Assembly: GCF_018390605.1 (NCBI RefSeq)
Contig: NZ_JAHBGD010000019.1
Location: forward strand, 259,031-323,030
Direction of reading: 5' to 3'
DNA length: 64,000 nucleotides
Source of the DNA: Ancylobacter defluvii
GTDB lineage: Bacteria > Pseudomonadota > Alphaproteobacteria > Rhizobiales > Xanthobacteraceae
The position numbers and the translations under genes were made by a program. Positions 1-64,000 of the stretch are shown here, piece after piece (positions within the stretch are counted from its first letter, which is position 1; each line of letters begins with the position of its first letter). A model generated the notes under the pieces. That model saw only the letters and a program-made list of their open reading frames with translations. It did no database searches and had not been told where the DNA came from.

Positions 1-567
1 GTAGAGCGGACGGTAGACCTCGGTCATCACCGCGCGGGCGCGCTCGTCGTTGATGCCGACCACGATGCGGTCCGGCTTCTTGAAATCGGTGATGGCGGCG
101 CCTTCGCGCAGGAACTCCGGGTTCGAGGCGACGGCGACGTCGGCATCGGGATTGGTCTCGCGGATGATGCGCGCCACCTCGTCGGCGGTGCCGACGGGAA
201 CGGTCGACTTGTCGACCACCACCGCGAAGCCCTTCACCGCCGTCGCGATCTCGCGGGCGACGGCATAGACATATTGCAGATCGGCATGGCCGTCGCCGCG
301 GCGGGACGGAGTACCAACCGCGATGAAGATGGCCTCGGCACCCTCGATGCCCTCAGGCAGCGACGTGGTGAAGGACAAGCGGTTCTGCTTCACATTGGTG
401 GAGACGAGATCATCGAGCCCGGGCTCGTAGATCGGAATGATATTCTGCTTCAGCGCCTCGATGCGCTTGGGGTCCTTGTCGATACAGACGACCTGATGCC
501 CGAAATCGGCAAAACAAGCGCCGGAGACCAATCCAACATAACCCGATCCGACTACTGCAATCTTCAT
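1..567 (-). CDS. ugd: UDP-glucose 6-dehydrogenase, N-terminal part (runs off the window)
   Basis: Family reaction: NAD-dependent oxidation of UDP-glucose to UDP-glucuronate in the cytoplasm, supplying exopolysaccharide and LPS synthesis. The 189 codons present begin MKIAVVGSGYVGLVSGACFA, with the Rossmann dinucleotide motif GxGYVG at residues 7-12, and continue through KSTVPVGTA and NPEFLREG, both typical of the UDP-glucose/GDP-mannose dehydrogenase family. The catalytic Cys and C-terminal domain lie beyond base 1. The ATG at 567 is preceded on the reverse strand by AGGAAC about 7 bases upstream. The gene is oriented away from the sigma factor gene and the spacer is comparatively AT-rich. A GDP-mannose dehydrogenase is less likely from the wording of these motifs. 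Confidence 0.9.
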   Translation of the reverse strand, partial: MKIAVVGSGYVGLVSGACFADFGHQVVCIDKDPKRIEALKQNIIPIYEPGLDDLVSTNVKQNRLSFTTSLPEGIEGAEAIFIAVGTPSRRGDGHADLQYVYAVAREIATAVKGFAVVVDKSTVPVGTADEVARIIRETNPDADVAVASNPEFLREGAAITDFKKPDRIVVGINDERARAVMTEVYRPLY

Positions 568-998
568 AAATCCAGTTCCTGTGGGCTGTTTATGGCAACC
601 AAATCTCTGCAAATTCCGAACAAATGTTTCGGCCCGGAATACAATGGATCAACCACAAATTCCGCATCCTCGACGTATCTGGAATACCGTAACAGTCCTA
701 CGCCCGTCAAACACCTCGCACCGGCCTCCCCTACCGACACGGATGGACGGCTGAGCCGCATCGGGATCAGCTATCCCATTAAAATTACAGGACAATGACC
801 CGCCCTTCCCCATGTGGGAGGCGCAGACCCGCCGGTGGATCGCCGCCTCGATGCATGGGTTGGCGGGCACCGTGGCACCCGGGAGGCACGCGACCAAGCC
901 AGGCACGCACCTCCGGCCACCCGCCGCCCGAATGACGCCCGCTGAAATTTCGTGCGTTCGGGGTGGAATAGAGGCCCCATCGGCTCCGTATATTGGAC
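568..998. other. Intergenic spacer between divergent ugd and the ECF sigma gene
   Basis: No convincing coding region was found in these 431 bases. The part nearest ugd (about 568-790) is clearly AT-richer than the surroundings and probably holds the ugd promoter. The part nearest the sigma gene is GC-rich. I looked for an EcfG-type GGAAC/CGTT promoter before the sigma gene and did not find a well-spaced pair. Confidence 0.6.
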
Positions 999-1559
999 AT
1001 GATGCAGAAAAGTTCGACCTTCGACGTGCTCGGCCAGCTCGCAGCGCTCCGACGCTATGCGCGAGCGCTGACGCGCGACGAGGCGGACGCCGAGGATCTC
1101 GTGCAGGACGCGCTCCTGCGCGCTTATGAGAAGCGCTCCGGCTTCGATCCCGAGCGCGGCGCATCCGTGCAGGGGCTGCGCGGCTGGCTGTTCTCCATCC
1201 TGCACAACGTCTTCGTCGACCGCCGGCGTGCCCGCCGCGCCGAGGTCGAGCGCGAGAGCGATCTCGCCGAGAACGGTCCGATGGCCGGGGAGCCAGCACA
1301 GGAGCACCATGTCCGCCTCGCACAGATCCGCGACGCCTTCATGGTATTGCCCGAGGAGCAGCGTTCGGCGCTGCATCTCGTGGCCATCGAAGGCCTGGGC
1401 TATGCGGAGGCCGCCGCGGCACTGGGCATCCCCCAGGGCACGCTGATGTCCCGCCTGTCCCGCGCCCGCGCCGCCTTGCGCGCGGTCGAGGACGGCACGG
1501 CGGCGGGCGGCCGCCCGCGCTTGAAACTGGTAGGAGGCCCGGATGAATCATCCCGTTGA
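999..1559 (+). CDS. ECF-type RNA polymerase sigma factor
   Basis: Sigma-70 family regulator of the extracytoplasmic function class, about 186 residues. Region 2 lies at about residues 10-80 and contains DEADAEDLVQDALLRAYEK, where the core-binding helix is expected. Region 4 lies at about residues 115-165, with LPEEQRSALHLVAIEG followed by a helix-turn-helix ending in GTLMSRLSRARAALR. No region 3 is present, as expected for ECF factors. The start is uncertain between ATG 999, ATG 1002 and an upstream TTG at 993; none has a strong ribosome site. The 3' end overlaps the next gene by 17 bases, which fits co-translation with an anti-sigma factor. The target regulon cannot be read from the sequence. 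Confidence 0.9.
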   Translation: MMQKSSTFDVLGQLAALRRYARALTRDEADAEDLVQDALLRAYEKRSGFDPERGASVQGLRGWLFSILHNVFVDRRRARRAEVERESDLAENGPMAGEPAQEHHVRLAQIRDAFMVLPEEQRSALHLVAIEGLGYAEAAAALGIPQGTLMSRLSRARAALRAVEDGTAAGGRPRLKLVGGPDESSR

Positions 1560-2331
1560 CCCCGTCGCCGACGATGATCTCTCCGCCTATGTTGATGACC
1601 AGCTCGATGTCGCCCGGCGCATTGATGTCGAGGCCTATCTCAGCCAGCGGCCGGAAGCGGCCTCACGGGTAATGGCCGATCTGCGCATCCGCGACGAACT
1701 GCGCCTCGCCCTCGCCGATGCCCCCCGCTCGGTGATGAACGCGCCGGCGCGGGTCGCCACCGTCGAGGCGGCGCGGCGGCTGGAGCGGGCGCTCGGCCGG
1801 GTGCGGGTGTGGCGGCAGTTGCGCGCTGCGGCGGCGGTGGCGCTGCTGCTCGGCGCCGGCTGGTTCGCCCATGCCCAGATCGGGCCGTTCGGCGTCAGCG
1901 AGGTGGTAGCCTCCGATCTAGCCCCCGCCTATGTCGATGCGGCGGTGATGGCGCATCGCACCGCGCATCTGCGTGCCGCCATGCCCTCGCAGGCCGGCTC
2001 GGGCGCCTATGACCCGGCCGATATCCGCGCCGCCACCGCCATCGTCATGCCGGAGCTGCCGAAAGGCTGGTCGGTGACCGACGTGCAGGTCTTCCCCTCC
2101 AGCTTCGGGCCCAGCGTCGAACTGGTGATCGAGGCCGCAGGCCTCGGCAAGGCGTCGCTGTTCGCCGTACGGCCGGGCAGCTTCGACGTGGTGCCGGCAA
2201 CGGTGGCGATGAAGGACCCGTTCAACGCCGCCTACTGGCAGGTCGGCGAGGTCGCCTATGCACTGGTGGCCGAGGCCGACACCCAGCAACTCGACCAGGT
2301 CGCCTCGAAGCTGGCCCGGTCGCTCTACTGA
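1543..2331 (+). CDS. Anti-sigma factor, single-pass membrane protein
   Basis: This 262-residue protein starts inside the end of the ECF sigma gene, the usual arrangement for a cognate anti-sigma factor. The N-terminal cytoplasmic part (residues 1-85) begins with an acidic DDDLSAYVDDQLD segment like the anti-sigma domain. No HxxxCxxC zinc motif is visible, so it is not a classic ZAS protein. A single membrane helix is predicted at about residues 93-109 (AAAAVALLLGAGWF), leaving about 150 residues in the periplasm as a possible signal-sensing domain. The partner assignment is inferred from overlap; the stimulus is unknown. Confidence 0.8.
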   Translation: MNHPVDPVADDDLSAYVDDQLDVARRIDVEAYLSQRPEAASRVMADLRIRDELRLALADAPRSVMNAPARVATVEAARRLERALGRVRVWRQLRAAAAVALLLGAGWFAHAQIGPFGVSEVVASDLAPAYVDAAVMAHRTAHLRAAMPSQAGSGAYDPADIRAATAIVMPELPKGWSVTDVQVFPSSFGPSVELVIEAAGLGKASLFAVRPGSFDVVPATVAMKDPFNAAYWQVGEVAYALVAEADTQQLDQVASKLARSLY

Positions 2332-2381
2332 CCCACCCCGCGTGATCGATACGTGGCAGAGACAACGCTTCTTCAAGGAGA

Positions 2382-3110
2382 ATGCAGATGAACCCGCCGA
2401 ATTCCGGCTTCCAATGGGGCACCAGCGCCCGCAGCGTCGATCAGGCCGTCTATGACGAGGGCCTGCGCCGCCACATGCTGCGCGTCTACAACTACATGGC
2501 GCTCGGCCTCGTGCTGACCGGTGCCGTCGCCTTCATCGTCGGCACCACGCCGGCGCTGTATGTGCCGATCTTCTCCACCCCGCTGAAGTGGGTGGTGATG
2601 CTGGCGCCGCTCGCCTTCGTGCTGTTCTTCTCGTTCCGCATGCAGTCGATGTCGGCCTCTGGCGCGCAGACGATGTTCTGGGCGTTCTGCGGCGTGATGG
2701 GCCTGTCCATGGCCTCGATCTTCCTGGTGTTCACCGGAACCTCGATCGCCCGCACCTTCTTCATCGCCGCCACCATGTTCGGCGCCACCAGCCTCTACGG
2801 CTACACCACCAAGCGCGACCTGTCGCAGTTCGGCTCGTTCCTGATCATGGGCCTGATCGGCGTGGTGATCGCCAGCCTGGTGAACATCTTCCTCGGCTCG
2901 ACCATGCTGCAGTTCATCGTCTCGGTGGTCGGCATCCTGGTGTTCGTCGGCCTGACCGCCTGGGACACCCAGTCGATCAAGGAGCAGTACGCTGACAATT
3001 TCGACCAGGAATCGCAGCAGAAGCTCGCCGTGTTCGGCGCGTTCTCGCTCTACCTGAACTTCATCAACATCTTCCAGCTGCTGCTGAATCTCACCGGCGA
3101 GCGCGAGTGA
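2382..3110 (+). CDS. Bax inhibitor-1/YccA family membrane protein
   Basis: Integral inner-membrane protein of 242 residues with seven hydrophobic segments and a charged N-terminus (SVDQAVYDEGLRRHMLRVYN) of the kind seen in alphaproteobacterial Bax inhibitor-1 (UPF0005) proteins. The C-terminal half carries TAWDTQSIKEQY, matching the family's conserved TAxDTQxIK segment, and ends LYLNFINIFQLLL. An AAGGAGA ribosome site lies 7 bases before the ATG. Family members act as pH-sensitive ion-leak or stress-protection proteins, but the substrate here is not established. It follows the anti-sigma gene by 50 bases and could be read with it. Confidence 0.9.
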   Translation: MQMNPPNSGFQWGTSARSVDQAVYDEGLRRHMLRVYNYMALGLVLTGAVAFIVGTTPALYVPIFSTPLKWVVMLAPLAFVLFFSFRMQSMSASGAQTMFWAFCGVMGLSMASIFLVFTGTSIARTFFIAATMFGATSLYGYTTKRDLSQFGSFLIMGLIGVVIASLVNIFLGSTMLQFIVSVVGILVFVGLTAWDTQSIKEQYADNFDQESQQKLAVFGAFSLYLNFINIFQLLLNLTGERE

Positions 3111-3116
3111 GGTCCG

Positions 3117-3135
3117 GGGCCGGATCCTCCGGCCC
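3117..3135 (+). terminator. Hairpin downstream of the Bax-inhibitor gene
   Basis: GGGCCGGA and TCCGGCCC form a perfect 8-bp stem with a 3-base loop, starting 6 bases after the stop codon. There is no U tract, so it is either a factor-assisted terminator or an mRNA 3'-end stabiliser. Confidence 0.4.
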
Positions 3136-3252
3136 AACACTGGATCGACACGAACGTGATCTAGCTTCGAGGAGCGGGAGCAGCGTTCCTGCGGGAAAGC
3201 CATTCGGCGCCGCCAGGCACATGCTCCTGCCGATCGGACGAGGAGAATCGAG

Positions 3253-4038
3253 ATGAACGAGCAGGATCGTCAGACCATCCAGGGATTGTTCGCCCGCCTC
3301 GCCGAGGTGGAGCGCAACGCGGCGCCGCGCGACGCCGGCGCGGAAGGCTTCATCGGGCAGGAAATCGCCCGCCAGCCCGGTGCGCCCTACTACATGGCGC
3401 AGACCATCGTCATGCAGGACTACGCGCTGCAGCAGGCACAGGGCCGCATCGCCGAGCTCGAGCAGCAGAATGCCGAGCTTGAACAGGCCCAGGCCGCGCG
3501 CCCGGCCTCGGGCGGAGGCCTGTTCGGCGGGCTGTTCGGGTCGTCGCAGCCGCCCGCCCCGCGCGGCGGATCGGTGCCCTCGGTGCCGCGCAGCCCGACG
3601 AACGCGCAGCAATACGCCTCCCAGCCCTATGGAGCGCCGCAGCAGCCGGCGGCGGCACCCGGTTCGCCCTGGGGAGGCCAGCAACCGGGCGCGGCGCCGG
3701 GTGGCGTTGGCGCGGCCATGGGTCGCGGCGGTGGCTTCGGCGGTGGCGGCGGCTTCCTCGCTGGCGCGGCGCAGACCGCCATGGGCGTCGCCGGCGGCGT
3801 GCTGCTGGGCAATGCTATTGCCGGCATGTTCGGCGGCAACGAGGCGCATGCTGCCCCGGCTGCAACACCGGCGGCCGATACTTCGGCGAACGATACTTCG
3901 GCGAACGATACTTCGGCAACCGACAGCTCGGCCACGGACACCGCGGCGGATGATCCGAGCCCGGCCGACGATCTCGGCGCCTCCGACAGCGGCGGCTTCT
4001 TCGACGACTTCTTCGGCGGTGGCAGCGACGAAATCTGA
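3253..4038 (+). CDS. DUF2076 family protein, Gly/Gln/Ala-rich
   Basis: The 261-residue protein begins MNEQDRQTIQGLFARLAEVE, the typical opening of DUF2076 proteins, followed by a short coiled-coil-like segment (about 65-85, IAELEQQNAELEQAQA). A Pro/Gly/Gln-rich linker follows, then a Gly-rich hydrophobic stretch at about 165-197 that could insert into a membrane. Residues 209-223 are three copies of a DTSAN-like unit, then an acidic Asp/Ser/Ala tail ends in FFDDFFGGGSDEI. A GAGGAGA ribosome site precedes the ATG. The function of the family is unknown; periplasmic or envelope localisation is a guess. It is followed by a strong terminator. Confidence 0.85.
   Translation: MNEQDRQTIQGLFARLAEVERNAAPRDAGAEGFIGQEIARQPGAPYYMAQTIVMQDYALQQAQGRIAELEQQNAELEQAQAARPASGGGLFGGLFGSSQPPAPRGGSVPSVPRSPTNAQQYASQPYGAPQQPAAAPGSPWGGQQPGAAPGGVGAAMGRGGGFGGGGGFLAGAAQTAMGVAGGVLLGNAIAGMFGGNEAHAAPAATPAADTSANDTSANDTSATDSSATDTAADDPSPADDLGASDSGGFFDDFFGGGSDEI
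3877..3921 (+). repeat. Three tandem 15-bp units inside the DUF2076 gene
   Basis: Units at 3877, 3892 and 3907. The first two are identical (GATACTTCGGCGAAC) and the third differs near its end. Being a multiple of three, copy changes would keep the frame and alter the number of DTSAN-type units in the acidic tail. Confidence 0.9.
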
Positions 4039-4092
4039 CCGCCGTCCTCTCTTCCACGACGTTGGTACACCCCAGGCCAACGTTCCCTCGCT

Positions 4093-4120
4093 GGGCCGGC
4101 TCACGCCGGCCCTCTTTTTT
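4093..4120 (+). terminator. Rho-independent terminator after the DUF2076 gene
   Basis: GGGCCGGC, loop TCAC, GCCGGCCC, then TC and a run of six T. The stem is 8 bp and perfect. It sits between the convergent DUF2076 gene and the ABC exporter gene and is oriented for the plus strand. Confidence 0.85.
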
Positions 4121-4147
4121 CGTCGGTACCGTCAGGCCGGTGAACCG

Positions 4148-5890
4148 CTAGGGCGCCACCTCGTCCATGCCCATGCCCTGCGTCTGCACCATGTGCAGGC
4201 GGCGATAGAGGCCGTCGCGGGCCACGAGTTCGTCATGCGGGCCGTCCTCGGCGATGCCCTCGGGCGTGACCACCACGATGCGGTCGGCATGGCGGATGGT
4301 GGCAAGGCGATGGGCGATGACCAGCGTGGTACGTCCCTGCGACAATTCGTCGAGCGAGAGCTGGATCTCCCGCTCGGTCTCGGTATCCAGCGCCGAAGTC
4401 GCCTCGTCGAGGATCAGGATCGGCGGGTTCTTCAGGAAGATGCGGGCGATGGCCAGCCGCTGCTTCTGCCCGCCGGAAAGCTTCACGCCGCGCTCGCCGA
4501 CAATGGTGTCGAGACCGTCCGGCAGGCTGGCGAGCAGGCTGTCGAGCCGGGCGCGCCGTGCCGCCTCGACGATCTCCGCCTCCGAGGCGTCGAGCCGGCC
4601 ATAGGCGATGTTCTCGCGGATGGTGCCGCCGAACAGGAAGATGTCCTGCTGCACGATGCCGATGTTCTGCCTGAGCGAAGCGAGCGTCATGGCGGCGATG
4701 TCGATGCCGTCAATGGTGATGCGCCCGCCGGTCGGCTCGTAGAAGCGCGGCACCAGCGACAACAACGTGGTCTTGCCGGCACCCGAGGGGCCGACAAACG
4801 CCGCCGTCTCGCCGGCGCGGATGGCAAGGTCGATGCCGGAGAGCACTGGCCGGCCGGTCGTGTAGCCGAAGCTCACCCGCTCGAAGCGTATGTCGCCGGC
4901 AAGCGCGGCCACCTCCACCGCGCCGGGCCGGTCGGCGATGTCGGGCGCGGTCGCCAGCAATTCCTGATAGCGGCGGAAGCCGGCAATCCCCTTGGGATAG
5001 GTCTCCATCACCGCCGCGATCTTGTCGAGCGGGCGGTAGAACACCCCGACCAGCAGCAGGAAGCCGACAAAGCCGCCGATCGACAGCTGGCCCTGCACCA
5101 CATACCAGGCCCCCGCCAGCATCACCGCTAGCTGGACCAGACGCATCGCCATGTAGTTCAGCGCCTGTCCCACCGCCATCAGGCGGTAGGCATCGAGCTT
5201 GGTGGCACGGTAGCGCGCATTGTCGAGGGCAAAGAGATCGCGCTCATGCGCCTCGTTGGCGAAGGCCTGCACCACGCGCATGCCGCCGATATTCTCCTCC
5301 AGCCGGACATTGAAGGCGCCGACGCGGCCGAACTGCGCCTGCCAGTTCCGCGTCATCCGCCCACCATAGCGCGCCACCAGCAGCACGGTGACCGGCACGA
5401 TCAGCGCGGTGAGGAAGGCGAGCGGCGGATGCACCCAGAGCATCAGCAGAAAGGCGCCGACGAAGGTCATCACCGCGATGAACAGGTCCTCCGGCCCGTG
5501 ATGGGCGATCTCGCCGATCTCCTCCAGGTCCTTGGTGACGCGGGCGACGAGATGGCCGGTCTTCACATTGTCGAAGAAGCGGAAGGACAGCTTCTGCAGA
5601 TGGCCGAAGGCGCGGGCACGCATCTCGGTCTCGATGTTGATGCCGAGCACATGGCCCCAATAGGTCACGACGGCCATCAGCCCGCTATTGACCGCATAGA
5701 CCGCCAGCAGGCCCACCGCGGCGAGGATGACGAGCTGGAGATCGCCGCTCGGCAGCAGGCGGTCGACGAACAGCTTCATCGCCATCGGGAAGCCGAGCTC
5801 GAGCACGCCCGAAAGCACCGCACAGCCGAAATCAAGGACGAACAGGCGCCAATGCGGACGGTAATACGAGAAAAACGCCTTGATCATCAC
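4148..5890 (-). CDS. ABC exporter, fused permease and ATPase (MsbA/lipid-drug type)
   Basis: A half-transporter of 580 residues. Residues about 15-310 form the six-helix type I exporter domain. Residues about 335-575 form the ATPase, with Walker A GPSGAGKTT, Q-loop IGIVQQD, signature LSGGQ, Walker B ILILDEATS and switch histidine VIAHR. Homodimers of this family export lipids, drugs or peptides from the inner membrane; the substrate cannot be read here. The gene is monocistronic as far as the neighbours show, convergent with DUF2076 and divergent from the P-type ATPase. MsbA itself is possible, but its usual lipid A neighbours are 30 kb away in this window. Confidence 0.9.
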   Translation of the reverse strand: MMIKAFFSYYRPHWRLFVLDFGCAVLSGVLELGFPMAMKLFVDRLLPSGDLQLVILAAVGLLAVYAVNSGLMAVVTYWGHVLGINIETEMRARAFGHLQKLSFRFFDNVKTGHLVARVTKDLEEIGEIAHHGPEDLFIAVMTFVGAFLLMLWVHPPLAFLTALIVPVTVLLVARYGGRMTRNWQAQFGRVGAFNVRLEENIGGMRVVQAFANEAHERDLFALDNARYRATKLDAYRLMAVGQALNYMAMRLVQLAVMLAGAWYVVQGQLSIGGFVGFLLLVGVFYRPLDKIAAVMETYPKGIAGFRRYQELLATAPDIADRPGAVEVAALAGDIRFERVSFGYTTGRPVLSGIDLAIRAGETAAFVGPSGAGKTTLLSLVPRFYEPTGGRITIDGIDIAAMTLASLRQNIGIVQQDIFLFGGTIRENIAYGRLDASEAEIVEAARRARLDSLLASLPDGLDTIVGERGVKLSGGQKQRLAIARIFLKNPPILILDEATSALDTETEREIQLSLDELSQGRTTLVIAHRLATIRHADRIVVVTPEGIAEDGPHDELVARDGLYRRLHMVQTQGMGMDEVAP

Positions 5891-6132
5891 TCACTCCGGC
5901 GACGCCCTATGCCGAAACGCGGCATGTCGGCACGTCGCGACGCATGGCTTCCTTTTTCAGGTCCGGACCGGCCCTGCAAGGGACGTCAAGGGGGAGCGGC
6001 TCGCCACCGCCACCCTGACGAAATTGTTATCCCCCATACAAAAAAACCCGCAGGGGGTCCATCGCCCCATTGGGTAGCCTGTTGCCGGCCTTCAACAGGT
6101 TCGGCGGATCAAGCAAAAGGAAAACAGGCGGC

Positions 6133-8874
6133 ATGGGGCAGCAAATGGCGACGACGCCCCCGGAGCGCCTCATGGCACGCCCGGCGGCCGAGCCCCATGG
6201 CGAAACCGGCGCCCCCCTCTGGCACGCGCTGCCGCATCACGACGTCGCCCACCATCTCGGCGTGACGGCCGACGGCCTGTCAGGAGGCGAGGCGAGCGCC
6301 CGCCTCGCCCGCCACGGCCCCAACCGCCTGCCGGAGCCGCCGCGCCAGCATCCGCTGCTGCGGTTCCTGGCGCAGTTCAACAACATGCTGATCTATTTCC
6401 TGCTGGCGGGCGCGCTGGCCGCCTGGCTGATCGGCCACGGCGTCGATGCCGGCGTCATCCTGGCGGTGGTGCTGGCCAACGCGATCATCGGCTATGTGCA
6501 GGAGGGCAAGGCGGAAGAAGCGCTGCGCGCGATCCGCGAGATGATCACCCCGCACGCCACCGCCCTGCGCGACGGACAGCGCGTCAGCATCGGCGCGCAT
6601 GAGCTGGTTCCCGGCGACGTGGTCCTGCTCGAGCCCGGCGACCGCGTGCCCGCCGATGCGCGGCTGATGCGCGCCCGCGGCATGCGCATCGACGAATCGG
6701 TGCTCACCGGCGAATCCGTCGCCGCCGAGAAGCATGAGGAACCCGCGCCGGAAGCCGCCGCGCTGGGCGATCGGCATTCCATGGCGTTTTCCGGCACCAC
6801 GGTCGCGGCCGGACAGGGCGCCGCGGTGGTGGTCGCCACCGGGGTCCGCAGCGAAATCGGACGTATCGGCAAGCTGATGGCCGAGGTCGAGCCGATGGCG
6901 ACGCCGCTGCTGCGCCAGATCGACGGCTTCGCGCGGCGCTTCACCTGGCTCGCCTTCGGCGGCGCGGCGCTGCTCTTCGGCTTCGCCGTCGCCTTCCGCG
7001 GCCATGACTGGGCGGACGCGTTGATCGCGGTGGTCGCGCTCGCGGTCGGCGTGGTGCCTGAAGGCCTGCCGGCGGTCATTACTATCACGCTGGCGATCGG
7101 CGTGCGCCGCATGGCCGCCCGCAATGCGGTGATCCGCCTGCTGCCGGCGGTGGAAACCTTGGGGGCGACCTCGGTCATCTGCTCCGACAAGACCGGCACC
7201 CTGACCCGCAACGAGATGACCGCCCGCCGGATCTTCGTGCCGGAAGGCGAAGTCGAGGTGGAAGGCGGCGGCTACAAGCCGGAAGGGCGGATAGTCTGGA
7301 CCGGCGCCGCCAAGGCCGGCGCCGCGACGCAGGCGGCGCTGCCGCTGATACGAGCGGGCCTGCTGTGCAACGACGCGCAGCTGCGTCGCGAGGCCGATCA
7401 TTGGAGTGTCGAGGGTGATCCGATGGAGGGGGCCCTGGTGACGCTGGCGATCAAGGCCGGGCTCGACCCAGCCGCCGAACGCAGCTCCTGGATCCGGCGG
7501 GACGAAATTCCCTTCGATGCCGCCTACCGCTTCATGGCCACCGCGCATGAGGGCCCCGGCGGCGAGAAGATCCTCTTCATCAAGGGCGCGCCGGAGGCGC
7601 TGCTGCCGCGCTGTGGCGCCGATCCGGCGCTGTGGGGGGCGCATGTCGAGGCCGCGGCCGGCCATGGCGAGCGCGTGCTCGCCGAGCGCGCCAAAACCGT
7701 GGCGCAACTACCGGAACGGCTGGGCTTCGACGATGCGAACGAGGGCTTCCGCTTCCTCGGCCTCGTCGGCTTCATCGACCCGCCGCGCCCGGAGGCGGTA
7801 GCGGCCATCGCCGAGTGCCACTCCGCCGGCATCGAGGTGAAGATGATCACCGGCGACCATGCCGCCACCGCCGTCGCCATCGCCCGCCAACTCGGCATCG
7901 CCGAGGAGCCGCTGGCGGCGACCGGCGCCGAGGTCGACGCGGCGGATGACGAGGCACTGGTCGGCATCGCCCGCCGTATTTCGGTCTTCGCCCGCACCAG
8001 CCCGGAAAACAAGCTGCGCATCGTGCGGGCGCTGCAGTCGACCGGCGCGGTGGTGGCGATGACCGGCGACGGGGTGAACGACGCCCCGTCGCTGCGGCAG
8101 GCCGATGTCGGCATCGCCATGGGCCGCAAGGGCACGGAGGCCGCCAAGCAGGCGGCCGAGATCGTTCTGGTCGACGACAATTTCGCCTCCATCGTCGCCG
8201 CCGTGCGCGAGGGGCGTACCGTCTACGACAACATACGCAAGATGATCGCCTGGACGCTGCCGACCAATGGCGGCGAGGTGCTGTGCGTCATCGTCGCCAT
8301 TCTCGCCGGCGCGCTCATGCCGATGTCGCCGGCGCAGATCCTGTGGATCAATCTGGTGCTGTCGGCGACGCTCGGCCTCGCCCTCGCCTTCGAGCCGACC
8401 GAGCCCGGGATCATGCAGCGGCCGCCCCGCCCGGCGAAGGCCGGGCTGCTCTCGCCCTTCATGATATGGCGCATCGTCTTCGTCTCGCTGCTGTTCCTGG
8501 TCGCTGCGCTGGGGCTGTTCCAGCTGTCGCTGGCGCGCGGGCAGGGTGTCGATCTTGCCCGCACTATCGTGGTGAACGCCATTGTGGTGATGGAGATCTT
8601 CTACCTGTTCAATGTACGCTATATCCGCGGCAGTTCGCTGACCTTGACCGGCGTGGTCGGCACGCCGGCGGTAATCGCTGCCCTCGTCGTGGTGGTGATG
8701 GCGCAGTTCGCCTTCACCTATCTGCCGCTGATGCAGGAGATCTTCCTCACCCGTCCGGTGGCGCTGCTCGATGGCATCATGATCATCGGCGTCGGTGTGG
8801 CGCTGATGGGCGTGCTGGAGGTAGAGAAACTGGTGCTGCGCCGGCTAGGACTGTTCGCCGCCGAGAATATCTGA
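6133..8874 (+). CDS. Cation-transporting P-type ATPase (type II, Ca2+/Mg2+-like)
   Basis: A P2-type pump of about 913 residues. It has an N-terminal cation-ATPase domain, the actuator loop with TGES near residue 191, the phosphorylation site DKTGTLT near residue 351 and the hinge MTGDGVNDAP near residue 642. The TM4 motif VPEGLPAVITITLAIG resembles SERCA/PMR1-type pumps, with about ten membrane helices. There is no CPx or heavy-metal-binding domain, so a copper or zinc pump is unlikely. The start at 6133 is chosen because AAAAGGAAAA lies just upstream; a longer frame begins at 6070. It ends 3 bases before the frame of a universal stress protein and both were probably transcribed together. Ion specificity is inferred only to the class. 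Confidence 0.92.
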   Translation: MGQQMATTPPERLMARPAAEPHGETGAPLWHALPHHDVAHHLGVTADGLSGGEASARLARHGPNRLPEPPRQHPLLRFLAQFNNMLIYFLLAGALAAWLIGHGVDAGVILAVVLANAIIGYVQEGKAEEALRAIREMITPHATALRDGQRVSIGAHELVPGDVVLLEPGDRVPADARLMRARGMRIDESVLTGESVAAEKHEEPAPEAAALGDRHSMAFSGTTVAAGQGAAVVVATGVRSEIGRIGKLMAEVEPMATPLLRQIDGFARRFTWLAFGGAALLFGFAVAFRGHDWADALIAVVALAVGVVPEGLPAVITITLAIGVRRMAARNAVIRLLPAVETLGATSVICSDKTGTLTRNEMTARRIFVPEGEVEVEGGGYKPEGRIVWTGAAKAGAATQAALPLIRAGLLCNDAQLRREADHWSVEGDPMEGALVTLAIKAGLDPAAERSSWIRRDEIPFDAAYRFMATAHEGPGGEKILFIKGAPEALLPRCGADPALWGAHVEAAAGHGERVLAERAKTVAQLPERLGFDDANEGFRFLGLVGFIDPPRPEAVAAIAECHSAGIEVKMITGDHAATAVAIARQLGIAEEPLAATGAEVDAADDEALVGIARRISVFARTSPENKLRIVRALQSTGAVVAMTGDGVNDAPSLRQADVGIAMGRKGTEAAKQAAEIVLVDDNFASIVAAVREGRTVYDNIRKMIAWTLPTNGGEVLCVIVAILAGALMPMSPAQILWINLVLSATLGLALAFEPTEPGIMQRPPRPAKAGLLSPFMIWRIVFVSLLFLVAALGLFQLSLARGQGVDLARTIVVNAIVVMEIFYLFNVRYIRGSSLTLTGVVGTPAVIAALVVVVMAQFAFTYLPLMQEIFLTRPVALLDGIMIIGVGVALMGVLEVEKLVLRRLGLFAAENI

Positions 8875-8916
8875 CGGATGGCGATGCATCGGGGAGTAAG
8901 GACGGAAGTGGATGGC

Positions 8917-9795
8917 ATGCGGATTGTGACGACACCGAGCCGGCTGGTGCTTGCCACCGATCTGAGCCCACGCTGCGACCGGGCGCTCGACCGCGCCCGG
9001 CAGCTCGCCGCGCAATGGCATGCGCAACTGTTCGCCGTGCATGCGCTCGAGCCGGGCGAATCCGACGACTGGAGCGGCCCCACGACGGCCGACGCCGCCT
9101 CCAGTCCGCTTGCCCTCGCCCACCGGCGACTGCGCCGGAGCCTCGGAGACGCCATCGACAATATCGAGGTGGTGGTCGTCGCCGGTCGATGCGAGGCGGT
9201 GGTGAGCGAGATCGCGCTGGCACGCGAGGCCGGGCTGGTGATCACCGGCGTAGCCCGCGACGAGGTGCTCGGTCGCCGGCTTATCGGCCGCAGCGTCGCC
9301 GCGCTTGTGCATGAGGCACGCCTGCCGCTGTTGATCGTCCGTGATCGCCCGCGCGATGCCTATCTGCGTGTCGTGGTCGCCAGCGACTTCAGCGACGGCT
9401 CCGCCCTTCCCCTGGTCACCGCCGCCGCCTGGTTCCCCACATCGCGGCTGGCGCTACTCCATGCCTTTGAGCCGCCTTTTGCCGGAATGACCGCCGATCG
9501 CGCCGCCTATGAGGCGGAATATCGCGCCGTCGCGGCGAAGGAGGCCGACGCCTTCCTCGCCACCACCCCGCTCTCGCGCGATCAGATGGAAGTGGTGCTG
9601 GAACCCGGCAGCGCCCCCGCCGTGCTCACCGAGCATGTGGAAGCCCGCAATATCGATCTGGTGGTGATCGGCAGCGGCGAGAAGGGCCTGTTGCACCGCC
9701 TGCTTGCCGGCAGCACCGACACCTCCATCCTCGCCGAGGTGCCCTGCGACATCCTCGTCGTGCCGAAAGGCTCGCCGTTCGAAGGGAAGGCCTGA
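8917..9795 (+). CDS. Universal stress protein with two Usp domains
   Basis: About 292 residues forming two tandem Usp folds (roughly 1-140 and 150-290). The second ends with GSGEKGLLHRLLAGST, matching the GxxGx9G(S/T) nucleotide-binding loop, and then VPCDILVVPKG. The first domain keeps RLVLATDLS and LLIVRDRP but has a less complete loop. AAGGACGGAAG is placed about 9 bases before ATG 8917; an in-frame ATG at 8878 directly after the ATPase stop is the alternative. Usp proteins bind ATP and modulate stress responses in the cytoplasm. Pairing with a P-type pump is common in stress and low-oxygen regulons, but no FNR/FixK box was found here. Confidence 0.9.
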   Translation: MRIVTTPSRLVLATDLSPRCDRALDRARQLAAQWHAQLFAVHALEPGESDDWSGPTTADAASSPLALAHRRLRRSLGDAIDNIEVVVVAGRCEAVVSEIALAREAGLVITGVARDEVLGRRLIGRSVAALVHEARLPLLIVRDRPRDAYLRVVVASDFSDGSALPLVTAAAWFPTSRLALLHAFEPPFAGMTADRAAYEAEYRAVAAKEADAFLATTPLSRDQMEVVLEPGSAPAVLTEHVEARNIDLVVIGSGEKGLLHRLLAGSTDTSILAEVPCDILVVPKGSPFEGKA

Positions 9796-10238
9796 CCCGG
9801 TCATCCCTCGCCCGGCGACCCGGCCCCGCCGGGCGGGACCGACCGTGCGCTGCGTGACGCAACGGCCCATCTCTTCGCAGTTGCAGCAAGTCAAACTGTA
9901 ATCATTGCAAATTTATGGCAGGTTCTATTCCCAATAAATCGAAACAACATCTGCATAACGGTAACATGGGAACCCGAACGCCGCGACTCAGCAAAGGTTC
10001 CATGGGCGATCGTTAATTTGTTGATTGACGTGATCGTCGATCTGGTTTCTTGTCGCCCGCAGCAATGAGCTTCGCGGCATTCTCCGCGGGCCGAATCACT
10101 TCTTGATGGCGCAAACTCCCCCCGCATCTCGACGATCGCGGGGCGGTGACATGTGGTTTGATTCGATCCCCGGAAATGACGCGAGGCGTGATACGGCCTG
10201 CCGCATGGCAGGCGCCGCAGGCATGGAGGATCGCAGAG
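9796..10238. other. Long spacer with an AT-rich core
   Basis: 443 bases with no convincing gene. The middle (about 9885-10060) is strikingly AT-rich for this genome (for example TAATCATTGCAAATTTATGG) and probably contains the promoter for the following small gene. Short GC-rich inverted repeats occur near 9815-9840, just after the Usp gene, without a T run. I see no tRNA or known small RNA in it. Confidence 0.5.
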
Positions 10239-10541
10239 ATGTCGATTGCACCCCCGAACAGCTCCCGCCCTCAGATACCGACTGCTTACACGCTCTATTT
10301 CACCGGCCCGCTTTCCGACGATCCACTCCAGCCAATGAAGCGGCTGCGCTTTTCTTCCATCCCCGACGCCGTCGACCGCGCCCTGCAAATGAAGCGCGAA
10401 GGCCAGCTGAAGCCGGTGGAGGTGCGCGACCAGCAGGGCCGCCTCGTCACCTGTGAACTGATCGGCTGGCGTTTCTCGCCGCTCACCACACGGACGGTGG
10501 TGCCGGAGCGTGTCGAAACCCGCGGACGTTTCACCGCCTGA
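10239..10541 (+). CDS. Hypothetical protein, 100 residues
   Basis: Begins MSIAPPNSSRPQIPTAYTLY and has a compact alpha/beta-looking core (RLRFSSIPDAVDRALQMKRE, then VEVRDQQGRLVTCELIGWRF). There is no signal peptide or membrane segment. GGAGG lies 9-14 bases before ATG 10239; a longer in-frame start at 10146 lacks a good ribosome site and adds an unlikely N-terminus. I do not recognise the family. It stands alone between an AT-rich spacer and a convergent iron-permease-like gene. Confidence 0.65.
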   Translation: MSIAPPNSSRPQIPTAYTLYFTGPLSDDPLQPMKRLRFSSIPDAVDRALQMKREGQLKPVEVRDQQGRLVTCELIGWRFSPLTTRTVVPERVETRGRFTA

Positions 10542-10616
10542 ACCGCCATTATCCGCGCAAGCGCCGAGTCCCGCAGGGATCCGGCACAGAGATGCCGCTC
10601 CCGAAAGGATCGGGCG

Positions 10617-11149
10617 CTAGGCCTTCCGGCGCGGCGGGCGGGAGAGGCCCGCAACCGTCCGCTTTGCCGTCGCCTTCCGCCGCGCCGGCGGCGTCTCGGG
10701 CAAGGCTTTGCCAGCCGTAGCGCTGCCGTCCTCTTTCGCCGCGCGGCTGCGACAGGCCCGCTCCTCGAACTCGGCCCGGATGCGCTCCAGCTCGTCCTCG
10801 TCCAGTTCCTCGAGGTCCATCAGCTTTTCGCGTGGCCCGTCAAGGCGGGAGATCAGTTCGTCCAGCTTGATATGCACCGCCGCGGTATCGCGGTTCTGGC
10901 TGTTCTGGATCACGAACACCATCAGGAAGGTGATGATGGTGGTCGAGGTGTTGATGATCAGCTGCCAGGTGTCGTTGAAGCCGACGAATGGCCCGGTGAC
11001 CGCCCACAGCACGATGATCCCCGCCGCTCCGATGAAGGTCGCCGGGTGCCCGGTCCAGTGCGCAACCGTCTGGGTGAAACGGGTGAAGGCGGAGCGCTTG
11101 GGGCGCCGGGACGGTGATCGGCCGAGGAGGTCGCGGGCATTGCGGGCAT
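10617..11149 (-). CDS. Low-affinity iron permease family protein, 5' end out of frame
   Basis: The main frame contains VLWAVTGPFVGF, DTWQLIINTSTTIITF and VFVIQNSQNRDTAA, the hallmarks of the small low-affinity iron permease family (PF04120), with two or three membrane helices and a Lys/Arg-rich C-terminal tail. Family-like sequence continues upstream in the same frame (KRSAFTRFTQTVAHWTGHPA) to a TGA at 11183. That stretch has no ATG, GTG or TTG until a GTG at 11012 inside a helix. Candidate ATGs at 11149 and 11140 are in the neighbouring frame; adding one base in the GGGG run at 11100-11103 would join them. It is a sequencing error, a real frameshift or an odd start. It lies downstream of the EEP gene on the same strand. 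Confidence 0.7.
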
Positions 11150-11202
11150 CCCTTCGAAACTGGCGCCAGGTATCCGCGCATCAGCAGTCTCATGCAGCGG
11201 TC

Positions 11203-11949
11203 TCACGGCGGGACAATGAGCGGCGCCGCGTGACGGTTCCGCGGTGACGCCGCCGTCCGCGGTTCCGCCAGCCGCACATCGGCGATCACCGGCAGATGAT
11301 CGGAGGCGCGCGCCGCTTCCGGATCGGTGAAGCAGGCCAGCACGGCGAGCCCGTCATTGCAGTAGAGCCGGTCAAGCCGCAGCAGCGGCCGGGGCGCCGG
11401 AAAGGTGCGCAGCTGGCTGCGCCAGCGGAACACTTCGGCGAGCCGCCGGCGGGCCTGGCCGAAGGAGGCCCAGTCGTTGAAGTCGCCGAGCATCAGCGTC
11501 GGCTCGTCCCGGCCGCGCGCGCCCAGCCGGGCGAGGGTTCGCACCTGGCTCATCCGTTCGCCGATGGCGAGGCCGAGATGCACCGAAACCACATTGATTG
11601 GCCCGGCATCGGTGGCGATCCGCGCCGAAATGGCGAAGCGCGGCTCGCGCCGCCGCACCGAGAGATCGTGCAGTTCCACTCCGCCGGTCTCCCAGCGGCT
11701 GAACAGCGCGTGGCCGTAATGCCCGTCCGGCGCGACGATGGTGCGGGCCTCGGCGAAATAGCCGGCGCGCAGGCCACGCAGCGGGGCGAGGCAGTCGACG
11801 TCGCGCCCGCGGGTGTCGATCTCCTGCAGCGCCACGATATCCGGCCGGTGGCGGGCGATCAGCGCGACGATGCGATCGAGATCGAAGCGCCGGTCCGGGC
11901 CGATGCCGCCATGGATGTTCCAGCTCATCAGCCGGATGGTGCCGCTCAT
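11203..11949 (-). CDS. Endonuclease/exonuclease/phosphatase (EEP) family protein
   Basis: The 248-residue protein has the EEP fold signatures in order: LMSWNIHGGIG near residue 8, VALQEID near residue 40 (metal-binding Glu), LMLGDFNDW near residue 155 and ASDHLPVIADV near residue 225 (catalytic Asp-His). There is no signal peptide. Family members hydrolyse phosphodiesters of nucleic acids or phospholipids. It lies 46 bases downstream of the phospholipase D-VTT gene on the same strand, a pairing that suggests a role in phospholipid rather than DNA metabolism. That role is inference. Confidence 0.85.
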   Translation of the reverse strand: MSGTIRLMSWNIHGGIGPDRRFDLDRIVALIARHRPDIVALQEIDTRGRDVDCLAPLRGLRAGYFAEARTIVAPDGHYGHALFSRWETGGVELHDLSVRRREPRFAISARIATDAGPINVVSVHLGLAIGERMSQVRTLARLGARGRDEPTLMLGDFNDWASFGQARRRLAEVFRWRSQLRTFPAPRPLLRLDRLYCNDGLAVLACFTDPEAARASDHLPVIADVRLAEPRTAASPRNRHAAPLIVPP

Positions 11950-11995
11950 GGCATACCGTTCATGAGTTGTCGGTTACCGCTCGCGTTTCGCCCGA

Positions 11996-14152
11996 TCAGT
12001 TCGCCGGCCACGCCCGGTTCACCAGCAGCTGGAAGCTGAGCGACAGCACGATCCACAGCGCCACGAAGCCGACCAGCAGCGCCATCGCGCCCAGCGACGG
12101 ATCGGCAAGCACGCCGACGATCTGCCGGCCCAGCGCCGTCATCACGATCAGTCCCGGCGCCAGGCCGAGAATGGTGCCGGCGAGATAGTCCACGAAGGGG
12201 ATTCCCACGGCGCCGGCGACCAGATTGACGAAGGTGAAGGGCGCCGCCGGCACGAGGCGCACCGTCGTCACCGCCAGCACGCCGCGATTGGAAAGGCCGC
12301 GGCGGATGCGGTTGATCCGCGGGCCGATGAAGCGTCGCACCAACCGTGCCCCGAGCGTGCGCCCCACCGCATAGGTGGCGAGCGCGCTGGCCAGGGCGCC
12401 GGTTCCGGCCAGCACCGCGCCGGCCCAACCGTCGAACACCGCCACCGTGGCGACGATGAGGAGGGTAACCGGAAACGCCACGAAGCCACCGGCGACGAAG
12501 GCGGCGATCACCGCCACCGGCGCCCAGGGCGCGAGGGCCAGGCGCTCGAAGGCCTGCATGATGCGATCCGGCTCGGCAAAGGGCGAATAGCTCCAGGCCA
12601 GGGCGAGACCGCCGATCACCGCCAGGGCGGCGACGGCGCCAAGCAGCCACCGCCAGTGGCGCGGCGTCGGCGCCGCGACGCCGGATTCCTCGTAAAGCGG
12701 CTCGACGGGATCGGCGAGCGCATCGATCATCGGCAGCGGCAATTCAGCGGCATCCGGCGCATAGGGCACCCGGGCGAGGCGGCGATCCGGCGCGGGCGCA
12801 TCGAGCAGCGCCATCAGCCCGCCACCGGCAAGCGCCTCGCCGATTTCCTCCGGGGTACGGCCGAGATGCTCGCCGAGGAGGCGGTTGCGCACCCGCGCGA
12901 TGCCCGCGCGTTCCGCTTCGTCCCTCGCCTCCACCACAAGATCGCATTCGCTGTCGAAACCCATGGAGCGGTTGCATAGATTGGCCGAGCCGATGCGCAT
13001 CAGCCGGTCGTCGACGATGATGATCTTGGAATGCACCATCACCCGGCCCGCGGCGTCCTCCGGCCCCACTTCCGGATAGACAAATCGCAGGCGATTATTC
13101 AGACCGGCGTCGGCGACCATGCGCATCACCCGGTCGCGGCCGACGCCCATGGCGCGATGCTCGAACCAGGAGCGGTAGCCCATCGGCATCACCACCACCG
13201 CCTCCAGCTGCGGCCGCTCGCGCAGGCGCGCGATCAGCCGCTCGGTGGTGCGCCGGCAGGTGAAGAACTGGTTCTCGATATAGACGCAGCGTTCGGCGGC
13301 ATCGATCATGTCGAAGAACAGCGCCTCGACCTCGCGCACGCTCGGCTGCTTGCCATGCGCCGGCAGCGTGCGGCTGATACCGACGGCGATGTCCTCGAAT
13401 TCCGGCTCCAGCCCTTCCGGCCACGGCGAGGGGCTTGACTGCCCGTCGTCATCGCCGCGCGGTGGTGCCAGCCTTTCGCAGGCGGCGCGTCGCCAGCGTT
13501 CGCGCAGCATGTCGCCGAGCGCCGCCGCCGCCGGTCCTTCGACGAGCATCTGCACGTCATGGAACGCGCCATAGGCGGCACCGGCAGGATCGACCCTGAG
13601 ATCATGCGCCGGCAGATGCTCCGGCGTATCCCAGCGCCGGCCGGTAAGGTCGAGGCCGCCGGAAAACGCCACCCGGTCGTCGATCACCACGATCTTCTGG
13701 TGGTGCGAGGCACCGAAGGGTAGCGCATCGTCGAGGCAGATCTCGATCTGCGGCGGGGTGTTCCACAAGAAGGAATAGAGCGGCATCAGCTCCCGCTCGA
13801 AGGCGAACACCATCGAGTAGTCCCAGAGCAGGAGGCGGATGCGCAGCTCCGGCCGGCGCTTCACCAGCGCCGAGAGGAAATCGACGAGTTGTTCGGGCAA
13901 GCCGTCCTCGGCGCGGCCGCTGGTTCCCACCAGCTTCATCCGGCTGTCGAGGTCCCAGCCGGCGATGTACACGGTGTTCCTCGCCTGTATCAGCGCCGAG
14001 CGCAGCGCCTCGAAATAGGCAGCGCCGTCGACCAGCACCGCCGCGCGCTCAACCGATTCGATGCGCCAGACATTGCGCTCCTCGCGCAGTACCGGCGCAG
14101 AGGCCAGATCAGCCGGGGTTTCGAGGGGCAAACGCTGAACGCGGTCGAGCAT
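11996..14152 (-). CDS. Phospholipase D-like protein fused to a VTT/DedA membrane domain
   Basis: A 718-residue fusion. The N-terminal two-thirds has two PLD HKD motifs: HQKIVVIDD with H151, K153 and D158, and HSKIIIVDD with H374, K376 and D381. Each is followed by a Gly/Ser-rich turn (SGGLDLTGRRWD, GSANLCNRSMG). A helix near residue 485-500 leads into a C-terminal VTT (SNARE-associated, DedA-like) domain at about 510-718 with several membrane helices. The PLD part resembles cardiolipin synthase/phosphatidyltransferase enzymes; VTT proteins are linked to lipid scrambling. A membrane phospholipid transferase or hydrolase is the likely role. It heads a reverse-strand group with the EEP gene. Confidence 0.9.
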   Translation of the reverse strand: MLDRVQRLPLETPADLASAPVLREERNVWRIESVERAAVLVDGAAYFEALRSALIQARNTVYIAGWDLDSRMKLVGTSGRAEDGLPEQLVDFLSALVKRRPELRIRLLLWDYSMVFAFERELMPLYSFLWNTPPQIEICLDDALPFGASHHQKIVVIDDRVAFSGGLDLTGRRWDTPEHLPAHDLRVDPAGAAYGAFHDVQMLVEGPAAAALGDMLRERWRRAACERLAPPRGDDDGQSSPSPWPEGLEPEFEDIAVGISRTLPAHGKQPSVREVEALFFDMIDAAERCVYIENQFFTCRRTTERLIARLRERPQLEAVVVMPMGYRSWFEHRAMGVGRDRVMRMVADAGLNNRLRFVYPEVGPEDAAGRVMVHSKIIIVDDRLMRIGSANLCNRSMGFDSECDLVVEARDEAERAGIARVRNRLLGEHLGRTPEEIGEALAGGGLMALLDAPAPDRRLARVPYAPDAAELPLPMIDALADPVEPLYEESGVAAPTPRHWRWLLGAVAALAVIGGLALAWSYSPFAEPDRIMQAFERLALAPWAPVAVIAAFVAGGFVAFPVTLLIVATVAVFDGWAGAVLAGTGALASALATYAVGRTLGARLVRRFIGPRINRIRRGLSNRGVLAVTTVRLVPAAPFTFVNLVAGAVGIPFVDYLAGTILGLAPGLIVMTALGRQIVGVLADPSLGAMALLVGFVALWIVLSLSFQLLVNRAWPAN

Positions 14153-14272
14153 GGCAGGACGTCTCTCCGTGGCCGGTGGCTTGCGTCAACGGTCGCGGCG
14201 GCGCCGGGTTCCGCGCCGTCCTGCCGGGGTGCCCTCGCCAGAGCCGGTAGGCGCTGCTACAGCGCTTCGGTC

Positions 14273-14935
14273 ATGAACCCGCTGCTCGACATTCGCTGCG
14301 AACGCCCCTGGCTGGTGCTGCGCCTGGCCGCCCCCCACCGCATGGTGAGCTGGTCGCTCAACCGGCCGGGGCTGGTGGAAGCATCGACGATTGCCTGGCG
14401 GCAGGTCGCGACCGACGAACTCACGGCCGAACTCGATCCGGCAGCCTGGTTCGCGAGCGAACTGGCGACCGCCGGGCTGGAGGGCGCGGTCGGCCTCATC
14501 ACCGCCCGCGACGTCGCCTCCCATGTCCACCGCGCCGCCGAGGTCGAGGGTGCCCGCGCCGACTGCGTGGTGACCGCCGGCCTCAATAATGGCGAGCGCG
14601 TCGGCAGCCGCCATCCGGCCGCACCGGTGATGGCCGGCACTGTCAACATCTTCTGCCGCTCGGCGCTGCCGCTGACCGAGGCGGCGCTGCTGGAGGCGGC
14701 CTCGCTGGTGGCGCAGGCCCGCACCGTGGCGATCATGGAGGCCGGCTATCGCCGTCCCGGCGGCCGGCACGCGGTGACCGGCACCGGCACCGACTGCATC
14801 GTCATGGCGGCGCCGATGAGCGGCGCGCCGCAAGCCTATGCCGGCATGCACACCGCCATCGGCGAGGCGATCGGCGCCTGCGTCCACGAGGCCACCCGCA
14901 TCGCCGTCGCCAGCTGGATCGCCGCGCGAGGCTGA
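14273..14935 (+). CDS. cbiZ: Adenosylcobinamide amidohydrolase
   Basis: The 220-residue protein matches the CbiZ family. It opens MNPLLDIRCERPWLVL and has the conserved GLITARDVASH, the central TAGLNNGERVG, the GTVNIFC segment and the C-terminal GTGTDCIVMAAP. The enzyme removes the aminopropanol tail from adenosylcobinamide or pseudocobalamin to give cobyrate, so that foreign cobamides can be remodelled. No other cobamide gene or BtuFCD transporter lies in this window, so it stands alone. Its stop codon directly abuts that of the convergent PLP-enzyme gene. Longer upstream starts in the same frame run into the PLD gene and look spurious. Confidence 0.9.
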   Translation: MNPLLDIRCERPWLVLRLAAPHRMVSWSLNRPGLVEASTIAWRQVATDELTAELDPAAWFASELATAGLEGAVGLITARDVASHVHRAAEVEGARADCVVTAGLNNGERVGSRHPAAPVMAGTVNIFCRSALPLTEAALLEAASLVAQARTVAIMEAGYRRPGGRHAVTGTGTDCIVMAAPMSGAPQAYAGMHTAIGEAIGACVHEATRIAVASWIAARG

Positions 14936-16258
14936 TCAGCCGGTGGGCGTCAGCAATTGCTCCAGCGCATCGGCAAGCTGGTCGGCATGATCGGTGGTGA
15001 CGCAGAGCGGCGGGCGGATCTTCAAGACATTGCCGAACTGGCCGGCGGCGCCGATCAGGATGCCCTTCGCCTTCAGCCCGTTGATCAGCGCCTTGGCGAT
15101 GTCCGCACGCGGCCCGCTCTCATCGCCAAAGGCGACGCCGAGATAGAGCCCGGCCCCACGCACCGCGGTGATCGGCGCCTTGCCCATCAGATGCGTCAGC
15201 CGCGCCTTGAGGTGCCGGCCGACGCGGTCGGCATTGGCGATCAGCCCGTCCTCCTCGATCGCCTCCAGCACGGCCAGTGCCGCGGCGGTGGCCACCGGAC
15301 TGGCGGCGAAGGTGTTGAAATAGCCGAAATCGGCACAGAAATCGGCGAGCAGCTCCGGCCGCGTCACCACGCCGGCGACGGGATAGCCATTGCCCATCGG
15401 CTTGCCCATGGTGACGATGTCCGGTGTGAGGCCGTGGCGCGAGAAGCCCCACATGCCGGCGCCGGTGCGGCCGAAGCCGGGCTGCACCTCATCGGCGATG
15501 AACAAACCGCCGGCCTTGTGCGTCACCTCCACCGCGGCGTTCAGGAAACCCGGCGGGTCGGCGAACACCCCGTCTGAGGAGAAGATGGTGTCGACCAGAA
15601 GGCCGGCGAAGCGGATGCCGTCCGCCTCCATCGCGGCGATGGCCCCGGCGACCGCCTCGGCGAAGCCCTGCCCGACATCGTTGCCGAAGATCGCCGGATC
15701 CGGCGGCGGCACCATGCGCACATGCGGCGGCGGCGCGCCGTTGCGGTAGGAGGATGGCGAGACCTCGGTCACCGCCGAGGTGTTGCCGTGATAGGCGGTC
15801 TGCGTCACCACGAAGCCGGTGCCGCCGGAGGCCCGCTTGGCGATGCGCAAGGCGAGGTCGTTGCTCTCGCTGCCGGTGCAGGTGAGCACGATATTGCTCA
15901 GCGATGCCGGAAAGCTGGCGAGCAGCTTCTCGGCATAGTCGTGGGAGACGTCGAACAGATAGCGCGAATGGATGTTGAACTGGCCGATCTGCCGCTGCAC
16001 CGCCTCCACCACCTTGGGATGGCAATGCCCGACGGTCGGCACGTTGTTGTAGAAGTCGAGATAGGCGCGCCCATCGGAGGCATGGAGATAGGGCCCTTCC
16101 GCCTTCACCACCTTCAGCGGCACGTCGTAGAACAGCACCGAGCCGGCACCGAACGAGCGCTGGCGCCGCTCGACCAGCGCCGCGATGTCCGGCGGCAGCG
16201 CCGCCCCCTCGCCGGAGAAGGCGTTGAGCGAGAGGATCTGGAGTTCGCGGCTTTTCAT
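14936..16258 (-). CDS. Class III PLP enzyme, ammonia-phospho-lyase-like
   Basis: The 440-residue fold type I PLP enzyme has PLP-binding K286 in TMGKPMGNGYP, D256 in FIADEVQPGFG and a phosphate-binding GSESNDLALR. Ordinary class III transaminases usually have a different lysine context. The GKPMGNG signature, together with NNVPTVGHCHP and the ending VLKIRPPLCVT, is that of ethanolamine-phosphate and phosphohydroxylysine ammonia-lyases. The expected reaction is elimination of ammonia and phosphate from a phosphorylated amino alcohol to give an aldehyde. Its start overlaps the stop of the upstream kinase gene (ATGA). An aminotransferase role is the alternative. Confidence 0.88.
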   Translation of the reverse strand: MKSRELQILSLNAFSGEGAALPPDIAALVERRQRSFGAGSVLFYDVPLKVVKAEGPYLHASDGRAYLDFYNNVPTVGHCHPKVVEAVQRQIGQFNIHSRYLFDVSHDYAEKLLASFPASLSNIVLTCTGSESNDLALRIAKRASGGTGFVVTQTAYHGNTSAVTEVSPSSYRNGAPPPHVRMVPPPDPAIFGNDVGQGFAEAVAGAIAAMEADGIRFAGLLVDTIFSSDGVFADPPGFLNAAVEVTHKAGGLFIADEVQPGFGRTGAGMWGFSRHGLTPDIVTMGKPMGNGYPVAGVVTRPELLADFCADFGYFNTFAASPVATAAALAVLEAIEEDGLIANADRVGRHLKARLTHLMGKAPITAVRGAGLYLGVAFGDESGPRADIAKALINGLKAKGILIGAAGQFGNVLKIRPPLCVTTDHADQLADALEQLLTPTG

Positions 16259-17265
16259 GCTGCCGTCCTCGCATGGGTTTCAAGGAAGGCGCGGCCGAGC
16301 GCCACCGTGCCGTGCGTATAGGCCTCGCCCAACGCCTGCGCAGTCGGGGTCTCGGCATGCGAGGCGATCCAGGCGGTGAGCAGCATGCGCCGCAGCATGA
16401 TGAACACCGGCAGGATCTCGCACTCCGCGTCAGTGAGCGGCGCCACGCTGCGGTAGCCCGCGACCCATGCCTTTTGCAGCGCGGGGATATAGGGCTCGTG
16501 CTCGGTGAAGCTGATGGCGGCGGCGAAGTCATAGAGGTACCAGGAGAAGCCGCAATCGTCGAAATCGATCACCGACAGCGTATCGCCGTCAGCCAGCAGG
16601 TTGGCGACCCGCATATCGGCATGGACCAGGCCGAACCGGTCCTCGCCGGTGCCATAGGCGTCCAGCTGCTGCTTGAGCAGCGCCGCCACCTCTTCGAGTA
16701 CCGCCCGCCCCTCTCCATCGAGGCCCAGCCCGGCGCGCCAGTCGCCCCAAAGCAGCACCTCGCCGAGCATGGCATCGAAATCCCAGCGTTTGCGCACGAA
16801 GCCTTCCGGCCGCTGCCACGCCTTCGCATGGGCGTGCAGCCGGGCATTGATGGCCCCGAGCTCGCGGAACCAGCGCGGCAAATCCTCGCCCTCGGCCGGC
16901 TCGCGGCCGGGCAGCAGCTGGAACGCCACCGCGTGGCGCGTCACCCCGCCATCGTCGAGATCGGCGATCAGCGTGCCGTCGGCAAGCGGCACCGGGGTCA
17001 GCGTCGCCACCACGCCGTCGCGGCCCAGCGCTTCCAGCCAGGCGAGCTCGGAGGCGATCTCCGCGCGCGAATGGTAGCCCGGCCGATGCACCCGCAACAC
17101 CAGTTCGCGACCGGAGGCGGCGTCGCGGGCGCGAAACGTGGCGTTCTCGGAGATGGTGAGCAGCTTCACGTCGCTGTCCGGCGACAGCCCCCAGCGCGGC
17201 AGGGCGGCGCGCAGGCTCGCCTCGAGCCGGCCCAGGAAGTCGTCGCTATACATGGCATCGGTCAT
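16255..17265 (-). CDS. APH-fold small-molecule kinase (phosphotransferase family)
   Basis: The 336-residue protein has an aminoglycoside phosphotransferase/choline kinase fold. The catalytic loop is LVHADMRVANLL, with H215, D217 and N222, and the metal-binding site is SVIDFDDCGF, with D234 and D236. The N-lobe has LVLRVHRPG as the probable nucleotide-binding lysine-equivalent strand, though the usual Lys is replaced by Arg here. It resembles homoserine/choline/hydroxylysine kinases. It overlaps the class III PLP gene by 4 bases and follows the amidase gene by 2 bases, so it most likely supplies the phosphorylated substrate of that PLP enzyme. The start could be ATG 17265 or 17253. Confidence 0.85.
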   Translation of the reverse strand: MTDAMYSDDFLGRLEASLRAALPRWGLSPDSDVKLLTISENATFRARDAASGRELVLRVHRPGYHSRAEIASELAWLEALGRDGVVATLTPVPLADGTLIADLDDGGVTRHAVAFQLLPGREPAEGEDLPRWFRELGAINARLHAHAKAWQRPEGFVRKRWDFDAMLGEVLLWGDWRAGLGLDGEGRAVLEEVAALLKQQLDAYGTGEDRFGLVHADMRVANLLADGDTLSVIDFDDCGFSWYLYDFAAAISFTEHEPYIPALQKAWVAGYRSVAPLTDAECEILPVFIMLRRMLLTAWIASHAETPTAQALGEAYTHGTVALGRAFLETHARTAA

Positions 17266-17267
17266 TA

Positions 17268-17963
17268 TCAGAGCTTCATCAGTGACTTGAGGTCGTCGAG
17301 CGCCATCACGTTGCAGTAGATCATGTTGATGATCTCCAGCTCGCGGGCGTGCAGGTTATCGGTCGCCGCCGCGCAGCAATCCTCCAGCACCACCACGTCG
17401 AAGCTCTCATCGGCGAGGCTGCGCACGGTGGAGGAAACGCATTGATCGGTGAAGATGCCGACGCAGATCACGGTGCGGATGCCGAGATTGGCGAGGATCA
17501 GCCGCAGATTGGTGCCGGTGAGCGCGCTGTCGGTGGTCTTGATGACGGTGATCTCGTCGCCCTGCGGCGCCAGTGCCGGCACGATCTGCGAGGCGTGCTC
17601 GTCCTTGGGCAGCAGCAGATTGTTGAAGCCCGGCTTCTTCTGGCTCAGCGAGCGGTCGCGGCCGTCTTGCGTACGGCAGGCGATGCGGGCGAACAGGCAT
17701 TCGATGCCCTTCGCCCGGAACAACGCCAGCACGTCGGCGATGTTGGGAATTACCGTGCCGTGCATCCGCTCATGGAACGGCGTCCAGCCGTCGTAATGCA
17801 CCCGCTCCGCCTCGCTGGCGAGCGACGCCCGGTCGGGGCGCTCCAGATAGGTGTTCTGCACGTCGATGACCAGCAGCGCGGTGGTCGCCGGGTTGAGCTC
17901 GGGATCGTCCGGCTCGGGCGCCAGCGCATAGTAGAAGGAGCGGTTGCGGGTTTTCCAGTTCAC
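17268..17963 (-). CDS. Isochorismatase-family cysteine hydrolase (amidase)
   Basis: The 231-residue protein carries the D-K-C triad of the isochorismatase fold: D34 in LLVIDVQN, K142 in TVIKTTDSAL and C175 in IFTDQCVSST, which marks the cysteine hydrolase (amidase) branch rather than true isochorismatases. The substrate is probably a small amide or carbamoyl compound; biuret, ureidoacrylate and carbamoylsarcosine hydrolases are family examples, none specifically indicated. The start is GTG 17963, whose GTGA overlaps the stop of the upstream alpha/beta hydrolase gene, so the two are translationally coupled. Confidence 0.88.
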   Translation of the reverse strand: MNWKTRNRSFYYALAPEPDDPELNPATTALLVIDVQNTYLERPDRASLASEAERVHYDGWTPFHERMHGTVIPNIADVLALFRAKGIECLFARIACRTQDGRDRSLSQKKPGFNNLLLPKDEHASQIVPALAPQGDEITVIKTTDSALTGTNLRLILANLGIRTVICVGIFTDQCVSSTVRSLADESFDVVVLEDCCAAATDNLHARELEIINMIYCNVMALDDLKSLMKL

Positions 17964-18856
17964 GCGACGCCTCCCCTGTGCTTGCCGAGGAAGGCGAGCA
18001 GGCGCGCGTCATAGGCGGCCGGCTCCTCGTAGAACGGCATATGCGACGAGTTCGGGAACACCGCGACTTCCGCCTGCGGCAGGTTCTGCTTCATGCGCAG
18101 CGCGCAGGCGGGGGTGATCTCGTCGTGCCGGCCGACGGTGATCAGCGCCGGGCAGGCGATGCGATTGAGGTCGGCGGTGCGGTTCCAGTCCTTCAGATTG
18201 CCGATGTAGAGGAACTCGTTCGGCCCCTGCATCGCCATATAAGGCGCCATGTTCCAGTCGTTCAGCGAGGCCATCAGCGGCGCCGGCCACGCCGCCATAC
18301 GGCAGACATGGCGGTAGTTGAGCAGGGTGATCGCCGCCTGATATTCGGGATGGTCATAGGAGCCGTCTGCCTCGTGGGCGAGCAGCATCTCCACCGTCTC
18401 CGGGCCCAGCGCAGCGCGCAGCCGGTGCATTTCGCTCATCAGGTGAGGCAGGTCGGCGGCGGTGTCCTCGAGGATCAGCGTCTTCAGCGCCTCGGGATAC
18501 GCCAGCGCATAGTCGATGGCGAGCCAGCCGCCCCAGCTATGGCCGAGCAGATGCACCCGCCCGAGGCCGAGCGCCGTGCGCACCGTCTCGACCTCCACGA
18601 CATAGCGGGCGATCGACCACAGCGCCGGATCGTCCGGCCGGTCGGAAGCGCCGCAGCCGAGCTGGTCGAAGGCGACGACGCGGTAGCCATGATCGGCGAG
18701 GAAGGAATGCGCGTCACGCAGATAGTCGCAGGGCAGGCCCGGCCCGCCATTCAGCAGGAACACCGTGTCTTCGCCGGCACCGTAGCAATAGGCGACGACC
18801 TTATGGCCATCGACCTCGATCTCGATCCGCGCGTCGGCGGGTTGCTGCTGCCACAT
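17960..18856 (-). CDS. Alpha/beta hydrolase, proline iminopeptidase-like
   Basis: About 298 residues with the peptidase S33-type layout: oxyanion segment LLNGGPGLPCDYL (the HGGPG-like motif), nucleophile S107 in LLGHSWGGW, then GRHDEITP (acid) and SSHMPFYEEP (histidine). There is no signal peptide, so it is cytoplasmic. The start at 18856 follows the DeoR stop by 10 bases; an upstream extension would run into the regulator gene. Within this operon it probably cleaves an amide, ester or aminoacyl conjugate of the imported compound. Its true substrate is unknown. Confidence 0.85.
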   Translation of the reverse strand: MWQQQPADARIEIEVDGHKVVAYCYGAGEDTVFLLNGGPGLPCDYLRDAHSFLADHGYRVVAFDQLGCGASDRPDDPALWSIARYVVEVETVRTALGLGRVHLLGHSWGGWLAIDYALAYPEALKTLILEDTAADLPHLMSEMHRLRAALGPETVEMLLAHEADGSYDHPEYQAAITLLNYRHVCRMAAWPAPLMASLNDWNMAPYMAMQGPNEFLYIGNLKDWNRTADLNRIACPALITVGRHDEITPACALRMKQNLPQAEVAVFPNSSHMPFYEEPAAYDARLLAFLGKHRGGVA

Positions 18857-18866
18857 GGTAGGAACC

Positions 18867-19691
18867 CTATTTCCGCGCCACCGCGACCTCGACGCCGGCA
18901 CGGGCGAGCGCGCGGGCGAGCGCGCCATCCGGCGCCTTGTCGGTGACGAGGCGTTGGATGTCCGGCACCCGCGCCCAGATGGCGAGCGAGGGCACGTCGA
19001 ATTTCTTGTGATCGGAGACGATGATAGTCTCCGCCGCCCGGTTCATCATCGCCTTGTAGACCCAGGCCGCCGGCGCCTCGGCATCGGCCAGGCCCTCCGG
19101 GGTGATGCCGGAGACGCCGAGGATTGCCCGGTTGACGTTATAGCTTTGCAGGAACTCGATGGTCTCCACCCCCACCATCATGCCCTCGCGGCCGTTGTAA
19201 TGGCCGGGGCAGAGGATGACGTCGATGGTCGGGTTGGCCGCCACCACGGTGGCCACCGAAAAGGAATGGGTGATCACCGTCAGGTCGCGGCATTCGGCGG
19301 CCATACGACGCGCGACATGCGTCGTCGTCGCCCCGGCGCCGATGGCGATCACCTCCTGCGGCTTGATGAACTTCACCGTCCGCGCCGCGATCGCCTCGCG
19401 CTCGGCCACCATCATCTGGTGGCGCTCGGTCACCGCCGGCTCGGAGCCGAACGGCCGCACCGCGCCGCCATAGGTGCGATTGATCAGCCCGCGCTCCTGC
19501 AATTCGAACAGGTCGCGGCGGATGGTCTCGGTGGAGACGTTGAGATCGGCGGCGAGGTCGCCGACCCGCAGCGTCACGGTGGCCCGCATCTCGGCAAGGA
19601 TGCGCTCGTGCCGCGCCGCCTTGTCGAGGCGTGGGCGGCGCCGGTCGGCAAGCGTGTCGGAGGGCTCGCTGCCGTTCGAGGACGCCGTCAT
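18867..19691 (-). CDS. DeoR/GlpR-family transcriptional regulator
   Basis: The 274-residue protein has an N-terminal winged helix-turn-helix at about residues 25-80 (RVGDLAADLNVSTETIRRDL, then ERGLINRTYGGA, the DeoR signature). A sugar-isomerase-like effector domain follows (AIGAGATTTHVARRM, and ETIIVSDHKKFD near the C-terminus). DeoR proteins typically respond to phosphorylated intermediates, which fits a pathway containing a kinase. The ATG at 19691 overlaps the stop of the upstream permease gene. It probably controls the divergent promoters between the binding-protein gene and the SDR gene; that target is inference. Confidence 0.92.
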   Translation of the reverse strand: MTASSNGSEPSDTLADRRRPRLDKAARHERILAEMRATVTLRVGDLAADLNVSTETIRRDLFELQERGLINRTYGGAVRPFGSEPAVTERHQMMVAEREAIAARTVKFIKPQEVIAIGAGATTTHVARRMAAECRDLTVITHSFSVATVVAANPTIDVILCPGHYNGREGMMVGVETIEFLQSYNVNRAILGVSGITPEGLADAEAPAAWVYKAMMNRAAETIIVSDHKKFDVPSLAIWARVPDIQRLVTDKAPDGALARALARAGVEVAVARK

Positions 19692-20500
19692 GCCGGCTGC
19701 CGCCGGCGCAGGAGCAGCATGACCAGCCCGCCGCCGAGCAGCAGCGTCGCCGCGCCCAGCGTCGCCATGGTGCCGAGCGCCGGCACCATCGGCGTGTAAC
19801 CGGCCACCATCTTGGCATAGAGCCATTTCGGGATCGTACTGTCTGCCCCCGCCGTATAGAGCGACAGCGGGAAATTGCTCCACGACAGCAGGAACGCGAA
19901 CAGCATGCCGGACCAGATGCCCGGCCACAGCAGCGGCAGCGTCACCTCGCGGAACACCTGGGTGCGCGTGCAGCCGAGATCGTAGGCCGCCTCCTCCAGC
20001 GAGGCATCGAAGCCATAGACCTGGATGGCGATGACCAGCGTCACCACCGGCACGATCCAGACGAGATGCGCGAACACCGCCGTCAGCCACGAGGTCTGGA
20101 TGCCCACCGCATTGAAGCCGAGCAGCAAAGCGAGGCCGAGCACCGGCTGCGGGAAGAAGATCGGCAGGATGATCAGCTTCTGGTACAGCCGCCGTCCCTT
20201 CCAGTCATAGCGGGCGAAGGCCAGCGCGCCGAAGGTGGCGATCACCACCGAGATCACCGTCACCAGCAGGGCGATGGCGATCGAGTTGCGCACCAGCATG
20301 CCGATCTCGATGGAATCGAGGGTCTTCTGCCACCACTCGGTGGCGTAGACTTTGATCGGAAAGCCGAAATAACGGCTCTTGTTGAAGCTCGCCAACGCGC
20401 CGCAGAGAATCGGCAGATAGACCGCGACGAGGACGAACACCGTCCACACCCAGATCAGGGCATTGGTGCGTTTGCGAGCGAGCGCCGGACTGGTTGCCAT
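19688..20500 (-). CDS. ABC transporter permease, PotC type
   Basis: The 270-residue inner-membrane permease has six hydrophobic helices and the ABC-importer EAA loop EEAAYDLGCTRTQVFREVTLP at about residues 170-190 that docks on the ATPase. Wording is closest to PotC-like permeases of the spermidine/putrescine subfamily. It starts 3 bases after the stop of the PotB-like gene. It works with the adjacent PotA-, PotB- and PotD-like proteins to import a small, probably cationic, solute. Confidence 0.92.
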   Translation of the reverse strand: MATSPALARKRTNALIWVWTVFVLVAVYLPILCGALASFNKSRYFGFPIKVYATEWWQKTLDSIEIGMLVRNSIAIALLVTVISVVIATFGALAFARYDWKGRRLYQKLIILPIFFPQPVLGLALLLGFNAVGIQTSWLTAVFAHLVWIVPVVTLVIAIQVYGFDASLEEAAYDLGCTRTQVFREVTLPLLWPGIWSGMLFAFLLSWSNFPLSLYTAGADSTIPKWLYAKMVAGYTPMVPALGTMATLGAATLLLGGGLVMLLLRRRQPA

Positions 20501-20503
20501 GGT

Positions 20504-21409
20504 TCAGCGCCTCCCCAGCATGCGGTCGAGGTCGAGCTTGGACAGCGCCGTGAGCGTGAGCGCGGCGATGAACACGCTCACCACCACCGCCAGCGCCGAG
20601 CCGAGCGGCCAGTTCTGCGAATAGGTGAAGGCGATCTCGATATCGTGCGAGATCACGATGATCGACTGCCCGCCGAGAATCTTCGCCTCCGCCGTGGCGC
20701 CGATGGCGAGCACGAAGGTCAGCAGCATGCCGATCAGGATGCCGGGCATGGCGAGCGGCAATTCGATCTCGCGCCAGATGAACAGCCGCCCGGCGCCGAG
20801 GTCGCGCGCCGCATCCACCAGGTCGCGCGGCACCAGGGCAAGGCCGAGCGTCATCGGGAACAGCATGAAGGGCAGATAGGTGTAGGCCATGCCGAACAGG
20901 GTGACGCCCGGCGTGTAGAGCACCTCCGGCCCGCCGGGGAGGCCCAGCCATTTCAGCGTGCCATCGAGCACGCCGTTCTTGATGAAGAACAGCACCCAGC
21001 CATAAAGCCGCACATTTTCCGATACAAAGAGCGGGAACACGAACAGCACGCTTATGAAGCCGGCCCAGCGCCCGAACACCGCGTTCAGCCCATAGGCGAT
21101 CGGGTAGGCGATCACCGCCAGGATGGCGACGGTGAACAGCGCGAAGCCGACCGACCAGGCGAAGGACAGCCACACCGTGTTGGTGGGATCGAAGATGCTG
21201 GCGAAGTTCTCCAGCGTGAAGGAGCGAAACACGTCGAAGCTGCGCGGCGTCGCGAAGGAATAGGCGAGGATCGCCACCATCGGCGCCAGGAAGCCGATGC
21301 CGAGCAGCACCGCTACCGGCAGCGCGCAGCGCGCGCCCACCGAGAGCATCCGGGCCTGGCGGACCTGCCGCGCCGTCTCCGGCGCGCGGGCGAGTGCGAT
21401 GTCGGCCAT
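20504..21409 (-). CDS. ABC transporter permease, PotB type
   Basis: About 301 residues and six membrane helices, with an EAA loop VDAARDLGAGRLFIWREIEL near residues 205-225. The start at 21409 is preceded by GAGGAGGGG at good spacing; the upstream in-frame region lies in the ATPase gene. It overlaps none of the PotC-like gene but is only 3 bases from it. It is the second half of the importer channel. Confidence 0.92.
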   Translation of the reverse strand: MADIALARAPETARQVRQARMLSVGARCALPVAVLLGIGFLAPMVAILAYSFATPRSFDVFRSFTLENFASIFDPTNTVWLSFAWSVGFALFTVAILAVIAYPIAYGLNAVFGRWAGFISVLFVFPLFVSENVRLYGWVLFFIKNGVLDGTLKWLGLPGGPEVLYTPGVTLFGMAYTYLPFMLFPMTLGLALVPRDLVDAARDLGAGRLFIWREIELPLAMPGILIGMLLTFVLAIGATAEAKILGGQSIIVISHDIEIAFTYSQNWPLGSALAVVVSVFIAALTLTALSKLDLDRMLGRR

Positions 21410-21419
21410 CGTCCCCTCC

Positions 21420-22541
21420 TCAGCTGCCCAGCGTGAAGGCGTCGGCGGCATCCCAGCCGATCGTCACCTCGCGCGAGGCGCCCGGCGGCAACGCGCGGGC
21501 GCGCGACAGCTCGACCAGCATCACCTTCTCGCCGGCATCCTTCGAGCCCACCCGCACCTGATACTGGATGCGCGAGCCAAGCGAATATTCGTTGTAGACC
21601 GTGCCCTTCAGCTGGTTGTCGGCGCGCTCGCCGGCGGCGAGGAAGCGCATATATTCCGGCCGGATCACCACGAAGGCCTCGTCGAGCACCGCGCCATTCT
21701 GCGGCGAGCCGAGCGTGAAGGTGCCGGGCACGTCGACGCCCTGCCATTGCTGACCCACGCGCTTCATCTTGAGGGTGTTCACTTCGCCGACGAACTCCGA
21801 CACGAAGCGGTCGACCGGGGCGCCGTAGATCTCCTCCGGCGTGCCGACCTGCACGAGCCGGCCGGCGCGCATCACCCCGATACGGTCGCTCATCACCATC
21901 GCCTCCTCCAGCGAATGGGTGATGTAGATGAAGGTCTTGCCGGTCTCGCGGTGCAGGTCCTTCAGCTCCTTCTCCAGCGCCTTCTTCAGCTTGTAGTCGA
22001 GGGCGGAGAGCGGCTCGTCGAAGAACAGCACCTCGGGATCGTAGGCGAAGGCACGGGCCAGCGCCACGCGCTGGCGCTCGCCTCCCGAGCACTTCATCAC
22101 ATTCTTGTCGTGATAGTTATCCGGCAAACGAACGATGCGCATCAGCTCCAGCGCCCGCTTCTTCCGGGTCGCGGCGTCGGCGCCCTTCACCTTGAGCGCG
22201 AAGGCGATGTTCTCGCCGACGCTTTTGTGCGGGAACAGCGCCAGCGACTGGAACACAAGGCAGGTCGGCCGCTTGTTCGGCGGCACGTCGTTGATCAGCT
22301 CGCCGCGCAAGGTGATGTTGCCTTCGCTCGGCGTGTCCATGCCGGCCAGCATGCGCAAAAGCGTGGTCTTGCCCGAGCCTGAAGGGCCGACGATGGTCAG
22401 GAACTCGCCCTCGCGCACGTCGAGGTCGATGCCCTCCACCGCCGCGAAGCCGCCGAACATTTTTCGCACGCCGACCAGCTGGAGGATCGGCAGCCGCGGG
22501 GCTTCGACGGCGGTGGAAGCGGCGGGCAGGGTCTGGAGCAT
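21420..22541 (-). CDS. ABC transporter ATP-binding protein, PotA type
   Basis: About 373 residues. The N-terminal ATPase has Walker A VGPSGSGKTT, Q-loop LVFQSLALFP, signature CSGGERQRV and Walker B LFFDEPLSALD, then the switch histidine in YITHSLEEA. A C-terminal TOBE domain occupies about 280-370. The signature has CSGGE rather than the usual LSGGQ, a tolerated variant in this subfamily. The start MLQTLPAAS at 22541 is preferred because GGAAG lies just upstream. It energises the adjacent permeases. Confidence 0.92.
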   Translation of the reverse strand: MLQTLPAASTAVEAPRLPILQLVGVRKMFGGFAAVEGIDLDVREGEFLTIVGPSGSGKTTLLRMLAGMDTPSEGNITLRGELINDVPPNKRPTCLVFQSLALFPHKSVGENIAFALKVKGADAATRKKRALELMRIVRLPDNYHDKNVMKCSGGERQRVALARAFAYDPEVLFFDEPLSALDYKLKKALEKELKDLHRETGKTFIYITHSLEEAMVMSDRIGVMRAGRLVQVGTPEEIYGAPVDRFVSEFVGEVNTLKMKRVGQQWQGVDVPGTFTLGSPQNGAVLDEAFVVIRPEYMRFLAAGERADNQLKGTVYNEYSLGSRIQYQVRVGSKDAGEKVMLVELSRARALPPGASREVTIGWDAADAFTLGS

Positions 22542-22621
22542 GGGTCTTCCGAAAACAGAGGGTCCGGCGGCGCGCACGCCGCCGGAAATTCAGCAACAGG
22601 CAGAGCGATCGGCGGAACCGA

Positions 22622-23773
22622 TCAGCCGCGCAGCCGCTTGGCGGCGTTCATGATGTCGAGCGCCTTGTCGTAATCCGGCACGATGTCGTACTCGACCGAG
22701 CGGGCCATTTCCTCTTCGAGGCTGTCCCACTGGATGGCGTCGAGCTCTTCCTTGGTGAACAGGTCGAAGCAGGCCTTGTTGCCCATCTGCGCCACCGGGT
22801 TGAAGGTGCCCTCGGCGAAGGCGACGGTGTGCGCCACTTCCGGCGCCTGCACATATTTCAGGAACTCCAGCGCCAGCGGCGACAGGTTCGGGTTGTTCAC
22901 CGTCGAGGTCACCTCGATCCAGGAGATGCCGCCCTTCCCGCCGGCCAGCGGCCCCTTCAGCGGGGTGATGGCGCGCAGGTTCGGGTGGCCGTCGGCGCGC
23001 GCCGGCGAGACCGAATAGGTGCCCCCGGTGAGATGCAGGTCGATCTCGCCGGAGATCAGCGCCTGGTTCATCGAGGCGATGTCGCCGATCAGCTTGGCAC
23101 CCTTGAAGACCCGCTTGGCGGTCTCCTCGAACTTCGCCAGCTCGTCCGGCGTATGCACCTTGAACGGGTCGATGCCGGCGACGATGAAGATGTTGAACAC
23201 ATTCCAGTCGTCGGATTCGAGGATGCCGTATTTGCCGGCCAGCGCTGGATCGTTGAACAGGTCCCAGCCGGTTTCCTCGGCAGTCTTGCGGCTGACCTTG
23301 TCGGTGTTGACGACGAAGCTGTAGGGTCCGAAGCGCTGCACCATGCCGAGCAGGTCGGCGCCGTCCTCGCTCATCGCCCACTTGTAGGGCCATTTGAACT
23401 CCGGGAGCATCTGCGCGAAGAAGGGCTCGAACTCCGCCTTCGGCAGCGGCTTGATCAGCTTCTCGGGCAGCATCACCTTGCGCGCCCAGGGATTGTTGAC
23501 GTTGATCAGGTCCCAGGTGTTGGTCTCGCCGGCGCGCAGGCGGTTGATCATGGTCGGGTCGTTGGTCAGGCTCTCGGCCTTCACCGTCGCACCGGTCTTC
23601 TCGCGGAACGGATCGAGCACCTGCGCGGAGTTGTAGCCCTCCCAGCACAGAATGTTCAGCTCCTTCTCGCGCGCCGCGAAGGCGCTGCCGGTGCCGAGCA
23701 GCGGCCCCGCCGCCAGCGCCCCGGCGCCGGCCGCCATGCCCTGAAGCATCGACCTTCTGGAAATGCCTGCCAT
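22622..23773 (-). CDS. Periplasmic substrate-binding protein, PotD-like
   Basis: The 383-residue protein starts MAGISRRSMLQGMAAGAGAL, a twin-arginine-type signal peptide with cleavage expected after GSAFA (about residue 32). The mature part begins EKELNILCWEGY, a PotD-type opening, and has the two-lobed binding-protein layout. AAAAGGGGAC precedes ATG 23773. As first gene of the reverse-strand operon it delivers the ligand to the PotABC-like channel. Polyamine specificity is not established; related proteins bind many cationic or amino solutes. Confidence 0.92.
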   Translation of the reverse strand: MAGISRRSMLQGMAAGAGALAAGPLLGTGSAFAAREKELNILCWEGYNSAQVLDPFREKTGATVKAESLTNDPTMINRLRAGETNTWDLINVNNPWARKVMLPEKLIKPLPKAEFEPFFAQMLPEFKWPYKWAMSEDGADLLGMVQRFGPYSFVVNTDKVSRKTAEETGWDLFNDPALAGKYGILESDDWNVFNIFIVAGIDPFKVHTPDELAKFEETAKRVFKGAKLIGDIASMNQALISGEIDLHLTGGTYSVSPARADGHPNLRAITPLKGPLAGGKGGISWIEVTSTVNNPNLSPLALEFLKYVQAPEVAHTVAFAEGTFNPVAQMGNKACFDLFTKEELDAIQWDSLEEEMARSVEYDIVPDYDKALDIMNAAKRLRG

Positions 23774-23854
23774 CTGGAAGTCCCCTTTTATGATGGCGCG
23801 AACCTCGTCCGGCCGCGCATGCCGTGCCGCATCGAAGCCATGGCGAATGTGGCT

Positions 23855-23910
23855 TTGATGTTGGAGTTTGTGTGATCCTAAACATCTCGATTTGGGCTTT
23901 ACAACATCAA
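23855..23910. promoter_or_regulatory. Candidate operator in the divergent control region
   Basis: TTGATGTTG at 23855-23863 and its exact reverse complement CAACATCAA at 23902-23910 are 38 bases apart. A third half-site AACATC lies between them at 23881-23886. The segment is AT-rich and lies between the binding-protein gene and the divergent SDR gene, so the DeoR-type regulator encoded in the operon is the obvious candidate ligand. Binding is inferred. Confidence 0.5.
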
Positions 23911-24035
23911 TTTTGCATCGCACCCTGATCAAAAGACAGGCAGCCCAGACTTGCGGCATCTCAAGGCCGGAGCATCGGCTGCCTGGCTTCAATCGATTGA
24001 AAACGCTAAATTTCTTCCAAGGGAAATCACGTCAC

Positions 24036-24815
24036 ATGTTTACGCCGCTCGCAGGCAAGACGGTCATCGTCACCGGCGCCAGCAAGGGAATCGGGCGCGG
24101 CCTCGCGCTGCGCTTCGGACAGGCCGGCCTCAACGTGCTGGTGGTCAGCCGCCATCTCGCCGAGGCGGAGAAGGTCGCCGCCGAAATCGGCGCCAACGCC
24201 TCCGGCTTCGCCGCCGACATCACCCGCGTCGCGGATTGCGACGCCATGGCCGCCACGGCGGTCGAGCGCTACGGCTCCATCGACGTGCTCTGCGCCAATG
24301 CCGGCATATTCCCCGCCGCCAAGCTCGGCGAGATGACCGAGGCGGATTTCGACCACGTGATCGGCACCAACCTCAAGGGCACTTTCCTGTCGGTCTCGGC
24401 GGTGCTGCCGCAGATGAAGGCGCAGAAGCAGGGCCGCATCGTGCTCACCTCCTCGATCACCGGCCCGATCACCGGCTTTCCCGGCTGGTCGCATTACGGT
24501 GCCTCCAAGGCCGGCCAGCTCGGCTTCATGCGCACGGCGGCGATCGAGCTGGCGCCGTGGAACATCACCGTCAACGCGGTGATGCCCGGCAACATCCACA
24601 CCGAGGGCATGGACGGCATGGGCGAGGCCTATATCGCCTCCACCGCCGCCTGCGTGCCGATGAAGAAGCTCGGCAGCGTGTTCGACATCGCCAATGCGGC
24701 GCTGTTCTTCGCCTCCGAGGAGGCCGGCTACATCACCGGCCAGGGGCTGTCGATCGATGGCGGGCAGGTGCTGCCGGAATCGCCGATGGCGCTCGACGAG
24801 ATGGGCACCGCCTGA
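24036..24815 (+). CDS. Short-chain dehydrogenase/reductase
   Basis: A classical SDR of 259 residues with cofactor motif TGASKGIG (13-20), NAG (88-90), catalytic S140, Y154 and K158 (YGASK) and a C-terminal GYITGQGLSIDGGQV. Arg39 and His40 after the second strand suggest NADP preference, though this is weak. AAGGGAA lies about 11 bases before ATG 24036. It faces the catabolic operon across the candidate operator and probably oxidises or reduces an aldehyde or alcohol intermediate. FabG-like annotation would be generic only. Confidence 0.88.
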   Translation: MFTPLAGKTVIVTGASKGIGRGLALRFGQAGLNVLVVSRHLAEAEKVAAEIGANASGFAADITRVADCDAMAATAVERYGSIDVLCANAGIFPAAKLGEMTEADFDHVIGTNLKGTFLSVSAVLPQMKAQKQGRIVLTSSITGPITGFPGWSHYGASKAGQLGFMRTAAIELAPWNITVNAVMPGNIHTEGMDGMGEAYIASTAACVPMKKLGSVFDIANAALFFASEEAGYITGQGLSIDGGQVLPESPMALDEMGTA

Positions 24816-24855
24816 GCCGGCACGGCGCCGCCGGCAGACAGCTCCGCGCAAACGA

Positions 24856-24889
24856 AAAGGGCACCGCCGCGGCGGTGCCCTTTCTTTCG
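24856..24889. terminator. Bidirectional terminator between SDR and transpeptidase genes
   Basis: A perfect 28-base palindrome at 24856-24883 (arms AAAGGGCACCGCCG and its complement) is followed by TTTCTTTCG-like T-rich sequence on the plus strand and by A/T-rich sequence on the minus strand. It serves two convergent genes. Confidence 0.85.
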
Positions 24890-24905
24890 TCAATAGCCGG
24901 CGCGG

Positions 24906-26138
24906 CTATTCGGAGCGGGCGCTCTTCGGCTTCAGCCAGGCGAACATGGAGCCGGCGCCCTTCGGCTTGATCTCGTTGGGCAGGCGGGCCACCACCACCA
25001 TGTGGTCGATCTTGCCCTTCTTCCAATGGGCGAGGAAGGCCTCGTAATTCTTGAACGAGATGCAGCCATTGGAATCGCCGCGAGGGCCCAGCAGGTAGCT
25101 GTGGGTCAGGATGCCGTTGCGGCCAAACATCGGCTCCTTGCCGACCGGCGTCATCCGCAGCGCCTCGACGCCATGGAACAGCGATTCGCGCATGGTCAGC
25201 TTGTAGGTGTTCGGCGGTGTCGGGCCGCGCATCTTCACCGAGATATGGCGCGGATCGTCGAACCGGTCGCCATAGCCGGAATGCGCCTCGAACTTGGTGC
25301 CATCAGGCATGTACACGACCTGGCCGACAATGTCGTAGACGGCGAAGCGGTCGCCCGATTTCGGCAGACGCACCTCGGCGGTGGACATCGGAATGCCGGT
25401 GGCTTCTTCCGGCGACACCTGCGGCGGCTCGGTCGGCCCGAGGTCGAGCTCACCCTCGCCGGTCGACAGCGAAGCCAGCCGCACCTTGCGGGCCAGCGGA
25501 TTCTTTTCCGGCGTCGGCGCATCTGCGGCAAGGTCGCCCGAGGATAGCGCGTCCGGCTCCGCGGCCGCGGAAGCCGCGGCGGTCTGGGTACGGCCGGCGC
25601 CGCGCGGGTCGGAAGGCGGCAGCGGCACCGCATGCGCCATCGCCACCACCGCGCCCTTCGGCGCCGCGCTGCCGGCGAGGTCGGAACTCGGCCGCATCGG
25701 CGCGCTCGCCACCGTCTCGGTGGGTGCGGCGCGCAGCGGCATCTGCATGTCGGGGCCGAAAATCCAGTTCGGCGCCAGCGCCACCACGCCGGCGGACTGG
25801 AAATTGCGGATTTCGCGGACGCTCGCCTCCATCTTCATCGGCGGCGGCGCCATCTCGAACGGGGTGTCCTCCGGCATGGGCGGCGGAAGATCGGCGGGCG
25901 CGACATTGCCCCGGCCGAACCCCGGCAGGCCGGCAACGGCACTCGCCTCGGTCACGCGCCATTCGGGAGCGGTCGCAGAAGACGGCGCCCAGGCGGCGCC
26001 GAAGGAGACAGCGGCGGTCGCGGCCGCGCCGCCGGCGCCGATGATCAGCGCGGCGACGAAATGCCAGCGAGGCCTAACCGGCTTCGGCGCCATCGGCGCG
26101 CGCGTGCCAAATCCACGGGTCCGAGCTTTTCTGCCCAT
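24906..26138 (-). CDS. Membrane-anchored L,D-transpeptidase-like protein (Tlde1/DUF2778 domain)
   Basis: About 410 residues. An N-terminal basic segment and one membrane helix (about 25-50) are followed by a long Pro/Ala-rich linker of about 200 residues. The C-terminal catalytic domain has THSYLLGPRGDSNGCISF, with putative catalytic H346 and C359. This HxxLxGPxGxSxGC arrangement is the DUF2778/Tlde1 domain, named for a type VI secretion L,D-transpeptidase effector. No secretion genes are nearby, so a housekeeping peptidoglycan role is more likely. The start is uncertain (26138 or 26093); GGGGAG is unusually close to 26138. A small hairpin overlaps its stop codon. Confidence 0.82.
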   Translation of the reverse strand: MGRKARTRGFGTRAPMAPKPVRPRWHFVAALIIGAGGAAATAAVSFGAAWAPSSATAPEWRVTEASAVAGLPGFGRGNVAPADLPPPMPEDTPFEMAPPPMKMEASVREIRNFQSAGVVALAPNWIFGPDMQMPLRAAPTETVASAPMRPSSDLAGSAAPKGAVVAMAHAVPLPPSDPRGAGRTQTAAASAAAEPDALSSGDLAADAPTPEKNPLARKVRLASLSTGEGELDLGPTEPPQVSPEEATGIPMSTAEVRLPKSGDRFAVYDIVGQVVYMPDGTKFEAHSGYGDRFDDPRHISVKMRGPTPPNTYKLTMRESLFHGVEALRMTPVGKEPMFGRNGILTHSYLLGPRGDSNGCISFKNYEAFLAHWKKGKIDHMVVVARLPNEIKPKGAGSMFAWLKPKSARSE

Positions 26139-26476
26139 AACTCCCCAAAACCCACATTCACACCGCCGATGCGTTGCGAATGGCATCGCCGCATCGGTCG
26201 GATCACGCTCCCGCCTTCTAACGAGGCGGGCTTACTAGGCGTGAATCCATAGCGAAACTTGGTAAGCAATTTATTGATATCCGGCCGCAATGCAAACGCG
26301 AAACGCACGAACGGCATTTCCCACCCCTTCATGCCGCCACGAAATACCGTCACCCGTATCGGCAGTGGCAGGATAACAGTGCCGAGATCCGCTCTCGTGT
26401 GCACCCGCCGGTTCATGCGATAAGCCGCCCTGCCGGGACGACCGGCGAGAGCCGGCGACGAACAGGGACGATGTGC
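26139..26476. other. Divergent spacer between transpeptidase and M20 genes
   Basis: 338 bases without a supported gene. A 7-bp stem CCCGCCT/AGGCGGG (26210-26230, 7-base loop) and an AT-rich stretch near 26240-26290 are the only visible structures. Promoters for both flanking genes are expected here. Confidence 0.5.
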
Positions 26477-27649
26477 ATGACCGACGGTATCATTCCCGCC
26501 CTCGCGGCCCGCCTCGACGAACTGACGGCCTGGCGGCGCCACCTGCACAGCTTTCCCGAAACCGCCTTCGAGGAACACCTCACCAGCGCCTTTCTCGCCG
26601 AGAAGCTGCAAGGCTTCGGCCTGCCGGTGCATCGCGGCCTCGCCGGCACCGGCCTCGTTGCCACGTTGCAGGGGCGCCTGGGAGCGGGACCCGCCATCGG
26701 CCTGCGCGCCGATATCGACGCGCTCGACATTACCGAGGCGACCAACCTGCCCTGGCGCTCCACCAAACCCGGCAAGATGCACGCCTGCGGCCATGACGGC
26801 CACATGACCATGCTGCTCGGCGCCGCCGAGCACCTTGCCGCCCACCCGGATTTCGCCGGCACGGTGCATTTCATCTTCCAGCCGGCGGAGGAGAACGAGG
26901 GCGGCGGCAAGGTGATGGTCGATGAGGGCCTGTTCGAGCTGTTCCCGATGCAGGCGGTCTATGGCCTGCACAATTGGCCGAATGCCGCGTTCGGCAGCTT
27001 CCTCGGCCGGCCGGGGCCGATGTTCGCCGCCTTCGATATTTTCGAGGTGAAGATCGGTGGGCGCGGCGCCCACGCCGCCATGCCGCATCGCGGCATCGAT
27101 CCGGTGCTGGCGGCCGCCCAGCTGGTCGCGGCTCTCCAGTCCATCGTCTCGCGCAGCGTCGATCCCTCCGAGGCGGCGGTGGTCACCGTCACCCAGATCC
27201 ATGGTGGCGATACCTGGAACGTCATCCCGGACGAGGTGGTGCTGCGCGGCACCGCCCGCACCTTCACCCGCGAGGTGCGCGATCTCGTCGAGACCCGCTT
27301 CAGGGCGATCTGCGCCGGCATCGGCGCGGCGAGCGGAACCGAGATCGCCGTGGACTACCAGCGCCGCTATCCGGCGATGGTCAACCATCGCGCCGAGCTC
27401 GACGAGGCCTTCGCCGCCGCCCGCGCCACCAGCGGCGACGCGAACGTCATCACCGATTTCCCGCCGATCATGGCGGCGGAGGACTTCGCCTATATGCTGG
27501 AGAAGGTACCCGGCGCCTATCTCTGCCTCGCCAGCGGCCCGGGGCCGAACCTGCACAATGCCCAGTACGACTTCAACGACGCGCTCATCCCGGTCGGCGC
27601 GTCCTATTGGGTCAACCTGGTGCACCGCCTGCTGAAGCCCTCAAGCTGA
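26477..27649 (+). CDS. M20-family amidohydrolase (hippurate hydrolase-like)
   Basis: The 390-residue enzyme has the M20D metal-binding motif MHACGHDGHMTM (C104, H106), a Glu-rich FQPAEENEGGG catalytic segment and the dimerisation domain starting GGRGAHAAMPHRG. Its C-terminal ligand lies in APP/AAEDFAYMLEKVPG. Family members hydrolyse N-acyl amino acids, hippurate or auxin conjugates. The ATG at 26477 is about 9 bases after AGGGA and is preferred to ATG 26471. It is convergent with the TauE-like permease 12 bases away; no operon partner is apparent. Confidence 0.9.
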   Translation: MTDGIIPALAARLDELTAWRRHLHSFPETAFEEHLTSAFLAEKLQGFGLPVHRGLAGTGLVATLQGRLGAGPAIGLRADIDALDITEATNLPWRSTKPGKMHACGHDGHMTMLLGAAEHLAAHPDFAGTVHFIFQPAEENEGGGKVMVDEGLFELFPMQAVYGLHNWPNAAFGSFLGRPGPMFAAFDIFEVKIGGRGAHAAMPHRGIDPVLAAAQLVAALQSIVSRSVDPSEAAVVTVTQIHGGDTWNVIPDEVVLRGTARTFTREVRDLVETRFRAICAGIGAASGTEIAVDYQRRYPAMVNHRAELDEAFAAARATSGDANVITDFPPIMAAEDFAYMLEKVPGAYLCLASGPGPNLHNAQYDFNDALIPVGASYWVNLVHRLLKPSS

Positions 27650-27661
27650 CACGCGGCGGCC

Positions 27662-28441
27662 TCACCACGCCACGGCGGCAGCGGCACGGGCGTAGTGGAC
27701 CACCCCGTCCATCACCAGCTTCAGCGACAGCAGGAACAGCGCCCCGATCACCAGTCGGAAGAACAGTTTTTCCGGGATCACCCGCGTCAGCTTCACCCCG
27801 GCGAAGGTACCGATCACCGCCACCGGGGTCAGCGCCAGCGTGAGCGTGAGATTGGACAGGCTCAGCTGGCCCAGCGCCCAGTAGGGCACCAGCTTCATGG
27901 CGTTGATCGCGGCGAACAGCAGCGTCGAGGTGCCGGCGAACACCATTTTCGGCAGGCGCTGCGGCAGCATGTAGGTCTGGTAGGGCGGGGCGCCGGCATG
28001 GGTGACGAAGCTGGTGAAGCCAGTCAGCGTGCCCCAGAACAGCCCGCGCGGCACGTCCGCCGGGCGCGGCGTGGTCGGCATGCGGCCGAACCAGCGGTTG
28101 AGGCAGAAGCCGAGCCCGATCAGCCCGACCATCAGCATCACCGCTTCCTCGCTGATCACCGAGGCGGTGGCCCAGCCGATGCCCACCCCCAGCGCGCCGG
28201 CCGGCATCAGGATGGCGAGGTTGCGGCCGGAATATTCCCGCCGGTAGTTCCACACCCCGAACATGTCGCTGATGACATAGACCGGCAGCAGCAGGCCGGC
28301 GGCGGTGAGCGGCGACATCACCAGCGACATGATCGGCACGGCGAGCAGGCCGATCATCGGCAGCCCGCCCTTGGACAGGCCGACCGCCGCCGCCGCCAGG
28401 CCGGCGGCCAGCGCGAACCCGATCTGCGACGGGTCGAGCAT
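27662..28441 (-). CDS. TauE/SafE-family (TSUP) membrane permease
   Basis: The 259-residue protein has about eight hydrophobic helices arranged in two repeats, as in the sulfite exporter TauE/SafE family (LAAAAVGLSKGGLPMIG near the start, VTHAGAPPYQTYMLPQRL in the middle). Family members move organosulfur compounds or sulfite across the inner membrane. The substrate here is unknown. Its ATG immediately follows a spacer after the transaldolase stop (92 bases), and co-transcription with transaldolase is possible but unproven. Confidence 0.88.
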   Translation of the reverse strand: MLDPSQIGFALAAGLAAAAVGLSKGGLPMIGLLAVPIMSLVMSPLTAAGLLLPVYVISDMFGVWNYRREYSGRNLAILMPAGALGVGIGWATASVISEEAVMLMVGLIGLGFCLNRWFGRMPTTPRPADVPRGLFWGTLTGFTSFVTHAGAPPYQTYMLPQRLPKMVFAGTSTLLFAAINAMKLVPYWALGQLSLSNLTLTLALTPVAVIGTFAGVKLTRVIPEKLFFRLVIGALFLLSLKLVMDGVVHYARAAAAVAW

Positions 28442-28533
28442 GGTGGAGACTACCTCGGGAGAAAACGGCAGCGGGCGACGGCGCCTTAGCCGTCACCCGC
28501 CCGGATACGATGGAGCTCGACGTTCGGGGCGGC

Positions 28534-29505
28534 TCAGGCCGCCTGGGCGCTCTTCAGCCGCGCGCTCACCTTGGCGCGCAGGCTGTTCAGGTCCTTCACG
28601 AACTGGCGGATGCCCTCGGCGAGCTTGTCGGTCGCCATCGGGTCCTCGTTCATGGCGAAGCGGAACGCCTTCTCGTCGAGATGCAGCCGCGCCGGCGCCC
28701 CGGCGGTCTCGGCCGGATCGAGCCGGCGGGCCAGCGTGCCCTGATCGGCTTCGAGCTGGTCGAGCAGCGCCGGTCCGATGGTCAGCCGGTCGCAGCCGGC
28801 CAGCGCCTCGATCTCGGCGGTGTTGCGGAAGGAGGCGCCCATCACCACCGTCTTGATGCCGTGCGCCTTGTAATAGGCGTAGATGGCGCGCACCGAGACG
28901 ACGCCGGGGTCGGTCTCGGCAGTGAACGGGCCTTCGCCGGCCTTGACGTGCCAGTCGAGGATGCGCCCGACGAAGGGCGAGATCAGGAACACGCCGGCAT
29001 CGGCGCAGGCCACCGCCTGCGGCAGCGCGAACAGCAGCGTCAGATTGCAGTCGATGCCTTCCTTCTGCAGAACCTCCGCCGCGCGGATGCCCTCCCAGGT
29101 GGAGGCGATCTTGATCAGGATGCGCTCGCGCCCGATGCCGCGCTCTTCATAGGCCTTGATGAAGGCCCGCGCCTTGGCGAGCGTCGCCTCCGTATCGAAA
29201 GAGAGGTCGGCATCGACCTCGGTCGATACCCGGCCGGGCACGATGCCGGCGAGCTCGGCGCCGAAATTGAGCGCGAGCCGGTCGCAGGTGGCCTTCACCA
29301 CCGCGTCGTGGTCGCCGCCCTGCTTGGCGCCCCAGGCGATCGCCTCATCGACGAGCGGCGCATAGGCCGGGGTCTCGGCGGCCTTCAGCAGCAAGGTGGG
29401 GTTGGTCGTACAGTCCTGCGGCTTGAGGCGCCGCACCGCTTCGATGTCGCCGGTATCGGCGACGACGACGGTCATGGTGCGCAGCTGTTCGAGCTTGGAG
29501 GGCAT
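28534..29505 (-). CDS. tal: Transaldolase
   Basis: The 323-residue protein has the TalB-type layout, with the Schiff-base lysine K132 in [25 protein letters not shown] near residue 32 and [18 protein letters not shown]. The length agrees with E. coli TalB (317). It exchanges dihydroxyacetone units between sedoheptulose-7-phosphate and glyceraldehyde-3-phosphate in the non-oxidative pentose phosphate pathway. AGGATAGAGAG lies about 6 bases before ATG 29505. Divergent from the CYTH-like gene. Confidence 0.95.
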
Positions 29506-29742
29506 ATCGGTCTCTCTATCCTGCGGCGGCGCCCGCCGCGCCGCATCGGCTCATTTCACATATGGGGCGGCGATCACAAGGCTACGACCCTTGGACCACA
29601 AATTGCCCTGCCGCTTCAAGATGCTCCGCCGGCTGTTTCCGCCATCCGGCGCCGCCTGCATCGCGGTCTTGTGAGCGGCGCGGGGCAGGCGTAAATGCTT
29701 GGGGTTGACGCGGCGACCGGCCGCCGCTTCCCGAGGTCGCTC

Positions 29743-30582
29743 ATGGACGATATCCACTATCGCGAATACAAAATTCTGCTACGTCCCGAGCGGTTCTTCG
29801 ACCCGCGCCAGTTCGAGGTGTTCTGGCACAAGACCACGCAGGTTGCCACCGAGCACAAGATCGGCGTCACCACCAACAAGGACGGCTTCAAGCGCCAGGT
29901 GCGCGAGGTGCTTTTCTACGACACGCCCGACTACGATTTGTACCGGAACGCCTTCATCCTGCGCAAGCGCACCTTCTACACCGATGGCTGGCCCGAGAAC
30001 GAGCACGAGCTCACCTTCAAGTTCCGCCATCCCGATTTCCAAGCGGCGGCGCAGGTGGACGTCACCCCGCATCTTCAGGGCGCCGCCGACATCAAGTTCA
30101 AGGAAGAGTTGCTGCCGCTGAAGGATAAACTCGGCGGCATGCGCAGCCTCTATTCGCATAATTGCGTGCTGCGCTCGGCGGGACTTGTGCTCGATGCCGA
30201 GCTGGAGCGCATCGCCTCGGTGTTTCCGGTGCTGTCGGAACTGTGCCCCGCCCAGGCCGGCACGCCGGTGTCGCTGGTCAACAACCTGCCGGTGGAAGAA
30301 GTGCAGGTGAATGTCGGCGAGTTCGATTTCGGCCACGGCCTCGTCGCCAAGGCGACGATCGCGGTGTGGCGCGACCGGCCGACCGAGAGTTCCATCGTCG
30401 GCGAGTTCGCCTTCCAGGCCAAGTTCGACCGCTATGACGAACTGCACTCCAAGGCCAAGGCGCGCTCGGAGGCCTTCTTCCTCGACATGCAGCAGCAAAT
30501 GCCGGAGTGGGTGTATCTCGGCGCCACCAAGACGGCGCTGGTCTATAATTTCGGCAAGCTCGCCGTGGCCGGTCGCGAATGA
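29743..30582 (+). CDS. CYTH-like (triphosphate tunnel) domain protein
   Basis: The 279-residue protein has several features of the CYTH/triphosphate tunnel metalloenzyme fold: EYKILL near the start (a short form of ExExK), FYDTPDYDLYRNAFILRKR, ELTFKFR, a central GEFDF and FAFQAKF strands, and a C-terminal TKTALVY. It is longer than typical ThiTPase or CyaB proteins (about 180-200), and the first motif is incomplete (E-Y-K rather than ExExK), so catalysis is uncertain. The start MDDIHYREYK at 29743 is preferred over ATG 29695. Its stop overlaps the ATG of a chromate transporter subunit (ATGA). Confidence 0.65.
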   Translation: MDDIHYREYKILLRPERFFDPRQFEVFWHKTTQVATEHKIGVTTNKDGFKRQVREVLFYDTPDYDLYRNAFILRKRTFYTDGWPENEHELTFKFRHPDFQAAAQVDVTPHLQGAADIKFKEELLPLKDKLGGMRSLYSHNCVLRSAGLVLDAELERIASVFPVLSELCPAQAGTPVSLVNNLPVEEVQVNVGEFDFGHGLVAKATIAVWRDRPTESSIVGEFAFQAKFDRYDELHSKAKARSEAFFLDMQQQMPEWVYLGATKTALVYNFGKLAVAGRE

Positions 30583-31187
30583 GCCACCCTGCCCCGGCTG
30601 ACGCCACCGTGCCCGCTCCACCCTCCGGGCCGGTCGGCTTCGGCGAGATCTTCGCCACCTTCCTCGTCATCGGGGCGACCAGCTTCGGCGGCGGCGTCGT
30701 GGCCTATCTGCGCAACGCGCTGGTGCTGCAGAAGGGCTGGCTCGACGAGGAGCGATTCCTGTCGGCGCTGGAGATCGCGCAGGCCCTGCCCGGCCTCAAC
30801 GCCACCAACATGGCGATCATCGTCGGCGACCGGCTGCGCGGCATCCTCGGCGCCATCATCGCCTTCATCGGCATCACCTTGCCCGGCGCCGCGCTGATCA
30901 TGGCGCTCGGCGTCGCCTATGCCTCGAACGCCCACAACCCCTATGTCAACGCGGCGCTGATCGGGGTCGGCGCGGCGGCGGTGGGCATGCTGGCGGCGGT
31001 AACCTTGCAGATCGGCCGCAAACAGTTCGGCTCGCTGATCGACATCGCCATCATCCTCGTCACCGTCGGGCTGGTGAGCTTCCTGCACGTCTCGCTCATC
31101 TGGGTGCTGCTCACGGTGGGCCCGGCGGCAGTGCTGATCTATCGGCCGCGCAAGGAAGCTGCCGCGGCGGAGGCCGACCCGACATGA
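30579..31187 (+). CDS. chrA: Chromate transporter, first half-subunit
   Basis: The 202-residue short-chain CHR protein has the family opening GFGEIFATFLVIGATSFGGG and the LPGLNATNMAIIVGDRLRG loop, with about five or six membrane helices. Short CHR proteins work as a pair of inversely oriented halves. It overlaps the CYTH-like gene upstream and the second half downstream by 4 bases each, so all three are translationally coupled. Chromate or sulfate efflux is the family role; specificity is not shown. Confidence 0.88.
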   Translation: MSHPAPADATVPAPPSGPVGFGEIFATFLVIGATSFGGGVVAYLRNALVLQKGWLDEERFLSALEIAQALPGLNATNMAIIVGDRLRGILGAIIAFIGITLPGAALIMALGVAYASNAHNPYVNAALIGVGAAAVGMLAAVTLQIGRKQFGSLIDIAIILVTVGLVSFLHVSLIWVLLTVGPAAVLIYRPRKEAAAAEADPT

Positions 31188-31708
31188 ACGAGAATCTTTC
31201 CGTGCTCGGCGTGTTCTCGCTGCTGTCGGTGCTGGCCGTCGGCGGCGGCGCGGCGGTGCTGCCCGAGACCAAGATGCTGGTGGTCGAGACGCATCACTGG
31301 CTCACCGACGACCAGTTCCGCGACATTTACGGCCTCGGCCAGGTGGTGCCGGGGCCGAACATGCTGATGGTGATGGTGATCGGCTATCACGTCACCGGCT
31401 TCTTCGGCGCCCTGCTCGCCTATCTCGGCTTCTTCGTGCCGGCGGGGGTGATCTCGCTCGGCGCCTCCCGGCTATGGGACCATTTCGAGGGTTCGCCGTG
31501 GCGCGCCTCGCTGCAGCGGGGCATGGCGCCGCTGGTGGTGGGGCTGATGGCGGCCGGCGCCATCGCCATCGCCCGCACCGCCATCGACGGCGCGATGACG
31601 GTGGCCATCGCCATCGCGGTGTTTCTCGGGGTGTTCTTCGTCAAGCGGATCAACCCGGCGATCCTGGTGCTGGGCGGCGGCGTGGTGGGACTGATCGCGC
31701 TGCGCTGA
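31184..31708 (+). CDS. Chromate transporter, second half-subunit
   Basis: A 174-residue membrane protein matching the C-terminal half of ChrA: LLSVLAVGGGAAVLPETK at the start, then the QVVPGPNMLMVMVIGYHVTGF motif. Its ATGA overlap with the first half points to a heterodimer. A convergent AIM24-family gene begins downstream with only 28 bases between the stops. Confidence 0.88.
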   Translation: MNENLSVLGVFSLLSVLAVGGGAAVLPETKMLVVETHHWLTDDQFRDIYGLGQVVPGPNMLMVMVIGYHVTGFFGALLAYLGFFVPAGVISLGASRLWDHFEGSPWRASLQRGMAPLVVGLMAAGAIAIARTAIDGAMTVAIAIAVFLGVFFVKRINPAILVLGGGVVGLIALR

Positions 31709-31736
31709 GGTGTCGGGTCTCCGGGCGCCGGCCCGC

Positions 31737-32432
31737 TCAACCGCCGCGTTGCGGCAGGTAGGGCGCCAGCGCATGCGCGAGGCCGGGCAGGGTCAGCGTC
31801 TGCAGCCAGACCTTGCCGGGGCCGGACAGCCGCACCAGGAACAGCCCGTCGCCGCCGAACAGCGCGTTGGCGACGCCGCGCATCGTGGTGATCTCGAAGG
31901 AGACGCTCTCCTCGAACAACCCGACATGGCCGGGATGCACCAGCAGTTCCTGGCCCGGCTGCAGCTCGTAGGCCACCAGTTCGCCGCCGAGTTCCACCCA
32001 GGCGCTGGCCTCGCCGGAGAGCTTCTGCAGGACGAAGCCCTCGCCGCCGAACACGGCGCCGCCGAGCTTCTGCTGGAAGGCGCTCGCCACCTCGATACCG
32101 GAAGTACCGCAGATGAAGCCGTGGCGATGCACCAGATAGCCGCGCCCCGGCGCCACGGCGATTTCGACGATATTGCCGGGCAGCTTGGCGGCGAAGGCGA
32201 CATTGCCGGGGCCGCTCTGGGCCCGAAACTCGGTCATGAACAGTCCGGCGCCGGAGACCGCCCGGCTGACCAGCCCGAACAGCCCGCCGCCGCCGCCAAA
32301 ACCCGTCGAGGTGGTCATGCCGATGTCGCCCGACATCCAGGACAGCTGGTCGGGCGCACCGACGACGCTCTCGCCGGGATCGAGGCCGATCTCCAGCACC
32401 GGCAGGGTGGTTCCGATGATCTTCGAACGCAT
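31737..32432 (-). CDS. AIM24/TIGR00266 family protein
   Basis: The 231-residue protein is rich in Gly and beta strands, with GGGGLFGLVSRAVSGAGLFM and EFRAQSGPGNVAFAA in the first half and VHPGHVGLFEESVSFE near the end. This is the typical layout of the TIGR00266/AIM24 (mitochondrial biogenesis AIM24) family. There is no signal peptide. The function of bacterial members is not established. Confidence 0.85.
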   Translation of the reverse strand: MRSKIIGTTLPVLEIGLDPGESVVGAPDQLSWMSGDIGMTTSTGFGGGGGLFGLVSRAVSGAGLFMTEFRAQSGPGNVAFAAKLPGNIVEIAVAPGRGYLVHRHGFICGTSGIEVASAFQQKLGGAVFGGEGFVLQKLSGEASAWVELGGELVAYELQPGQELLVHPGHVGLFEESVSFEITTMRGVANALFGGDGLFLVRLSGPGKVWLQTLTLPGLAHALAPYLPQRGG

Positions 32433-32603
32433 GGCTACCGCTCCTGGCGCGCGGCCCTTCCGGCCGCCGTCGCGGCAGATTAGCCGAGCCGCCGACAGTC
32501 GGCCAAGACCGACGAAATTTTAGCGCCAGCATGGGTTTAGAGGTACCGCGCCGTCGGCGCGTGCTATCATCGCCGGGTTCGTCGAACCATTAGGGAGACA
32601 CCC

Positions 32604-32954
32604 ATGCCCGGTCTGCCTGCCTTCGGACTTTCTTCGTATATCCGCCGCTTCGCTTTACCGCTTCTCGGTGCATTCGCCATCGCCGTCGCCCTTGCCGCCA
32701 CCCTTGGCCTCGGCACCCCGGCGCAGGCCGGCCTCGCCATGCCGGCGCTCGCCACCGCGCCGGCCGTCCAGGCCGTGACGCCCGGCATCGAGCCGGTGCG
32801 CTGGGTCTGCGGCCCGTGGCGCTGCGTCTGGCGTCCCAACTATCCCGGCTACTGGTACCAGCCCCCCTATGCCCGCGGTTGGGGCCCGCCGGTGCGCCCG
32901 GCCTGCTACTGGCATCGCGGCTGGGGTGGCGGCTGGGTGCATACCTGTCCCTGA
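32604..32954 (+). CDS. Small secreted Trp/Pro-rich protein
   Basis: The 116-residue protein has a signal peptide (hydrophobic core ALPLLGAFAIAVALAATLGL, cleavage after AQA near residue 42). The mature part contains WVCGPWRCVWRPN and a C-terminal RPACYWHRGWGGGW segment, giving four cysteines. The WRP and tryptophan pattern recalls small alphaproteobacterial GCG_CRPN-type proteins, but the match is by eye. TAGGGAGAC precedes the ATG and a TATCAT box lies at about 32569. Function unknown; envelope or periplasmic. Confidence 0.7.
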   Translation: MPGLPAFGLSSYIRRFALPLLGAFAIAVALAATLGLGTPAQAGLAMPALATAPAVQAVTPGIEPVRWVCGPWRCVWRPNYPGYWYQPPYARGWGPPVRPACYWHRGWGGGWVHTCP

Positions 32955-33169
32955 GCCGATACCGCCCCTGAGCGCGGACTCCCCCTGAGCATCGATCGAC
33001 ATGCCGCCGCGCAAGGGCCTTGCCTTCGGCGCGGCGGCTGCCCGGCCGGCGGCTATGCCGCTCATCCTGAAACCCTTCCCGGCGAAGGCGGCATGCCGTA
33101 CCCAGCCCCGCCGCGCCGGGGCGACATCGGCGCCGCCGCTCCCGACGTCCCTTCCGATTCCCGAGCCTC

Positions 33170-33862
33170 ATGACCTCCGATCCGCCGCCCGGCACCCGCC
33201 TGCGCCCACTGATCTTCGCCACCCTCGCCACCCTGATCGCCGGCTTCGTGGATGCGGTCGGCTATGCCTATCTCGGCGGGCTGTTCCTCTCCTTCATGAG
33301 CGGCAACTCGACCCGGCTCGGCATCAGCCTCGCCTCCGGCCAGTTCCTCGCCGCCGTGCACGCCGCCATCGTCATCGGCTGCTTCGTCGTCGGCGCACTG
33401 ATCGGCACGCTGATCGCCGATGCCGCCGCCCGCTGGAAGCTGGTGCTGATCCTCGCCGTCGAAGTGGTGCTGTTCACCCTCGCCGCCGCTCTGGCGCAGC
33501 GCGATATCGGCTTCACCGCCCTGCTGCCGGTCGCCGTCGCCATGGGCCTGCAGAACGCGGTGCACCAGCTCATCGCCGGCGCCGATGTCGGCAAGAGCTT
33601 CGTCACCGGCGCGCTGTTCGGCATGGGCCAGGCGCTGGCGCGCCGGCTCACCGGGCGCGGCTCCACGGCCGAGGCGGCGAGCTATGCGCTGTCCTGGTCG
33701 GCCTTCGTCATCGGCGCGCTGGTCGGCGCCCTGATGCTCGCCGGCATGGGACTGGCGACGGCGCTGGCTATCGCCGGCGGGCAACTGGCGGTGCTGGTGG
33801 CGGTTGCCTTCGCCTTCAACCGGCATCTGGGGCCGGCGGTGGCGGATTATGGCGGCGACTGA
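33170..33862 (+). CDS. YoaK (DUF1275) family membrane protein
   Basis: The 230-residue protein has about six membrane helices and the DUF1275 opening LIAGFVDAVGYAYLGGLF followed by FMSGNSTRLGI, the most conserved part of the family. AMGLQNAVHQ in the middle also fits. The function is unknown. Upstream bases 32955-33169 hold no gene I can support. Confidence 0.85.
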   Translation: MTSDPPPGTRLRPLIFATLATLIAGFVDAVGYAYLGGLFLSFMSGNSTRLGISLASGQFLAAVHAAIVIGCFVVGALIGTLIADAAARWKLVLILAVEVVLFTLAAALAQRDIGFTALLPVAVAMGLQNAVHQLIAGADVGKSFVTGALFGMGQALARRLTGRGSTAEAASYALSWSAFVIGALVGALMLAGMGLATALAIAGGQLAVLVAVAFAFNRHLGPAVADYGGD

Positions 33863-33880
33863 AGCCGCCTCGGCCGGCCG

Positions 33881-34231
33881 CTATTCCAGGCCGATCGCGT
33901 CGCGGGCCTTGGCCAGCGCCTGATGACAGGCGTCGGAATCCTCGCGCTCGTCGGCCGCGCGGGCCTTGTCGAGCTCGGCCTGCGCCTTTTCAGGGGCGAC
34001 GCCCTCGCCCAGCTCGGCCTCGGTCTGCGCGAGGCCGCCGGGGGTGGGCTCGTGGCTCAGCGTCGCATCTTCGCTCTCCGGCGCGCTCGGGCCATTGGCG
34101 GCGAGATCGGCGATCAGCCGGTCGAGCGCCTCCTGCGTCGAGACGATGTCCTGCGTGCAGGGGCCGGCCAGCGCGGCCGGAGCCGATACCAGCAAGAGGG
34201 CGACGATGAACGGGGCGGCTTTCAGGCTCAT
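33881..34231 (-). CDS. Small secreted hypothetical protein
   Basis: The 116-residue protein has a signal peptide (MSLKAAPFIVALLLVSAPAALA, cleavage near residue 22). The acidic mature part (QDIVSTQEALDRLIADLAAN, and a C-terminal ACHQALAKARDAIGLE) is probably helical, with two Cys. It is oriented away from the lipid A cluster and convergent with the YoaK gene. I do not recognise the family. Confidence 0.7.
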   Translation of the reverse strand: MSLKAAPFIVALLLVSAPAALAGPCTQDIVSTQEALDRLIADLAANGPSAPESEDATLSHEPTPGGLAQTEAELGEGVAPEKAQAELDKARAADEREDSDACHQALAKARDAIGLE

Positions 34232-34388
34232 GACATCCTTCCCTCGGCGGACCCGCGAACGGAATCAGCCCACCGGTGGCGGCATTCTAGCAAAGTCTTC
34301 CGCCCGGTATCGAGGCCAAGCATGAGCTGCAACCACCATGGAGCCATCACGAAGCCCCGGCGTCGGCACGGCACCCGCCCATGCGGGC

Positions 34389-34985
34389 TCAGTCGCGGGC
34401 GCTCAGCTCGCGCTCGCCGCGATGGACCGGCGGCGAGGCGGCCGGGCGCCCGGCGGCGCGGCGCTTGAACATCGCCGGCCGGCGATACCGCAGCACGCCG
34501 CGCCCGCGCCGGCGCAGCTGCGCCTCGCCGATGACCAGCCGCCCCAGGGTCGGATAGGCGGCGGCATGCGTGCCGGCGGCATCGGTGATCAGCATCGGCA
34601 GGCCGAGCAGCCCGCTCCAGAACCGCCATTCGGCGACCACGTCGTCGACATGCGGGGCGCTGTACAGCGTCACCGACAGCTCGACATCGTCATGCACCAG
34701 CACCACCGCGACGCCGTCATCCTCGCCCTCGGGATCGAGCAGGGCAATGGCGAGGCCGCGATAGCGCGAATATTCGATTGCCGCCCGCAGCGGCAGGCCG
34801 CCGAGCCGGCGGCGCAGCACCACATGGCCCGGATGCAGCTCGACGCGACGGCCGTCGCCATCGGCGCCGGCGTCGGCGGTGTCGAACACCACCGGCCAGC
34901 CCGCGCCGCCGATCGGCCACGCGAGCGAAACATAGTCGTAAGATGAAACCGGAGGCCGAGCCTCCGTCGCGCATTGACGCCTCAT
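34389..34985 (-). CDS. Hypothetical protein, DUF6101-like
   Basis: The 198-residue soluble protein has an N-terminal region with RVELHPGHVVLRRRLGGLPL, a central VVLVHDDVELSVTLYSA, and HVDDVVAEWRFWSGLLGLPM followed by an Arg-rich tail RRRGRGVLRYRRPA. This order is familiar from the alphaproteobacterial DUF6101 family; the assignment is from memory and unverified. Its gene is divergent from the cysQ-waaA cluster, separated by 238 bases. Confidence 0.55.
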   Translation of the reverse strand: MRRQCATEARPPVSSYDYVSLAWPIGGAGWPVVFDTADAGADGDGRRVELHPGHVVLRRRLGGLPLRAAIEYSRYRGLAIALLDPEGEDDGVAVVLVHDDVELSVTLYSAPHVDDVVAEWRFWSGLLGLPMLITDAAGTHAAAYPTLGRLVIGEAQLRRRGRGVLRYRRPAMFKRRAAGRPAASPPVHRGERELSARD

Positions 34986-35223
34986 GGTTCTCCCCGCCGG
35001 TTTTTCGACTTTGCTGTCCCGGTCGTGGGCTGAACCCTAGGCTGGCCCCTGTCGCTTCCGGCTTAAGGGACATGGTTGATCGTTTCTTTGCCGCGCCAAT
35101 CGCCGTCCATGCTTGACGGAATCTTGCCGAAACGCGCGCAATCCTGCCAATGCGCATGCGCCGCACCTCAGCCATGCATCGTCACGCTTGCGTCTGGCGC
35201 GTGCTAAGCCTAATTCGCTGTTG

Positions 35224-36042
35224 ATGGATCTTTCCTCGCCCCGCAACCCGATCGCCGTGCCGCCCGATGCCGGCGCGGTCGCCGAGCAGCTCGCCGCCGT
35301 CGTGGTGGAAGCGGGCGGCGTGGCGCGCGACATGTTCGCCCGCGGCATCACCTCCTGGTCGAAGCACAACGACTCTCCGGTCACCGATGCCGATATCGCC
35401 GTCGACACCCTGCTCAAGCAGAAGCTCGGCGCCCTCGCCCCCGACTATGGCTGGCTGTCGGAGGAGACGGCGGACATGCCGGCCCGGCTGGAGCGGCGGC
35501 GGGTGTGGATCGTCGATCCCATCGACGGCACCCGCGCCTTCATGGCCGGCGGGCCGGATTGGGCGGTAGCGGCGGCACTGGTGGAGGATGGAAGGCCGAT
35601 CGCCGGCGCCCTGTTCGCCCCGGTGACGCAGGAACTGTTCCTGGCGGCAGTGGGATGCGGCGCCACCCGCAACGGTGCCCCGATCCGCGCCTCGAACGCG
35701 CACGCCGTCGCCGGCGCCCGTGCCGACGGCCCGGCGCACTGGCTGTCGCGGGTCGACCGCGCCGGCATGCTCGCCCGGGTGCCGCGCATCCGTTCGCTCG
35801 CCCTGCGCATCGCCAGGGTGGCCACCGGCGAGCTCGATGCCGCCTTTGCCGCGCCCAACGGCAATGATTGGGACCTTGCCGCCGCCGACCTTTTGGTGCA
35901 CGAAGCAGGGGGCCGGTTGACCGACCTCGACGGCCTCCAGCTGATCTACAACGCTCCTGTGCCTCGGCACGGCGCTCTGGTTTCCGCGGGCGCTGGGCTG
36001 CACCCGTCGGTGATGGACGCGGCCCGCCGGGACGAGGAATGA
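35224..36042 (+). CDS. Inositol monophosphatase-family enzyme, CysQ-like
   Basis: The 272-residue protein has the Mg-dependent phosphatase motifs SEET (near residue 80), VDPIDGTRAF (near residue 98) and GNDWDLAAADLLVHEAGG (near residue 215). CysQ members hydrolyse 3'-phosphoadenosine 5'-phosphate; inositol monophosphatases act on inositol phosphates. The synteny (followed by DUF4170, acyltransferase, waaA and lpxK) is that of the Hyphomicrobiales CysQ/IMPase gene. The ATG at 35224 is the best of several in-frame starts, judged by where homology begins. Confidence 0.85.
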   Translation: MDLSSPRNPIAVPPDAGAVAEQLAAVVVEAGGVARDMFARGITSWSKHNDSPVTDADIAVDTLLKQKLGALAPDYGWLSEETADMPARLERRRVWIVDPIDGTRAFMAGGPDWAVAAALVEDGRPIAGALFAPVTQELFLAAVGCGATRNGAPIRASNAHAVAGARADGPAHWLSRVDRAGMLARVPRIRSLALRIARVATGELDAAFAAPNGNDWDLAAADLLVHEAGGRLTDLDGLQLIYNAPVPRHGALVSAGAGLHPSVMDAARRDEE

Positions 36043-36054
36043 CATAGGAATCCG

Positions 36055-36306
36055 ATGGCAATGGCTGACAGCGCGACGAGCCCCCAGCTTCTCCACCTCG
36101 TCTTCGGCGGCGAGCTCGACAGCATCGACGGGGTGACCTTCAAGGATCTCGACGGCCTCGATGTCGTCGGCATCTTTCCGAATTACGCCACCGCCCACGT
36201 GGCGTGGAAGGCCAAGGCGCAGCAGACCGTCGACAACGCCCAGATGCGCTATTTCATCGTCCACCTGCACCGGCTGCTCGACCCCGACACCACTGCGAAG
36301 AACTGA
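36055..36306 (+). CDS. DUF4170 family protein
   Basis: The 83-residue protein contains HLVFGGELDSIDGVTFKDL and YATAHVAWKAKAQQTVDNA, then RYFIVHLHRLLDP, matching the DUF4170 family found next to lipid A genes in alphaproteobacteria. A start at 36061 is also possible. It follows the CysQ-like gene by 12 bases and precedes the acyltransferase by 17, consistent with one operon. Its role is unknown. Confidence 0.85.
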   Translation: MAMADSATSPQLLHLVFGGELDSIDGVTFKDLDGLDVVGIFPNYATAHVAWKAKAQQTVDNAQMRYFIVHLHRLLDPDTTAKN

Positions 36307-36323
36307 CGGACAGCATCGGTCCC

Positions 36324-37091
36324 ATGTGGCGTAAGCTGCGACGCTCGCAGGCCGTCCGCACCCTTCTCGGGCGCGGAATGGCCTCTTATCTGCGCTTGGT
36401 CTGGCGCTCCTCCCGGGTGGTGATGGAGCCGGCGAACCTGCATGAGCTCGCCGACCAGCAGCTGCCGATGATCCTCACCTTCTGGCACGGCCAGCATTTC
36501 CTCACGCCGTTCCTGGTGAAGCCGCATCACCGTGCCAAGGTGATGATCTCGCGCTCGCGCGATGCCGACGTGAACGCCATCGCCGCCGAGGCGCTCGGCA
36601 TCGGCACGGTGCGCGGTTCGGGCGCGCAGGGGCGCAACTTTCACGAAAAGGGCGGCCTCAACGCCACCATGGAGATGATCCGCAACCTCCAGGAGGGCTG
36701 CAACGTCGCCATGACCGCCGACGTGCCGAAGATCTCGCGCGTCGTCGGCCTCGGCGTCGTCACCATCGCCAAGCATGCCGGCCGGCCGATCTATCCGGTG
36801 GCGATCGCCACCTCCAACCGCATCCTGGCCAAGAGCTGGGACAAGGCGGCGATCCACCTGCCGTTCGGCCGCGCCGCCGTGGTCGCCGGCGAGGGCGTGC
36901 GGGTGCCGGCCGATGCCGACGCCGAGACGCTGGAGGCCGCCCGCCGCGAGGTGCAGCGCCAGCTCGAGGAGATCACCGCCCGCGCCGAGGCGCTGGTCGG
37001 CCGCCCTTCCGCCGGCTCCCGCGCCGGCAGCGCCGAAGACGGCGCCGGCAGCTCCGCCGGCGGCGTCCACACCGGCAGCCTCAATGCCTAG
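36324..37091 (+). CDS. Lysophospholipid/lipid A-type acyltransferase (DUF374)
   Basis: About 255 residues with the DUF374 acyltransferase layout: ILTFWHGQHF (the H-containing acceptor motif), SRSRDADVNAIAAEALGIG, and FHEKGGLNATMEMIRNLQEG. A C-terminal Ser/Gly-rich tail is probably disordered. It most likely adds an acyl chain to lipid A or another outer-membrane lipid. Its stop overlaps the waaA start. Start ATG 36324 directly follows the DUF4170 gene. Confidence 0.85.
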   Translation: MWRKLRRSQAVRTLLGRGMASYLRLVWRSSRVVMEPANLHELADQQLPMILTFWHGQHFLTPFLVKPHHRAKVMISRSRDADVNAIAAEALGIGTVRGSGAQGRNFHEKGGLNATMEMIRNLQEGCNVAMTADVPKISRVVGLGVVTIAKHAGRPIYPVAIATSNRILAKSWDKAAIHLPFGRAAVVAGEGVRVPADADAETLEAARREVQRQLEEITARAEALVGRPSAGSRAGSAEDGAGSSAGGVHTGSLNA

Positions 37092-38385
37092 GCGCCGGGC
37101 GACGCTGCTCATCCATCTCTACCGCCTCCTCACCTGGCTGGCCTCGCCCTTCGCGCGGCTGCTGCTCGCCGGCCGGCTGCGGCGCGGCAAGGAGGATCCC
37201 GCCCGCCTCGCCGAGCGCTTCGGCCGCGCCTCGCGCCCGCGCCCCAAGGGGCCGCTGGTCTGGCTGCACGGCGCCAGCGTCGGCGAGATCATCGCCATCA
37301 TGCCGCTGATGGACCGGCTGCGCGCCCTCGGCTTCAAGGTGCTGCTCACCTCCGGCACGGTGACGTCGGCGCGCCTTGCCGCCACCCGCCTGCCGCCGGA
37401 CGTGGTGCACCAGTTCGTGCCGCTGGATTCGCCGGCGTTCATGCGCCGCTTCCTCAAGCACTGGCGGCCGGACCTGGTGCTGCTGGTCGAATCCGAGCTG
37501 TGGCCGAACCTGCTTCTCGAGGTCGGCCGGCGCCGGGTGCCGCTGGTGCTGGTCAATGCCCGCATGTCGGAGCGCTCCTTCGCGCAGTGGAGCCGGCTGC
37601 CGAAAAGCGTCGCCGCGCTGCTCGCCCATGTCGACCTGTGCCTGGCGCAGGGCCCGCAGGATGCCGAGCGGCTCGGCGCGCTCGGCGCGGCGCGGGTCAC
37701 CCCGATCGGCAACCTCAAATTCGACGCGCCGCCGCCGCCGGTCGACCTGGTCGCCTTCGACGCCCTGCGCGCCGCCACCGCCGGCCGGCAGGTGATGGTG
37801 GCGGCCTCCACCCATCCGGGCGAGGAGGCGATGGTGGTGGAGGCGCACGGCATGCTGGTGCGCCAGCTGCCGGACCTGCTCACCATCATCGCCCCGCGCC
37901 ATCCCGAGCGCGGCCGCGAGGTGATCGGCGTCGCCACCGAGGCCGGCTGCCCGGCGGTGCTGCGCTCGGACGGCTACCTGCCGGACCGGGGAACGCAGAT
38001 CTATGTCGCCGATACCATCGGCGAGCTCGGCCTGTTCTACCGGCTGGCGCCGGTGGCGCTGCTGGGCGGTTCGCTGATCCGCCATGGCGGCCAGAATCCC
38101 ATCGAGCCGGTCAAGCTCGACGCGGCGATCCTGCACGGCCCGCATGTCGCCAATTTCGCCGCGCTCTATGCTCAGCTCGACGCCGCCGGCGGCGCGGTGC
38201 CGGTCGTCGATGCCGACTCGCTGGCGGCGAGCGCCGCGACGCTGATCGGCGATGGCGCGGTCCGCCGCCGCATGCTGGCGGCGGCGCAGGCGACCATCGC
38301 CACGCTGGGCGGTGCGCTGGAACGCACGCTCGCCGCCATCGATCCCTATCTGGTGCAGATCCGGCTGGAGCGGCACCCGTCATGA
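37084..38385 (+). CDS. waaA: 3-deoxy-D-manno-octulosonic acid transferase
   Basis: The 433-residue protein has an N-terminal hydrophobic anchor, then GT-B glycosyltransferase domains with the WaaA landmarks LVWLHGASVGE, LVESELWPNLL and the C-terminal GGSLIRHGGQNPIEP. It transfers Kdo from CMP-Kdo to lipid IVA at the inner membrane. Its ATG overlaps the acyltransferase stop by 8 bases and it is followed by lpxK, a well-conserved order for lipid A synthesis. Confidence 0.94.
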   Translation: MPRRRATLLIHLYRLLTWLASPFARLLLAGRLRRGKEDPARLAERFGRASRPRPKGPLVWLHGASVGEIIAIMPLMDRLRALGFKVLLTSGTVTSARLAATRLPPDVVHQFVPLDSPAFMRRFLKHWRPDLVLLVESELWPNLLLEVGRRRVPLVLVNARMSERSFAQWSRLPKSVAALLAHVDLCLAQGPQDAERLGALGAARVTPIGNLKFDAPPPPVDLVAFDALRAATAGRQVMVAASTHPGEEAMVVEAHGMLVRQLPDLLTIIAPRHPERGREVIGVATEAGCPAVLRSDGYLPDRGTQIYVADTIGELGLFYRLAPVALLGGSLIRHGGQNPIEPVKLDAAILHGPHVANFAALYAQLDAAGGAVPVVDADSLAASAATLIGDGAVRRRMLAAAQATIATLGGALERTLAAIDPYLVQIRLERHPS

Positions 38386-38439
38386 CGCGCCCAGTTCGCC
38401 TCCCCGCCGTCCTCACCTCGCCCCGCAGGAGCTGAGGCG

Positions 38440-39450
38440 ATGCGCGCACCCTCCTTCTGGTGGCAACCCGAACGGAGCCTGGCGGCGCATCTCCTCTCGC
38501 CCCTCGGCAGCCTCGTCGGCGGCGTCGCCGCCCGTCGCATGCGTCAGCCGGGGATCAGCCTCGGCGTGCCGGTGATCTGCATCGGCAATCCCACCGTCGG
38601 CGGCGCCGGCAAGACCCCGACCGCGCTCTATCTCGCCCGCCGCATCGCCCGCAAGGGCCACCGGCCGTCGATCCTGACGCGGGGCTATGGCGGGCGCGTC
38701 GAGGGACCGCTTCAGGTCGATCCGGTTAGGCACCGTGCCCTCGACGTTGGCGACGAGCCGCTGCTGCTCGCCACCGTCGCCCCGACCTATGTCGCCCGCG
38801 AGCGGCCGCACGGCCTCGCCATGGCCGTCGCCGACGGCGCCGACGTGGTGCTGATGGATGACGGCTTCCAGAACCCCTCGGTGCAGAAGACGCTCTCCAT
38901 CCTGGTGGTCGATGCCGCCGTCGGCATCGGCAACGGGCTGTGCGTGCCCGCCGGGCCGCTGCGCGCCCCGCTCGCGCCGCAGCTCGCCCGCGCGCAGGCG
39001 GTGCTGGTGGTCGGCGAGGGCGAGGCCGGCGCCGATGTGGCGCGGCTGGCGCGTGCGGCCGGCCTCGCCGTGCTCACCGGCCGGCTGGCGCCGAATGCGG
39101 CGGTGATGGCTCGGCTGATCGGCCGGCGGGTTCTCGCCTTTGCCGGCATCGGCCGGCCGGAGAAATTCTTCGCCACGCTGCGCGGCCTCGGCGTCGCCTC
39201 GGTGGCCACCCGCGCCTTTCCCGACCATCACCCTTTCAACGCCAGCGACATCGCGGCGCTGGTCGAACGGGCGGCGGCGGACGATCTGATGCCGGTGACG
39301 ACGGAAAAGGACGCCGTGCGCCTCACCGCCACGCCGGAAGGCCGGGACCTGCTGCGCGCCAGCGTCGTGCTGCCGGTGCAGCTGGTGCTGGAGGAGGAGA
39401 GCGTGGTGGCGCTCGACCGTCTGGTGGCGCGGCTGTTCGTCGACGGCTGA
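38440..39450 (+). CDS. lpxK: Tetraacyldisaccharide 4'-kinase
   Basis: The 336-residue protein has the LpxK P-loop PTVGGAGKTPTAL near residue 50, RPSILTRGYGGR and LMDDGFQNPSVQK. A basic N-terminus with a short hydrophobic segment anchors it to the inner membrane. It phosphorylates the lipid A disaccharide at 4'. It sits 54 bases after waaA in the same orientation. Confidence 0.95.
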   Translation: MRAPSFWWQPERSLAAHLLSPLGSLVGGVAARRMRQPGISLGVPVICIGNPTVGGAGKTPTALYLARRIARKGHRPSILTRGYGGRVEGPLQVDPVRHRALDVGDEPLLLATVAPTYVARERPHGLAMAVADGADVVLMDDGFQNPSVQKTLSILVVDAAVGIGNGLCVPAGPLRAPLAPQLARAQAVLVVGEGEAGADVARLARAAGLAVLTGRLAPNAAVMARLIGRRVLAFAGIGRPEKFFATLRGLGVASVATRAFPDHHPFNASDIAALVERAAADDLMPVTTEKDAVRLTATPEGRDLLRASVVLPVQLVLEEESVVALDRLVARLFVDG

Positions 39451-39496
39451 GCCGCGGCGAAGCGGCCGGACCGTCCATGCCGGCGCGCCGGAAGGA

Positions 39497-39733
39497 TCAG
39501 GCGCTGGTGGAATCGCCGCGCAGGCGGCCGGGATGCAGGCGGGTCAACACCGCCTCGGGGCTGAAATAGGCTTCCTGCAGGTCGACGCTCCAGTAGCGCA
39601 GTTCGTCGAGCGGGATCGGCTGGCCGGTCACGGCGCAGCGCACGAAGGTGCCGGGGCGCACCACCCGGAAATCGCCGTCGAGATAACGCAACTCGGCCTC
39701 GCCGGATGCGGAAAACCGTTCGAAGCGGTTCAT
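39497..39733 (-). CDS. DUF2093 family protein
   Basis: The 78-residue protein begins MNRFERFSASGEAELRYLDG and contains RVVRPGTFVRCAVTGQPIPL and LRYWSVDLQEAYFSPEAVL, matching the DUF2093 family of alphaproteobacteria. No signal or membrane segment. It is convergent with lpxK and lies downstream of xseA on the reverse strand. Its function is unknown. A start at 39781 would add 16 residues not expected for the family. Confidence 0.88.
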   Translation of the reverse strand: MNRFERFSASGEAELRYLDGDFRVVRPGTFVRCAVTGQPIPLDELRYWSVDLQEAYFSPEAVLTRLHPGRLRGDSTSA

Positions 39734-39856
39734 CGTCGTCCCAAATCCTGTCTGGCCGCCCTCACGGGCGACATTAGCCAATACCGCCCCGCATCGACAA
39801 GCCGGAAGCCGGCTTCACGGGGCAACTGCTTATTGGAGCCTCATCGCTCTCCCGTC

Positions 39857-39878
39857 CATCGGGTGCCGTCACCCGATG
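39857..39878 (-). terminator. Hairpin just downstream of xseA
   Basis: CATCGGGT and ACCCGATG form a perfect 8-bp stem with a 6-base loop, about 10 bases past the xseA stop. It has no U tract; it may end xseA transcripts with a cofactor or separate it from DUF2093. Confidence 0.4.
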
Positions 39879-39888
39879 CGGCAAGGCT

Positions 39889-41478
39889 CTAATCGTCGAA
39901 CAAGGTGGGCTGCGCCGGCGGGTTCGGCAAGGTTTTCGTCTCCGCCTTGGCGCCCCGCCCGCGCGTCGCCCGCTTCGACGGCGGGCTGGGCGGGCGGGTC
40001 GCGGTGGGTGGCGGCGCATCCGGGCCTCGTTCGCCGGCCACCGCGCCCACATGCCCGTCGGCGAACTCGATATCCAGCCCCTGCCCGCTGGCGATGGCGG
40101 CGGCGCTGCGCAGCGGCTGGCCATCGGCGGCGCGCACCAGCGCGAAGCCCCGTGCGAGCACCCCACGATAGGACAGCGCGCCCATCAGCTTGCCGATGGC
40201 GTCGAGCCGGCGGCCCCGTTCGGCAAGCAAGCGCCGCCACGCCGGATCGAGCCGCGCATGCTGGCCCTCGAATCGCTCGCGGGCACGGTGGATGCGCTCG
40301 CGATGCGCATTGGCATTGGCACGCAGCGCCGCGTCGAGCCGGCCGGCGACCAGCGTGAAGCGCTCGCGCCGGCCCGCCACCAGCTGGGTGAGCCGGTGCG
40401 GGGAGAGCCGCCCCTCGGCGCGGGTGAGCTGAAGCCGATGCGCCGCCGCATTGGCCTTCAATGCCCGCGGCAGCCGCCCGGCCGCCAGGTCCAGCCGCTG
40501 GCGCGGCACCGCGAGCAGCGTGTCGGCGCTTGGCAGCAACCGGGCGAGGCTGCGCAGATCGGCACGCCGGCGCTCGCCGGCGCGGGCCATGGTCGCGGAA
40601 AGCCGTGCCCCGCCGGCCTGGATCGCCGCGAGCAGCTCGCCGCGCACCGGCACCGCCATCTCGGCGGCGGCGGTAGGCGTCGGCGCGCGCACATCGGCGG
40701 CGAAGTCGATCAGCGTCACATCGGTCTCGTGGCCGACGGCGGAGATCAGCGGGATGGCGCTCTCCGCCGCCGCCCGCACCACCGCCTCGTCGGAAAAGCC
40801 GAGCAGGTCCTCCAGCGAACCGCCGCCGCGGGCGACGATCAGCACGTCCGGGCGCGGGATCGGCCCGCCGGGCTCCAGCGCGTTGAAGCCACGAATGGCG
40901 GCGGCGACTTCCGGCCCGCAGGTATCCCCCTGCACCCGCACCGGCCACACCAGCACGCGGCGCGGGAAACGGTCCGACAGGCGGTGCAGGATGTCGCGGA
41001 TCACCGCCCCGGTCGGCGAGGTGACGACGCCGATGACGCGCGGCAGGAAGGGCGGCCGGCGCTTGCGTTCGGGTGCGAACAGACCCTCGGCGGCCAGCCG
41101 GCGCTTGCGCTCCTCCAGCATCGCCATGATGGCGCCGGCGCCGGCATATTCCAGCTGCTCGATGACGATCTGATAGGAGGATTTGCCGGGAAAGGTGGTG
41201 ATGCGCCCGATGGCGACCACCTCCAGCCCTTCCTCGGGCTTGAGCTTCAGCCGCGAGAAGCTGGTCTTCCACACCACGGCGTCGAGCCGGGCATTGGTGT
41301 CCTTCAGGCTGAAATAGGCATGGCCGGAGGAGTGCGGCCCGCGATAGCCGGAAATCTCGCCGCGCACCCGCACATGGCCGAAGGCATCCTCCACCGTGCG
41401 CTTGAGCGCGCCGGAGAGCTCGGAGACCGTCCAGTCGGGCTGGTTGGAGACGGGCGATTCGGTGATGAGATCGGACAT
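39889..41478 (-). CDS. xseA: Exodeoxyribonuclease VII large subunit
   Basis: About 529 residues. An N-terminal OB-fold DNA-binding domain (about 20-115: [12 protein letters not shown] and DAVVWKTSF) is followed by the catalytic region with [14 protein letters not shown] and [19 protein letters not shown], then a coiled-coil C-terminal half. With XseB it degrades single-stranded DNA. Start MSDLITES at 41478 is preferred; a longer frame begins at 41586 and lacks homology. The small subunit gene is not in the window. Confidence 0.95.
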
Positions 41479-41525
41479 GCGCCTGTCATAGCCGGTTTGA
41501 CCGCAAGCCGAAAACCGGGTGGCAT

Positions 41526-41544
41526 GTGTCAACTGTTCTGACAC
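41526..41544. promoter_or_regulatory. Short inverted repeat in the xseA-VOC spacer
   Basis: GTGTCA and TGACAC arms are separated by 7 bases, about 33 bases upstream of the VOC gene start and within the divergent promoter region. It could be an operator; no regulator is suggested. Confidence 0.25.
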
Positions 41545-41576
41545 CTTGCGGACTCTCGCGGACAAGGAGGAGACCC

Positions 41577-41966
41577 ATGCCGACATCCGTCCTGCCGTTC
41601 CTGATGTTCCAGGGCGAGGCCGAGGCCGCGCTTGCCTTCTATCTCGCGGTCTTCCCCGACGCCCATATCGACGAGGTGAGGGAGAATCCCGCCACCGACG
41701 CCATGCCCGCCTCGAAGCTCACGCGCCTGACCCTGCACGGACAGTCGGTGCTCGTCTTCGACAGTCCCGTGAAGCACGGCTTCGGCTTCACGCCGTCCTT
41801 CTCCTTCTTCGTCACCTGCGAGAGCGAGGAGGAGGTGCGCCGGCTCTCCGACATGCTGAAGCAGGACGGGGCCGAGATGATGCCGGCGGGTTCTTACGGT
41901 TTCAGCACGCTGTTCGCCTGGGTAAGCGACCGTTTCGGTGTTTCCTGGCAGCTCAATTGCCCCTGA
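41577..41966 (+). CDS. VOC-superfamily protein (PhnB/3-demethylubiquinone-type)
   Basis: The 129-residue protein opens [19 protein letters not shown] and has two beta-alpha-beta-beta-beta halves, with [20 protein letters not shown] at the end, typical of PhnB-like VOC domains. Most of this subgroup lack a clear metal site and the function is unknown. AAGGAGGAG lies 7 bases before the ATG. It is divergent from xseA and convergent with nothing nearby. Confidence 0.85.
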
Positions 41967-42050
41967 CAGTCGCCGCTCCTCCACCGCCTTGATCGCCGCC
42001 CCCGCAGCCACTAGGTTGCGCGCGATTTTCCGCCAACCGGCCGAGCCTCC

Positions 42051-42992
42051 ATGATCGATCCCGCGCTGCCGCCCCATATGCGACCCGACCGGTCGTTCCA
42101 GGGCCTCATCCTCGCCTTGCACGCCTTCTGGGCGGACAAGGGCTGCGTCGTCTTGCAGCCCTACGACATGGAAGTCGGCGCCGGCACCTTCCATCCGGCG
42201 ACCACGCTGCGCGCGCTCGGGCCGAAGCATTGGAAGGCCGCCTATGTGCAGCCCTCCCGCCGTCCCAAGGATGGGCGCTATGGCGAGAACCCCAACCGGC
42301 TCCAGCATTATTACCAGTATCAGGTGATCCTGAAGCCCTCGCCGGCCGATCTTCAGGATCTCTATCTCGCCTCGTTGGAGGCCATCGGCATCGATCTGAA
42401 GCTGCACGACGTGCGCTTCGTCGAGGACGATTGGGAGAGCCCGACGCTCGGCGCCTGGGGCCTCGGCTGGGAGTGCTGGTGCGACGGCATGGAAGTCTCG
42501 CAGTTCACTTACTTTCAGCAGGTGGCCGGCATCGAATGCGCGCCGGTGTCCGGCGAGCTCACCTACGGGCTGGAACGCCTCGCCATGTATGTGCAGGGGG
42601 TCGAGAACGTCTACGACCTCAACTTCAACGGCCGCGAGGGAGACGAGAAGGTCACCTATGGCGACGTGTTCCTGCAGGCCGAGAAGGAATATTCCCGGCA
42701 TAATTTCGAGCACGCCGACACCGCCATGCTGCTGGAGCAGTTCCGCATGGCCGAGAGCGCGGCGGCGAAATATCTCGAGGCAGGCTGGAGCGACGACAAG
42801 TCCCGCCACCTGATGGCCCAGCCCGCCTATGACCAGTGCATCAAGGCGAGCCATGTGTTCAACCTGCTCGACGCGCGCGGGGTGATCTCGGTCACCGAGC
42901 GCCAGAGCTACATCCTGCGGGTGCGCGAGCTGGCGAAAGCCTGCGGCGCCGCCTGGCTGGCGACGGAGGCCGGCGGCACCCCCGCCGCCTGA
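42051..42992 (+). CDS. glyQ: Glycyl-tRNA synthetase alpha subunit
   Basis: The 313-residue subunit has the bacterial GlyQ opening [18 protein letters not shown], the class II motif 2 region [16 protein letters not shown], and [15 protein letters not shown] motif [16 protein letters not shown]. With GlyS it makes the alpha2beta2 enzyme that charges tRNA-Gly. It precedes glyS by 90 bases in the usual order. Confidence 0.97.
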
Positions 42993-43082
42993 TCCGCAGG
43001 CGGCACCGACGACACCCGAACCTTCCTTTGCGCGGCGGCGCCTCCCCAGCGCCCCGCCTCCTCGAACCATCCGACGTGGCCC

Positions 43083-45338
43083 ATGCCCGACCTCATGCTC
43101 GAACTCTTCTGCGAGGAAATCCCGGCCCGCATGCAGGCCGGCGCCGCCGAAAGCCTGCGCAAGCTGGTCACCGACGCCCTCGTCGAGCGCGGCCTGCTCT
43201 ATGAGGGCGCCAAGGCCTTCGTCACCCCGCGCCGCCTCGCCCTCGCCGTGCATGGCCTGCCGGCGAGCCAGCCGGACACCCATGAGGAGCGCAAGGGCCC
43301 GCGCGTCGGCGCGCCGCAGGCGGCGATCGACGGCTTCCTCAAGGCATCGGGGCTGACTTCCATCGATCAGGCGAAAATCGAGAGCGACCCGAAGAAGGGC
43401 GAGTTCTACGTCGCGCATCTGCACCGGCACGGCCGCCCGACGCCGGAGGTGATCGCCGAGATCGTCCCCGCCATCATCCGGTCCTTCCCGTGGCCGAAGT
43501 CGATGCGCTGGGGGTCCGGTTCGCTGCGCTGGGTGCGGCCGTTGCAGTCCATCGTCTGCACCTTCGGCCCGGAGACCGAGGAGCCGGAAGTGGTGCCCTT
43601 CGAGGTCGACGGCATCCGCTCCGGCGACACCACGCGCGGCCACCGTTTCCTCTCCTCCGGCAGCATCAAGGTCCGCCGTCTCGACGACTGGATGACCAAG
43701 CTGGAAGCCGCCTTCGTGGTGGTCGATCGCGAGCGGCGCAAGGACATCATCCTCGCCGACGCCAAGGACCTCGCCCTCGCCCATGGGCTGGAGCTGGTGG
43801 AAGACCCCGGCCTGCTCGACGAGATTTCCGGCCTGGTCGAATGGCCGGTGGTGCTGATCGGATCGTTCGACGAGAGCTTCCTCGATGTGCCGGACGAGGT
43901 GATCCGCGCCACCATCCGCATCAACCAGAAGTGCTTCGTGCTGCGCGATCCGGCGACCGGCCGCCTCGCCAACCGCTTCATCCTGGTGTCGAACCTCGCG
44001 GCCAAGGACGGCGGCGACGCCATCGTCGCCGGCAATGGCCGCGTCATCCGCGCCCGGCTGTCGGACGCCAAGTTCTTCTGGGAGACCGACAAGCGGACCA
44101 ATGCGACGGTCTCGCTGGAAGAGCGGCTGGCGAAGTTCAAGAACGTCACCTTCCACGAGAAGCTCGGCTCGCAGTTCGAGCGCATCCAGCGCATCGCGCG
44201 GCTTGCTCGGGAATTGGCCCCTGTGGTCGGCGCCGACCCTGATTTCGCAGAACAAGCCGCGCTCTACGCCAAGAGCGACCTGCGCACCGAAGTGGTCGGC
44301 GAGTTTCCCGAAGTGCAGGGGCTGATGGGCAAGTACTATGCCCGCCTCGAAGGCCTGCCGGAGGAGATCGCGCTGGCCGCCGAGGAGCACTACAAGCCGC
44401 AGGGCCCGACCGACCGCGTGCCGGTCGCCCCGGTCTCGGTGGCGGTGGCACTCGCCGACAAGCTCGACACGCTGGTGGGCTTCTGGGCGATCGACGAGAA
44501 GCCGACCGGCTCGAAGGACCCCTACGCGCTTCGCCGCGCCGCGCTGGGCGTCATCCGCATTATTCTCGAAAGCAACAGCCGCGTTCTGTTGTGGCCGGCG
44601 TTCGTGGTTCTCGGGCGACGAATCATGGGGCAGATGCTGCGGGCGGAGTATAGTCAATCGCAGCTGACGACCAAGTTTCTGGAACTTACCGGAGATATCA
44701 ACCCTGAGGGCATGATCTCCAAGCTGCAGAAGTATGCCACAGAGGCTGCGCTGTTGATGGAGGGCGAAGACCATTTCGCTGTTCCTGTGCAGGAGTGGGA
44801 AAAGAAGCGAGCGAACGACCTCCTCGCCTTCTTCGCCGACCGCCTCAAGGTTCACCTGCGCGAGCAGGGCGCCCGCCACGATCTCGTCGATGCCGTCTTC
44901 GCCCTTCCGAGCCAGGACGACCTCCTGCTCGTGGTGAAGCGCGTCGAGGCGCTCGGCCGTTTCCTGCGCACCGAGGACGGCCGCAACCTGCTCGCCGGCA
45001 CCAAGCGCGCCGCCAACATCCTGCGCATCGAGGAGAAGAAGGACGGCGTCTCCTATGCCGGCGGCGTCGACATCACCCTGCTCGTCGAGGCCGAGGAGCG
45101 CACGCTGGCCGACGCCATCGCCAAGGCCGGCCCGCTGATCGGCACCGCGCTGAAGGCGGAGGATTTCGAGGGCGCCATGGGCGTCATGGCGAGCCTGCGC
45201 GCGCCGGTCGACGCCTTCTTCGAGAAGGTGACGGTGAATGCCGAGGACAAGGCCCTGCGGGCCAACCGCCTCGCTTTGCTCGCCGATATCCGCGCCATCA
45301 CCCGTCAGGTCGCCGATTTCGACCGCATCGAGGGCTGA
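43083..45338 (+). CDS. glyS: Glycyl-tRNA synthetase beta subunit, with an inserted segment
   Basis: The 751-residue subunit opens [20 protein letters not shown] and shows the usual HD-like and C-terminal DALR regions, ending [17 protein letters not shown]. It is longer than E. coli GlyS (689). The excess maps to about residues 497-577 (44573-44814), between the segment ending [11 protein letters not shown] and [13 protein letters not shown]. This stretch has visibly lower GC and different codon use from the flanks. The frame is intact through it. It is probably functional since the gene is essential. Confidence 0.93.
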
Positions 45339-45365
45339 AAACGGCCGTAGCGCGACAAGGCCGCC

Positions 45366-45593
45366 ATGAGCCTGATCCAGAACGAGCGCATCAAGCTGAC
45401 GGCCACGCTGTTGAACAATGTGGCCGCCGCGATGTTCATCACTGGCGGGGTTGGGCCGATCGTCGCGCTTTCCTATGGAGTGCCCGGCCCGACCGGCGGA
45501 TGGTCCGCTCTCGGCATCACCGCCATTTGGATTCTCAGCGGTTCGGCCATAGCTTACATGGCAAGGCTGCTCCTGAAGCGATTGAAGCCATGA
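45366..45593 (+). CDS. Small hypothetical membrane protein, 75 residues
   Basis: Begins MSLIQNERIKLTATLLNNVA and has two predicted helices (AAAMFITGGVGPIVALSYG and WSALGITAIWILSGSAIAYM) with a Lys/Arg tail. The GC content is lower than neighbouring genes. It starts 28 bases after glyS and its stop overlaps the ATG of the next tiny gene, so the two are coupled. I do not recognise the family. Confidence 0.65.
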   Translation: MSLIQNERIKLTATLLNNVAAAMFITGGVGPIVALSYGVPGPTGGWSALGITAIWILSGSAIAYMARLLLKRLKP

Positions 45594-45703
45594 CCGCCGC
45601 AACTCTCGCGTGGTATATTTCCCCGCTCCTCCTGCTGGCGGCGTGTTATGGCCTTTATCTCGTGACCAGGGACCAGAATCACCACGCCGGCCCGGCGGAG
45701 TGA
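45590..45703 (+). CDS. Very small membrane protein, 37 residues
   Basis: MTAATLAWYISPLLLLAACY is followed by GLYLVTRDQNHHAGPAE: one helix with a short cytoplasmic-type tail. The ATG overlaps the TGA of the preceding gene (ATGA), the main argument that it is real. It is too short for routine gene finders. Confidence 0.5.
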   Translation: MTAATLAWYISPLLLLAACYGLYLVTRDQNHHAGPAE

Positions 45704-45794
45704 AAGCTGCGCTCCGATGGTGCATCGCACCGTCGGTCGGGAACCTTCCCGTACCTCCGGCCGTTCATGACGGGCACCCACCGGAGACCGCTTC

Positions 45795-45950
45795 ATGTCC
45801 CTCAGCATCATCGCCATCCAGCCCATCGTCGCGCTGATCGCCGGCATCCTCATCCTGGTGATGCCGCGTCTGCTCAACTACATCGTGGCGATCTATCTGA
45901 TCTTCATCGGCGTCATGGGCCTGATCGGCAACGGCACCATCAATCTGTGA
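45795..45950 (+). CDS. DUF3096 family protein, 51 residues
   Basis: The peptide MSLSIIAIQPIVALIAGILI is followed by LVMPRLLNYIVAIYLIFIG and ends MGLIGNGTINL. This QPIVALIAGILILxMPRLLNYIVAIYLI pattern is the DUF3096 family of small proteobacterial membrane proteins with two helices. It is commonly missed for its size. A strong hairpin follows. The function is unknown. Confidence 0.8.
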   Translation: MSLSIIAIQPIVALIAGILILVMPRLLNYIVAIYLIFIGVMGLIGNGTINL

Positions 45951-45982
45951 CGACGACGGCCGGCAGGGGCCGCCGCAGGCGA

Positions 45983-46035
45983 ATGGCCGGGCAGCGCCCG
46001 GCCATCAGCTCATTTTGCCGCCGGCATCCGGCGGC
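45983..46035. terminator. Double hairpin between DUF3096 and doxX genes
   Basis: First stem ATGGCCGGGC/GCCCGGCCAT (45983-46005, loop AGC, 10 bp, followed by CAGCTCATTTT). Second stem GCCGCCGG/CCGGCGGC (46017-46035, loop CAT). They lie between convergent genes and probably serve both. Confidence 0.6.
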
Positions 46036-46060
46036 GGTCGGATCGTGGGATTCCCTATCC

Positions 46061-46456
46061 TCAGATCTTCTTGCCGATCAGCCGGTCGACGCTCCACGGG
46101 CCGGGGCCGGCGAAGGCGAGGAAGAACAGCGTGAAGCAGTACAGCGCCGCCAGTTCGCCGCCGTTCAGGATCGGGAAGAAATCCCGCGGCGCATGCACGA
46201 GGAAATAGGCCACGGCGGTCATGCCGGACAGCACGAAGGCCACCGGCCGCGAGAACAGGCCGATTAGCAGCAGCGCGCCGCCGAACAGCTCGAACAGGCC
46301 GGCAATGCCGCCCGGCGTGGCGAAGCTGACTCCGGTCTGCGGCGTGACTGGAAACCCCAGCACTTTCGTCGTTCCGTGCTGCATCAGCAGCAGGGCGGTC
46401 ATGACCCGCAGAAGGCTCAGCACATGCGGCGTGAGCGTGTCGACAATTTTTGTCAT
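46061..46456 (-). CDS. DoxX-family membrane protein
   Basis: The 131-residue protein has four membrane helices and the DoxX features LRVMTALLLMQHGTTKVLG and GIAGLFELFGGALLLIGLFS. It is an inner-membrane protein of poorly known function linked to redox stress. Start MTKIVDTLTP at 46456; an upstream start at 46513 lacks support. It is divergent from ppdK. Confidence 0.88.
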   Translation of the reverse strand: MTKIVDTLTPHVLSLLRVMTALLLMQHGTTKVLGFPVTPQTGVSFATPGGIAGLFELFGGALLLIGLFSRPVAFVLSGMTAVAYFLVHAPRDFFPILNGGELAALYCFTLFFLAFAGPGPWSVDRLIGKKI

Positions 46457-46549
46457 TCCCCAGTATCCCTTAGTACGCTCGGTTTTTCTCCCGGCGGCGG
46501 GAGGCTGCCGCAACGTCGCTTAGGACGCAATCGCCCTATCTATCACGTT

Positions 46550-46576
46550 GCAGTGCGATATAATTCGCCGCACTGC
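46550..46576. promoter_or_regulatory. Inverted repeat flanking a TATAAT box, doxX-ppdK spacer
   Basis: GCAGTGCG (46550-46557) and CGCACTGC (46569-46576) flank ATATAATTCGC, which contains TATAAT at 46559-46564. An operator overlapping a -10 element is the natural reading. No -35 at proper spacing is clear, so the promoter direction is not settled. Confidence 0.45.
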
Positions 46577-46753
46577 GAATGATGGATTGAACGAAACACC
46601 TCAAAAGGCTAGACCAGAGATGGAAAAGTCATCCGGGATGGCCTTCCCAATAAGATGAACCCCTTGATGGGGCTCCCTTTTCGAACTCGCCAGCATTTCC
46701 ATAGAGGCTATGATCGTGCGGTCCAGGCACGTTCAACCAGCGGGACTTCCGAA

Positions 46754-49432
46754 ATGACGAAATGGGTCTACACCTTCGGCGACGGCGCGGCAGAAGGTGC
46801 GGCGGACATGCGCAACCTCCTGGGCGGCAAAGGCGCCAACCTTGCCGAGATGTCCAATCTGGGACTGCCGGTTCCACCCGGCTTCACCATCTCCACCGAG
46901 CTCTGCACCTGGTATTATGCCAATGGCAACGTCTATCCGGCCGAGCTGAAGGGCAATGTCGAAGACGCCCTCGCCTATGTCGGCAAGCTGGTGGGCAAGA
47001 CCTTCGGCGATCCCGCCAACCCGCTGCTGGTTTCCGTGCGTTCGGGCGCCCGCGCGTCCATGCCGGGCATGATGGACACCGTACTCAATCTCGGCCTCAA
47101 CGATGTGACGGTCGAGGCGGTGGCGGCGGCCTCCGGCAATCCCCGTTTCGCCTATGACAGCTATCGCCGCTTCATCCAGATGTATTCGAACGTGGTGCTC
47201 GATTTCCCGCACCATCATTTCGAAGAGGTGCTGGACGGCTACAAGGCCGATAACGGCTACAACCTCGACACCGACCTCTCCGCCGACGACTGGAAGGAAC
47301 TGGTGAAGCGCTACAAGGCGCTGGTCGAGCACGAGCTCGGCAAGCCGTTCCCGCAGGATCCGCAGGACCAGCTCTGGGGCGCCATCGGCGCGGTGTTCGG
47401 CTCGTGGATGAACCAGCGCGCCATCGTCTATCGCCGCCTTCACGCGATTCCCGAGAGCTGGGGCACGGCGGTGAACGTGCAGGCCATGGTGTTCGGCAAT
47501 ATGGGCGACACCTCGGCCACCGGCGTCGCCTTCACCCGCAACCCGTCCACCGGCGAGAACGCCCTCTATGGCGAGTTCCTGATCAACGCGCAGGGCGAGG
47601 ACGTGGTGGCGGGTATCCGCACGCCGCAGAACATCACCGAAGTCGCCCGCATCGAGGCCGGCTCCGACAAGCCGTCGATGGAGAAGGCGCTGCCGGAGGT
47701 CTACACCGAATTCACCCGCATCGCCGGCGTGCTCGAAGGGCATTACCGCGACATGCAGGATCTCGAATTCACCGTCGAGACCGGCAAGCTGTGGATGCTG
47801 CAGACCCGCTCCGGCAAGCGCACCGCCAAGGCGGCGCTGCGCATCGCGGTGGAACTCGCCAATGACGGCGTGATCACCCGCGAGGAGGCGATCGCCCGCG
47901 TCGACCCCGCCGCGCTCGACCAGCTGCTGCACCCGATGCTCGACCCCAAGGCCGAGAAGACGGTGATCGGCTCCGGCCTGCCGGCCTCTCCCGGCGCCGC
48001 CTCGGGCGAGGTGGTGTTCTCCGCCGACGACGCCGAGCTGCTCAAGAGCCAGGGCCGCAAGGTCATCCTGGTGCGCATCGAGACCTCGCCGGAAGACATT
48101 CACGGCATGCACGCCTCGGAAGGCATCCTGACGACGCGCGGCGGCATGACCTCGCACGCCGCCGTGGTGGCGCGCGGCATGGGCAAGCCCTGCGTCTGCG
48201 GCGCCGGCACCATCCGCGTCGACTACGCCGCCGGGACCATCACCTCCGGCGGCGTCACCGTGAAGAAGGGCGAGATCCTCACCATCGACGGCGGCACCGG
48301 CCAGGTGATCGCCGGCGCGGTGCCGATGCTGCAGCCGGAGCTTTCCGGCGAGTTCGGCACGCTGATGGGCTGGGCCGACGGCGTGCGCCGCATGAAGGTG
48401 CGCGCCAATGCCGAGACGCCGCTCGACGCCCGCACGGCGAAGAACTTCGGCGCCGAGGGCATCGGCCTGTCGCGCACCGAGCATATGTTCTTCGACGCCG
48501 ACCGCATCCGCGCGGTGCGCGAGATGATCCTGGCCGACGACGAGAAGGGCCGCCGCGCCGCGCTCGCCAAGCTCCTCGCCGCCCAGCGCTCCGACTTCCA
48601 GGAGCTGTTCGAGATCATGGACGGGCTGCCCGTCACCATCCGCCTGCTCGATCCGCCGCTGCACGAGTTCCTGCCGCACACCGACGCCGAGATCGCCGAG
48701 GTGGCGGAAGGCCTCGGGGTGAGCGCCGCCAAGCTGGCGGCGCGCAAGAAGGAGTTCGACGAGTTCAACCCGATGCTCGGCTTCCGCGGCTGCCGTCTCG
48801 CCATCGCCTTCCCGGAGATCGCCGAGATGCAGGCGCGCGCCATCTTCGAGGCGGCGGTAGCGGCGCAGAAGTCCACCGGCAAGCCGGTGGTGCCGGAGAT
48901 CATGGTGCCGCTGATCACCGGCAAGCGCGAGTTCGACCTGGTGAAGGAGTCGATCGATTCTCAGGCCCGCAAGGTCGAGGAAGAGACCGGCGCCAAGGTC
49001 GAGTACCAGGTCGGTACGATGATCGAGCTGCCGCGCGCGGCGCTGAAGGCCGGCGAGATCGCCGAGACGGCGGAGTTCTTCTCCTACGGCACCAACGATC
49101 TCACCCAGACCACCTACGGCATCTCGCGCGACGATGCCGGCACCTTCCTCGGCACCTACATCTCCAAGGGCATCTTCGAGGTCGACCCCTTCGTGTCGAT
49201 CGACACCGATGGCGTCGGCGAGCTGGTCAAGATCGCCACCGAGCGCGGCCGGGCGGTGCGCCCGAAGCTGAAGCTCGGCATTTGCGGCGAGCATGGCGGC
49301 GACCCGGCCTCGGTGGCGTTCTGCGAGGAAGTCGGGCTCGACTACGTGTCCTGCTCGCCCTTCCGGGTGCCGATCGCCCGCCTCGCGGCGGCGCAGGCGG
49401 CCCTGAAGACCCAGGCCGCCAGCCAGGCCTGA
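46754..49432 (+). CDS. ppdK: Pyruvate, phosphate dikinase
   Basis: The 892-residue enzyme opens MTKWVYTFGDGAAEGAADM. An N-terminal ATP-grasp-like nucleotide domain is followed by the phospho-histidine domain GGMTSHAAVVARGMGKPCVC (His near residue 467) and the PEP/pyruvate domain ending LGICGEHGGDP with the catalytic Cys near residue 843. It interconverts pyruvate+ATP+Pi and PEP+AMP+PPi in the cytoplasm. Start at 46754 follows family length; a frame from 46655 is longer. A terminator-like hairpin follows at 49487. Confidence 0.96.
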   Translation: MTKWVYTFGDGAAEGAADMRNLLGGKGANLAEMSNLGLPVPPGFTISTELCTWYYANGNVYPAELKGNVEDALAYVGKLVGKTFGDPANPLLVSVRSGARASMPGMMDTVLNLGLNDVTVEAVAAASGNPRFAYDSYRRFIQMYSNVVLDFPHHHFEEVLDGYKADNGYNLDTDLSADDWKELVKRYKALVEHELGKPFPQDPQDQLWGAIGAVFGSWMNQRAIVYRRLHAIPESWGTAVNVQAMVFGNMGDTSATGVAFTRNPSTGENALYGEFLINAQGEDVVAGIRTPQNITEVARIEAGSDKPSMEKALPEVYTEFTRIAGVLEGHYRDMQDLEFTVETGKLWMLQTRSGKRTAKAALRIAVELANDGVITREEAIARVDPAALDQLLHPMLDPKAEKTVIGSGLPASPGAASGEVVFSADDAELLKSQGRKVILVRIETSPEDIHGMHASEGILTTRGGMTSHAAVVARGMGKPCVCGAGTIRVDYAAGTITSGGVTVKKGEILTIDGGTGQVIAGAVPMLQPELSGEFGTLMGWADGVRRMKVRANAETPLDARTAKNFGAEGIGLSRTEHMFFDADRIRAVREMILADDEKGRRAALAKLLAAQRSDFQELFEIMDGLPVTIRLLDPPLHEFLPHTDAEIAEVAEGLGVSAAKLAARKKEFDEFNPMLGFRGCRLAIAFPEIAEMQARAIFEAAVAAQKSTGKPVVPEIMVPLITGKREFDLVKESIDSQARKVEEETGAKVEYQVGTMIELPRAALKAGEIAETAEFFSYGTNDLTQTTYGISRDDAGTFLGTYISKGIFEVDPFVSIDTDGVGELVKIATERGRAVRPKLKLGICGEHGGDPASVAFCEEVGLDYVSCSPFRVPIARLAAAQAALKTQAASQA

Positions 49433-49735
49433 GGCGGATCGACAGCATACGGTTCGGCGTCAGCCGGGCCGCACGAGACGATGCGGTGGCCGGGCGAGCA
49501 GCCCGGCCATTTGCTTTGGCGGCATTCGCTTGCGGGAGCCTCCACTCGCGAGCGCCTTCGCGGCTGCTGCATGTGCGGTAGTATCGGCCGGCTCGCCCGG
49601 CCCCGACCCGCCTCTGCGGAAGGCCTGTCCTGGCAGGGGGCTTTCCTTTTTGCCGGCGGAGGCCCATATCAGGGCGACCGCTCAATGTGGAGTGCGAAAC
49701 CGCGGCCATCTTTGGCTGCTCAGATTGGATAGGAT
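49433..49735. other. Spacer between ppdK and rpsU
   Basis: 303 bases without a supported gene. It contains the ppdK terminator-like hairpin (49487-49509). A possible weaker stem near 49618-49645 (CCTG/CAGG followed by a T-rich stretch ending at about 49650) could be a leader structure or the 3' end of a small RNA. I do not recognise any known RNA family. Confidence 0.45.
49487..49509 (+). terminator. Hairpin downstream of ppdK
   Basis: TGGCCGGGC and GCCCGGCCA form a perfect 9-bp stem with loop GAGCA, followed by TTTGCTTT. The stem repeats the TGGCCGGGC core of the hairpin at 45983. Confidence 0.65.
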
Positions 49736-50023
49736 TTGCAAGTTCTCGTTCGCGACAACAATGTCGATCAAGCCCTGAGAGTCCTCAAGAAGAAGATGCA
49801 GCGGGAAGGCGTCTTCCGCGAGATGAAGGCTCGTCGGTCTTATGAAAAGCCGTCCGAACGGCGCAACCGGGAAGCGGCCGAGGCGGTGCGACGTGCCCGC
49901 AAGGCGGCCCGGAAACAGGCCATCCGCGAGGGATTGATCGCCGCGCCAAAAAAGAAGCCGATGGTGGGCCGTGGTCGTCCGGAGGCGTCCCCGGGCGCGC
50001 CTCAGGCTGACGTGGCAAAATAA
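49736..50023 (+). CDS. rpsU: 30S ribosomal protein S21
   Basis: The 95-residue protein starts [20 protein letters not shown] and contains [19 protein letters not shown], the S21 core that binds the 16S rRNA 3' region during initiation. It has a basic C-terminal extension rich in Lys, Arg, Pro and Gly that is usual for alphaproteobacteria but longer than E. coli S21 (71). The start is TTG at 49736; AGGA at 49731 is very close, while GGAT at 49727 gives better spacing. A weak start may allow S21-dependent control; that is inference. Confidence 0.92.
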
Positions 50024-50203
50024 AGTCGGCGCAGGGTTGCGATAGCTCGCCTGATCCTGTAAATTACCCGCATCGATCTTGCACGTTGAACTTTGTTTGT
50101 GCGCCTTAAGCGCTGTGGCGAACTTCCTCTCAAATCGATGTCAACACAACGCTTGCCTATGGTAAGCGATCGATTTTCTATGTCGTATGAAAGGAATATC
50201 GTC
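50024..50203 (+). promoter_or_regulatory. Cold shock gene promoter and long 5' leader
   Basis: The 180-base AT-richer region before csp includes a stem at 50150-50168 (CGCTTGCC/GGTAAGCG with one G-U pair and a TAT loop) ending 35 bases before the ATG, and AAGGAA 9 bases before it. Long structured leaders of this kind commonly give temperature control to cold shock mRNAs; here it is inferred. The transcription start is not determined. Confidence 0.45.
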
Positions 50204-50413
50204 ATGGCGACGGGTACCGTGAAGTGGTTCAACAGCCAGAAGGGCTATGGCTTCATCCAGCCGGATAACGGCGGGTCTGATGTCTTCGTCCACATTTCCG
50301 CTGTGCAGCGGGCCGGCTGGACCGACCTGCGCGACGGGCAGAAGGTCTCTTATGAGGTCGAGTCCGATCGCCGCACCGGCAAGCAGACCGCTGGCAATCT
50401 GCAGGCGGCGTGA
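50204..50413 (+). CDS. Cold shock protein (CspA family)
   Basis: The 69-residue protein is a single cold shock domain with RNP-1 KGYGFIQP and RNP-2 DVFVHISAV, opening [17 protein letters not shown]. It binds single-stranded RNA/DNA. Start at 50204 gives the standard length; upstream in-frame sequence is leader. It is followed by a strong terminator at 50472. Confidence 0.95.
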
Positions 50414-50471
50414 TCGTGCCGACGGCTCCTGACCACGGATGTACTGGCAGGAGTAGTTGAGCACCATGGAA

Positions 50472-50495
50472 GGCCGGGGTCATCCCGGCCTTTTT
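50472..50495 (+). terminator. Rho-independent terminator after csp
   Basis: GGCCGGG, loop GTCAT, CCCGGCC, then TTTTTC. An A-T pair extends the stem. It lies 59 bases after the csp stop and 22 bases before the next small gene. Confidence 0.88.
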
Positions 50496-50516
50496 CATTT
50501 TGAGAGGATGCCGGCA

Positions 50517-50735
50517 ATGACCGATCCCACCCGCGACACGGCGTTCAAGCCCAATCTCACCAAGACCGAGAGCAAGGCCGAGGCGGTATCGCGGATTGCC
50601 AAGTCGATGATCGAGCAGGAAACCGCAAAGCGGGACGCGAAGACCGCACGGCTGAAGGAAGCCCGCCTGGCACAAGAAGCCGCGGCCCAGCCGGTAAAGG
50701 CCGCCCCCCGCGCGAAAGCACGCCGGGCGAAGTAG
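50517..50735 (+). CDS. Small basic hypothetical protein, 72 residues
   Basis: Begins MTDPTRDTAFKPNLTKTESK and continues as one long charged helix (SRIAKSMIEQETAKRDAKTA, then RLKEARLAQEAAA) with a Lys/Arg/Ala tail. It resembles small, conserved but unnamed Hyphomicrobiales proteins. GAGAGGA precedes the ATG at 50517. Located right after the csp terminator, so it may be read from its own promoter or by read-through. Confidence 0.7.
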   Translation: MTDPTRDTAFKPNLTKTESKAEAVSRIAKSMIEQETAKRDAKTARLKEARLAQEAAAQPVKAAPRAKARRAK

Positions 50736-51135
50736 ATCGCCGAACGCGTCGATGTTTCAGCCTTGCCGGTCGGTGCGCCGCCGGAGCGCAATATCTACGA
50801 CCGAGTAGACCACCCCCATATGCTCGTCTTGCGGATGCCGGGCCTGCCACCTTCCGTCGGGCTTCCGAGGCCCCTGCCGCACCGCAAGCCGGCATAAGGC
50901 CGGCCAGGGCCGTGATCGCGGTGCCGGGGCGATGAGCCGGCGATTTCTTTCCAAGTTGAGCCTTCCGAGGTTTGCGCGTCGGCCGCATGCGGCGCACGGC
51001 GGGAGCCGTCGGGCGAGATCGCGGGCCCATCAAGGGGGCGCCAAATGCCTCGCCGGTGCGCTCGCCACATTGTCCGCGCCTCCACGCGATCAACGACATC
51101 CGCCGCGGTGCCGGCCCGGCCATGGCCGCAACGGC
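50736..51135. other. Spacer without a supported gene
   Basis: About 400 bases between the 72-residue gene and the 3' end of the HEPN-like gene. Several open frames occur on both strands but none shows a domain, a ribosome site and family-like sequence together. One reverse-strand frame has a short hydrophobic stretch (GTAITALAGLMPACGAA), which I do not regard as enough. It could be a decayed gene. Confidence 0.4.
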
Positions 51136-51681
51136 TCAATCCGGCAGCATGAGCCGGGGCTGGTCCCGGCCGAGTTCCGCTACCCTCCAGAAGGCAAAAG
51201 CAAGAAACGGCACCCGCGGCCCCACGAGTTGCGGGTCTCCGGGGTATCGAAGCGCGAAATAGGTCTCCGAGCTGTGAAGCGGGGCCAGCCGCTCGATGGC
51301 CTCCTCAAGCAGGAGGCCTGGATCGCCGGAAAATTCGCACGCCCAACGTGCGCTCGCAGCAGCCTCTTCATGGACAAGGCGAGCCGCACAGCGTGTTTCA
51401 ATGCGGAGCTTTTCATTTTCCTGCGCCCGCCAGAGCGGCAGCAGGAAATGCCCGAACCTCTTGCGAACATCATCGACAGTCCACCCGGCACCGATGAGGT
51501 TAGCTTTCAGCAATAATTCGATACCGTGCGCCGTCAGATGCAGGGCGGGGAGATGCACCATGCGGGACGACGCGTAATCCTGCGTATCGACGAGCACTTT
51601 CGCCGCCGTGAGATAGCGCGTGGCAGTACCCAGCCATCGGACGTGATCGGTCTCGTTATAATCTTGAGACTCAGCGGCCAT
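51136..51681 (-). CDS. HEPN-like helical protein downstream of mutS
   Basis: The 181-residue mostly helical protein begins MAAESQDYNETDHVRWLGTA and carries LPALHLTAHGIELLLKANLI, then VRKRFGHFLLPLWRAQ. The GIELLLKA...FGHxL pattern resembles HEPN-family proteins whose catalytic motif is Rx4-6H; no clear RxxxxH is seen, so a non-catalytic member is more likely. ATG 51681 lies 20 bases after the mutS stop on the same strand, so it could be read from the mutS transcript. Family assignment is by pattern only. Confidence 0.55.
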   Translation of the reverse strand: MAAESQDYNETDHVRWLGTATRYLTAAKVLVDTQDYASSRMVHLPALHLTAHGIELLLKANLIGAGWTVDDVRKRFGHFLLPLWRAQENEKLRIETRCAARLVHEEAAASARWACEFSGDPGLLLEEAIERLAPLHSSETYFALRYPGDPQLVGPRVPFLAFAFWRVAELGRDQPRLMLPD

Positions 51682-51701
51682 CTCGGCTCGCCCCTCCCGC
51701 G

Positions 51702-54455
51702 CTATCTGCCCCGCGCCGCCGCCTTCAGCTGGTACAGCGCCTCCAGCGCCGCGCGCGGGGTCATCTCGTCCGGGTCGATCCCGGCGAGCGCCGTCTTCAC
51801 CGCCTCGGCCGCCGGGTCCGCCTTCGCCAGCTCCACCGGCGCGGCGGACGCCGGCGCCCGGTTGATCGCCGCGAACAGCGGCAGGTCGTCGAGGATGCGC
51901 TGCGCCGGCGCCGCGCGGTCGGCATTCTCCAGCTCGGTCAGCACCGCCTTGGCCCGCGCCACCACGCTTGCCGGCAGGCCGGCCAGCCGCGCCACCTGGA
52001 TGCCGTAGGAGCGGTCCGCCGCTCCCGGCACCACCTCGTGCAGGAAGATCACCTCGCCCTCCCACTCCTTCACCTTCACCGTCGCGTTGACGAGGCGGGC
52101 GAGGCGCTGGGAGAGCGCGGTCAGCTCATGGAAATGGGTGGCGAACAGGCCGCGGCAGCGATTCACCTCGTGCAGGTGCTCGAGGCTGGCCCAGGCGATG
52201 GATAGGCCGTCGAAGGTGGCGGTGCCGCGGCCGATCTCGTCGAGGATGACGAGCGAGCGCTCGCTGGCCTGGTTGAGGATGGCGGCGGTCTCCACCATCT
52301 CCACCATGAAGGTCGAGCGGCCGCGCGCCAGGTCATCAGCGGCGCCGACGCGCGAGAACAGCCGGTCGACCACGCCGATATGGGCGGCACGGGCGGGCAC
52401 GAAGCTGCCGGTCTGGGCGAGGATGGCGATCAGCGCGTTCTGCCGCAGGAAGGTGGATTTACCGGCCATGTTGGGGCCGGTCACCAGCCAGATGCGGCCG
52501 GAGGCGGCCCGCCCCTTGGCGTCCTCGGGCGGCGAGAGCTCGCAGTCATTGGCGACGAACGGCCCCCCATCGCGGCGCAGCGCCTGCTCCACCACCGGGT
52601 GGCGGGCGCCCTCCAGCCGGAAATCCAGCCCGCCATCGACCTCGGGCCGCACATAGCCCTCCTCCACCGCCAGGCGCGCCAGGCCGGCAGTGACGTCGAT
52701 CACCGCCAGCGCCCCGGCAGCAGCGCGGATCGCCTCGGCCTCCAGCAATATGGCGGCGGCCAGCCGGTCGAAGATCGCCTGTTCCAGCGCCAGCGCCCGC
52801 TCGCCGGCGCTGGCGATCTTCGCTTCCAGCTCCCCGAGCTCGGTGGAGGTGAAGCGCATCGCCCCAGCCATGGTCTGGCGATGCACGAAAACCGCGCCGA
52901 AGGGCGGCTCACGCAGCCGGTCGGCATTCTGCTGGCTGACCTCGACATAATAGCCGAGCACCGCATTGTGCCGGATCTTCAGCGACTTGACGCCGGTCTC
53001 CTCGGCATAGCGGCGCTCCAGCGCCGCCACCACCCGCCGGCTCTCGTCGCGCAGCGCGCGGGCGGCGTCGAGATCGGCATCGAAGCCGGCGCGGGTAAAG
53101 CCGCCATCGCGGCGATAGGGCGGCAGCTCGTCGGCCAGGGCGGTGGCAAGCAGCGCCGGCAGCGCCGGATCGACGGCGCCGAACAGCAGCGCATTGGCGT
53201 GTAGTTCCTCGCCCACCTCGCCGGCCAGCAGCAGGCGGGCAATGGCGGTGCCCTCGGCCAGCCCCCGCCCGATGGCGGCAAGGTCGCGCGGCCCGGAACG
53301 GCCGAGCGCGATGCGGGCAAGCGCGCGGGCGAGGTCCGGCGCCCCGGCGAGCCGCTGCTGCAGGCCGGCGCGCAGCTCCGCGTCCTCGACCAGCGCCTCC
53401 ACCGCGTCGAGCCGGGCGGCGATGCGGGCGGGGTCGGTCAGCGGCTCGGCCAGGCGTCGGGCCAGGAGGCGGGCACCCGCCGAGGTCACGGTACGGTCCA
53501 CCGCGGCATTGAGGCTGCCGGCGCGGTCCCCCGTCGTGGTGCGCAGGATTTCCAGGTTCACCCGCGTCGCCGGGTCGATTACCATGATGTCGGTGGCCGC
53601 CTCGCGCTGAGGTGCGGCGAGCGGCGGGCGACCACCCAGCTGGGTGCGCTCGATATAGGCGACCACCGCGCTGGCGGCGGTGAGCTCGACGCGGGAAAAC
53701 GCGCCGAAGGCATCGAGGGTGGCGACGCCGAAAAAGCCGGCGAGCCGACGCTCGGCGCCGGCGCCGTCGAAGCTCTCCTTGGGCAGCGGCGTCACCGCCG
53801 GCAGGCTGCGCCAGATCTCGCGGAAATCAGCCTCATCATACACCGGATCGGACAGCAGCAGCTCGGCCGGCTCGACCCGCGCGAGGTCGGCGGCGAGGCG
53901 GCCGGAATGGGTCTCGATCACCCGGAACGAGCCGGTGGAGATATCAGCGAAGGCGAGGGCGTAGACATAGCCGTCCTCGCCCGCCCCCTCGCCGCCGCGC
54001 TGGCGGGCAAGCGCGGCCAGCACATTCTCGCGACGGTCGTCGAGCAGGGCGTCCTCGGTGAGGGTGCCGGGGGTGACGAGACGGGTAACATCCCGCCGCA
54101 CCACGCTTTTCGGCCCGCGCTTCTTCGCCTCGGCGGGGTCCTCGATCTGCTCGCAGACGGCGACGCGGTGGCCGCAGGCGATCAGCTTGTGCAGATATTC
54201 CTCGGCGCGCTCCACCGGCACCCCGCACATCGGGATGTCCGCGCCCTGGTGCTTGCCGCGCTTGGTCAGCACGATGCCGAGCGACCGCGAAGCGATCTCT
54301 GCATCCTCGAAGAACAGCTCGTAGAAATCGCCCATCCGATAGAACAGAAGGCTGTCGGGATTGGCGGTTTTTATCTCGATATACTGCGCCATCATCGGCG
54401 TGACGCGCTCGGCATCGCCGGTCGGCTTCGGGCTGGGGGTCTGGGTCGCATCCAT
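51702..54455 (-). CDS. mutS: DNA mismatch repair protein MutS
   Basis: About 917 residues. The mismatch-recognition domain I has [15 protein letters not shown] (the F-x-E motif). Connector, lever and clamp domains follow, then the ATPase with Walker [32 protein letters not shown], Walker B-like [16 protein letters not shown] and [10 protein letters not shown]. It starts mismatch repair with MutL (not in the window). ATG 54455 is preferred to 54491. It is followed by the HEPN-like gene and preceded on the same strand by mmcB. Confidence 0.97.
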
Positions 54456-54515
54456 GGTCGAAGGCTTGCAGGTGGCCGGACACGACTTCAAGTATTTACC
54501 GGGGTTTTCCCCGCC

Positions 54516-55001
54516 TTACAGCTCGATGCCGCGCAGCGCCTCGGGATCCATCAGCCCCATCAACCGCCCGGCGGCGCAACGCGCCAGCCGCAAAGTGAGC
54601 GCCTTGCGCTGGTGAGCGACGAGCGGGTGGCGCGGCGCCTCGCGGACCAGCGCCGCCCCGAAACCGTCGGCCACCAGGATGCCGGTGTCCTCGGGCAGGA
54701 TGTCCAGCGGGAAATCCGGGGCGACGGCGAAGAACAGCCGGTCGCAAAAAGCGCGATATTCGAACCACTTATGATCGGCACGGAAATCGGCGATCGAGGA
54801 TTTCACCTCGATGACCCATACCTCGCCCTTGGCGCAGAGCACCGCGATGTCGGCGCGGCGGCCGGTGCCGAGCACCAGTTCCGGCACGCCGACCAGCCCG
54901 CGCGCCGCCACATAGCGCAGCGCGCCGCGACGGATGGCGAGCGCCGCCTCCGACTGGCGGCCGTCCGGCGGCAGGACGAGATCGGTAAGGGTGCCATGCA
55001 T
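54516..55001 (-). CDS. mmcB: MmcB-family DNA repair protein
   Basis: The 161-residue protein has the MmcB (PF06319) features: ELVLGTGRRADIAVL and VWVIEVKSSIADFRADHKW, with D-EVK as a PD-(D/E)XK-like nuclease core, then CDRLFFAVAPDFPLDILPED. In Caulobacter MmcB is a DNA-damage-induced repair nuclease-like protein. It lies 60 bases upstream of mutS on the same strand. Confidence 0.9.
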   Translation of the reverse strand: MHGTLTDLVLPPDGRQSEAALAIRRGALRYVAARGLVGVPELVLGTGRRADIAVLCAKGEVWVIEVKSSIADFRADHKWFEYRAFCDRLFFAVAPDFPLDILPEDTGILVADGFGAALVREAPRHPLVAHQRKALTLRLARCAAGRLMGLMDPEALRGIEL

Positions 55002-55130
55002 GCCTGTACCCTATACGTTCTCATCGGCAGATGGGAAGCCCCCCAAATGGGATGCTCTCTTGGAAAGGCCGGTTACCATCCGGATCGACTCGTCTATAAG
55101 CGGGCGTCGCTTTCTCACCGCTGCCCGGCC

Positions 55131-55709
55131 ATGCCGCCCGAAACCGCATCTGTCGCCCCCCAAGCCGAACGCCCGGCGCCGAGCCTGCGCGAGCTGTTCG
55201 TCGGCTTCCTGTCGGTGGCGGTGGTGGCGTTCGGCGGCGTGCTGCCGATCGCCCGGCGGGCGGTGGTCGAGCGCTACAAATGGGTGGATTCGGACGAGTT
55301 CACCGAGTTGGTCGGTCTTGCCCAGTTTCTGCCGGGCCCAAACATCGTCAATTTGTCCATCGTGATCGGTTCGCGCTTCCGCGGCGTGCCCGGCGCCATC
55401 GCCGCGTTCTGCGGCCTCACTTTGGCGCCGGCGGTGTTCGTCATCCTCGCCGGCACGCTGTTCGCCCGCTACAGCGACGTTCCGGCGGTCGCCGACCTCA
55501 TCGCCGGCCTCGCCGCCGGTGCGGCCGGCATGGTCATCGCCATGGCCGGTCGCATGGGCGAGATGCTGTGGCGGCGCCCGAGCGTACAAGGCCTTGGTAT
55601 CGCCGCCGCCGCCTTTGTCGGCATCGCCGTGCTCGGCCTGCCGCTGCTCTGGGTAATGCTCGGCCTCGCCCCGGTGTCGATTGCGCTCGCCTGGTGGGCG
55701 ATCCGATGA
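55131..55709 (+). CDS. Chromate transporter, first half-subunit (second locus)
   Basis: A 192-residue short-chain CHR protein with LRELFVGFLSVAVVAFGGVL and LVGLAQFLPGPNIVNLSIVI. It is similar in layout to the copy at 30579 but with a different N-terminus (PETASVAPQAERPAPS). ATG 55131 matches the family start; upstream in-frame sequence is leader. Its stop overlaps the next gene by 4 bases. Confidence 0.88.
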   Translation: MPPETASVAPQAERPAPSLRELFVGFLSVAVVAFGGVLPIARRAVVERYKWVDSDEFTELVGLAQFLPGPNIVNLSIVIGSRFRGVPGAIAAFCGLTLAPAVFVILAGTLFARYSDVPAVADLIAGLAAGAAGMVIAMAGRMGEMLWRRPSVQGLGIAAAAFVGIAVLGLPLLWVMLGLAPVSIALAWWAIR

Positions 55710-56236
55710 ACGATGACAGCGTGCTCGGCGCGCTGGCGCTGAATTTCCTCGTCCTCTCGCTGCTGGCGGTGGGCGGCGCCAACGCGGTGCTGCCGGAAAT
55801 GCACCGCCAGGTGGTCGACGTCGCCGGCTGGATGACCAATGAGCAGTTCGCCCAGACCTTCGCCATCGCCCAGGCGGTGCCGGGGCCGAACGTGTTGGTG
55901 GTGACGCTGATCGGCTGGCACGTCGCCGGCTTTGCCGGCGCGCTGGTCTCGACGCTGGCCATGTGCGTGCCGACCTGCGTGCTGGCCTATGTCGTCGGCG
56001 GCGTCTGGTACCGCTTCCGCGCCGCGAAGTGGCGCCGGGCCATTCAGGGCGGACTGGTGCCGCTGACCATCGGGCTCATCGCCGCCTCCGGCTTCCTCCT
56101 CGCCGAGGGCGCGGCGCGCTCGGTACCGACCGCGCTCTACACCGCCGTCACCGTGCTGGTGCTGCTGTTCACCCGGATCAGCCCGCTCTGGATGCTGTTC
56201 GGCGGCGGCGCGCTCGGGCTGCTGCGCCTCATCTGA
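55706..56236 (+). CDS. Chromate transporter, second half-subunit (second locus)
   Basis: A 176-residue membrane protein with LSLLAVGGANAVLPEMHRQV and IAQAVPGPNVLVVTLIGWHV. It is coupled to the preceding half by ATGA. The pair duplicates the function of the 30.6-31.7 kb pair, without the CYTH-like partner. It is convergent with the MATE gene; the 31-base gap has no terminator that I recognise. Confidence 0.88.
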   Translation: MNDDSVLGALALNFLVLSLLAVGGANAVLPEMHRQVVDVAGWMTNEQFAQTFAIAQAVPGPNVLVVTLIGWHVAGFAGALVSTLAMCVPTCVLAYVVGGVWYRFRAAKWRRAIQGGLVPLTIGLIAASGFLLAEGAARSVPTALYTAVTVLVLLFTRISPLWMLFGGGALGLLRLI

Positions 56237-56267
56237 GGACATCCGCCGCAAGCGGGTCGCTGTTACC

Positions 56268-57698
56268 TCAAGGCTCCAGGGCGGCTGCCCCTTCGCCGCG
56301 CGAGAAAGGCGGCAGCTCGGGGCCCGCCAGCGGCGCCTCGGCCGGCTCCGGCCGGCTTGCCCCGGCGGCGAGGCGACGCACCAGCGCTAGGGCGCTGACG
56401 AGCGCCAGCACGCCGAAGGCGACCGATCCAAGCGCCTGGCCGGCGAGCACGCCCTGTGCGCCCCAATAGTGCCCGCCCACCATCACGAAGGGGATGACGC
56501 CGAGCGTCGCCCGGCTCCAGTTGAACAGGGTGGAGCGCAGCGGCGCGCCAAGATTGTTGAAGGCGGCATTGGCGACGAACAGCATGCCGAGGAAGATGAA
56601 GCTGCCGGCGACCCACAGGCAGTAGAAGACGACCAGATCCTCGCCCTCTGCCGACAGCCCGAACGCGCCGGCCACGGCATGACGCCCCAGCGCCATCAAC
56701 GCCCATATCCCGATCACATAGGCGAGGATGAGCACGAGGCTGTCGAGGATGGCCCGCCGCACCCGGTCGTAGCGCCCGGCGCCGACATTCTGGCCGATCA
56801 CCGGTCCGATGGCGCCGGTGAGCGCGAAGAGCGGCCCGAAGGCGACCGGGATCAGCCGCCCCACCACCGCGAAGGCCGCCACCGCCGCATCGCCATGGGT
56901 GGCGAGCGCATAGGTGACATAGGCATTGCCGACCGGGGTGGCGAGGTTGGTGAGGATGGCCGGCACCGCAATGCCGGAGAGCGGCCCGACATCGTGCCGG
57001 AAGTCGCGCCAGCGCAGCGGGCTGGCATAACCGTGGATGCGCAGCACCGCATACAAGCCATAGGCCGCCATCGCCACGCGGGAGATCACCGACACCACGG
57101 CCGCGCCCTCGACCCTCCAGTCGAGCACCAGGATCAGCACCGGGTCGAGCGCCGCCGTCACCAGGCCGCCGATCAGCGTCACCAGCATGGAGCGCCGCGC
57201 ATCGCCGAGGCCGCGCAGCGTGCCGGAGGCCGCCATGCCGATGCCGAGCAGCGGCGTCGACGGCAGCACGACCATCAGGAAATCGCGGGCGATCTCCAGC
57301 GTGCGCCCGGTGGCGCCCAGCAGGGAGAGCAGCGGCGTCAGCACCGGCATCATCGCGCCGGCGGTAATCACGCAGGCAAGCGTCATATAGACGAAGCCGG
57401 AGGTCGAGATGCGCCCCACCTCCTCGCGCCGGCCGGCGCCGATAGCCCGCGAGATCAACGCCGAGACGGCGATCATCACCCCGATCGACACCGAAGTGAC
57501 GAAGAACATCACCGTGCCGGCATAGCCGATGGCGGCGGCGAGTTCCTCTTCACCGAGCAGCGAGATGTAGAACAGGTTGAGCAGGTCGACGACGAACACC
57601 GCCACCAGCCCGACCGAGCCGGCCGCCGTCATTACCGCGACGTGGGCCATGGTCGAGCCGGTGACGAAGCGGGCCGGGGATGCGGATGTCGTCTTCAT
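56268..57698 (-). CDS. MATE-family multidrug/metabolite exporter
   Basis: The 476-residue protein has 12 membrane helices in two repeats: VVDLLNLFYISLLGEEELAA, ASGTLRGLGDARRSM, TGAIGPVIGQNVGAGRYDRV and VANAAFNNLGAPLRSTLFNW. MATE proteins couple Na+ or H+ to the efflux of cationic drugs or metabolites. ATG 57698 is preferred. It is divergent from the DUF937 gene. The substrate is unknown. Confidence 0.92.
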   Translation of the reverse strand: MKTTSASPARFVTGSTMAHVAVMTAAGSVGLVAVFVVDLLNLFYISLLGEEELAAAIGYAGTVMFFVTSVSIGVMIAVSALISRAIGAGRREEVGRISTSGFVYMTLACVITAGAMMPVLTPLLSLLGATGRTLEIARDFLMVVLPSTPLLGIGMAASGTLRGLGDARRSMLVTLIGGLVTAALDPVLILVLDWRVEGAAVVSVISRVAMAAYGLYAVLRIHGYASPLRWRDFRHDVGPLSGIAVPAILTNLATPVGNAYVTYALATHGDAAVAAFAVVGRLIPVAFGPLFALTGAIGPVIGQNVGAGRYDRVRRAILDSLVLILAYVIGIWALMALGRHAVAGAFGLSAEGEDLVVFYCLWVAGSFIFLGMLFVANAAFNNLGAPLRSTLFNWSRATLGVIPFVMVGGHYWGAQGVLAGQALGSVAFGVLALVSALALVRRLAAGASRPEPAEAPLAGPELPPFSRGEGAAALEP

Positions 57699-57882
57699 GG
57701 CCCGGCTTATCGCATGGAGGCGGCGGCGGACGATAGCGCCCCGGCAGGGTGAAAGCGCGAACGACGACACGGCCGGCATGCTCCGCTGCACCGCGCATAG
57801 GCCCACCCGGCCGATTGGCGTATGGTCGCCGCGACCGGCCGGATGCAACAGCCGTATCGGGACGGTGTGACAGGAGCATGCG

Positions 57883-58866
57883 ATGAATCAGTTGCAGGAA
57901 TTGCTCTCCCAGGCGCAGCACGGCCAGGTGTTCGACAACCTTGCGCGCAGCTACGGCATCTCGCCGGAGCAGGCGCAGCAGGCGGTGGAGGCCCTGCTGC
58001 CGGCCTTCTCGGTCGGCCTCGACCGCAGCACGCGTACACCGGAAGGCCTGGCCGGGCTTCTTGGCACCATGGCCCGCAATCCCTATTCGCAGGCTTTCGA
58101 CGACCCGGAGGCGACGCCCGCCCCAGCGCTGAAAGCGCAGGGCACGGACGCGCTCGCCGCCATGTTCGGCTCGCCGGAGGTAAGCCGCGCGGTCGCGGCG
58201 CGCGCATCCTCCGAGACCGGGCTCAGTTCCTCCCTGCTGAAGCAGATGCTGCCGGCCATCGCCGCGCTGGTGCTTGGCGGCCTGATGAAGGGTGGCGGCG
58301 CCGCGGGTAGCGGAAGTAGTGGTGGCGGAAGTGGTGGTGGCCTTGGCGATCTTCTCGGCGGCCTGCTCGGCAACCGAGCCCCGGAAGGCTCCTCCACCGG
58401 CGCCTCGACGGGGGGCGGCCTCGACGATCTCTTGGGCGGCATATTGGGGGGCGGTGCCCCGGCCGAGCGCGCGGGGTCTGCATCCCCCTCCGGCAACCCG
58501 CTGCAGGACCTGCTGGAAGGCCTGGCGAGGGGCGGCCTCGGCGGCGCCTCGCGCGACGGTACGACCCCGGACGATCCGCGCAGCCCGGCCTCGACGGGCA
58601 ACCCGCTCGACGATCTGCTGGGCGGCCTGTTGGGCGGCGGCCGACGGGGGACGGGCGAGCAGCCGGAAGCCGGCGCCGCCCCGCAGCCGCGACAGGGCGG
58701 CGACCCGACGGGAGACCTTCTCGGCAGCATATTGGGCGGACTGCTCGGCGGCGGCGCCGGCGCTCGCCCGGCCCCCGGTATCGATCCGGCGAATCAGCCG
58801 CAGGATCCCACGCTGCAGCCCTTGAACGACATATTCGACCAGTTCACCCGCAAGGACGGGCGCTGA
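57883..58866 (+). CDS. DUF937 family protein with Gly/Leu-rich repeats
   Basis: The 327-residue protein opens MNQLQELLSQAQHGQVFDNL and has AQQAVEALLPAFSVGLDR, the DUF937 (YidB-like) core, up to about residue 140. The rest is low-complexity Gly/Ser/Ala with repeated DLLGGLLGGG-type units (five copies at about 150-310). AGGAG lies 6 bases before the ATG. Such proteins are cytoplasmic and of unknown function. Confidence 0.82.
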   Translation: MNQLQELLSQAQHGQVFDNLARSYGISPEQAQQAVEALLPAFSVGLDRSTRTPEGLAGLLGTMARNPYSQAFDDPEATPAPALKAQGTDALAAMFGSPEVSRAVAARASSETGLSSSLLKQMLPAIAALVLGGLMKGGGAAGSGSSGGGSGGGLGDLLGGLLGNRAPEGSSTGASTGGGLDDLLGGILGGGAPAERAGSASPSGNPLQDLLEGLARGGLGGASRDGTTPDDPRSPASTGNPLDDLLGGLLGGGRRGTGEQPEAGAAPQPRQGGDPTGDLLGSILGGLLGGGAGARPAPGIDPANQPQDPTLQPLNDIFDQFTRKDGR

Positions 58867-59012
58867 ACGTCCCGGTCGCCCGCCCGGATCAGTCTCCACA
58901 TCTCGATCCCGAACGATCGGGACGACGGAGCTGAGACAGCCCGATTGAGAAGCGTCATGAAAATCGGCTAGAAGAGCCGGCTGCCGATCACTCGCCGAGA
59001 GATGCCGCTCTG

Positions 59013-59927
59013 ATGTCCGACACGACCCTCGAGACCACCGCCGATCCGCTGGACGACCACGCCAAGGCCCGGGTGCTGGTGCAGGCGCTGCCGCACATGC
59101 AGCGCTATGACGACGCCATCATCGTGGTGAAATATGGCGGCCACGCCATGGGCGACGAGCAGGTGGCGCGGGATTTCGCGCAGGATATCGTGCTGCTCGA
59201 ACAGTCCGGCGTGAACCCGGTGGTGGTGCATGGCGGCGGGCCGCAGATCGGCGCCATGCTGGCCAAGCTCGGCATCAAGTCGGAATTCGCTGCCGGGCTG
59301 CGCATCACCGACAAGGCCACCGTCGAGATCGTCGAGATGGTGCTGGCCGGCTCGATCAACAAATCGCTGGTCGGCTTCATCAACGAAGCCGGCGGCAAGG
59401 CTTTGGGCTTGTCCGGCAAGGACGGCAACATGGTGATCGCCTCCAAGGTCACCCGCAGCGTCCTCGACCCGGATTCGAATATCGAGCAGGTGATCGATCT
59501 CGGCTTCGTCGGCGAGCCGTCGAGCGTCGATACCACCGTGCTCGACCAGATTCTCGGCCGCGAGCTGATCCCGGTGCTGGCCCCGGTCGCCACCGGCGAG
59601 GAGGGCGGCACCTTCAACGTCAACGCCGACACCTTCGCCGGCGCCATCGCCGGGGCGCTCGGCGCCAAGCGCCTGCTGCTGCTCACCGACGTCCCCGGCG
59701 TGCTCGACCGCGACAAGAACCTCATCAAGGAACTGTCGATCAGCCAGGCTCGCGCGCTGATCGCCGACGGCACCATCTCCGGCGGCATGATCCCCAAGGT
59801 CGAGACCTGCATCTACGCGCTGGAACAGGGCGTCGAAGGCGTGGTGATCCTCGACGGCAAGGTATCGCACGCCGTGCTGCTCGAACTGCTCACCGACCAC
59901 GGCGCCGGCACGCTGATCCGCCGCTGA
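59013..59927 (+). CDS. argB: Acetylglutamate kinase
   Basis: The 304-residue enzyme has the amino acid kinase motifs [12 protein letters not shown] near residue 36, [14 protein letters not shown] near residue 70 and [20 protein letters not shown], then [11 protein letters not shown]. It phosphorylates N-acetylglutamate in arginine synthesis; the N-terminal extension is typical of the arginine-inhibited type. It is followed by a HAD nucleotidase, as in related genomes. The start at 59013 is consistent with family length. Confidence 0.96.
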
Positions 59928-59940
59928 GGCGCGATCCCGG

Positions 59941-59966
59941 GGCGAGGCGTGAAATCGCGCCTCGCC
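59941..59966 (+). terminator. Hairpin between argB and the HAD gene
   Basis: GGCGAGGCG and CGCCTCGCC form a perfect 9-bp stem with an 8-base loop, 14 bases after argB. There is no U tract. It may be a weak terminator or a processing site between the two genes. Confidence 0.4.
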
Positions 59967-59997
59967 TGCGACCCGGCTCTTCGCTATGGATGGCGTC

Positions 59998-60735
59998 ATG
60001 CCGCACGCCACCGATACCGCCCCCGCATCCGCCAGCTTCTCCGGCGTCGACACCTGGGTGTTCGACCTCGACAACACGCTCTATCCGCCCGGTCTCGACC
60101 TGTGGCGGCAGATCGACCTCAACATGCGCAGCTACATCGCCGATTATCTCGGCCTGTCGCTCGACGACGCCTTCGCGCTGCAGAAGGGCTACTACCGCAA
60201 ATACGGCACCTCGCTGCGCGGGCTGATGATCGAGCACGGCATGGACCCGGACCCGTTCCTGGCCAATGCGCATAATATCGACCTGTCCGAGCTCGATCCG
60301 GCGCCGGAACTCGGCGAGGCGCTCGGCGCGCTGCCCGGCCGCAAGCTGGTCTACACCAACGGTTCGCGCGCCCATGCCGAGGCGATCCTGGGCAAGCTCG
60401 GCATCTCCGACCATTTCGCCGACGTGCACGACATCGTCGCTTCCGAGTTCCACCCCAAGCCGCAGGAACCGGCCTATCGCCACTTCCTCGGCCTGTATGG
60501 CGTCGAGCCGACCCGCGCGGCGATGTTCGAGGACCTGGCCCGCAATCTCGAGGTGCCGCACGCGCTCGGCATGCGCACCGTGCTGGTGGTCCCGCGCGGC
60601 CTCGCCGTCAGCCCCGCCGACCGCGAGGCCTGGGAACATGACGGACGCGACGCCCAGCATATCCAGCACGTTACCGACGACCTGCCCGCCTTCCTGCGCG
60701 CCGTGCGCGGGGTGATCGCCCGCGACGCGGGTTGA
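59998..60735 (+). CDS. Pyrimidine 5'-nucleotidase-like HAD hydrolase
   Basis: About 245 residues with HAD motif I VFDLDNTLYP (nucleophile Asp), motif II VYTNGSRAHA, motif III region (HPKPQEPAYRH) and motif IV AMFEDLARNLEV. The layout matches the pyrimidine 5'-nucleotidase (SDT1/YjjG-like) family, releasing phosphate from UMP/CMP. An in-frame ATG at 59986 is the alternative start. It is likely co-transcribed with argB and dapD. Confidence 0.87.
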   Translation: MPHATDTAPASASFSGVDTWVFDLDNTLYPPGLDLWRQIDLNMRSYIADYLGLSLDDAFALQKGYYRKYGTSLRGLMIEHGMDPDPFLANAHNIDLSELDPAPELGEALGALPGRKLVYTNGSRAHAEAILGKLGISDHFADVHDIVASEFHPKPQEPAYRHFLGLYGVEPTRAAMFEDLARNLEVPHALGMRTVLVVPRGLAVSPADREAWEHDGRDAQHIQHVTDDLPAFLRAVRGVIARDAG

Positions 60736-60803
60736 ACCGACCCGTTGACACCCGGCCATCCACGCCGCAACAAGTCCCCCGCCATTTAGCGGAGTAACAG
60801 AGC

Positions 60804-61646
<843 letters not shown>

Positions 61647-61660
61647 GCGACGGCGGCTTG

Positions 61661-61766
61661 TCCCCCTTCTCCGCCTTGCGGAGAAGATTACGGCGAGGGT
61701 CGGTCCGGTTTCGCCAGAAGCCCTCGCCGGGCTGCTGCACGGGCCACCTCTCCCCGCCGGGGAGAG
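61661..61766. repeat. RIME-like intergenic palindromic element
   Basis: Two palindromes flank this region. CTTCTCCGC/GCGGAGAAG is at 61666-61686 and CTCTCCCC/GGGGAGAG is at 61748-61766, each with a 3-base loop. The separated CTTCTCC...GAGAAG and CTCTCCCC...GGGGAGAG pieces are the form of intergenic mosaic elements (RIME-type) seen in rhizobia. The dapE promoter and ribosome site follow. The name is by likeness only. Confidence 0.6.
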
Positions 61767-61801
61767 CAAGGTATAAGGCTAGGCTTCGAGGAGACCGTCG
61801 C

Positions 61802-62977
61802 ATGTCCGGCTCTGCCGATCCCGTCGAGATTACCCGCACGCTCATCCGCTGTCCTTCGGTGACACCCGAGGAGGGCGGGGCCCTCTCCTATCTCGAAGGC
61901 CTGCTCGGCGCCGCCGGCTTCCGCGTGCACCGCGTGACGCTTACCGGTCGCGACACGCCGGACGTCGAGAATCTCTATGCCCGCTTCGGCACCAGGGGTC
62001 CCAATCTCTGCTTCGCCGGGCACACCGACGTGGTGCCGCCCGGCGATCCGGCACATTGGCGCTTCCCGCCTTTCGAGGCGGCCATTCATGGCGGCCTGCT
62101 CTATGGCCGTGGTGCGGTGGACATGAAGAGCGGCGTCGCCGCCTTCACCGCCGCGGCGCTCGACCTGGCGGCCGAGCACGGCGACAAGCTGCCCGGCTCG
62201 ATCTCGCTGCTGATCACCGGCGACGAGGAAGGCCCGGCGATCAACGGCACCGAGAAGCTGCTGCGCTGGCTGGCCGACCGCGACGAGCGGCTCGACCATT
62301 GCGTGCTCGGCGAGCCCTCCAGCCGCGCCGCACTTGGCGACATGGTGAAGATCGGCCGTCGCGGCTCGCTCTCCGGCACGCTCACCGTGCACGGCAAGCA
62401 GGGCCATGTCGGCTATCCGCATCTCGCCGAAAACCCGATCCCCGGCATGGCGCGGCTGATCACCGCGCTCACCGCCGAGCCGCTCGACCGTGGCTCGGCG
62501 CATTTCCAGGCTTCGAATCTCGAGGTCGTGTCGGTGGATGTCGGCAACCCCGCCTTCAACGTCATCCCGGCCGAGGCGAAGGCGCGCTTCAACATCCGCT
62601 TCAACGATCTGTGGATGCCCGACACGCTGAAGGCAGAGGTGGAGCGCCGGCTCAAGGCCGCCGCCGGCAACGAGGTGCGGTTTTCCCTGGCTTTCGAGGA
62701 GCGCTCCTCCGACAGCTTCCTCACCGCGCCCGGCGATTTCGTCGACCTGGTGGTCGCCGCCATCAGCGACGCCACCGGCCGCACGCCGGAGCTCTCCACC
62801 ACCGGCGGCACCTCGGATGCGCGCTTCATCAAGGATTACTGTCCGGTGGTCGAATTCGGCCTCGTCGGCACCTCGATGCATGCGGTGGACGAGGCGACAC
62901 CGGTCGAGGAGATCCACGCGCTCACCCGCGTCTACAAGGACATCGCGACGCGCTATTTCGACGCCTTCGGGCGCTGA
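61802..62977 (+). CDS. dapE: Succinyl-diaminopimelate desuccinylase
   Basis: The 391-residue M20 metallopeptidase has [11 protein letters not shown] (zinc ligand His and Asp), [11 protein letters not shown] (bridging Asp) and [12 protein letters not shown] (catalytic Glu), then [18 protein letters not shown], all DapE signatures. It releases succinate from N-succinyl-L,L-diaminopimelate for lysine and peptidoglycan. TTCGAGGAGACC precedes the ATG. It follows dapD in the same orientation. Confidence 0.96.
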
Positions 62978-62983
62978 GGCGAC

Positions 62984-63274
62984 CTATTTGCTGGTAAGCG
63001 CTGGCGCCAGCGGATCGCCGGTCAGCAGCGACTGGCGGTAGCCATCGGTCTGCACATAGCCGCTGATCTTGACGCAGGTCGAGGTGCCGGCAACCCGGGT
63101 GAAATCCTTGCCATAGCTGGCGCATACCGGATCGGGCCGACCATCGGCGGTGGGCTGCGGGGCCGGCGGGGTGGGGCTTCCCGCAACCGCCGCCGCCGAT
63201 ACGGAAACAAGGCCGACGACGGCGAGAACGGCCAGGCCCGCGGCCTGCCGCACGGTTCCGGTAACTTGGTTCAT
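62984..63274 (-). CDS. Small secreted porin-like mini-protein
   Basis: The 96-residue protein has a signal peptide (MNQVTGTVRQAAGLAVLAVV, cleavage near residue 31 after AVA). A Pro/Gly-rich linker is followed by VCASYGKDFTRVAGTSTCVK and ISGYVQTDGYRQS. That last part resembles the first beta strand of Hyphomicrobiales porins, with its paired cysteines and KIxGYV. No barrel follows: the gene stops 25 codons later, 6 bases from the dapE stop. It is either a degenerate porin or a small member of a separate family. Confidence 0.65.
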   Translation of the reverse strand: MNQVTGTVRQAAGLAVLAVVGLVSVSAAAVAGSPTPPAPQPTADGRPDPVCASYGKDFTRVAGTSTCVKISGYVQTDGYRQSLLTGDPLAPALTSK

Positions 63275-63490
63275 CGCTTCCCTTCCCCTCCCGCCATGTC
63301 TCAGCTCGAAGCGCCGCAAGCCTCGGCCGGGATTGCGGCCCGATCTAGGCAGCCGGTTTCACATCGTGCCTGTCGCAGCTGCGGATGCAATGAGTGCCTG
63401 CCCTGCTTAGCACGACCGCGGCCAGCGGTCGTCATTGGCGCGCCGCCGCGCCGACCTTAGGATGCCGGGGGAATCACGGAGTCCGCCATC

Positions 63491-63919
63491 ATGACCCAGC
63501 CGCCGATCCGCCCCGTGCTGGCGGTATCCACCGCCGTTTTCCGCGACGGGCAGGTGCTGCTCGCCCGGCGTGGCGCGCCGCCGCTGCGCGGGCTGTGGTC
63601 GCTGCCGGGCGGGCGGCTGGAGCCCGGCGAAACCCTGGCCGAGGGCGCTGCCCGCGAGGTGATGGAGGAGGTTGGCGTCGCCTGCCGGGTGCTAGGGGTC
63701 GCCGGCGCGCTCGACATCATCCGCCGCGACGAGGCCGGCGAGGTCAGCGCCCATTTCGTCGTGGTCAGCCATGCCGGGCTCTGGCTCGACGGCGAGCCGT
63801 CGACCGGACCGGAGGCGGCGGAGGTCGGCTGGTTCGATCCGCACCATCTGCCCGAGGATAGCACCGAAGGCCTCACCGGCATCGTCGCGGCGGCCCGCGC
63901 GCTTGTCGCCGGCTCTTGA
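63491..63919 (+). CDS. NUDIX hydrolase
   Basis: The 142-residue protein has the Nudix box GGRLEPGETLAEGAAREVME followed by EVGV, near residue 37. It opens PVLAVSTAVFRDGQVLLARR, typical of MutT/ADP-ribose pyrophosphatase-like enzymes. The substrate cannot be told from this. A start at 63491 with GGGGGAAT upstream is reasonable. Confidence 0.92.
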   Translation: MTQPPIRPVLAVSTAVFRDGQVLLARRGAPPLRGLWSLPGGRLEPGETLAEGAAREVMEEVGVACRVLGVAGALDIIRRDEAGEVSAHFVVVSHAGLWLDGEPSTGPEAAEVGWFDPHHLPEDSTEGLTGIVAAARALVAGS

Positions 63920-63951
63920 CGCCGCCGCCGCTCCGGCTCACCACAAGCGCG

Positions 63952-64000
63952 ATGACACGCTGCCCGAACCTGCCCGCCCGTCTGCGCCCATTCCGTCCGC
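63952..64000 (+). CDS. Possible start of another gene (cut by the window)
   Basis: An ATG at 63952 opens a frame (MTRCPNLPARLRPF) that is still open at the window edge. It is too short to assess and has no clear ribosome site. Confidence 0.2.
   Translation, partial: MTRCPNLPARLRPFRP

Follow-up and report, generated by a model that had tools for sequence, protein, structure and literature searches.

The RMM, Aaum and Aut loci of Rhodococcus and Mycobacterium combine a kinase homologous to the one studied here with a class III enzyme of the phospho-lyase clade (42.8% identical to ours in RHA1), and an aminoacetone/1-amino-2-propanol route has been inferred for them. The portion available of one report (PMC4207490) describes an SDR for them, and the part of the RHA1 RMM locus that was fetched showed none of the type studied here. 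In Paenarthrobacter (A.) aurescens TC1, pTC2 groups the lyase solved as 5g4i with a kinase, an SDR, a transporter and a regulator, but the kinase and SDR are 29% and 27% identical to ours, the transporter is a permease, the regulator belongs to TetR, and an aldehyde dehydrogenase is present. Human ETNPPL and PHYKPL, with their APH-fold kinases, share the PLP-enzyme clade (ETNPPL in our tree) and the reaction logic, but have other substrates and form no operon. Finally, Agrobacterium fabrum C58 carries on pAtC58 (ATU_RS25115 to ATU_RS25070) a generically annotated set of kinase, lyase, FabG-type SDR, PotD/ABC importer, isochorismatase and DeoR genes, in which the modules are reordered, the alpha/beta hydrolase is absent and a P1-family peptidase lies next.

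Here we analyse a 64,000-nucleotide stretch of the Ancylobacter defluvii genome (the window) that carries a related gene set. Its kinase is closest to 6ef6 and its SDR to 6ci8, which we take to be the kinase and dehydrogenase that act on aminopropanol in the mycobacterial RMM microcompartment, and on these grounds we consider it fairly probable that the locus is a microcompartment-free operon for the catabolism of aminoacetone and 1-amino-2-propanol. In comparison with the RMM, Aaum and Aut loci, it lacks shell genes, a cluster aldehyde dehydrogenase and the C-terminal extension of the lyase, carries an ABC importer where they have a permease and DeoR where they have GntR, and adds an isochorismatase-fold hydrolase (ISO), an alpha/beta hydrolase (ABH) and CbiZ. 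The kinase/phospho-lyase amino alcohol route would thus have a shell-less home, with its own importer and regulator, from alphaproteobacteria to Pseudomonas, offering tractable organisms for asking why only some bacteria enclose the pathway in a shell.

Organization of the locus

As the sequence-only reading had described, nine close-set ORFs on the minus strand (14936-23773) face an SDR gene on the plus strand (24036-24815), and ORFs, gaps and Pfam names all agree (Table 1). The inter-ORF gaps, counted from the PLP gene to that of the binding protein, are -4, 2, -4, 10, -4, 3, 10 and 80 bases, while 262 bases separate the divergent binding-protein and SDR genes. Pfam labels the products Aminotran_3, APH, Isochorismatase, Abhydrolase, DeoR, two BPD permeases, ABC ATPase, SBP_bac_8 and SDR. 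A CbiZ gene, absent from that reading, lies tail to tail with the PLP gene, their stops abutting with a gap of 0 (PF01955, 155.2 bits against a gathering threshold of 27, E 2.6e-45).

Table 1. Features of the locus, with positions in the window.
Feature	Position	Strand	Basis
CbiZ, adenosylcobinamide amidohydrolase family; presumed part of the functional unit	14273..14935	+	PF01955; recurrent neighbour
Class III PLP enzyme, phospho-lyase (ETNPPL/A. aurescens) clade, 440 aa	14936..16258	-	PF00202, 248.6 bits; tree clade; GKPMGNG
APH-fold small-molecule kinase, probable 1-amino-2-propanol kinase, 336 aa	16255..17265	-	PF01636; 6ef6
Isochorismatase-fold cysteine amidohydrolase (ISO), GTG start, 231 aa	17268..17963	-	Pfam Isochorismatase
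Alpha/beta hydrolase (ABH), proline-iminopeptidase subfamily, 298 aa	17960..18856	-	TIGR01250; GHSWG
DeoR-family regulator, 274 aa	18867..19691	-	PF00455, PF08220
PotC-like permease, 270 aa	19688..20500	-	PF00528; PotC model below cut-off
PotB-like permease, 301 aa	20504..21409	-	PF00528; PotB model below cut-off
PotA-like ATPase with TOBE domain, 373 aa	21420..22541	-	PF00005, PF08402
PotD/PotF-type solute-binding protein, 383 aa	22622..23773	-	Pfam SBP_bac_8
Conserved block TGGGCTTTACAAC, possible operator or promoter part	23893..23905	+	Intergenic alignment
SDR, probable amino ketone/amino alcohol dehydrogenase, 259 aa	24036..24815	+	NF004202; 6ci8

The solute-binding protein has a PotD-type fold, a likeness to polyamine receptors at the level of fold, and all four importer parts score below the curated Pot cut-offs (PotD 27.5/582, PotB 126.2/348, PotC 126.6/326 and PotA 313/482 bits). 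ABH passes TIGR01250 (NCBIfam; 271 bits against a cut-off of 168) and carries GHSWG at residue 105. ISO shares its fold and D-K-C triad with biuret/triuret hydrolase and RutB, but falls well short of the curated model cut-offs of biuret hydrolase (74.1/370 bits) and RutB (64.7/378 bits). No shell family was matched by any of 18 scanned proteins of the window (16 encoded within 11996-30582), and the same scans showed no aldehyde dehydrogenase in the cluster, the latter a point against the aminopropanol reading.

Identity of the enzymes and proposed substrate

The PLP enzyme has the class III fold with its catalytic lysine (PF00202, K286), and by its tree position belongs to the phospho-lyase clade, from which lyase activity is predicted. 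In a tree of 44 chosen rows (partial own-genome matches L197-L200 left out, the row from L106 being a different class III gene from the same locus), it forms a clade with ETNPPL (6tor) and the A. aurescens phospholyase (5g4i) with support of 100/96, apart from the genome's own transaminases. Against solved structures it scores 334 bits with 5g4i and 291 with 6tor (39.3% and 40.2% identity), and at most 166 with other solved class III enzymes. The motifs GKPMGNG, NNVPTVGHCHP and VLKIRPPLC reported earlier were all found in its translation; GKPMGNG, in which K286 sits, occurs in 22/22 rows of the lyase clade and 0/13 other rows, an own-genome row in the wrong frame and with a very long branch (L186) being excluded from this count. 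The pairing of a kinase with a phospho-lyase, proposed from the letters alone, is therefore upheld. That the protein is instead an ordinary omega-transaminase, as its class III fold and the mostly transaminase names of the matched NCBIfam models might suggest, is contradicted by the tree and the signature residues, and none of the matches listed (25 of 70 NCBIfam models) reached a curated cut-off; we regard this as extremely improbable. The RHA1 microcompartment locus likewise holds a class III enzyme placed in the lyase clade, together with a kinase 43% identical to ours, counter to a transaminase proposal in the part available of a published account (PMC6620236).

The kinase bears the motifs HADMRVANLL and IDFDD, which supply the HxDxxxxN and DFD required of an APH fold, and scores 266 bits against 6ef6 (43.5% identity) and 72 against the next solved structure; it is a probable 1-amino-2-propanol kinase. 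The SDR exceeds the cut-off of NF004202 (NCBIfam; 423 bits against 333), its best solved match is 6ci8 (295 bits, 54.1% identity), and it is probably an amino ketone/amino alcohol dehydrogenase. Three points weigh against such an assignment: 6ef6 and 6ci8 bear only generic names in the PDB list, the SDR is nearly as close to 3rih (283 bits) and 3pk0 (280 bits), and its type is missing from the fetched RHA1 stretch. The SDR had earlier been included in the pathway as the handler of the aldehyde; its membership is retained, with a likelier role at the entry step, where an amino ketone would become an amino alcohol.

An amino alcohol substrate fits the kinase and phospho-lyase, and the ethanolamine or hydroxylysine first considered gives way to 1-amino-2-propanol, which is likelier because 6ef6 is the closest kinase and CbiZ a recurrent neighbour. 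The two solved clade lyases speak for O-phosphoethanolamine or 5-phosphohydroxylysine, converted to acetaldehyde or aminoadipate semialdehyde, and ethanolamine is kept as a candidate since both are phosphoethanolamine enzymes, presumably so for 5g4i. Such a substrate is nevertheless unlikely in our judgement: 6ef6 is the best solved kinase relative by a wide margin, the 21 bacterial rows of the clade leave ETNPPL outside as its first branch, CbiZ is a repeated neighbour of the kinase, and an SDR of the window's type, with no obvious role in ethanolamine use, occurs in 42/80 loci of the window's order and 52/80 named loci. The parts of the locus and the neighbouring CbiZ gene make the question of substrate testable.

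In the aminoacetone/1-amino-2-propanol pathway that we favour, the binding protein and ABC importer would take up a small cationic amine, the SDR would interconvert aminoacetone and 1-amino-2-propanol, and the kinase would convert the latter to 1-aminopropan-2-yl phosphate. The PLP enzyme, judged by clade membership, would then eliminate phosphate and ammonia to give propionaldehyde, presumably oxidized by enzymes encoded outside the cluster. DeoR, as suggested by its family, probably senses a phosphorylated intermediate, and ISO, ABH and CbiZ may act as accessory amidases adding aminopropanol or aminoacetone from amide-bound sources.

Recurrence of the gene set and the place of the hydrolases

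Kinase neighbourhoods were compared in two sets that share organisms: 80 loci fetched from the 84 kinase places in the window's order (one being the window itself; G052, G180 and the second of G279 left out) and 80 named loci. Genes were counted by tblastn since the ORF caller misses genes, the identity thresholds for presence of a part were chosen by us, and neighbour names (shell, diol dehydratase, Dpp, BtuFCD, CobC) come from reading translations by eye. The eight-gene core recurs in 21/80 order neighbourhoods and 26/80 named loci, which argues for a gene association beyond chance; L045, L054, L058 and L211 carry the complete set of ten genes. The occurrence of the kinase without the PLP enzyme, which the sequence-only reading had named as counter-evidence, is borne out in part: it is seen in 23/80 named loci, some on short contigs (such as L076, L098, L228 and L243) where gene absences are weak, and in 43/44 order-set loci whose kinase is less than 51.5% identical to ours; in the near kinase clade (at least 51.5% identity), 29/36 loci keep the lyase.

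It had also been proposed that an amide or peptide conjugate is imported and that both hydrolases act as obligatory first steps. The ISO and ABH genes overlap and ISO adjoins the kinase gene, the ten-gene sets include both, a 581-aa protein (P0182) fuses kinase and isochorismatase, and a kinase is found no more than 20 kb from 19/35 ISO places; glutamylated amino alcohol intermediates of isopropylamine breakdown, described in the text available of PMC6776027, provide a precedent. Core clusters free of either hydrolase nonetheless occur in A. tumefaciens CFBP5499 and in Ancylobacter (L202, L205-L207), and order-set neighbourhoods contain ISO in 13/80 and ABH in 6/80 cases. Among the 35 ISO genomes, the kinase lies elsewhere in 10 and has no match in 6; ABH is near a kinase in 7/23 places and otherwise often stands beside a second such hydrolase and two seemingly Dpp-type ATPases (by eye). 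An obligatory role is thus quite improbable; release from a conjugate is plausible, not required, since the hydrolases are optional modules found also apart from the kinase.

Eleven alphaproteobacterial kinase loci have shell-type genes (by eye), 10 of them with the window's type of SDR and 8 with its type of ISO, which speaks for the aminopropanol reading; in the alphaproteobacterial shell loci represented in the tree, the class III enzyme falls outside the lyase clade, a point against it. In L092, no shell gene was seen.

The CbiZ neighbour and a conserved intergenic block

CbiZ releases aminopropanol from cobinamide. Of the 15 genomes with both, 5 have it at most 3 kb from the kinase, as do the named loci L201, L211, L213 and L244, with three arrangements overall. 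Its rarity (4/80 order-set and 4/80 named kinase loci) counts against the aminopropanol reading, as does the contrast between the (R) isomer given for the corrinoid linker in the available section of PMC8123684 and the mycobacterial enzyme, an (S)-kinase according to a publication title.

Two roles may be considered. Corrinoid turnover could be wired to amino alcohol catabolism, with CbiZ releasing 1-amino-2-propanol from cobinamides that the cell scavenges and the neighbouring kinase and phospho-lyase disposing of it or making propionaldehyde, controlled by DeoR; a single module of importer, SDR and amidase would plug into a free or a shell-bound, partly B12-dependent pathway as an exchangeable aminopropanol/propanediol supply module. 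We hold this to be speculative and rather doubtful; if the link holds, vitamin B12 linker chemistry would be joined to carbon or nitrogen catabolism. Alternatively, the kinase might serve B12 salvage, re-phosphorylating for CbiB the (R)-1-amino-2-propanol freed by CbiZ. The adjacency of the two genes fits this, as do the cleavage by CbiZ of the amide bond adjoining the aminopropanol linker (in the part available of PMC7733943) and the setting of the 12 CbiZ places that have no kinase nearby, some standing next to CobC/CbiB (L291), BtuFCD (L290) or TonB receptors (by eye). The kinase is, however, accompanied by a lyase that would destroy its product, an importer and an SDR, and 19/33 CbiZ-bearing genomes of the window's order have no such kinase, making salvage very improbable.

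The block TGGGCTTTACAAC of the gap between the binding-protein and SDR genes was not found in the CbiZ gaps, again a point against aminopropanol. It is identical in 12/12 aligned intergenic regions, and with at most one mismatch it has 18 matches in about 2.1 Mb of loci, some organisms being in two sets (L213 was scanned twice, and L044/L207 and L070/L238, for example, are the same genomes). Of these matches, 17/18 lie no more than 600 b upstream of a gene that matches one of the set's parts; TGGGCTTTACAAC is possibly an operator or part of a promoter.

Gene set of the locus

Nine close-packed genes are transcribed in the order solute-binding protein (SBP), ATPase, two permeases, DeoR regulator, alpha/beta hydrolase (ABH), isochorismatase-fold hydrolase (ISO), APH-fold kinase and class III PLP enzyme, and diverge from an SDR gene across a 262-base gap. 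These nine genes and the facing SDR had been recognised in the sequence-only reading and are borne out here, but its list lacked a CbiZ gene (adenosylcobinamide amidohydrolase family), whose end directly meets the stop of the PLP enzyme gene. Among named homologues, those closest to ISO and to the kinase come from Ancylobacter.

Features of the locus and its surroundings, in window coordinates
Feature	Position	Strand	Description
Phospholipase D-like protein	11996-14152	-	718 aa, fused to VTT membrane domain
CbiZ gene	14273-14935	+	PF01955
Nine-gene set	23773 to 14936	-	gaps of -4 to 80 bases
ABH		-	proline-iminopeptidase subfamily
ISO		-	isochorismatase-fold cysteine hydrolase
Block TGGGCTTTACAAC	23893-23905		SBP/SDR gap; identical in 12/12 aligned gaps
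SDR gene		+	divergent from nine-gene set
Tlde1 domain protein	24906-26114	-	PF10908; just past SDR gene
ORF	28510-29694	+	394 aa; no Pfam match at E 0.001
Adjoining ORF	29695-30582	+	295 aa; no Pfam match at E 0.001

Lyase-clade membership and candidate substrate

The best solved relatives of the PLP enzyme were the phospholyase 5g4i (334 bits) and human ETNPPL, 6tor (291 bits), against at most 166 bits for other solved class III enzymes. A tree built from 44 selected rows placed it with both in one 22-row clade (support 100/96). Outside this clade fell dialkylglycine decarboxylase, 12 class III rows from the window's own genome (one read in a wrong frame), and the class III rows taken from shell-type or related loci of Alphaproteobacteria. 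The motif GKPMGNG occurred in 22/22 clade rows, 0/13 other rows and 0/6 rows from shell-type or related loci. Judged from its sequence, the window enzyme is a member of the phospho-lyase clade, and its earlier assignment as a phospho-lyase rather than a transaminase is supported by this motif and by the placement with 5g4i and 6tor. One passage of PMC8154272 gives ETNPPL and a close relative as the only class III lyases of such kind documented at that time.

The kinase had 6ef6 as by far its best solved relative (266 bits, 43.5% identity; second-best 72 bits), and the SDR was closest to 6ci8 (295 bits, 54.1%), with 3rih and 3pk0 nearly equal. We take 6ef6 and 6ci8 to be the (S)-1-amino-2-propanol kinase and dehydrogenase, respectively, from the RMM microcompartment of M. 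smegmatis, and both relatives would point to aminopropanol. The abstract of the kinase paper reportedly states that a candidate phospholyase very often adjoins the kinase, and proposes aminoacetone breakdown by that pair; since the pairing is said to be described there already, it is not new per se. We consider it fairly probable that the locus encodes a shell-less aminopropanol/aminoacetone pathway, every substrate and reaction of which we infer. The reference list of PMC8007038 carries the titles of those kinase and dehydrogenase papers, without PDB codes.

Recurrence of the neighbourhood and optional hydrolases

The kinase was present in 81 of the 297 genomes of the order Rhizobiales (84 places). 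Eighty neighbourhoods besides the window (order set) were fetched and searched with the window proteins under presence thresholds of our own; a named set comprised the 80 best loci, whose organisms overlap with the former. Occurrences in the order and named sets, respectively, were 42 and 52 for the SDR, 30 and 57 for the lyase, 30 and 40 for DeoR, 28 and 30 for the SBP, 13 and 13 for ISO, 6 and 7 for ABH, and 4 and 4 for CbiZ. The eight-gene core (the nine-gene set without ISO and ABH, plus the SDR) was found in 21/80 and 26/80, and all ten parts in 3/80 and 1/80, the latter being Bosea sp. 117. Within the order set, the lyase accompanied 29 of the 36 kinases at least 51.5% identical to that of the window and one of the 44 below this value; it was absent from 23/80 named loci, some on short contigs. 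Module order differed among lineages. Among named loci the full core extended as far as Pseudomonas, Stutzerimonas and one Desulfobacter MAG; Methylophaga loci held kinase, lyase and SDR, mostly also DeoR, with the importer absent.

Around kinases about 43-49% identical, with neither lyase nor importer in the stretch (L105, L107, L110-L113, L118, L122, L123), the conserved neighbours looked by eye to comprise, among others, glycosyltransferase and polysaccharide-export-like genes; these kinases possibly have a different function. In three Bradyrhizobium loci (L230, L250, L260) the kinase has near it, in place of the lyase, an amidase, a Dpp-like transporter and what by eye is a HAD-type phosphatase.

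The proposal that both hydrolases are required steps is not supported: their order-set counts are low, A. fabrum C58 has the core with ISO (on pAtC58), and the core of A. tumefaciens CFBP5499 comes without either one. ISO and ABH are optional to the operon. The kinase was no more than 20 kb from ISO in 19/35 places (in ten others the kinase was elsewhere, and six had no kinase match) and from ABH in 7/23; the two hydrolases were at most 5 kb apart in eight genomes, six of these away from the kinase. Away from the kinase, ABH often had another hydrolase of its kind and a pair of transporter ATPases next to it. This arrangement, in which the additional hydrolase is proline-iminopeptidase-like, was seen for most of the close ABH homologues at L152-L157 and L172-L178 and forms a separate module, which in six genomes also contains ISO. 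The ISO model resembles ureide and amide hydrolases and, in fold, isochorismatases; its D-K-C triad groups it with amidohydrolases. Protein P0182, a 581 aa fusion of kinase and isochorismatase domains, supports a functional link between the two. We read ISO and ABH as putative feeders drawing on amide-bound sources.

Shell-type loci, CbiZ and a conserved intergenic block

Like the window, the R. jostii RHA1 RMM locus has such a kinase (43% identical) and a class III enzyme that falls in the lyase clade. This enzyme is 501 aa long and, unlike that of the window, is extended at its C-terminus; an SDR of the window type was not found in the fetched stretch. A transaminase yielding lactaldehyde is proposed for such loci in a passage of PMC6620236; clade placement favours a lyase for the RHA1 enzyme. 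According to passages of PMC4207490, RMM1 includes several hydrolases together with a phosphotransferase and an SDR, with no function assigned. Genes read by eye as shell genes were seen in 11 order loci (L078-L081, L088, L095, L100-L102, L106, L121; kinases 39-52% identical), and in the four represented in the tree (L081, L100, L102, L121) the kinase-proximal class III enzyme fell outside the lyase clade. Since these loci share the window's type of SDR (10/11) and ISO (8/11) and commonly the same importer, one supply module seems to feed both shell-bound and free pathways. Diol dehydratase-like subunit genes precede ISO in L102 and in L158, which is without the kinase.

CbiZ hydrolyses the amide bond beside the aminopropanol linker, according to a passage of PMC7733943. 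It occurred in 33/297 genomes of the order, 14 of them also with the kinase, and in 11/387 of a class sample, the window's genome included. A kinase search of 29 CbiZ genomes previously without a match added one (59%, not adjacent); three more kinase-like matches (30-36%) were left out of the count. Both genes lay within 3 kb in 5/15 genomes having both, namely that of the window and four from a single genus, against about 0.03 by chance; by genera, two of seven gave about 9e-5 (computed with eight), both figures being rough and without a tree. Among the named loci, CbiZ stood tail to tail, as in the window, in A. oerskovii, Bosea sp. 117 and A. radicis, and on DeoR's strand and upstream of it in Pararhizobium polonicum; in the four-genome genus it is divergent from DeoR or the kinase. 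Among 12 CbiZ genes away from or without a kinase, several lay by TonB receptors, BtuFCD or CobC/CbiB (by eye), others not. The conserved SBP/SDR-gap block was absent from the CbiZ gaps, which weakens a regulatory link of CbiZ to the operon.

Across loci totalling about 2.1 Mb, with some organisms counted twice, this block occurred 18 times with at most one mismatch; single-base shuffling of 60 loci yielded no occurrence. Seventeen of the 18 lay at most 600 bases upstream of a gene that matches part of the set, and in L070 and L238 this gene is the 25% class III enzyme. The block may be a candidate DeoR operator or promoter part; L056, L057 and L060 carry a two-mismatch variant in their SBP/SDR gaps.
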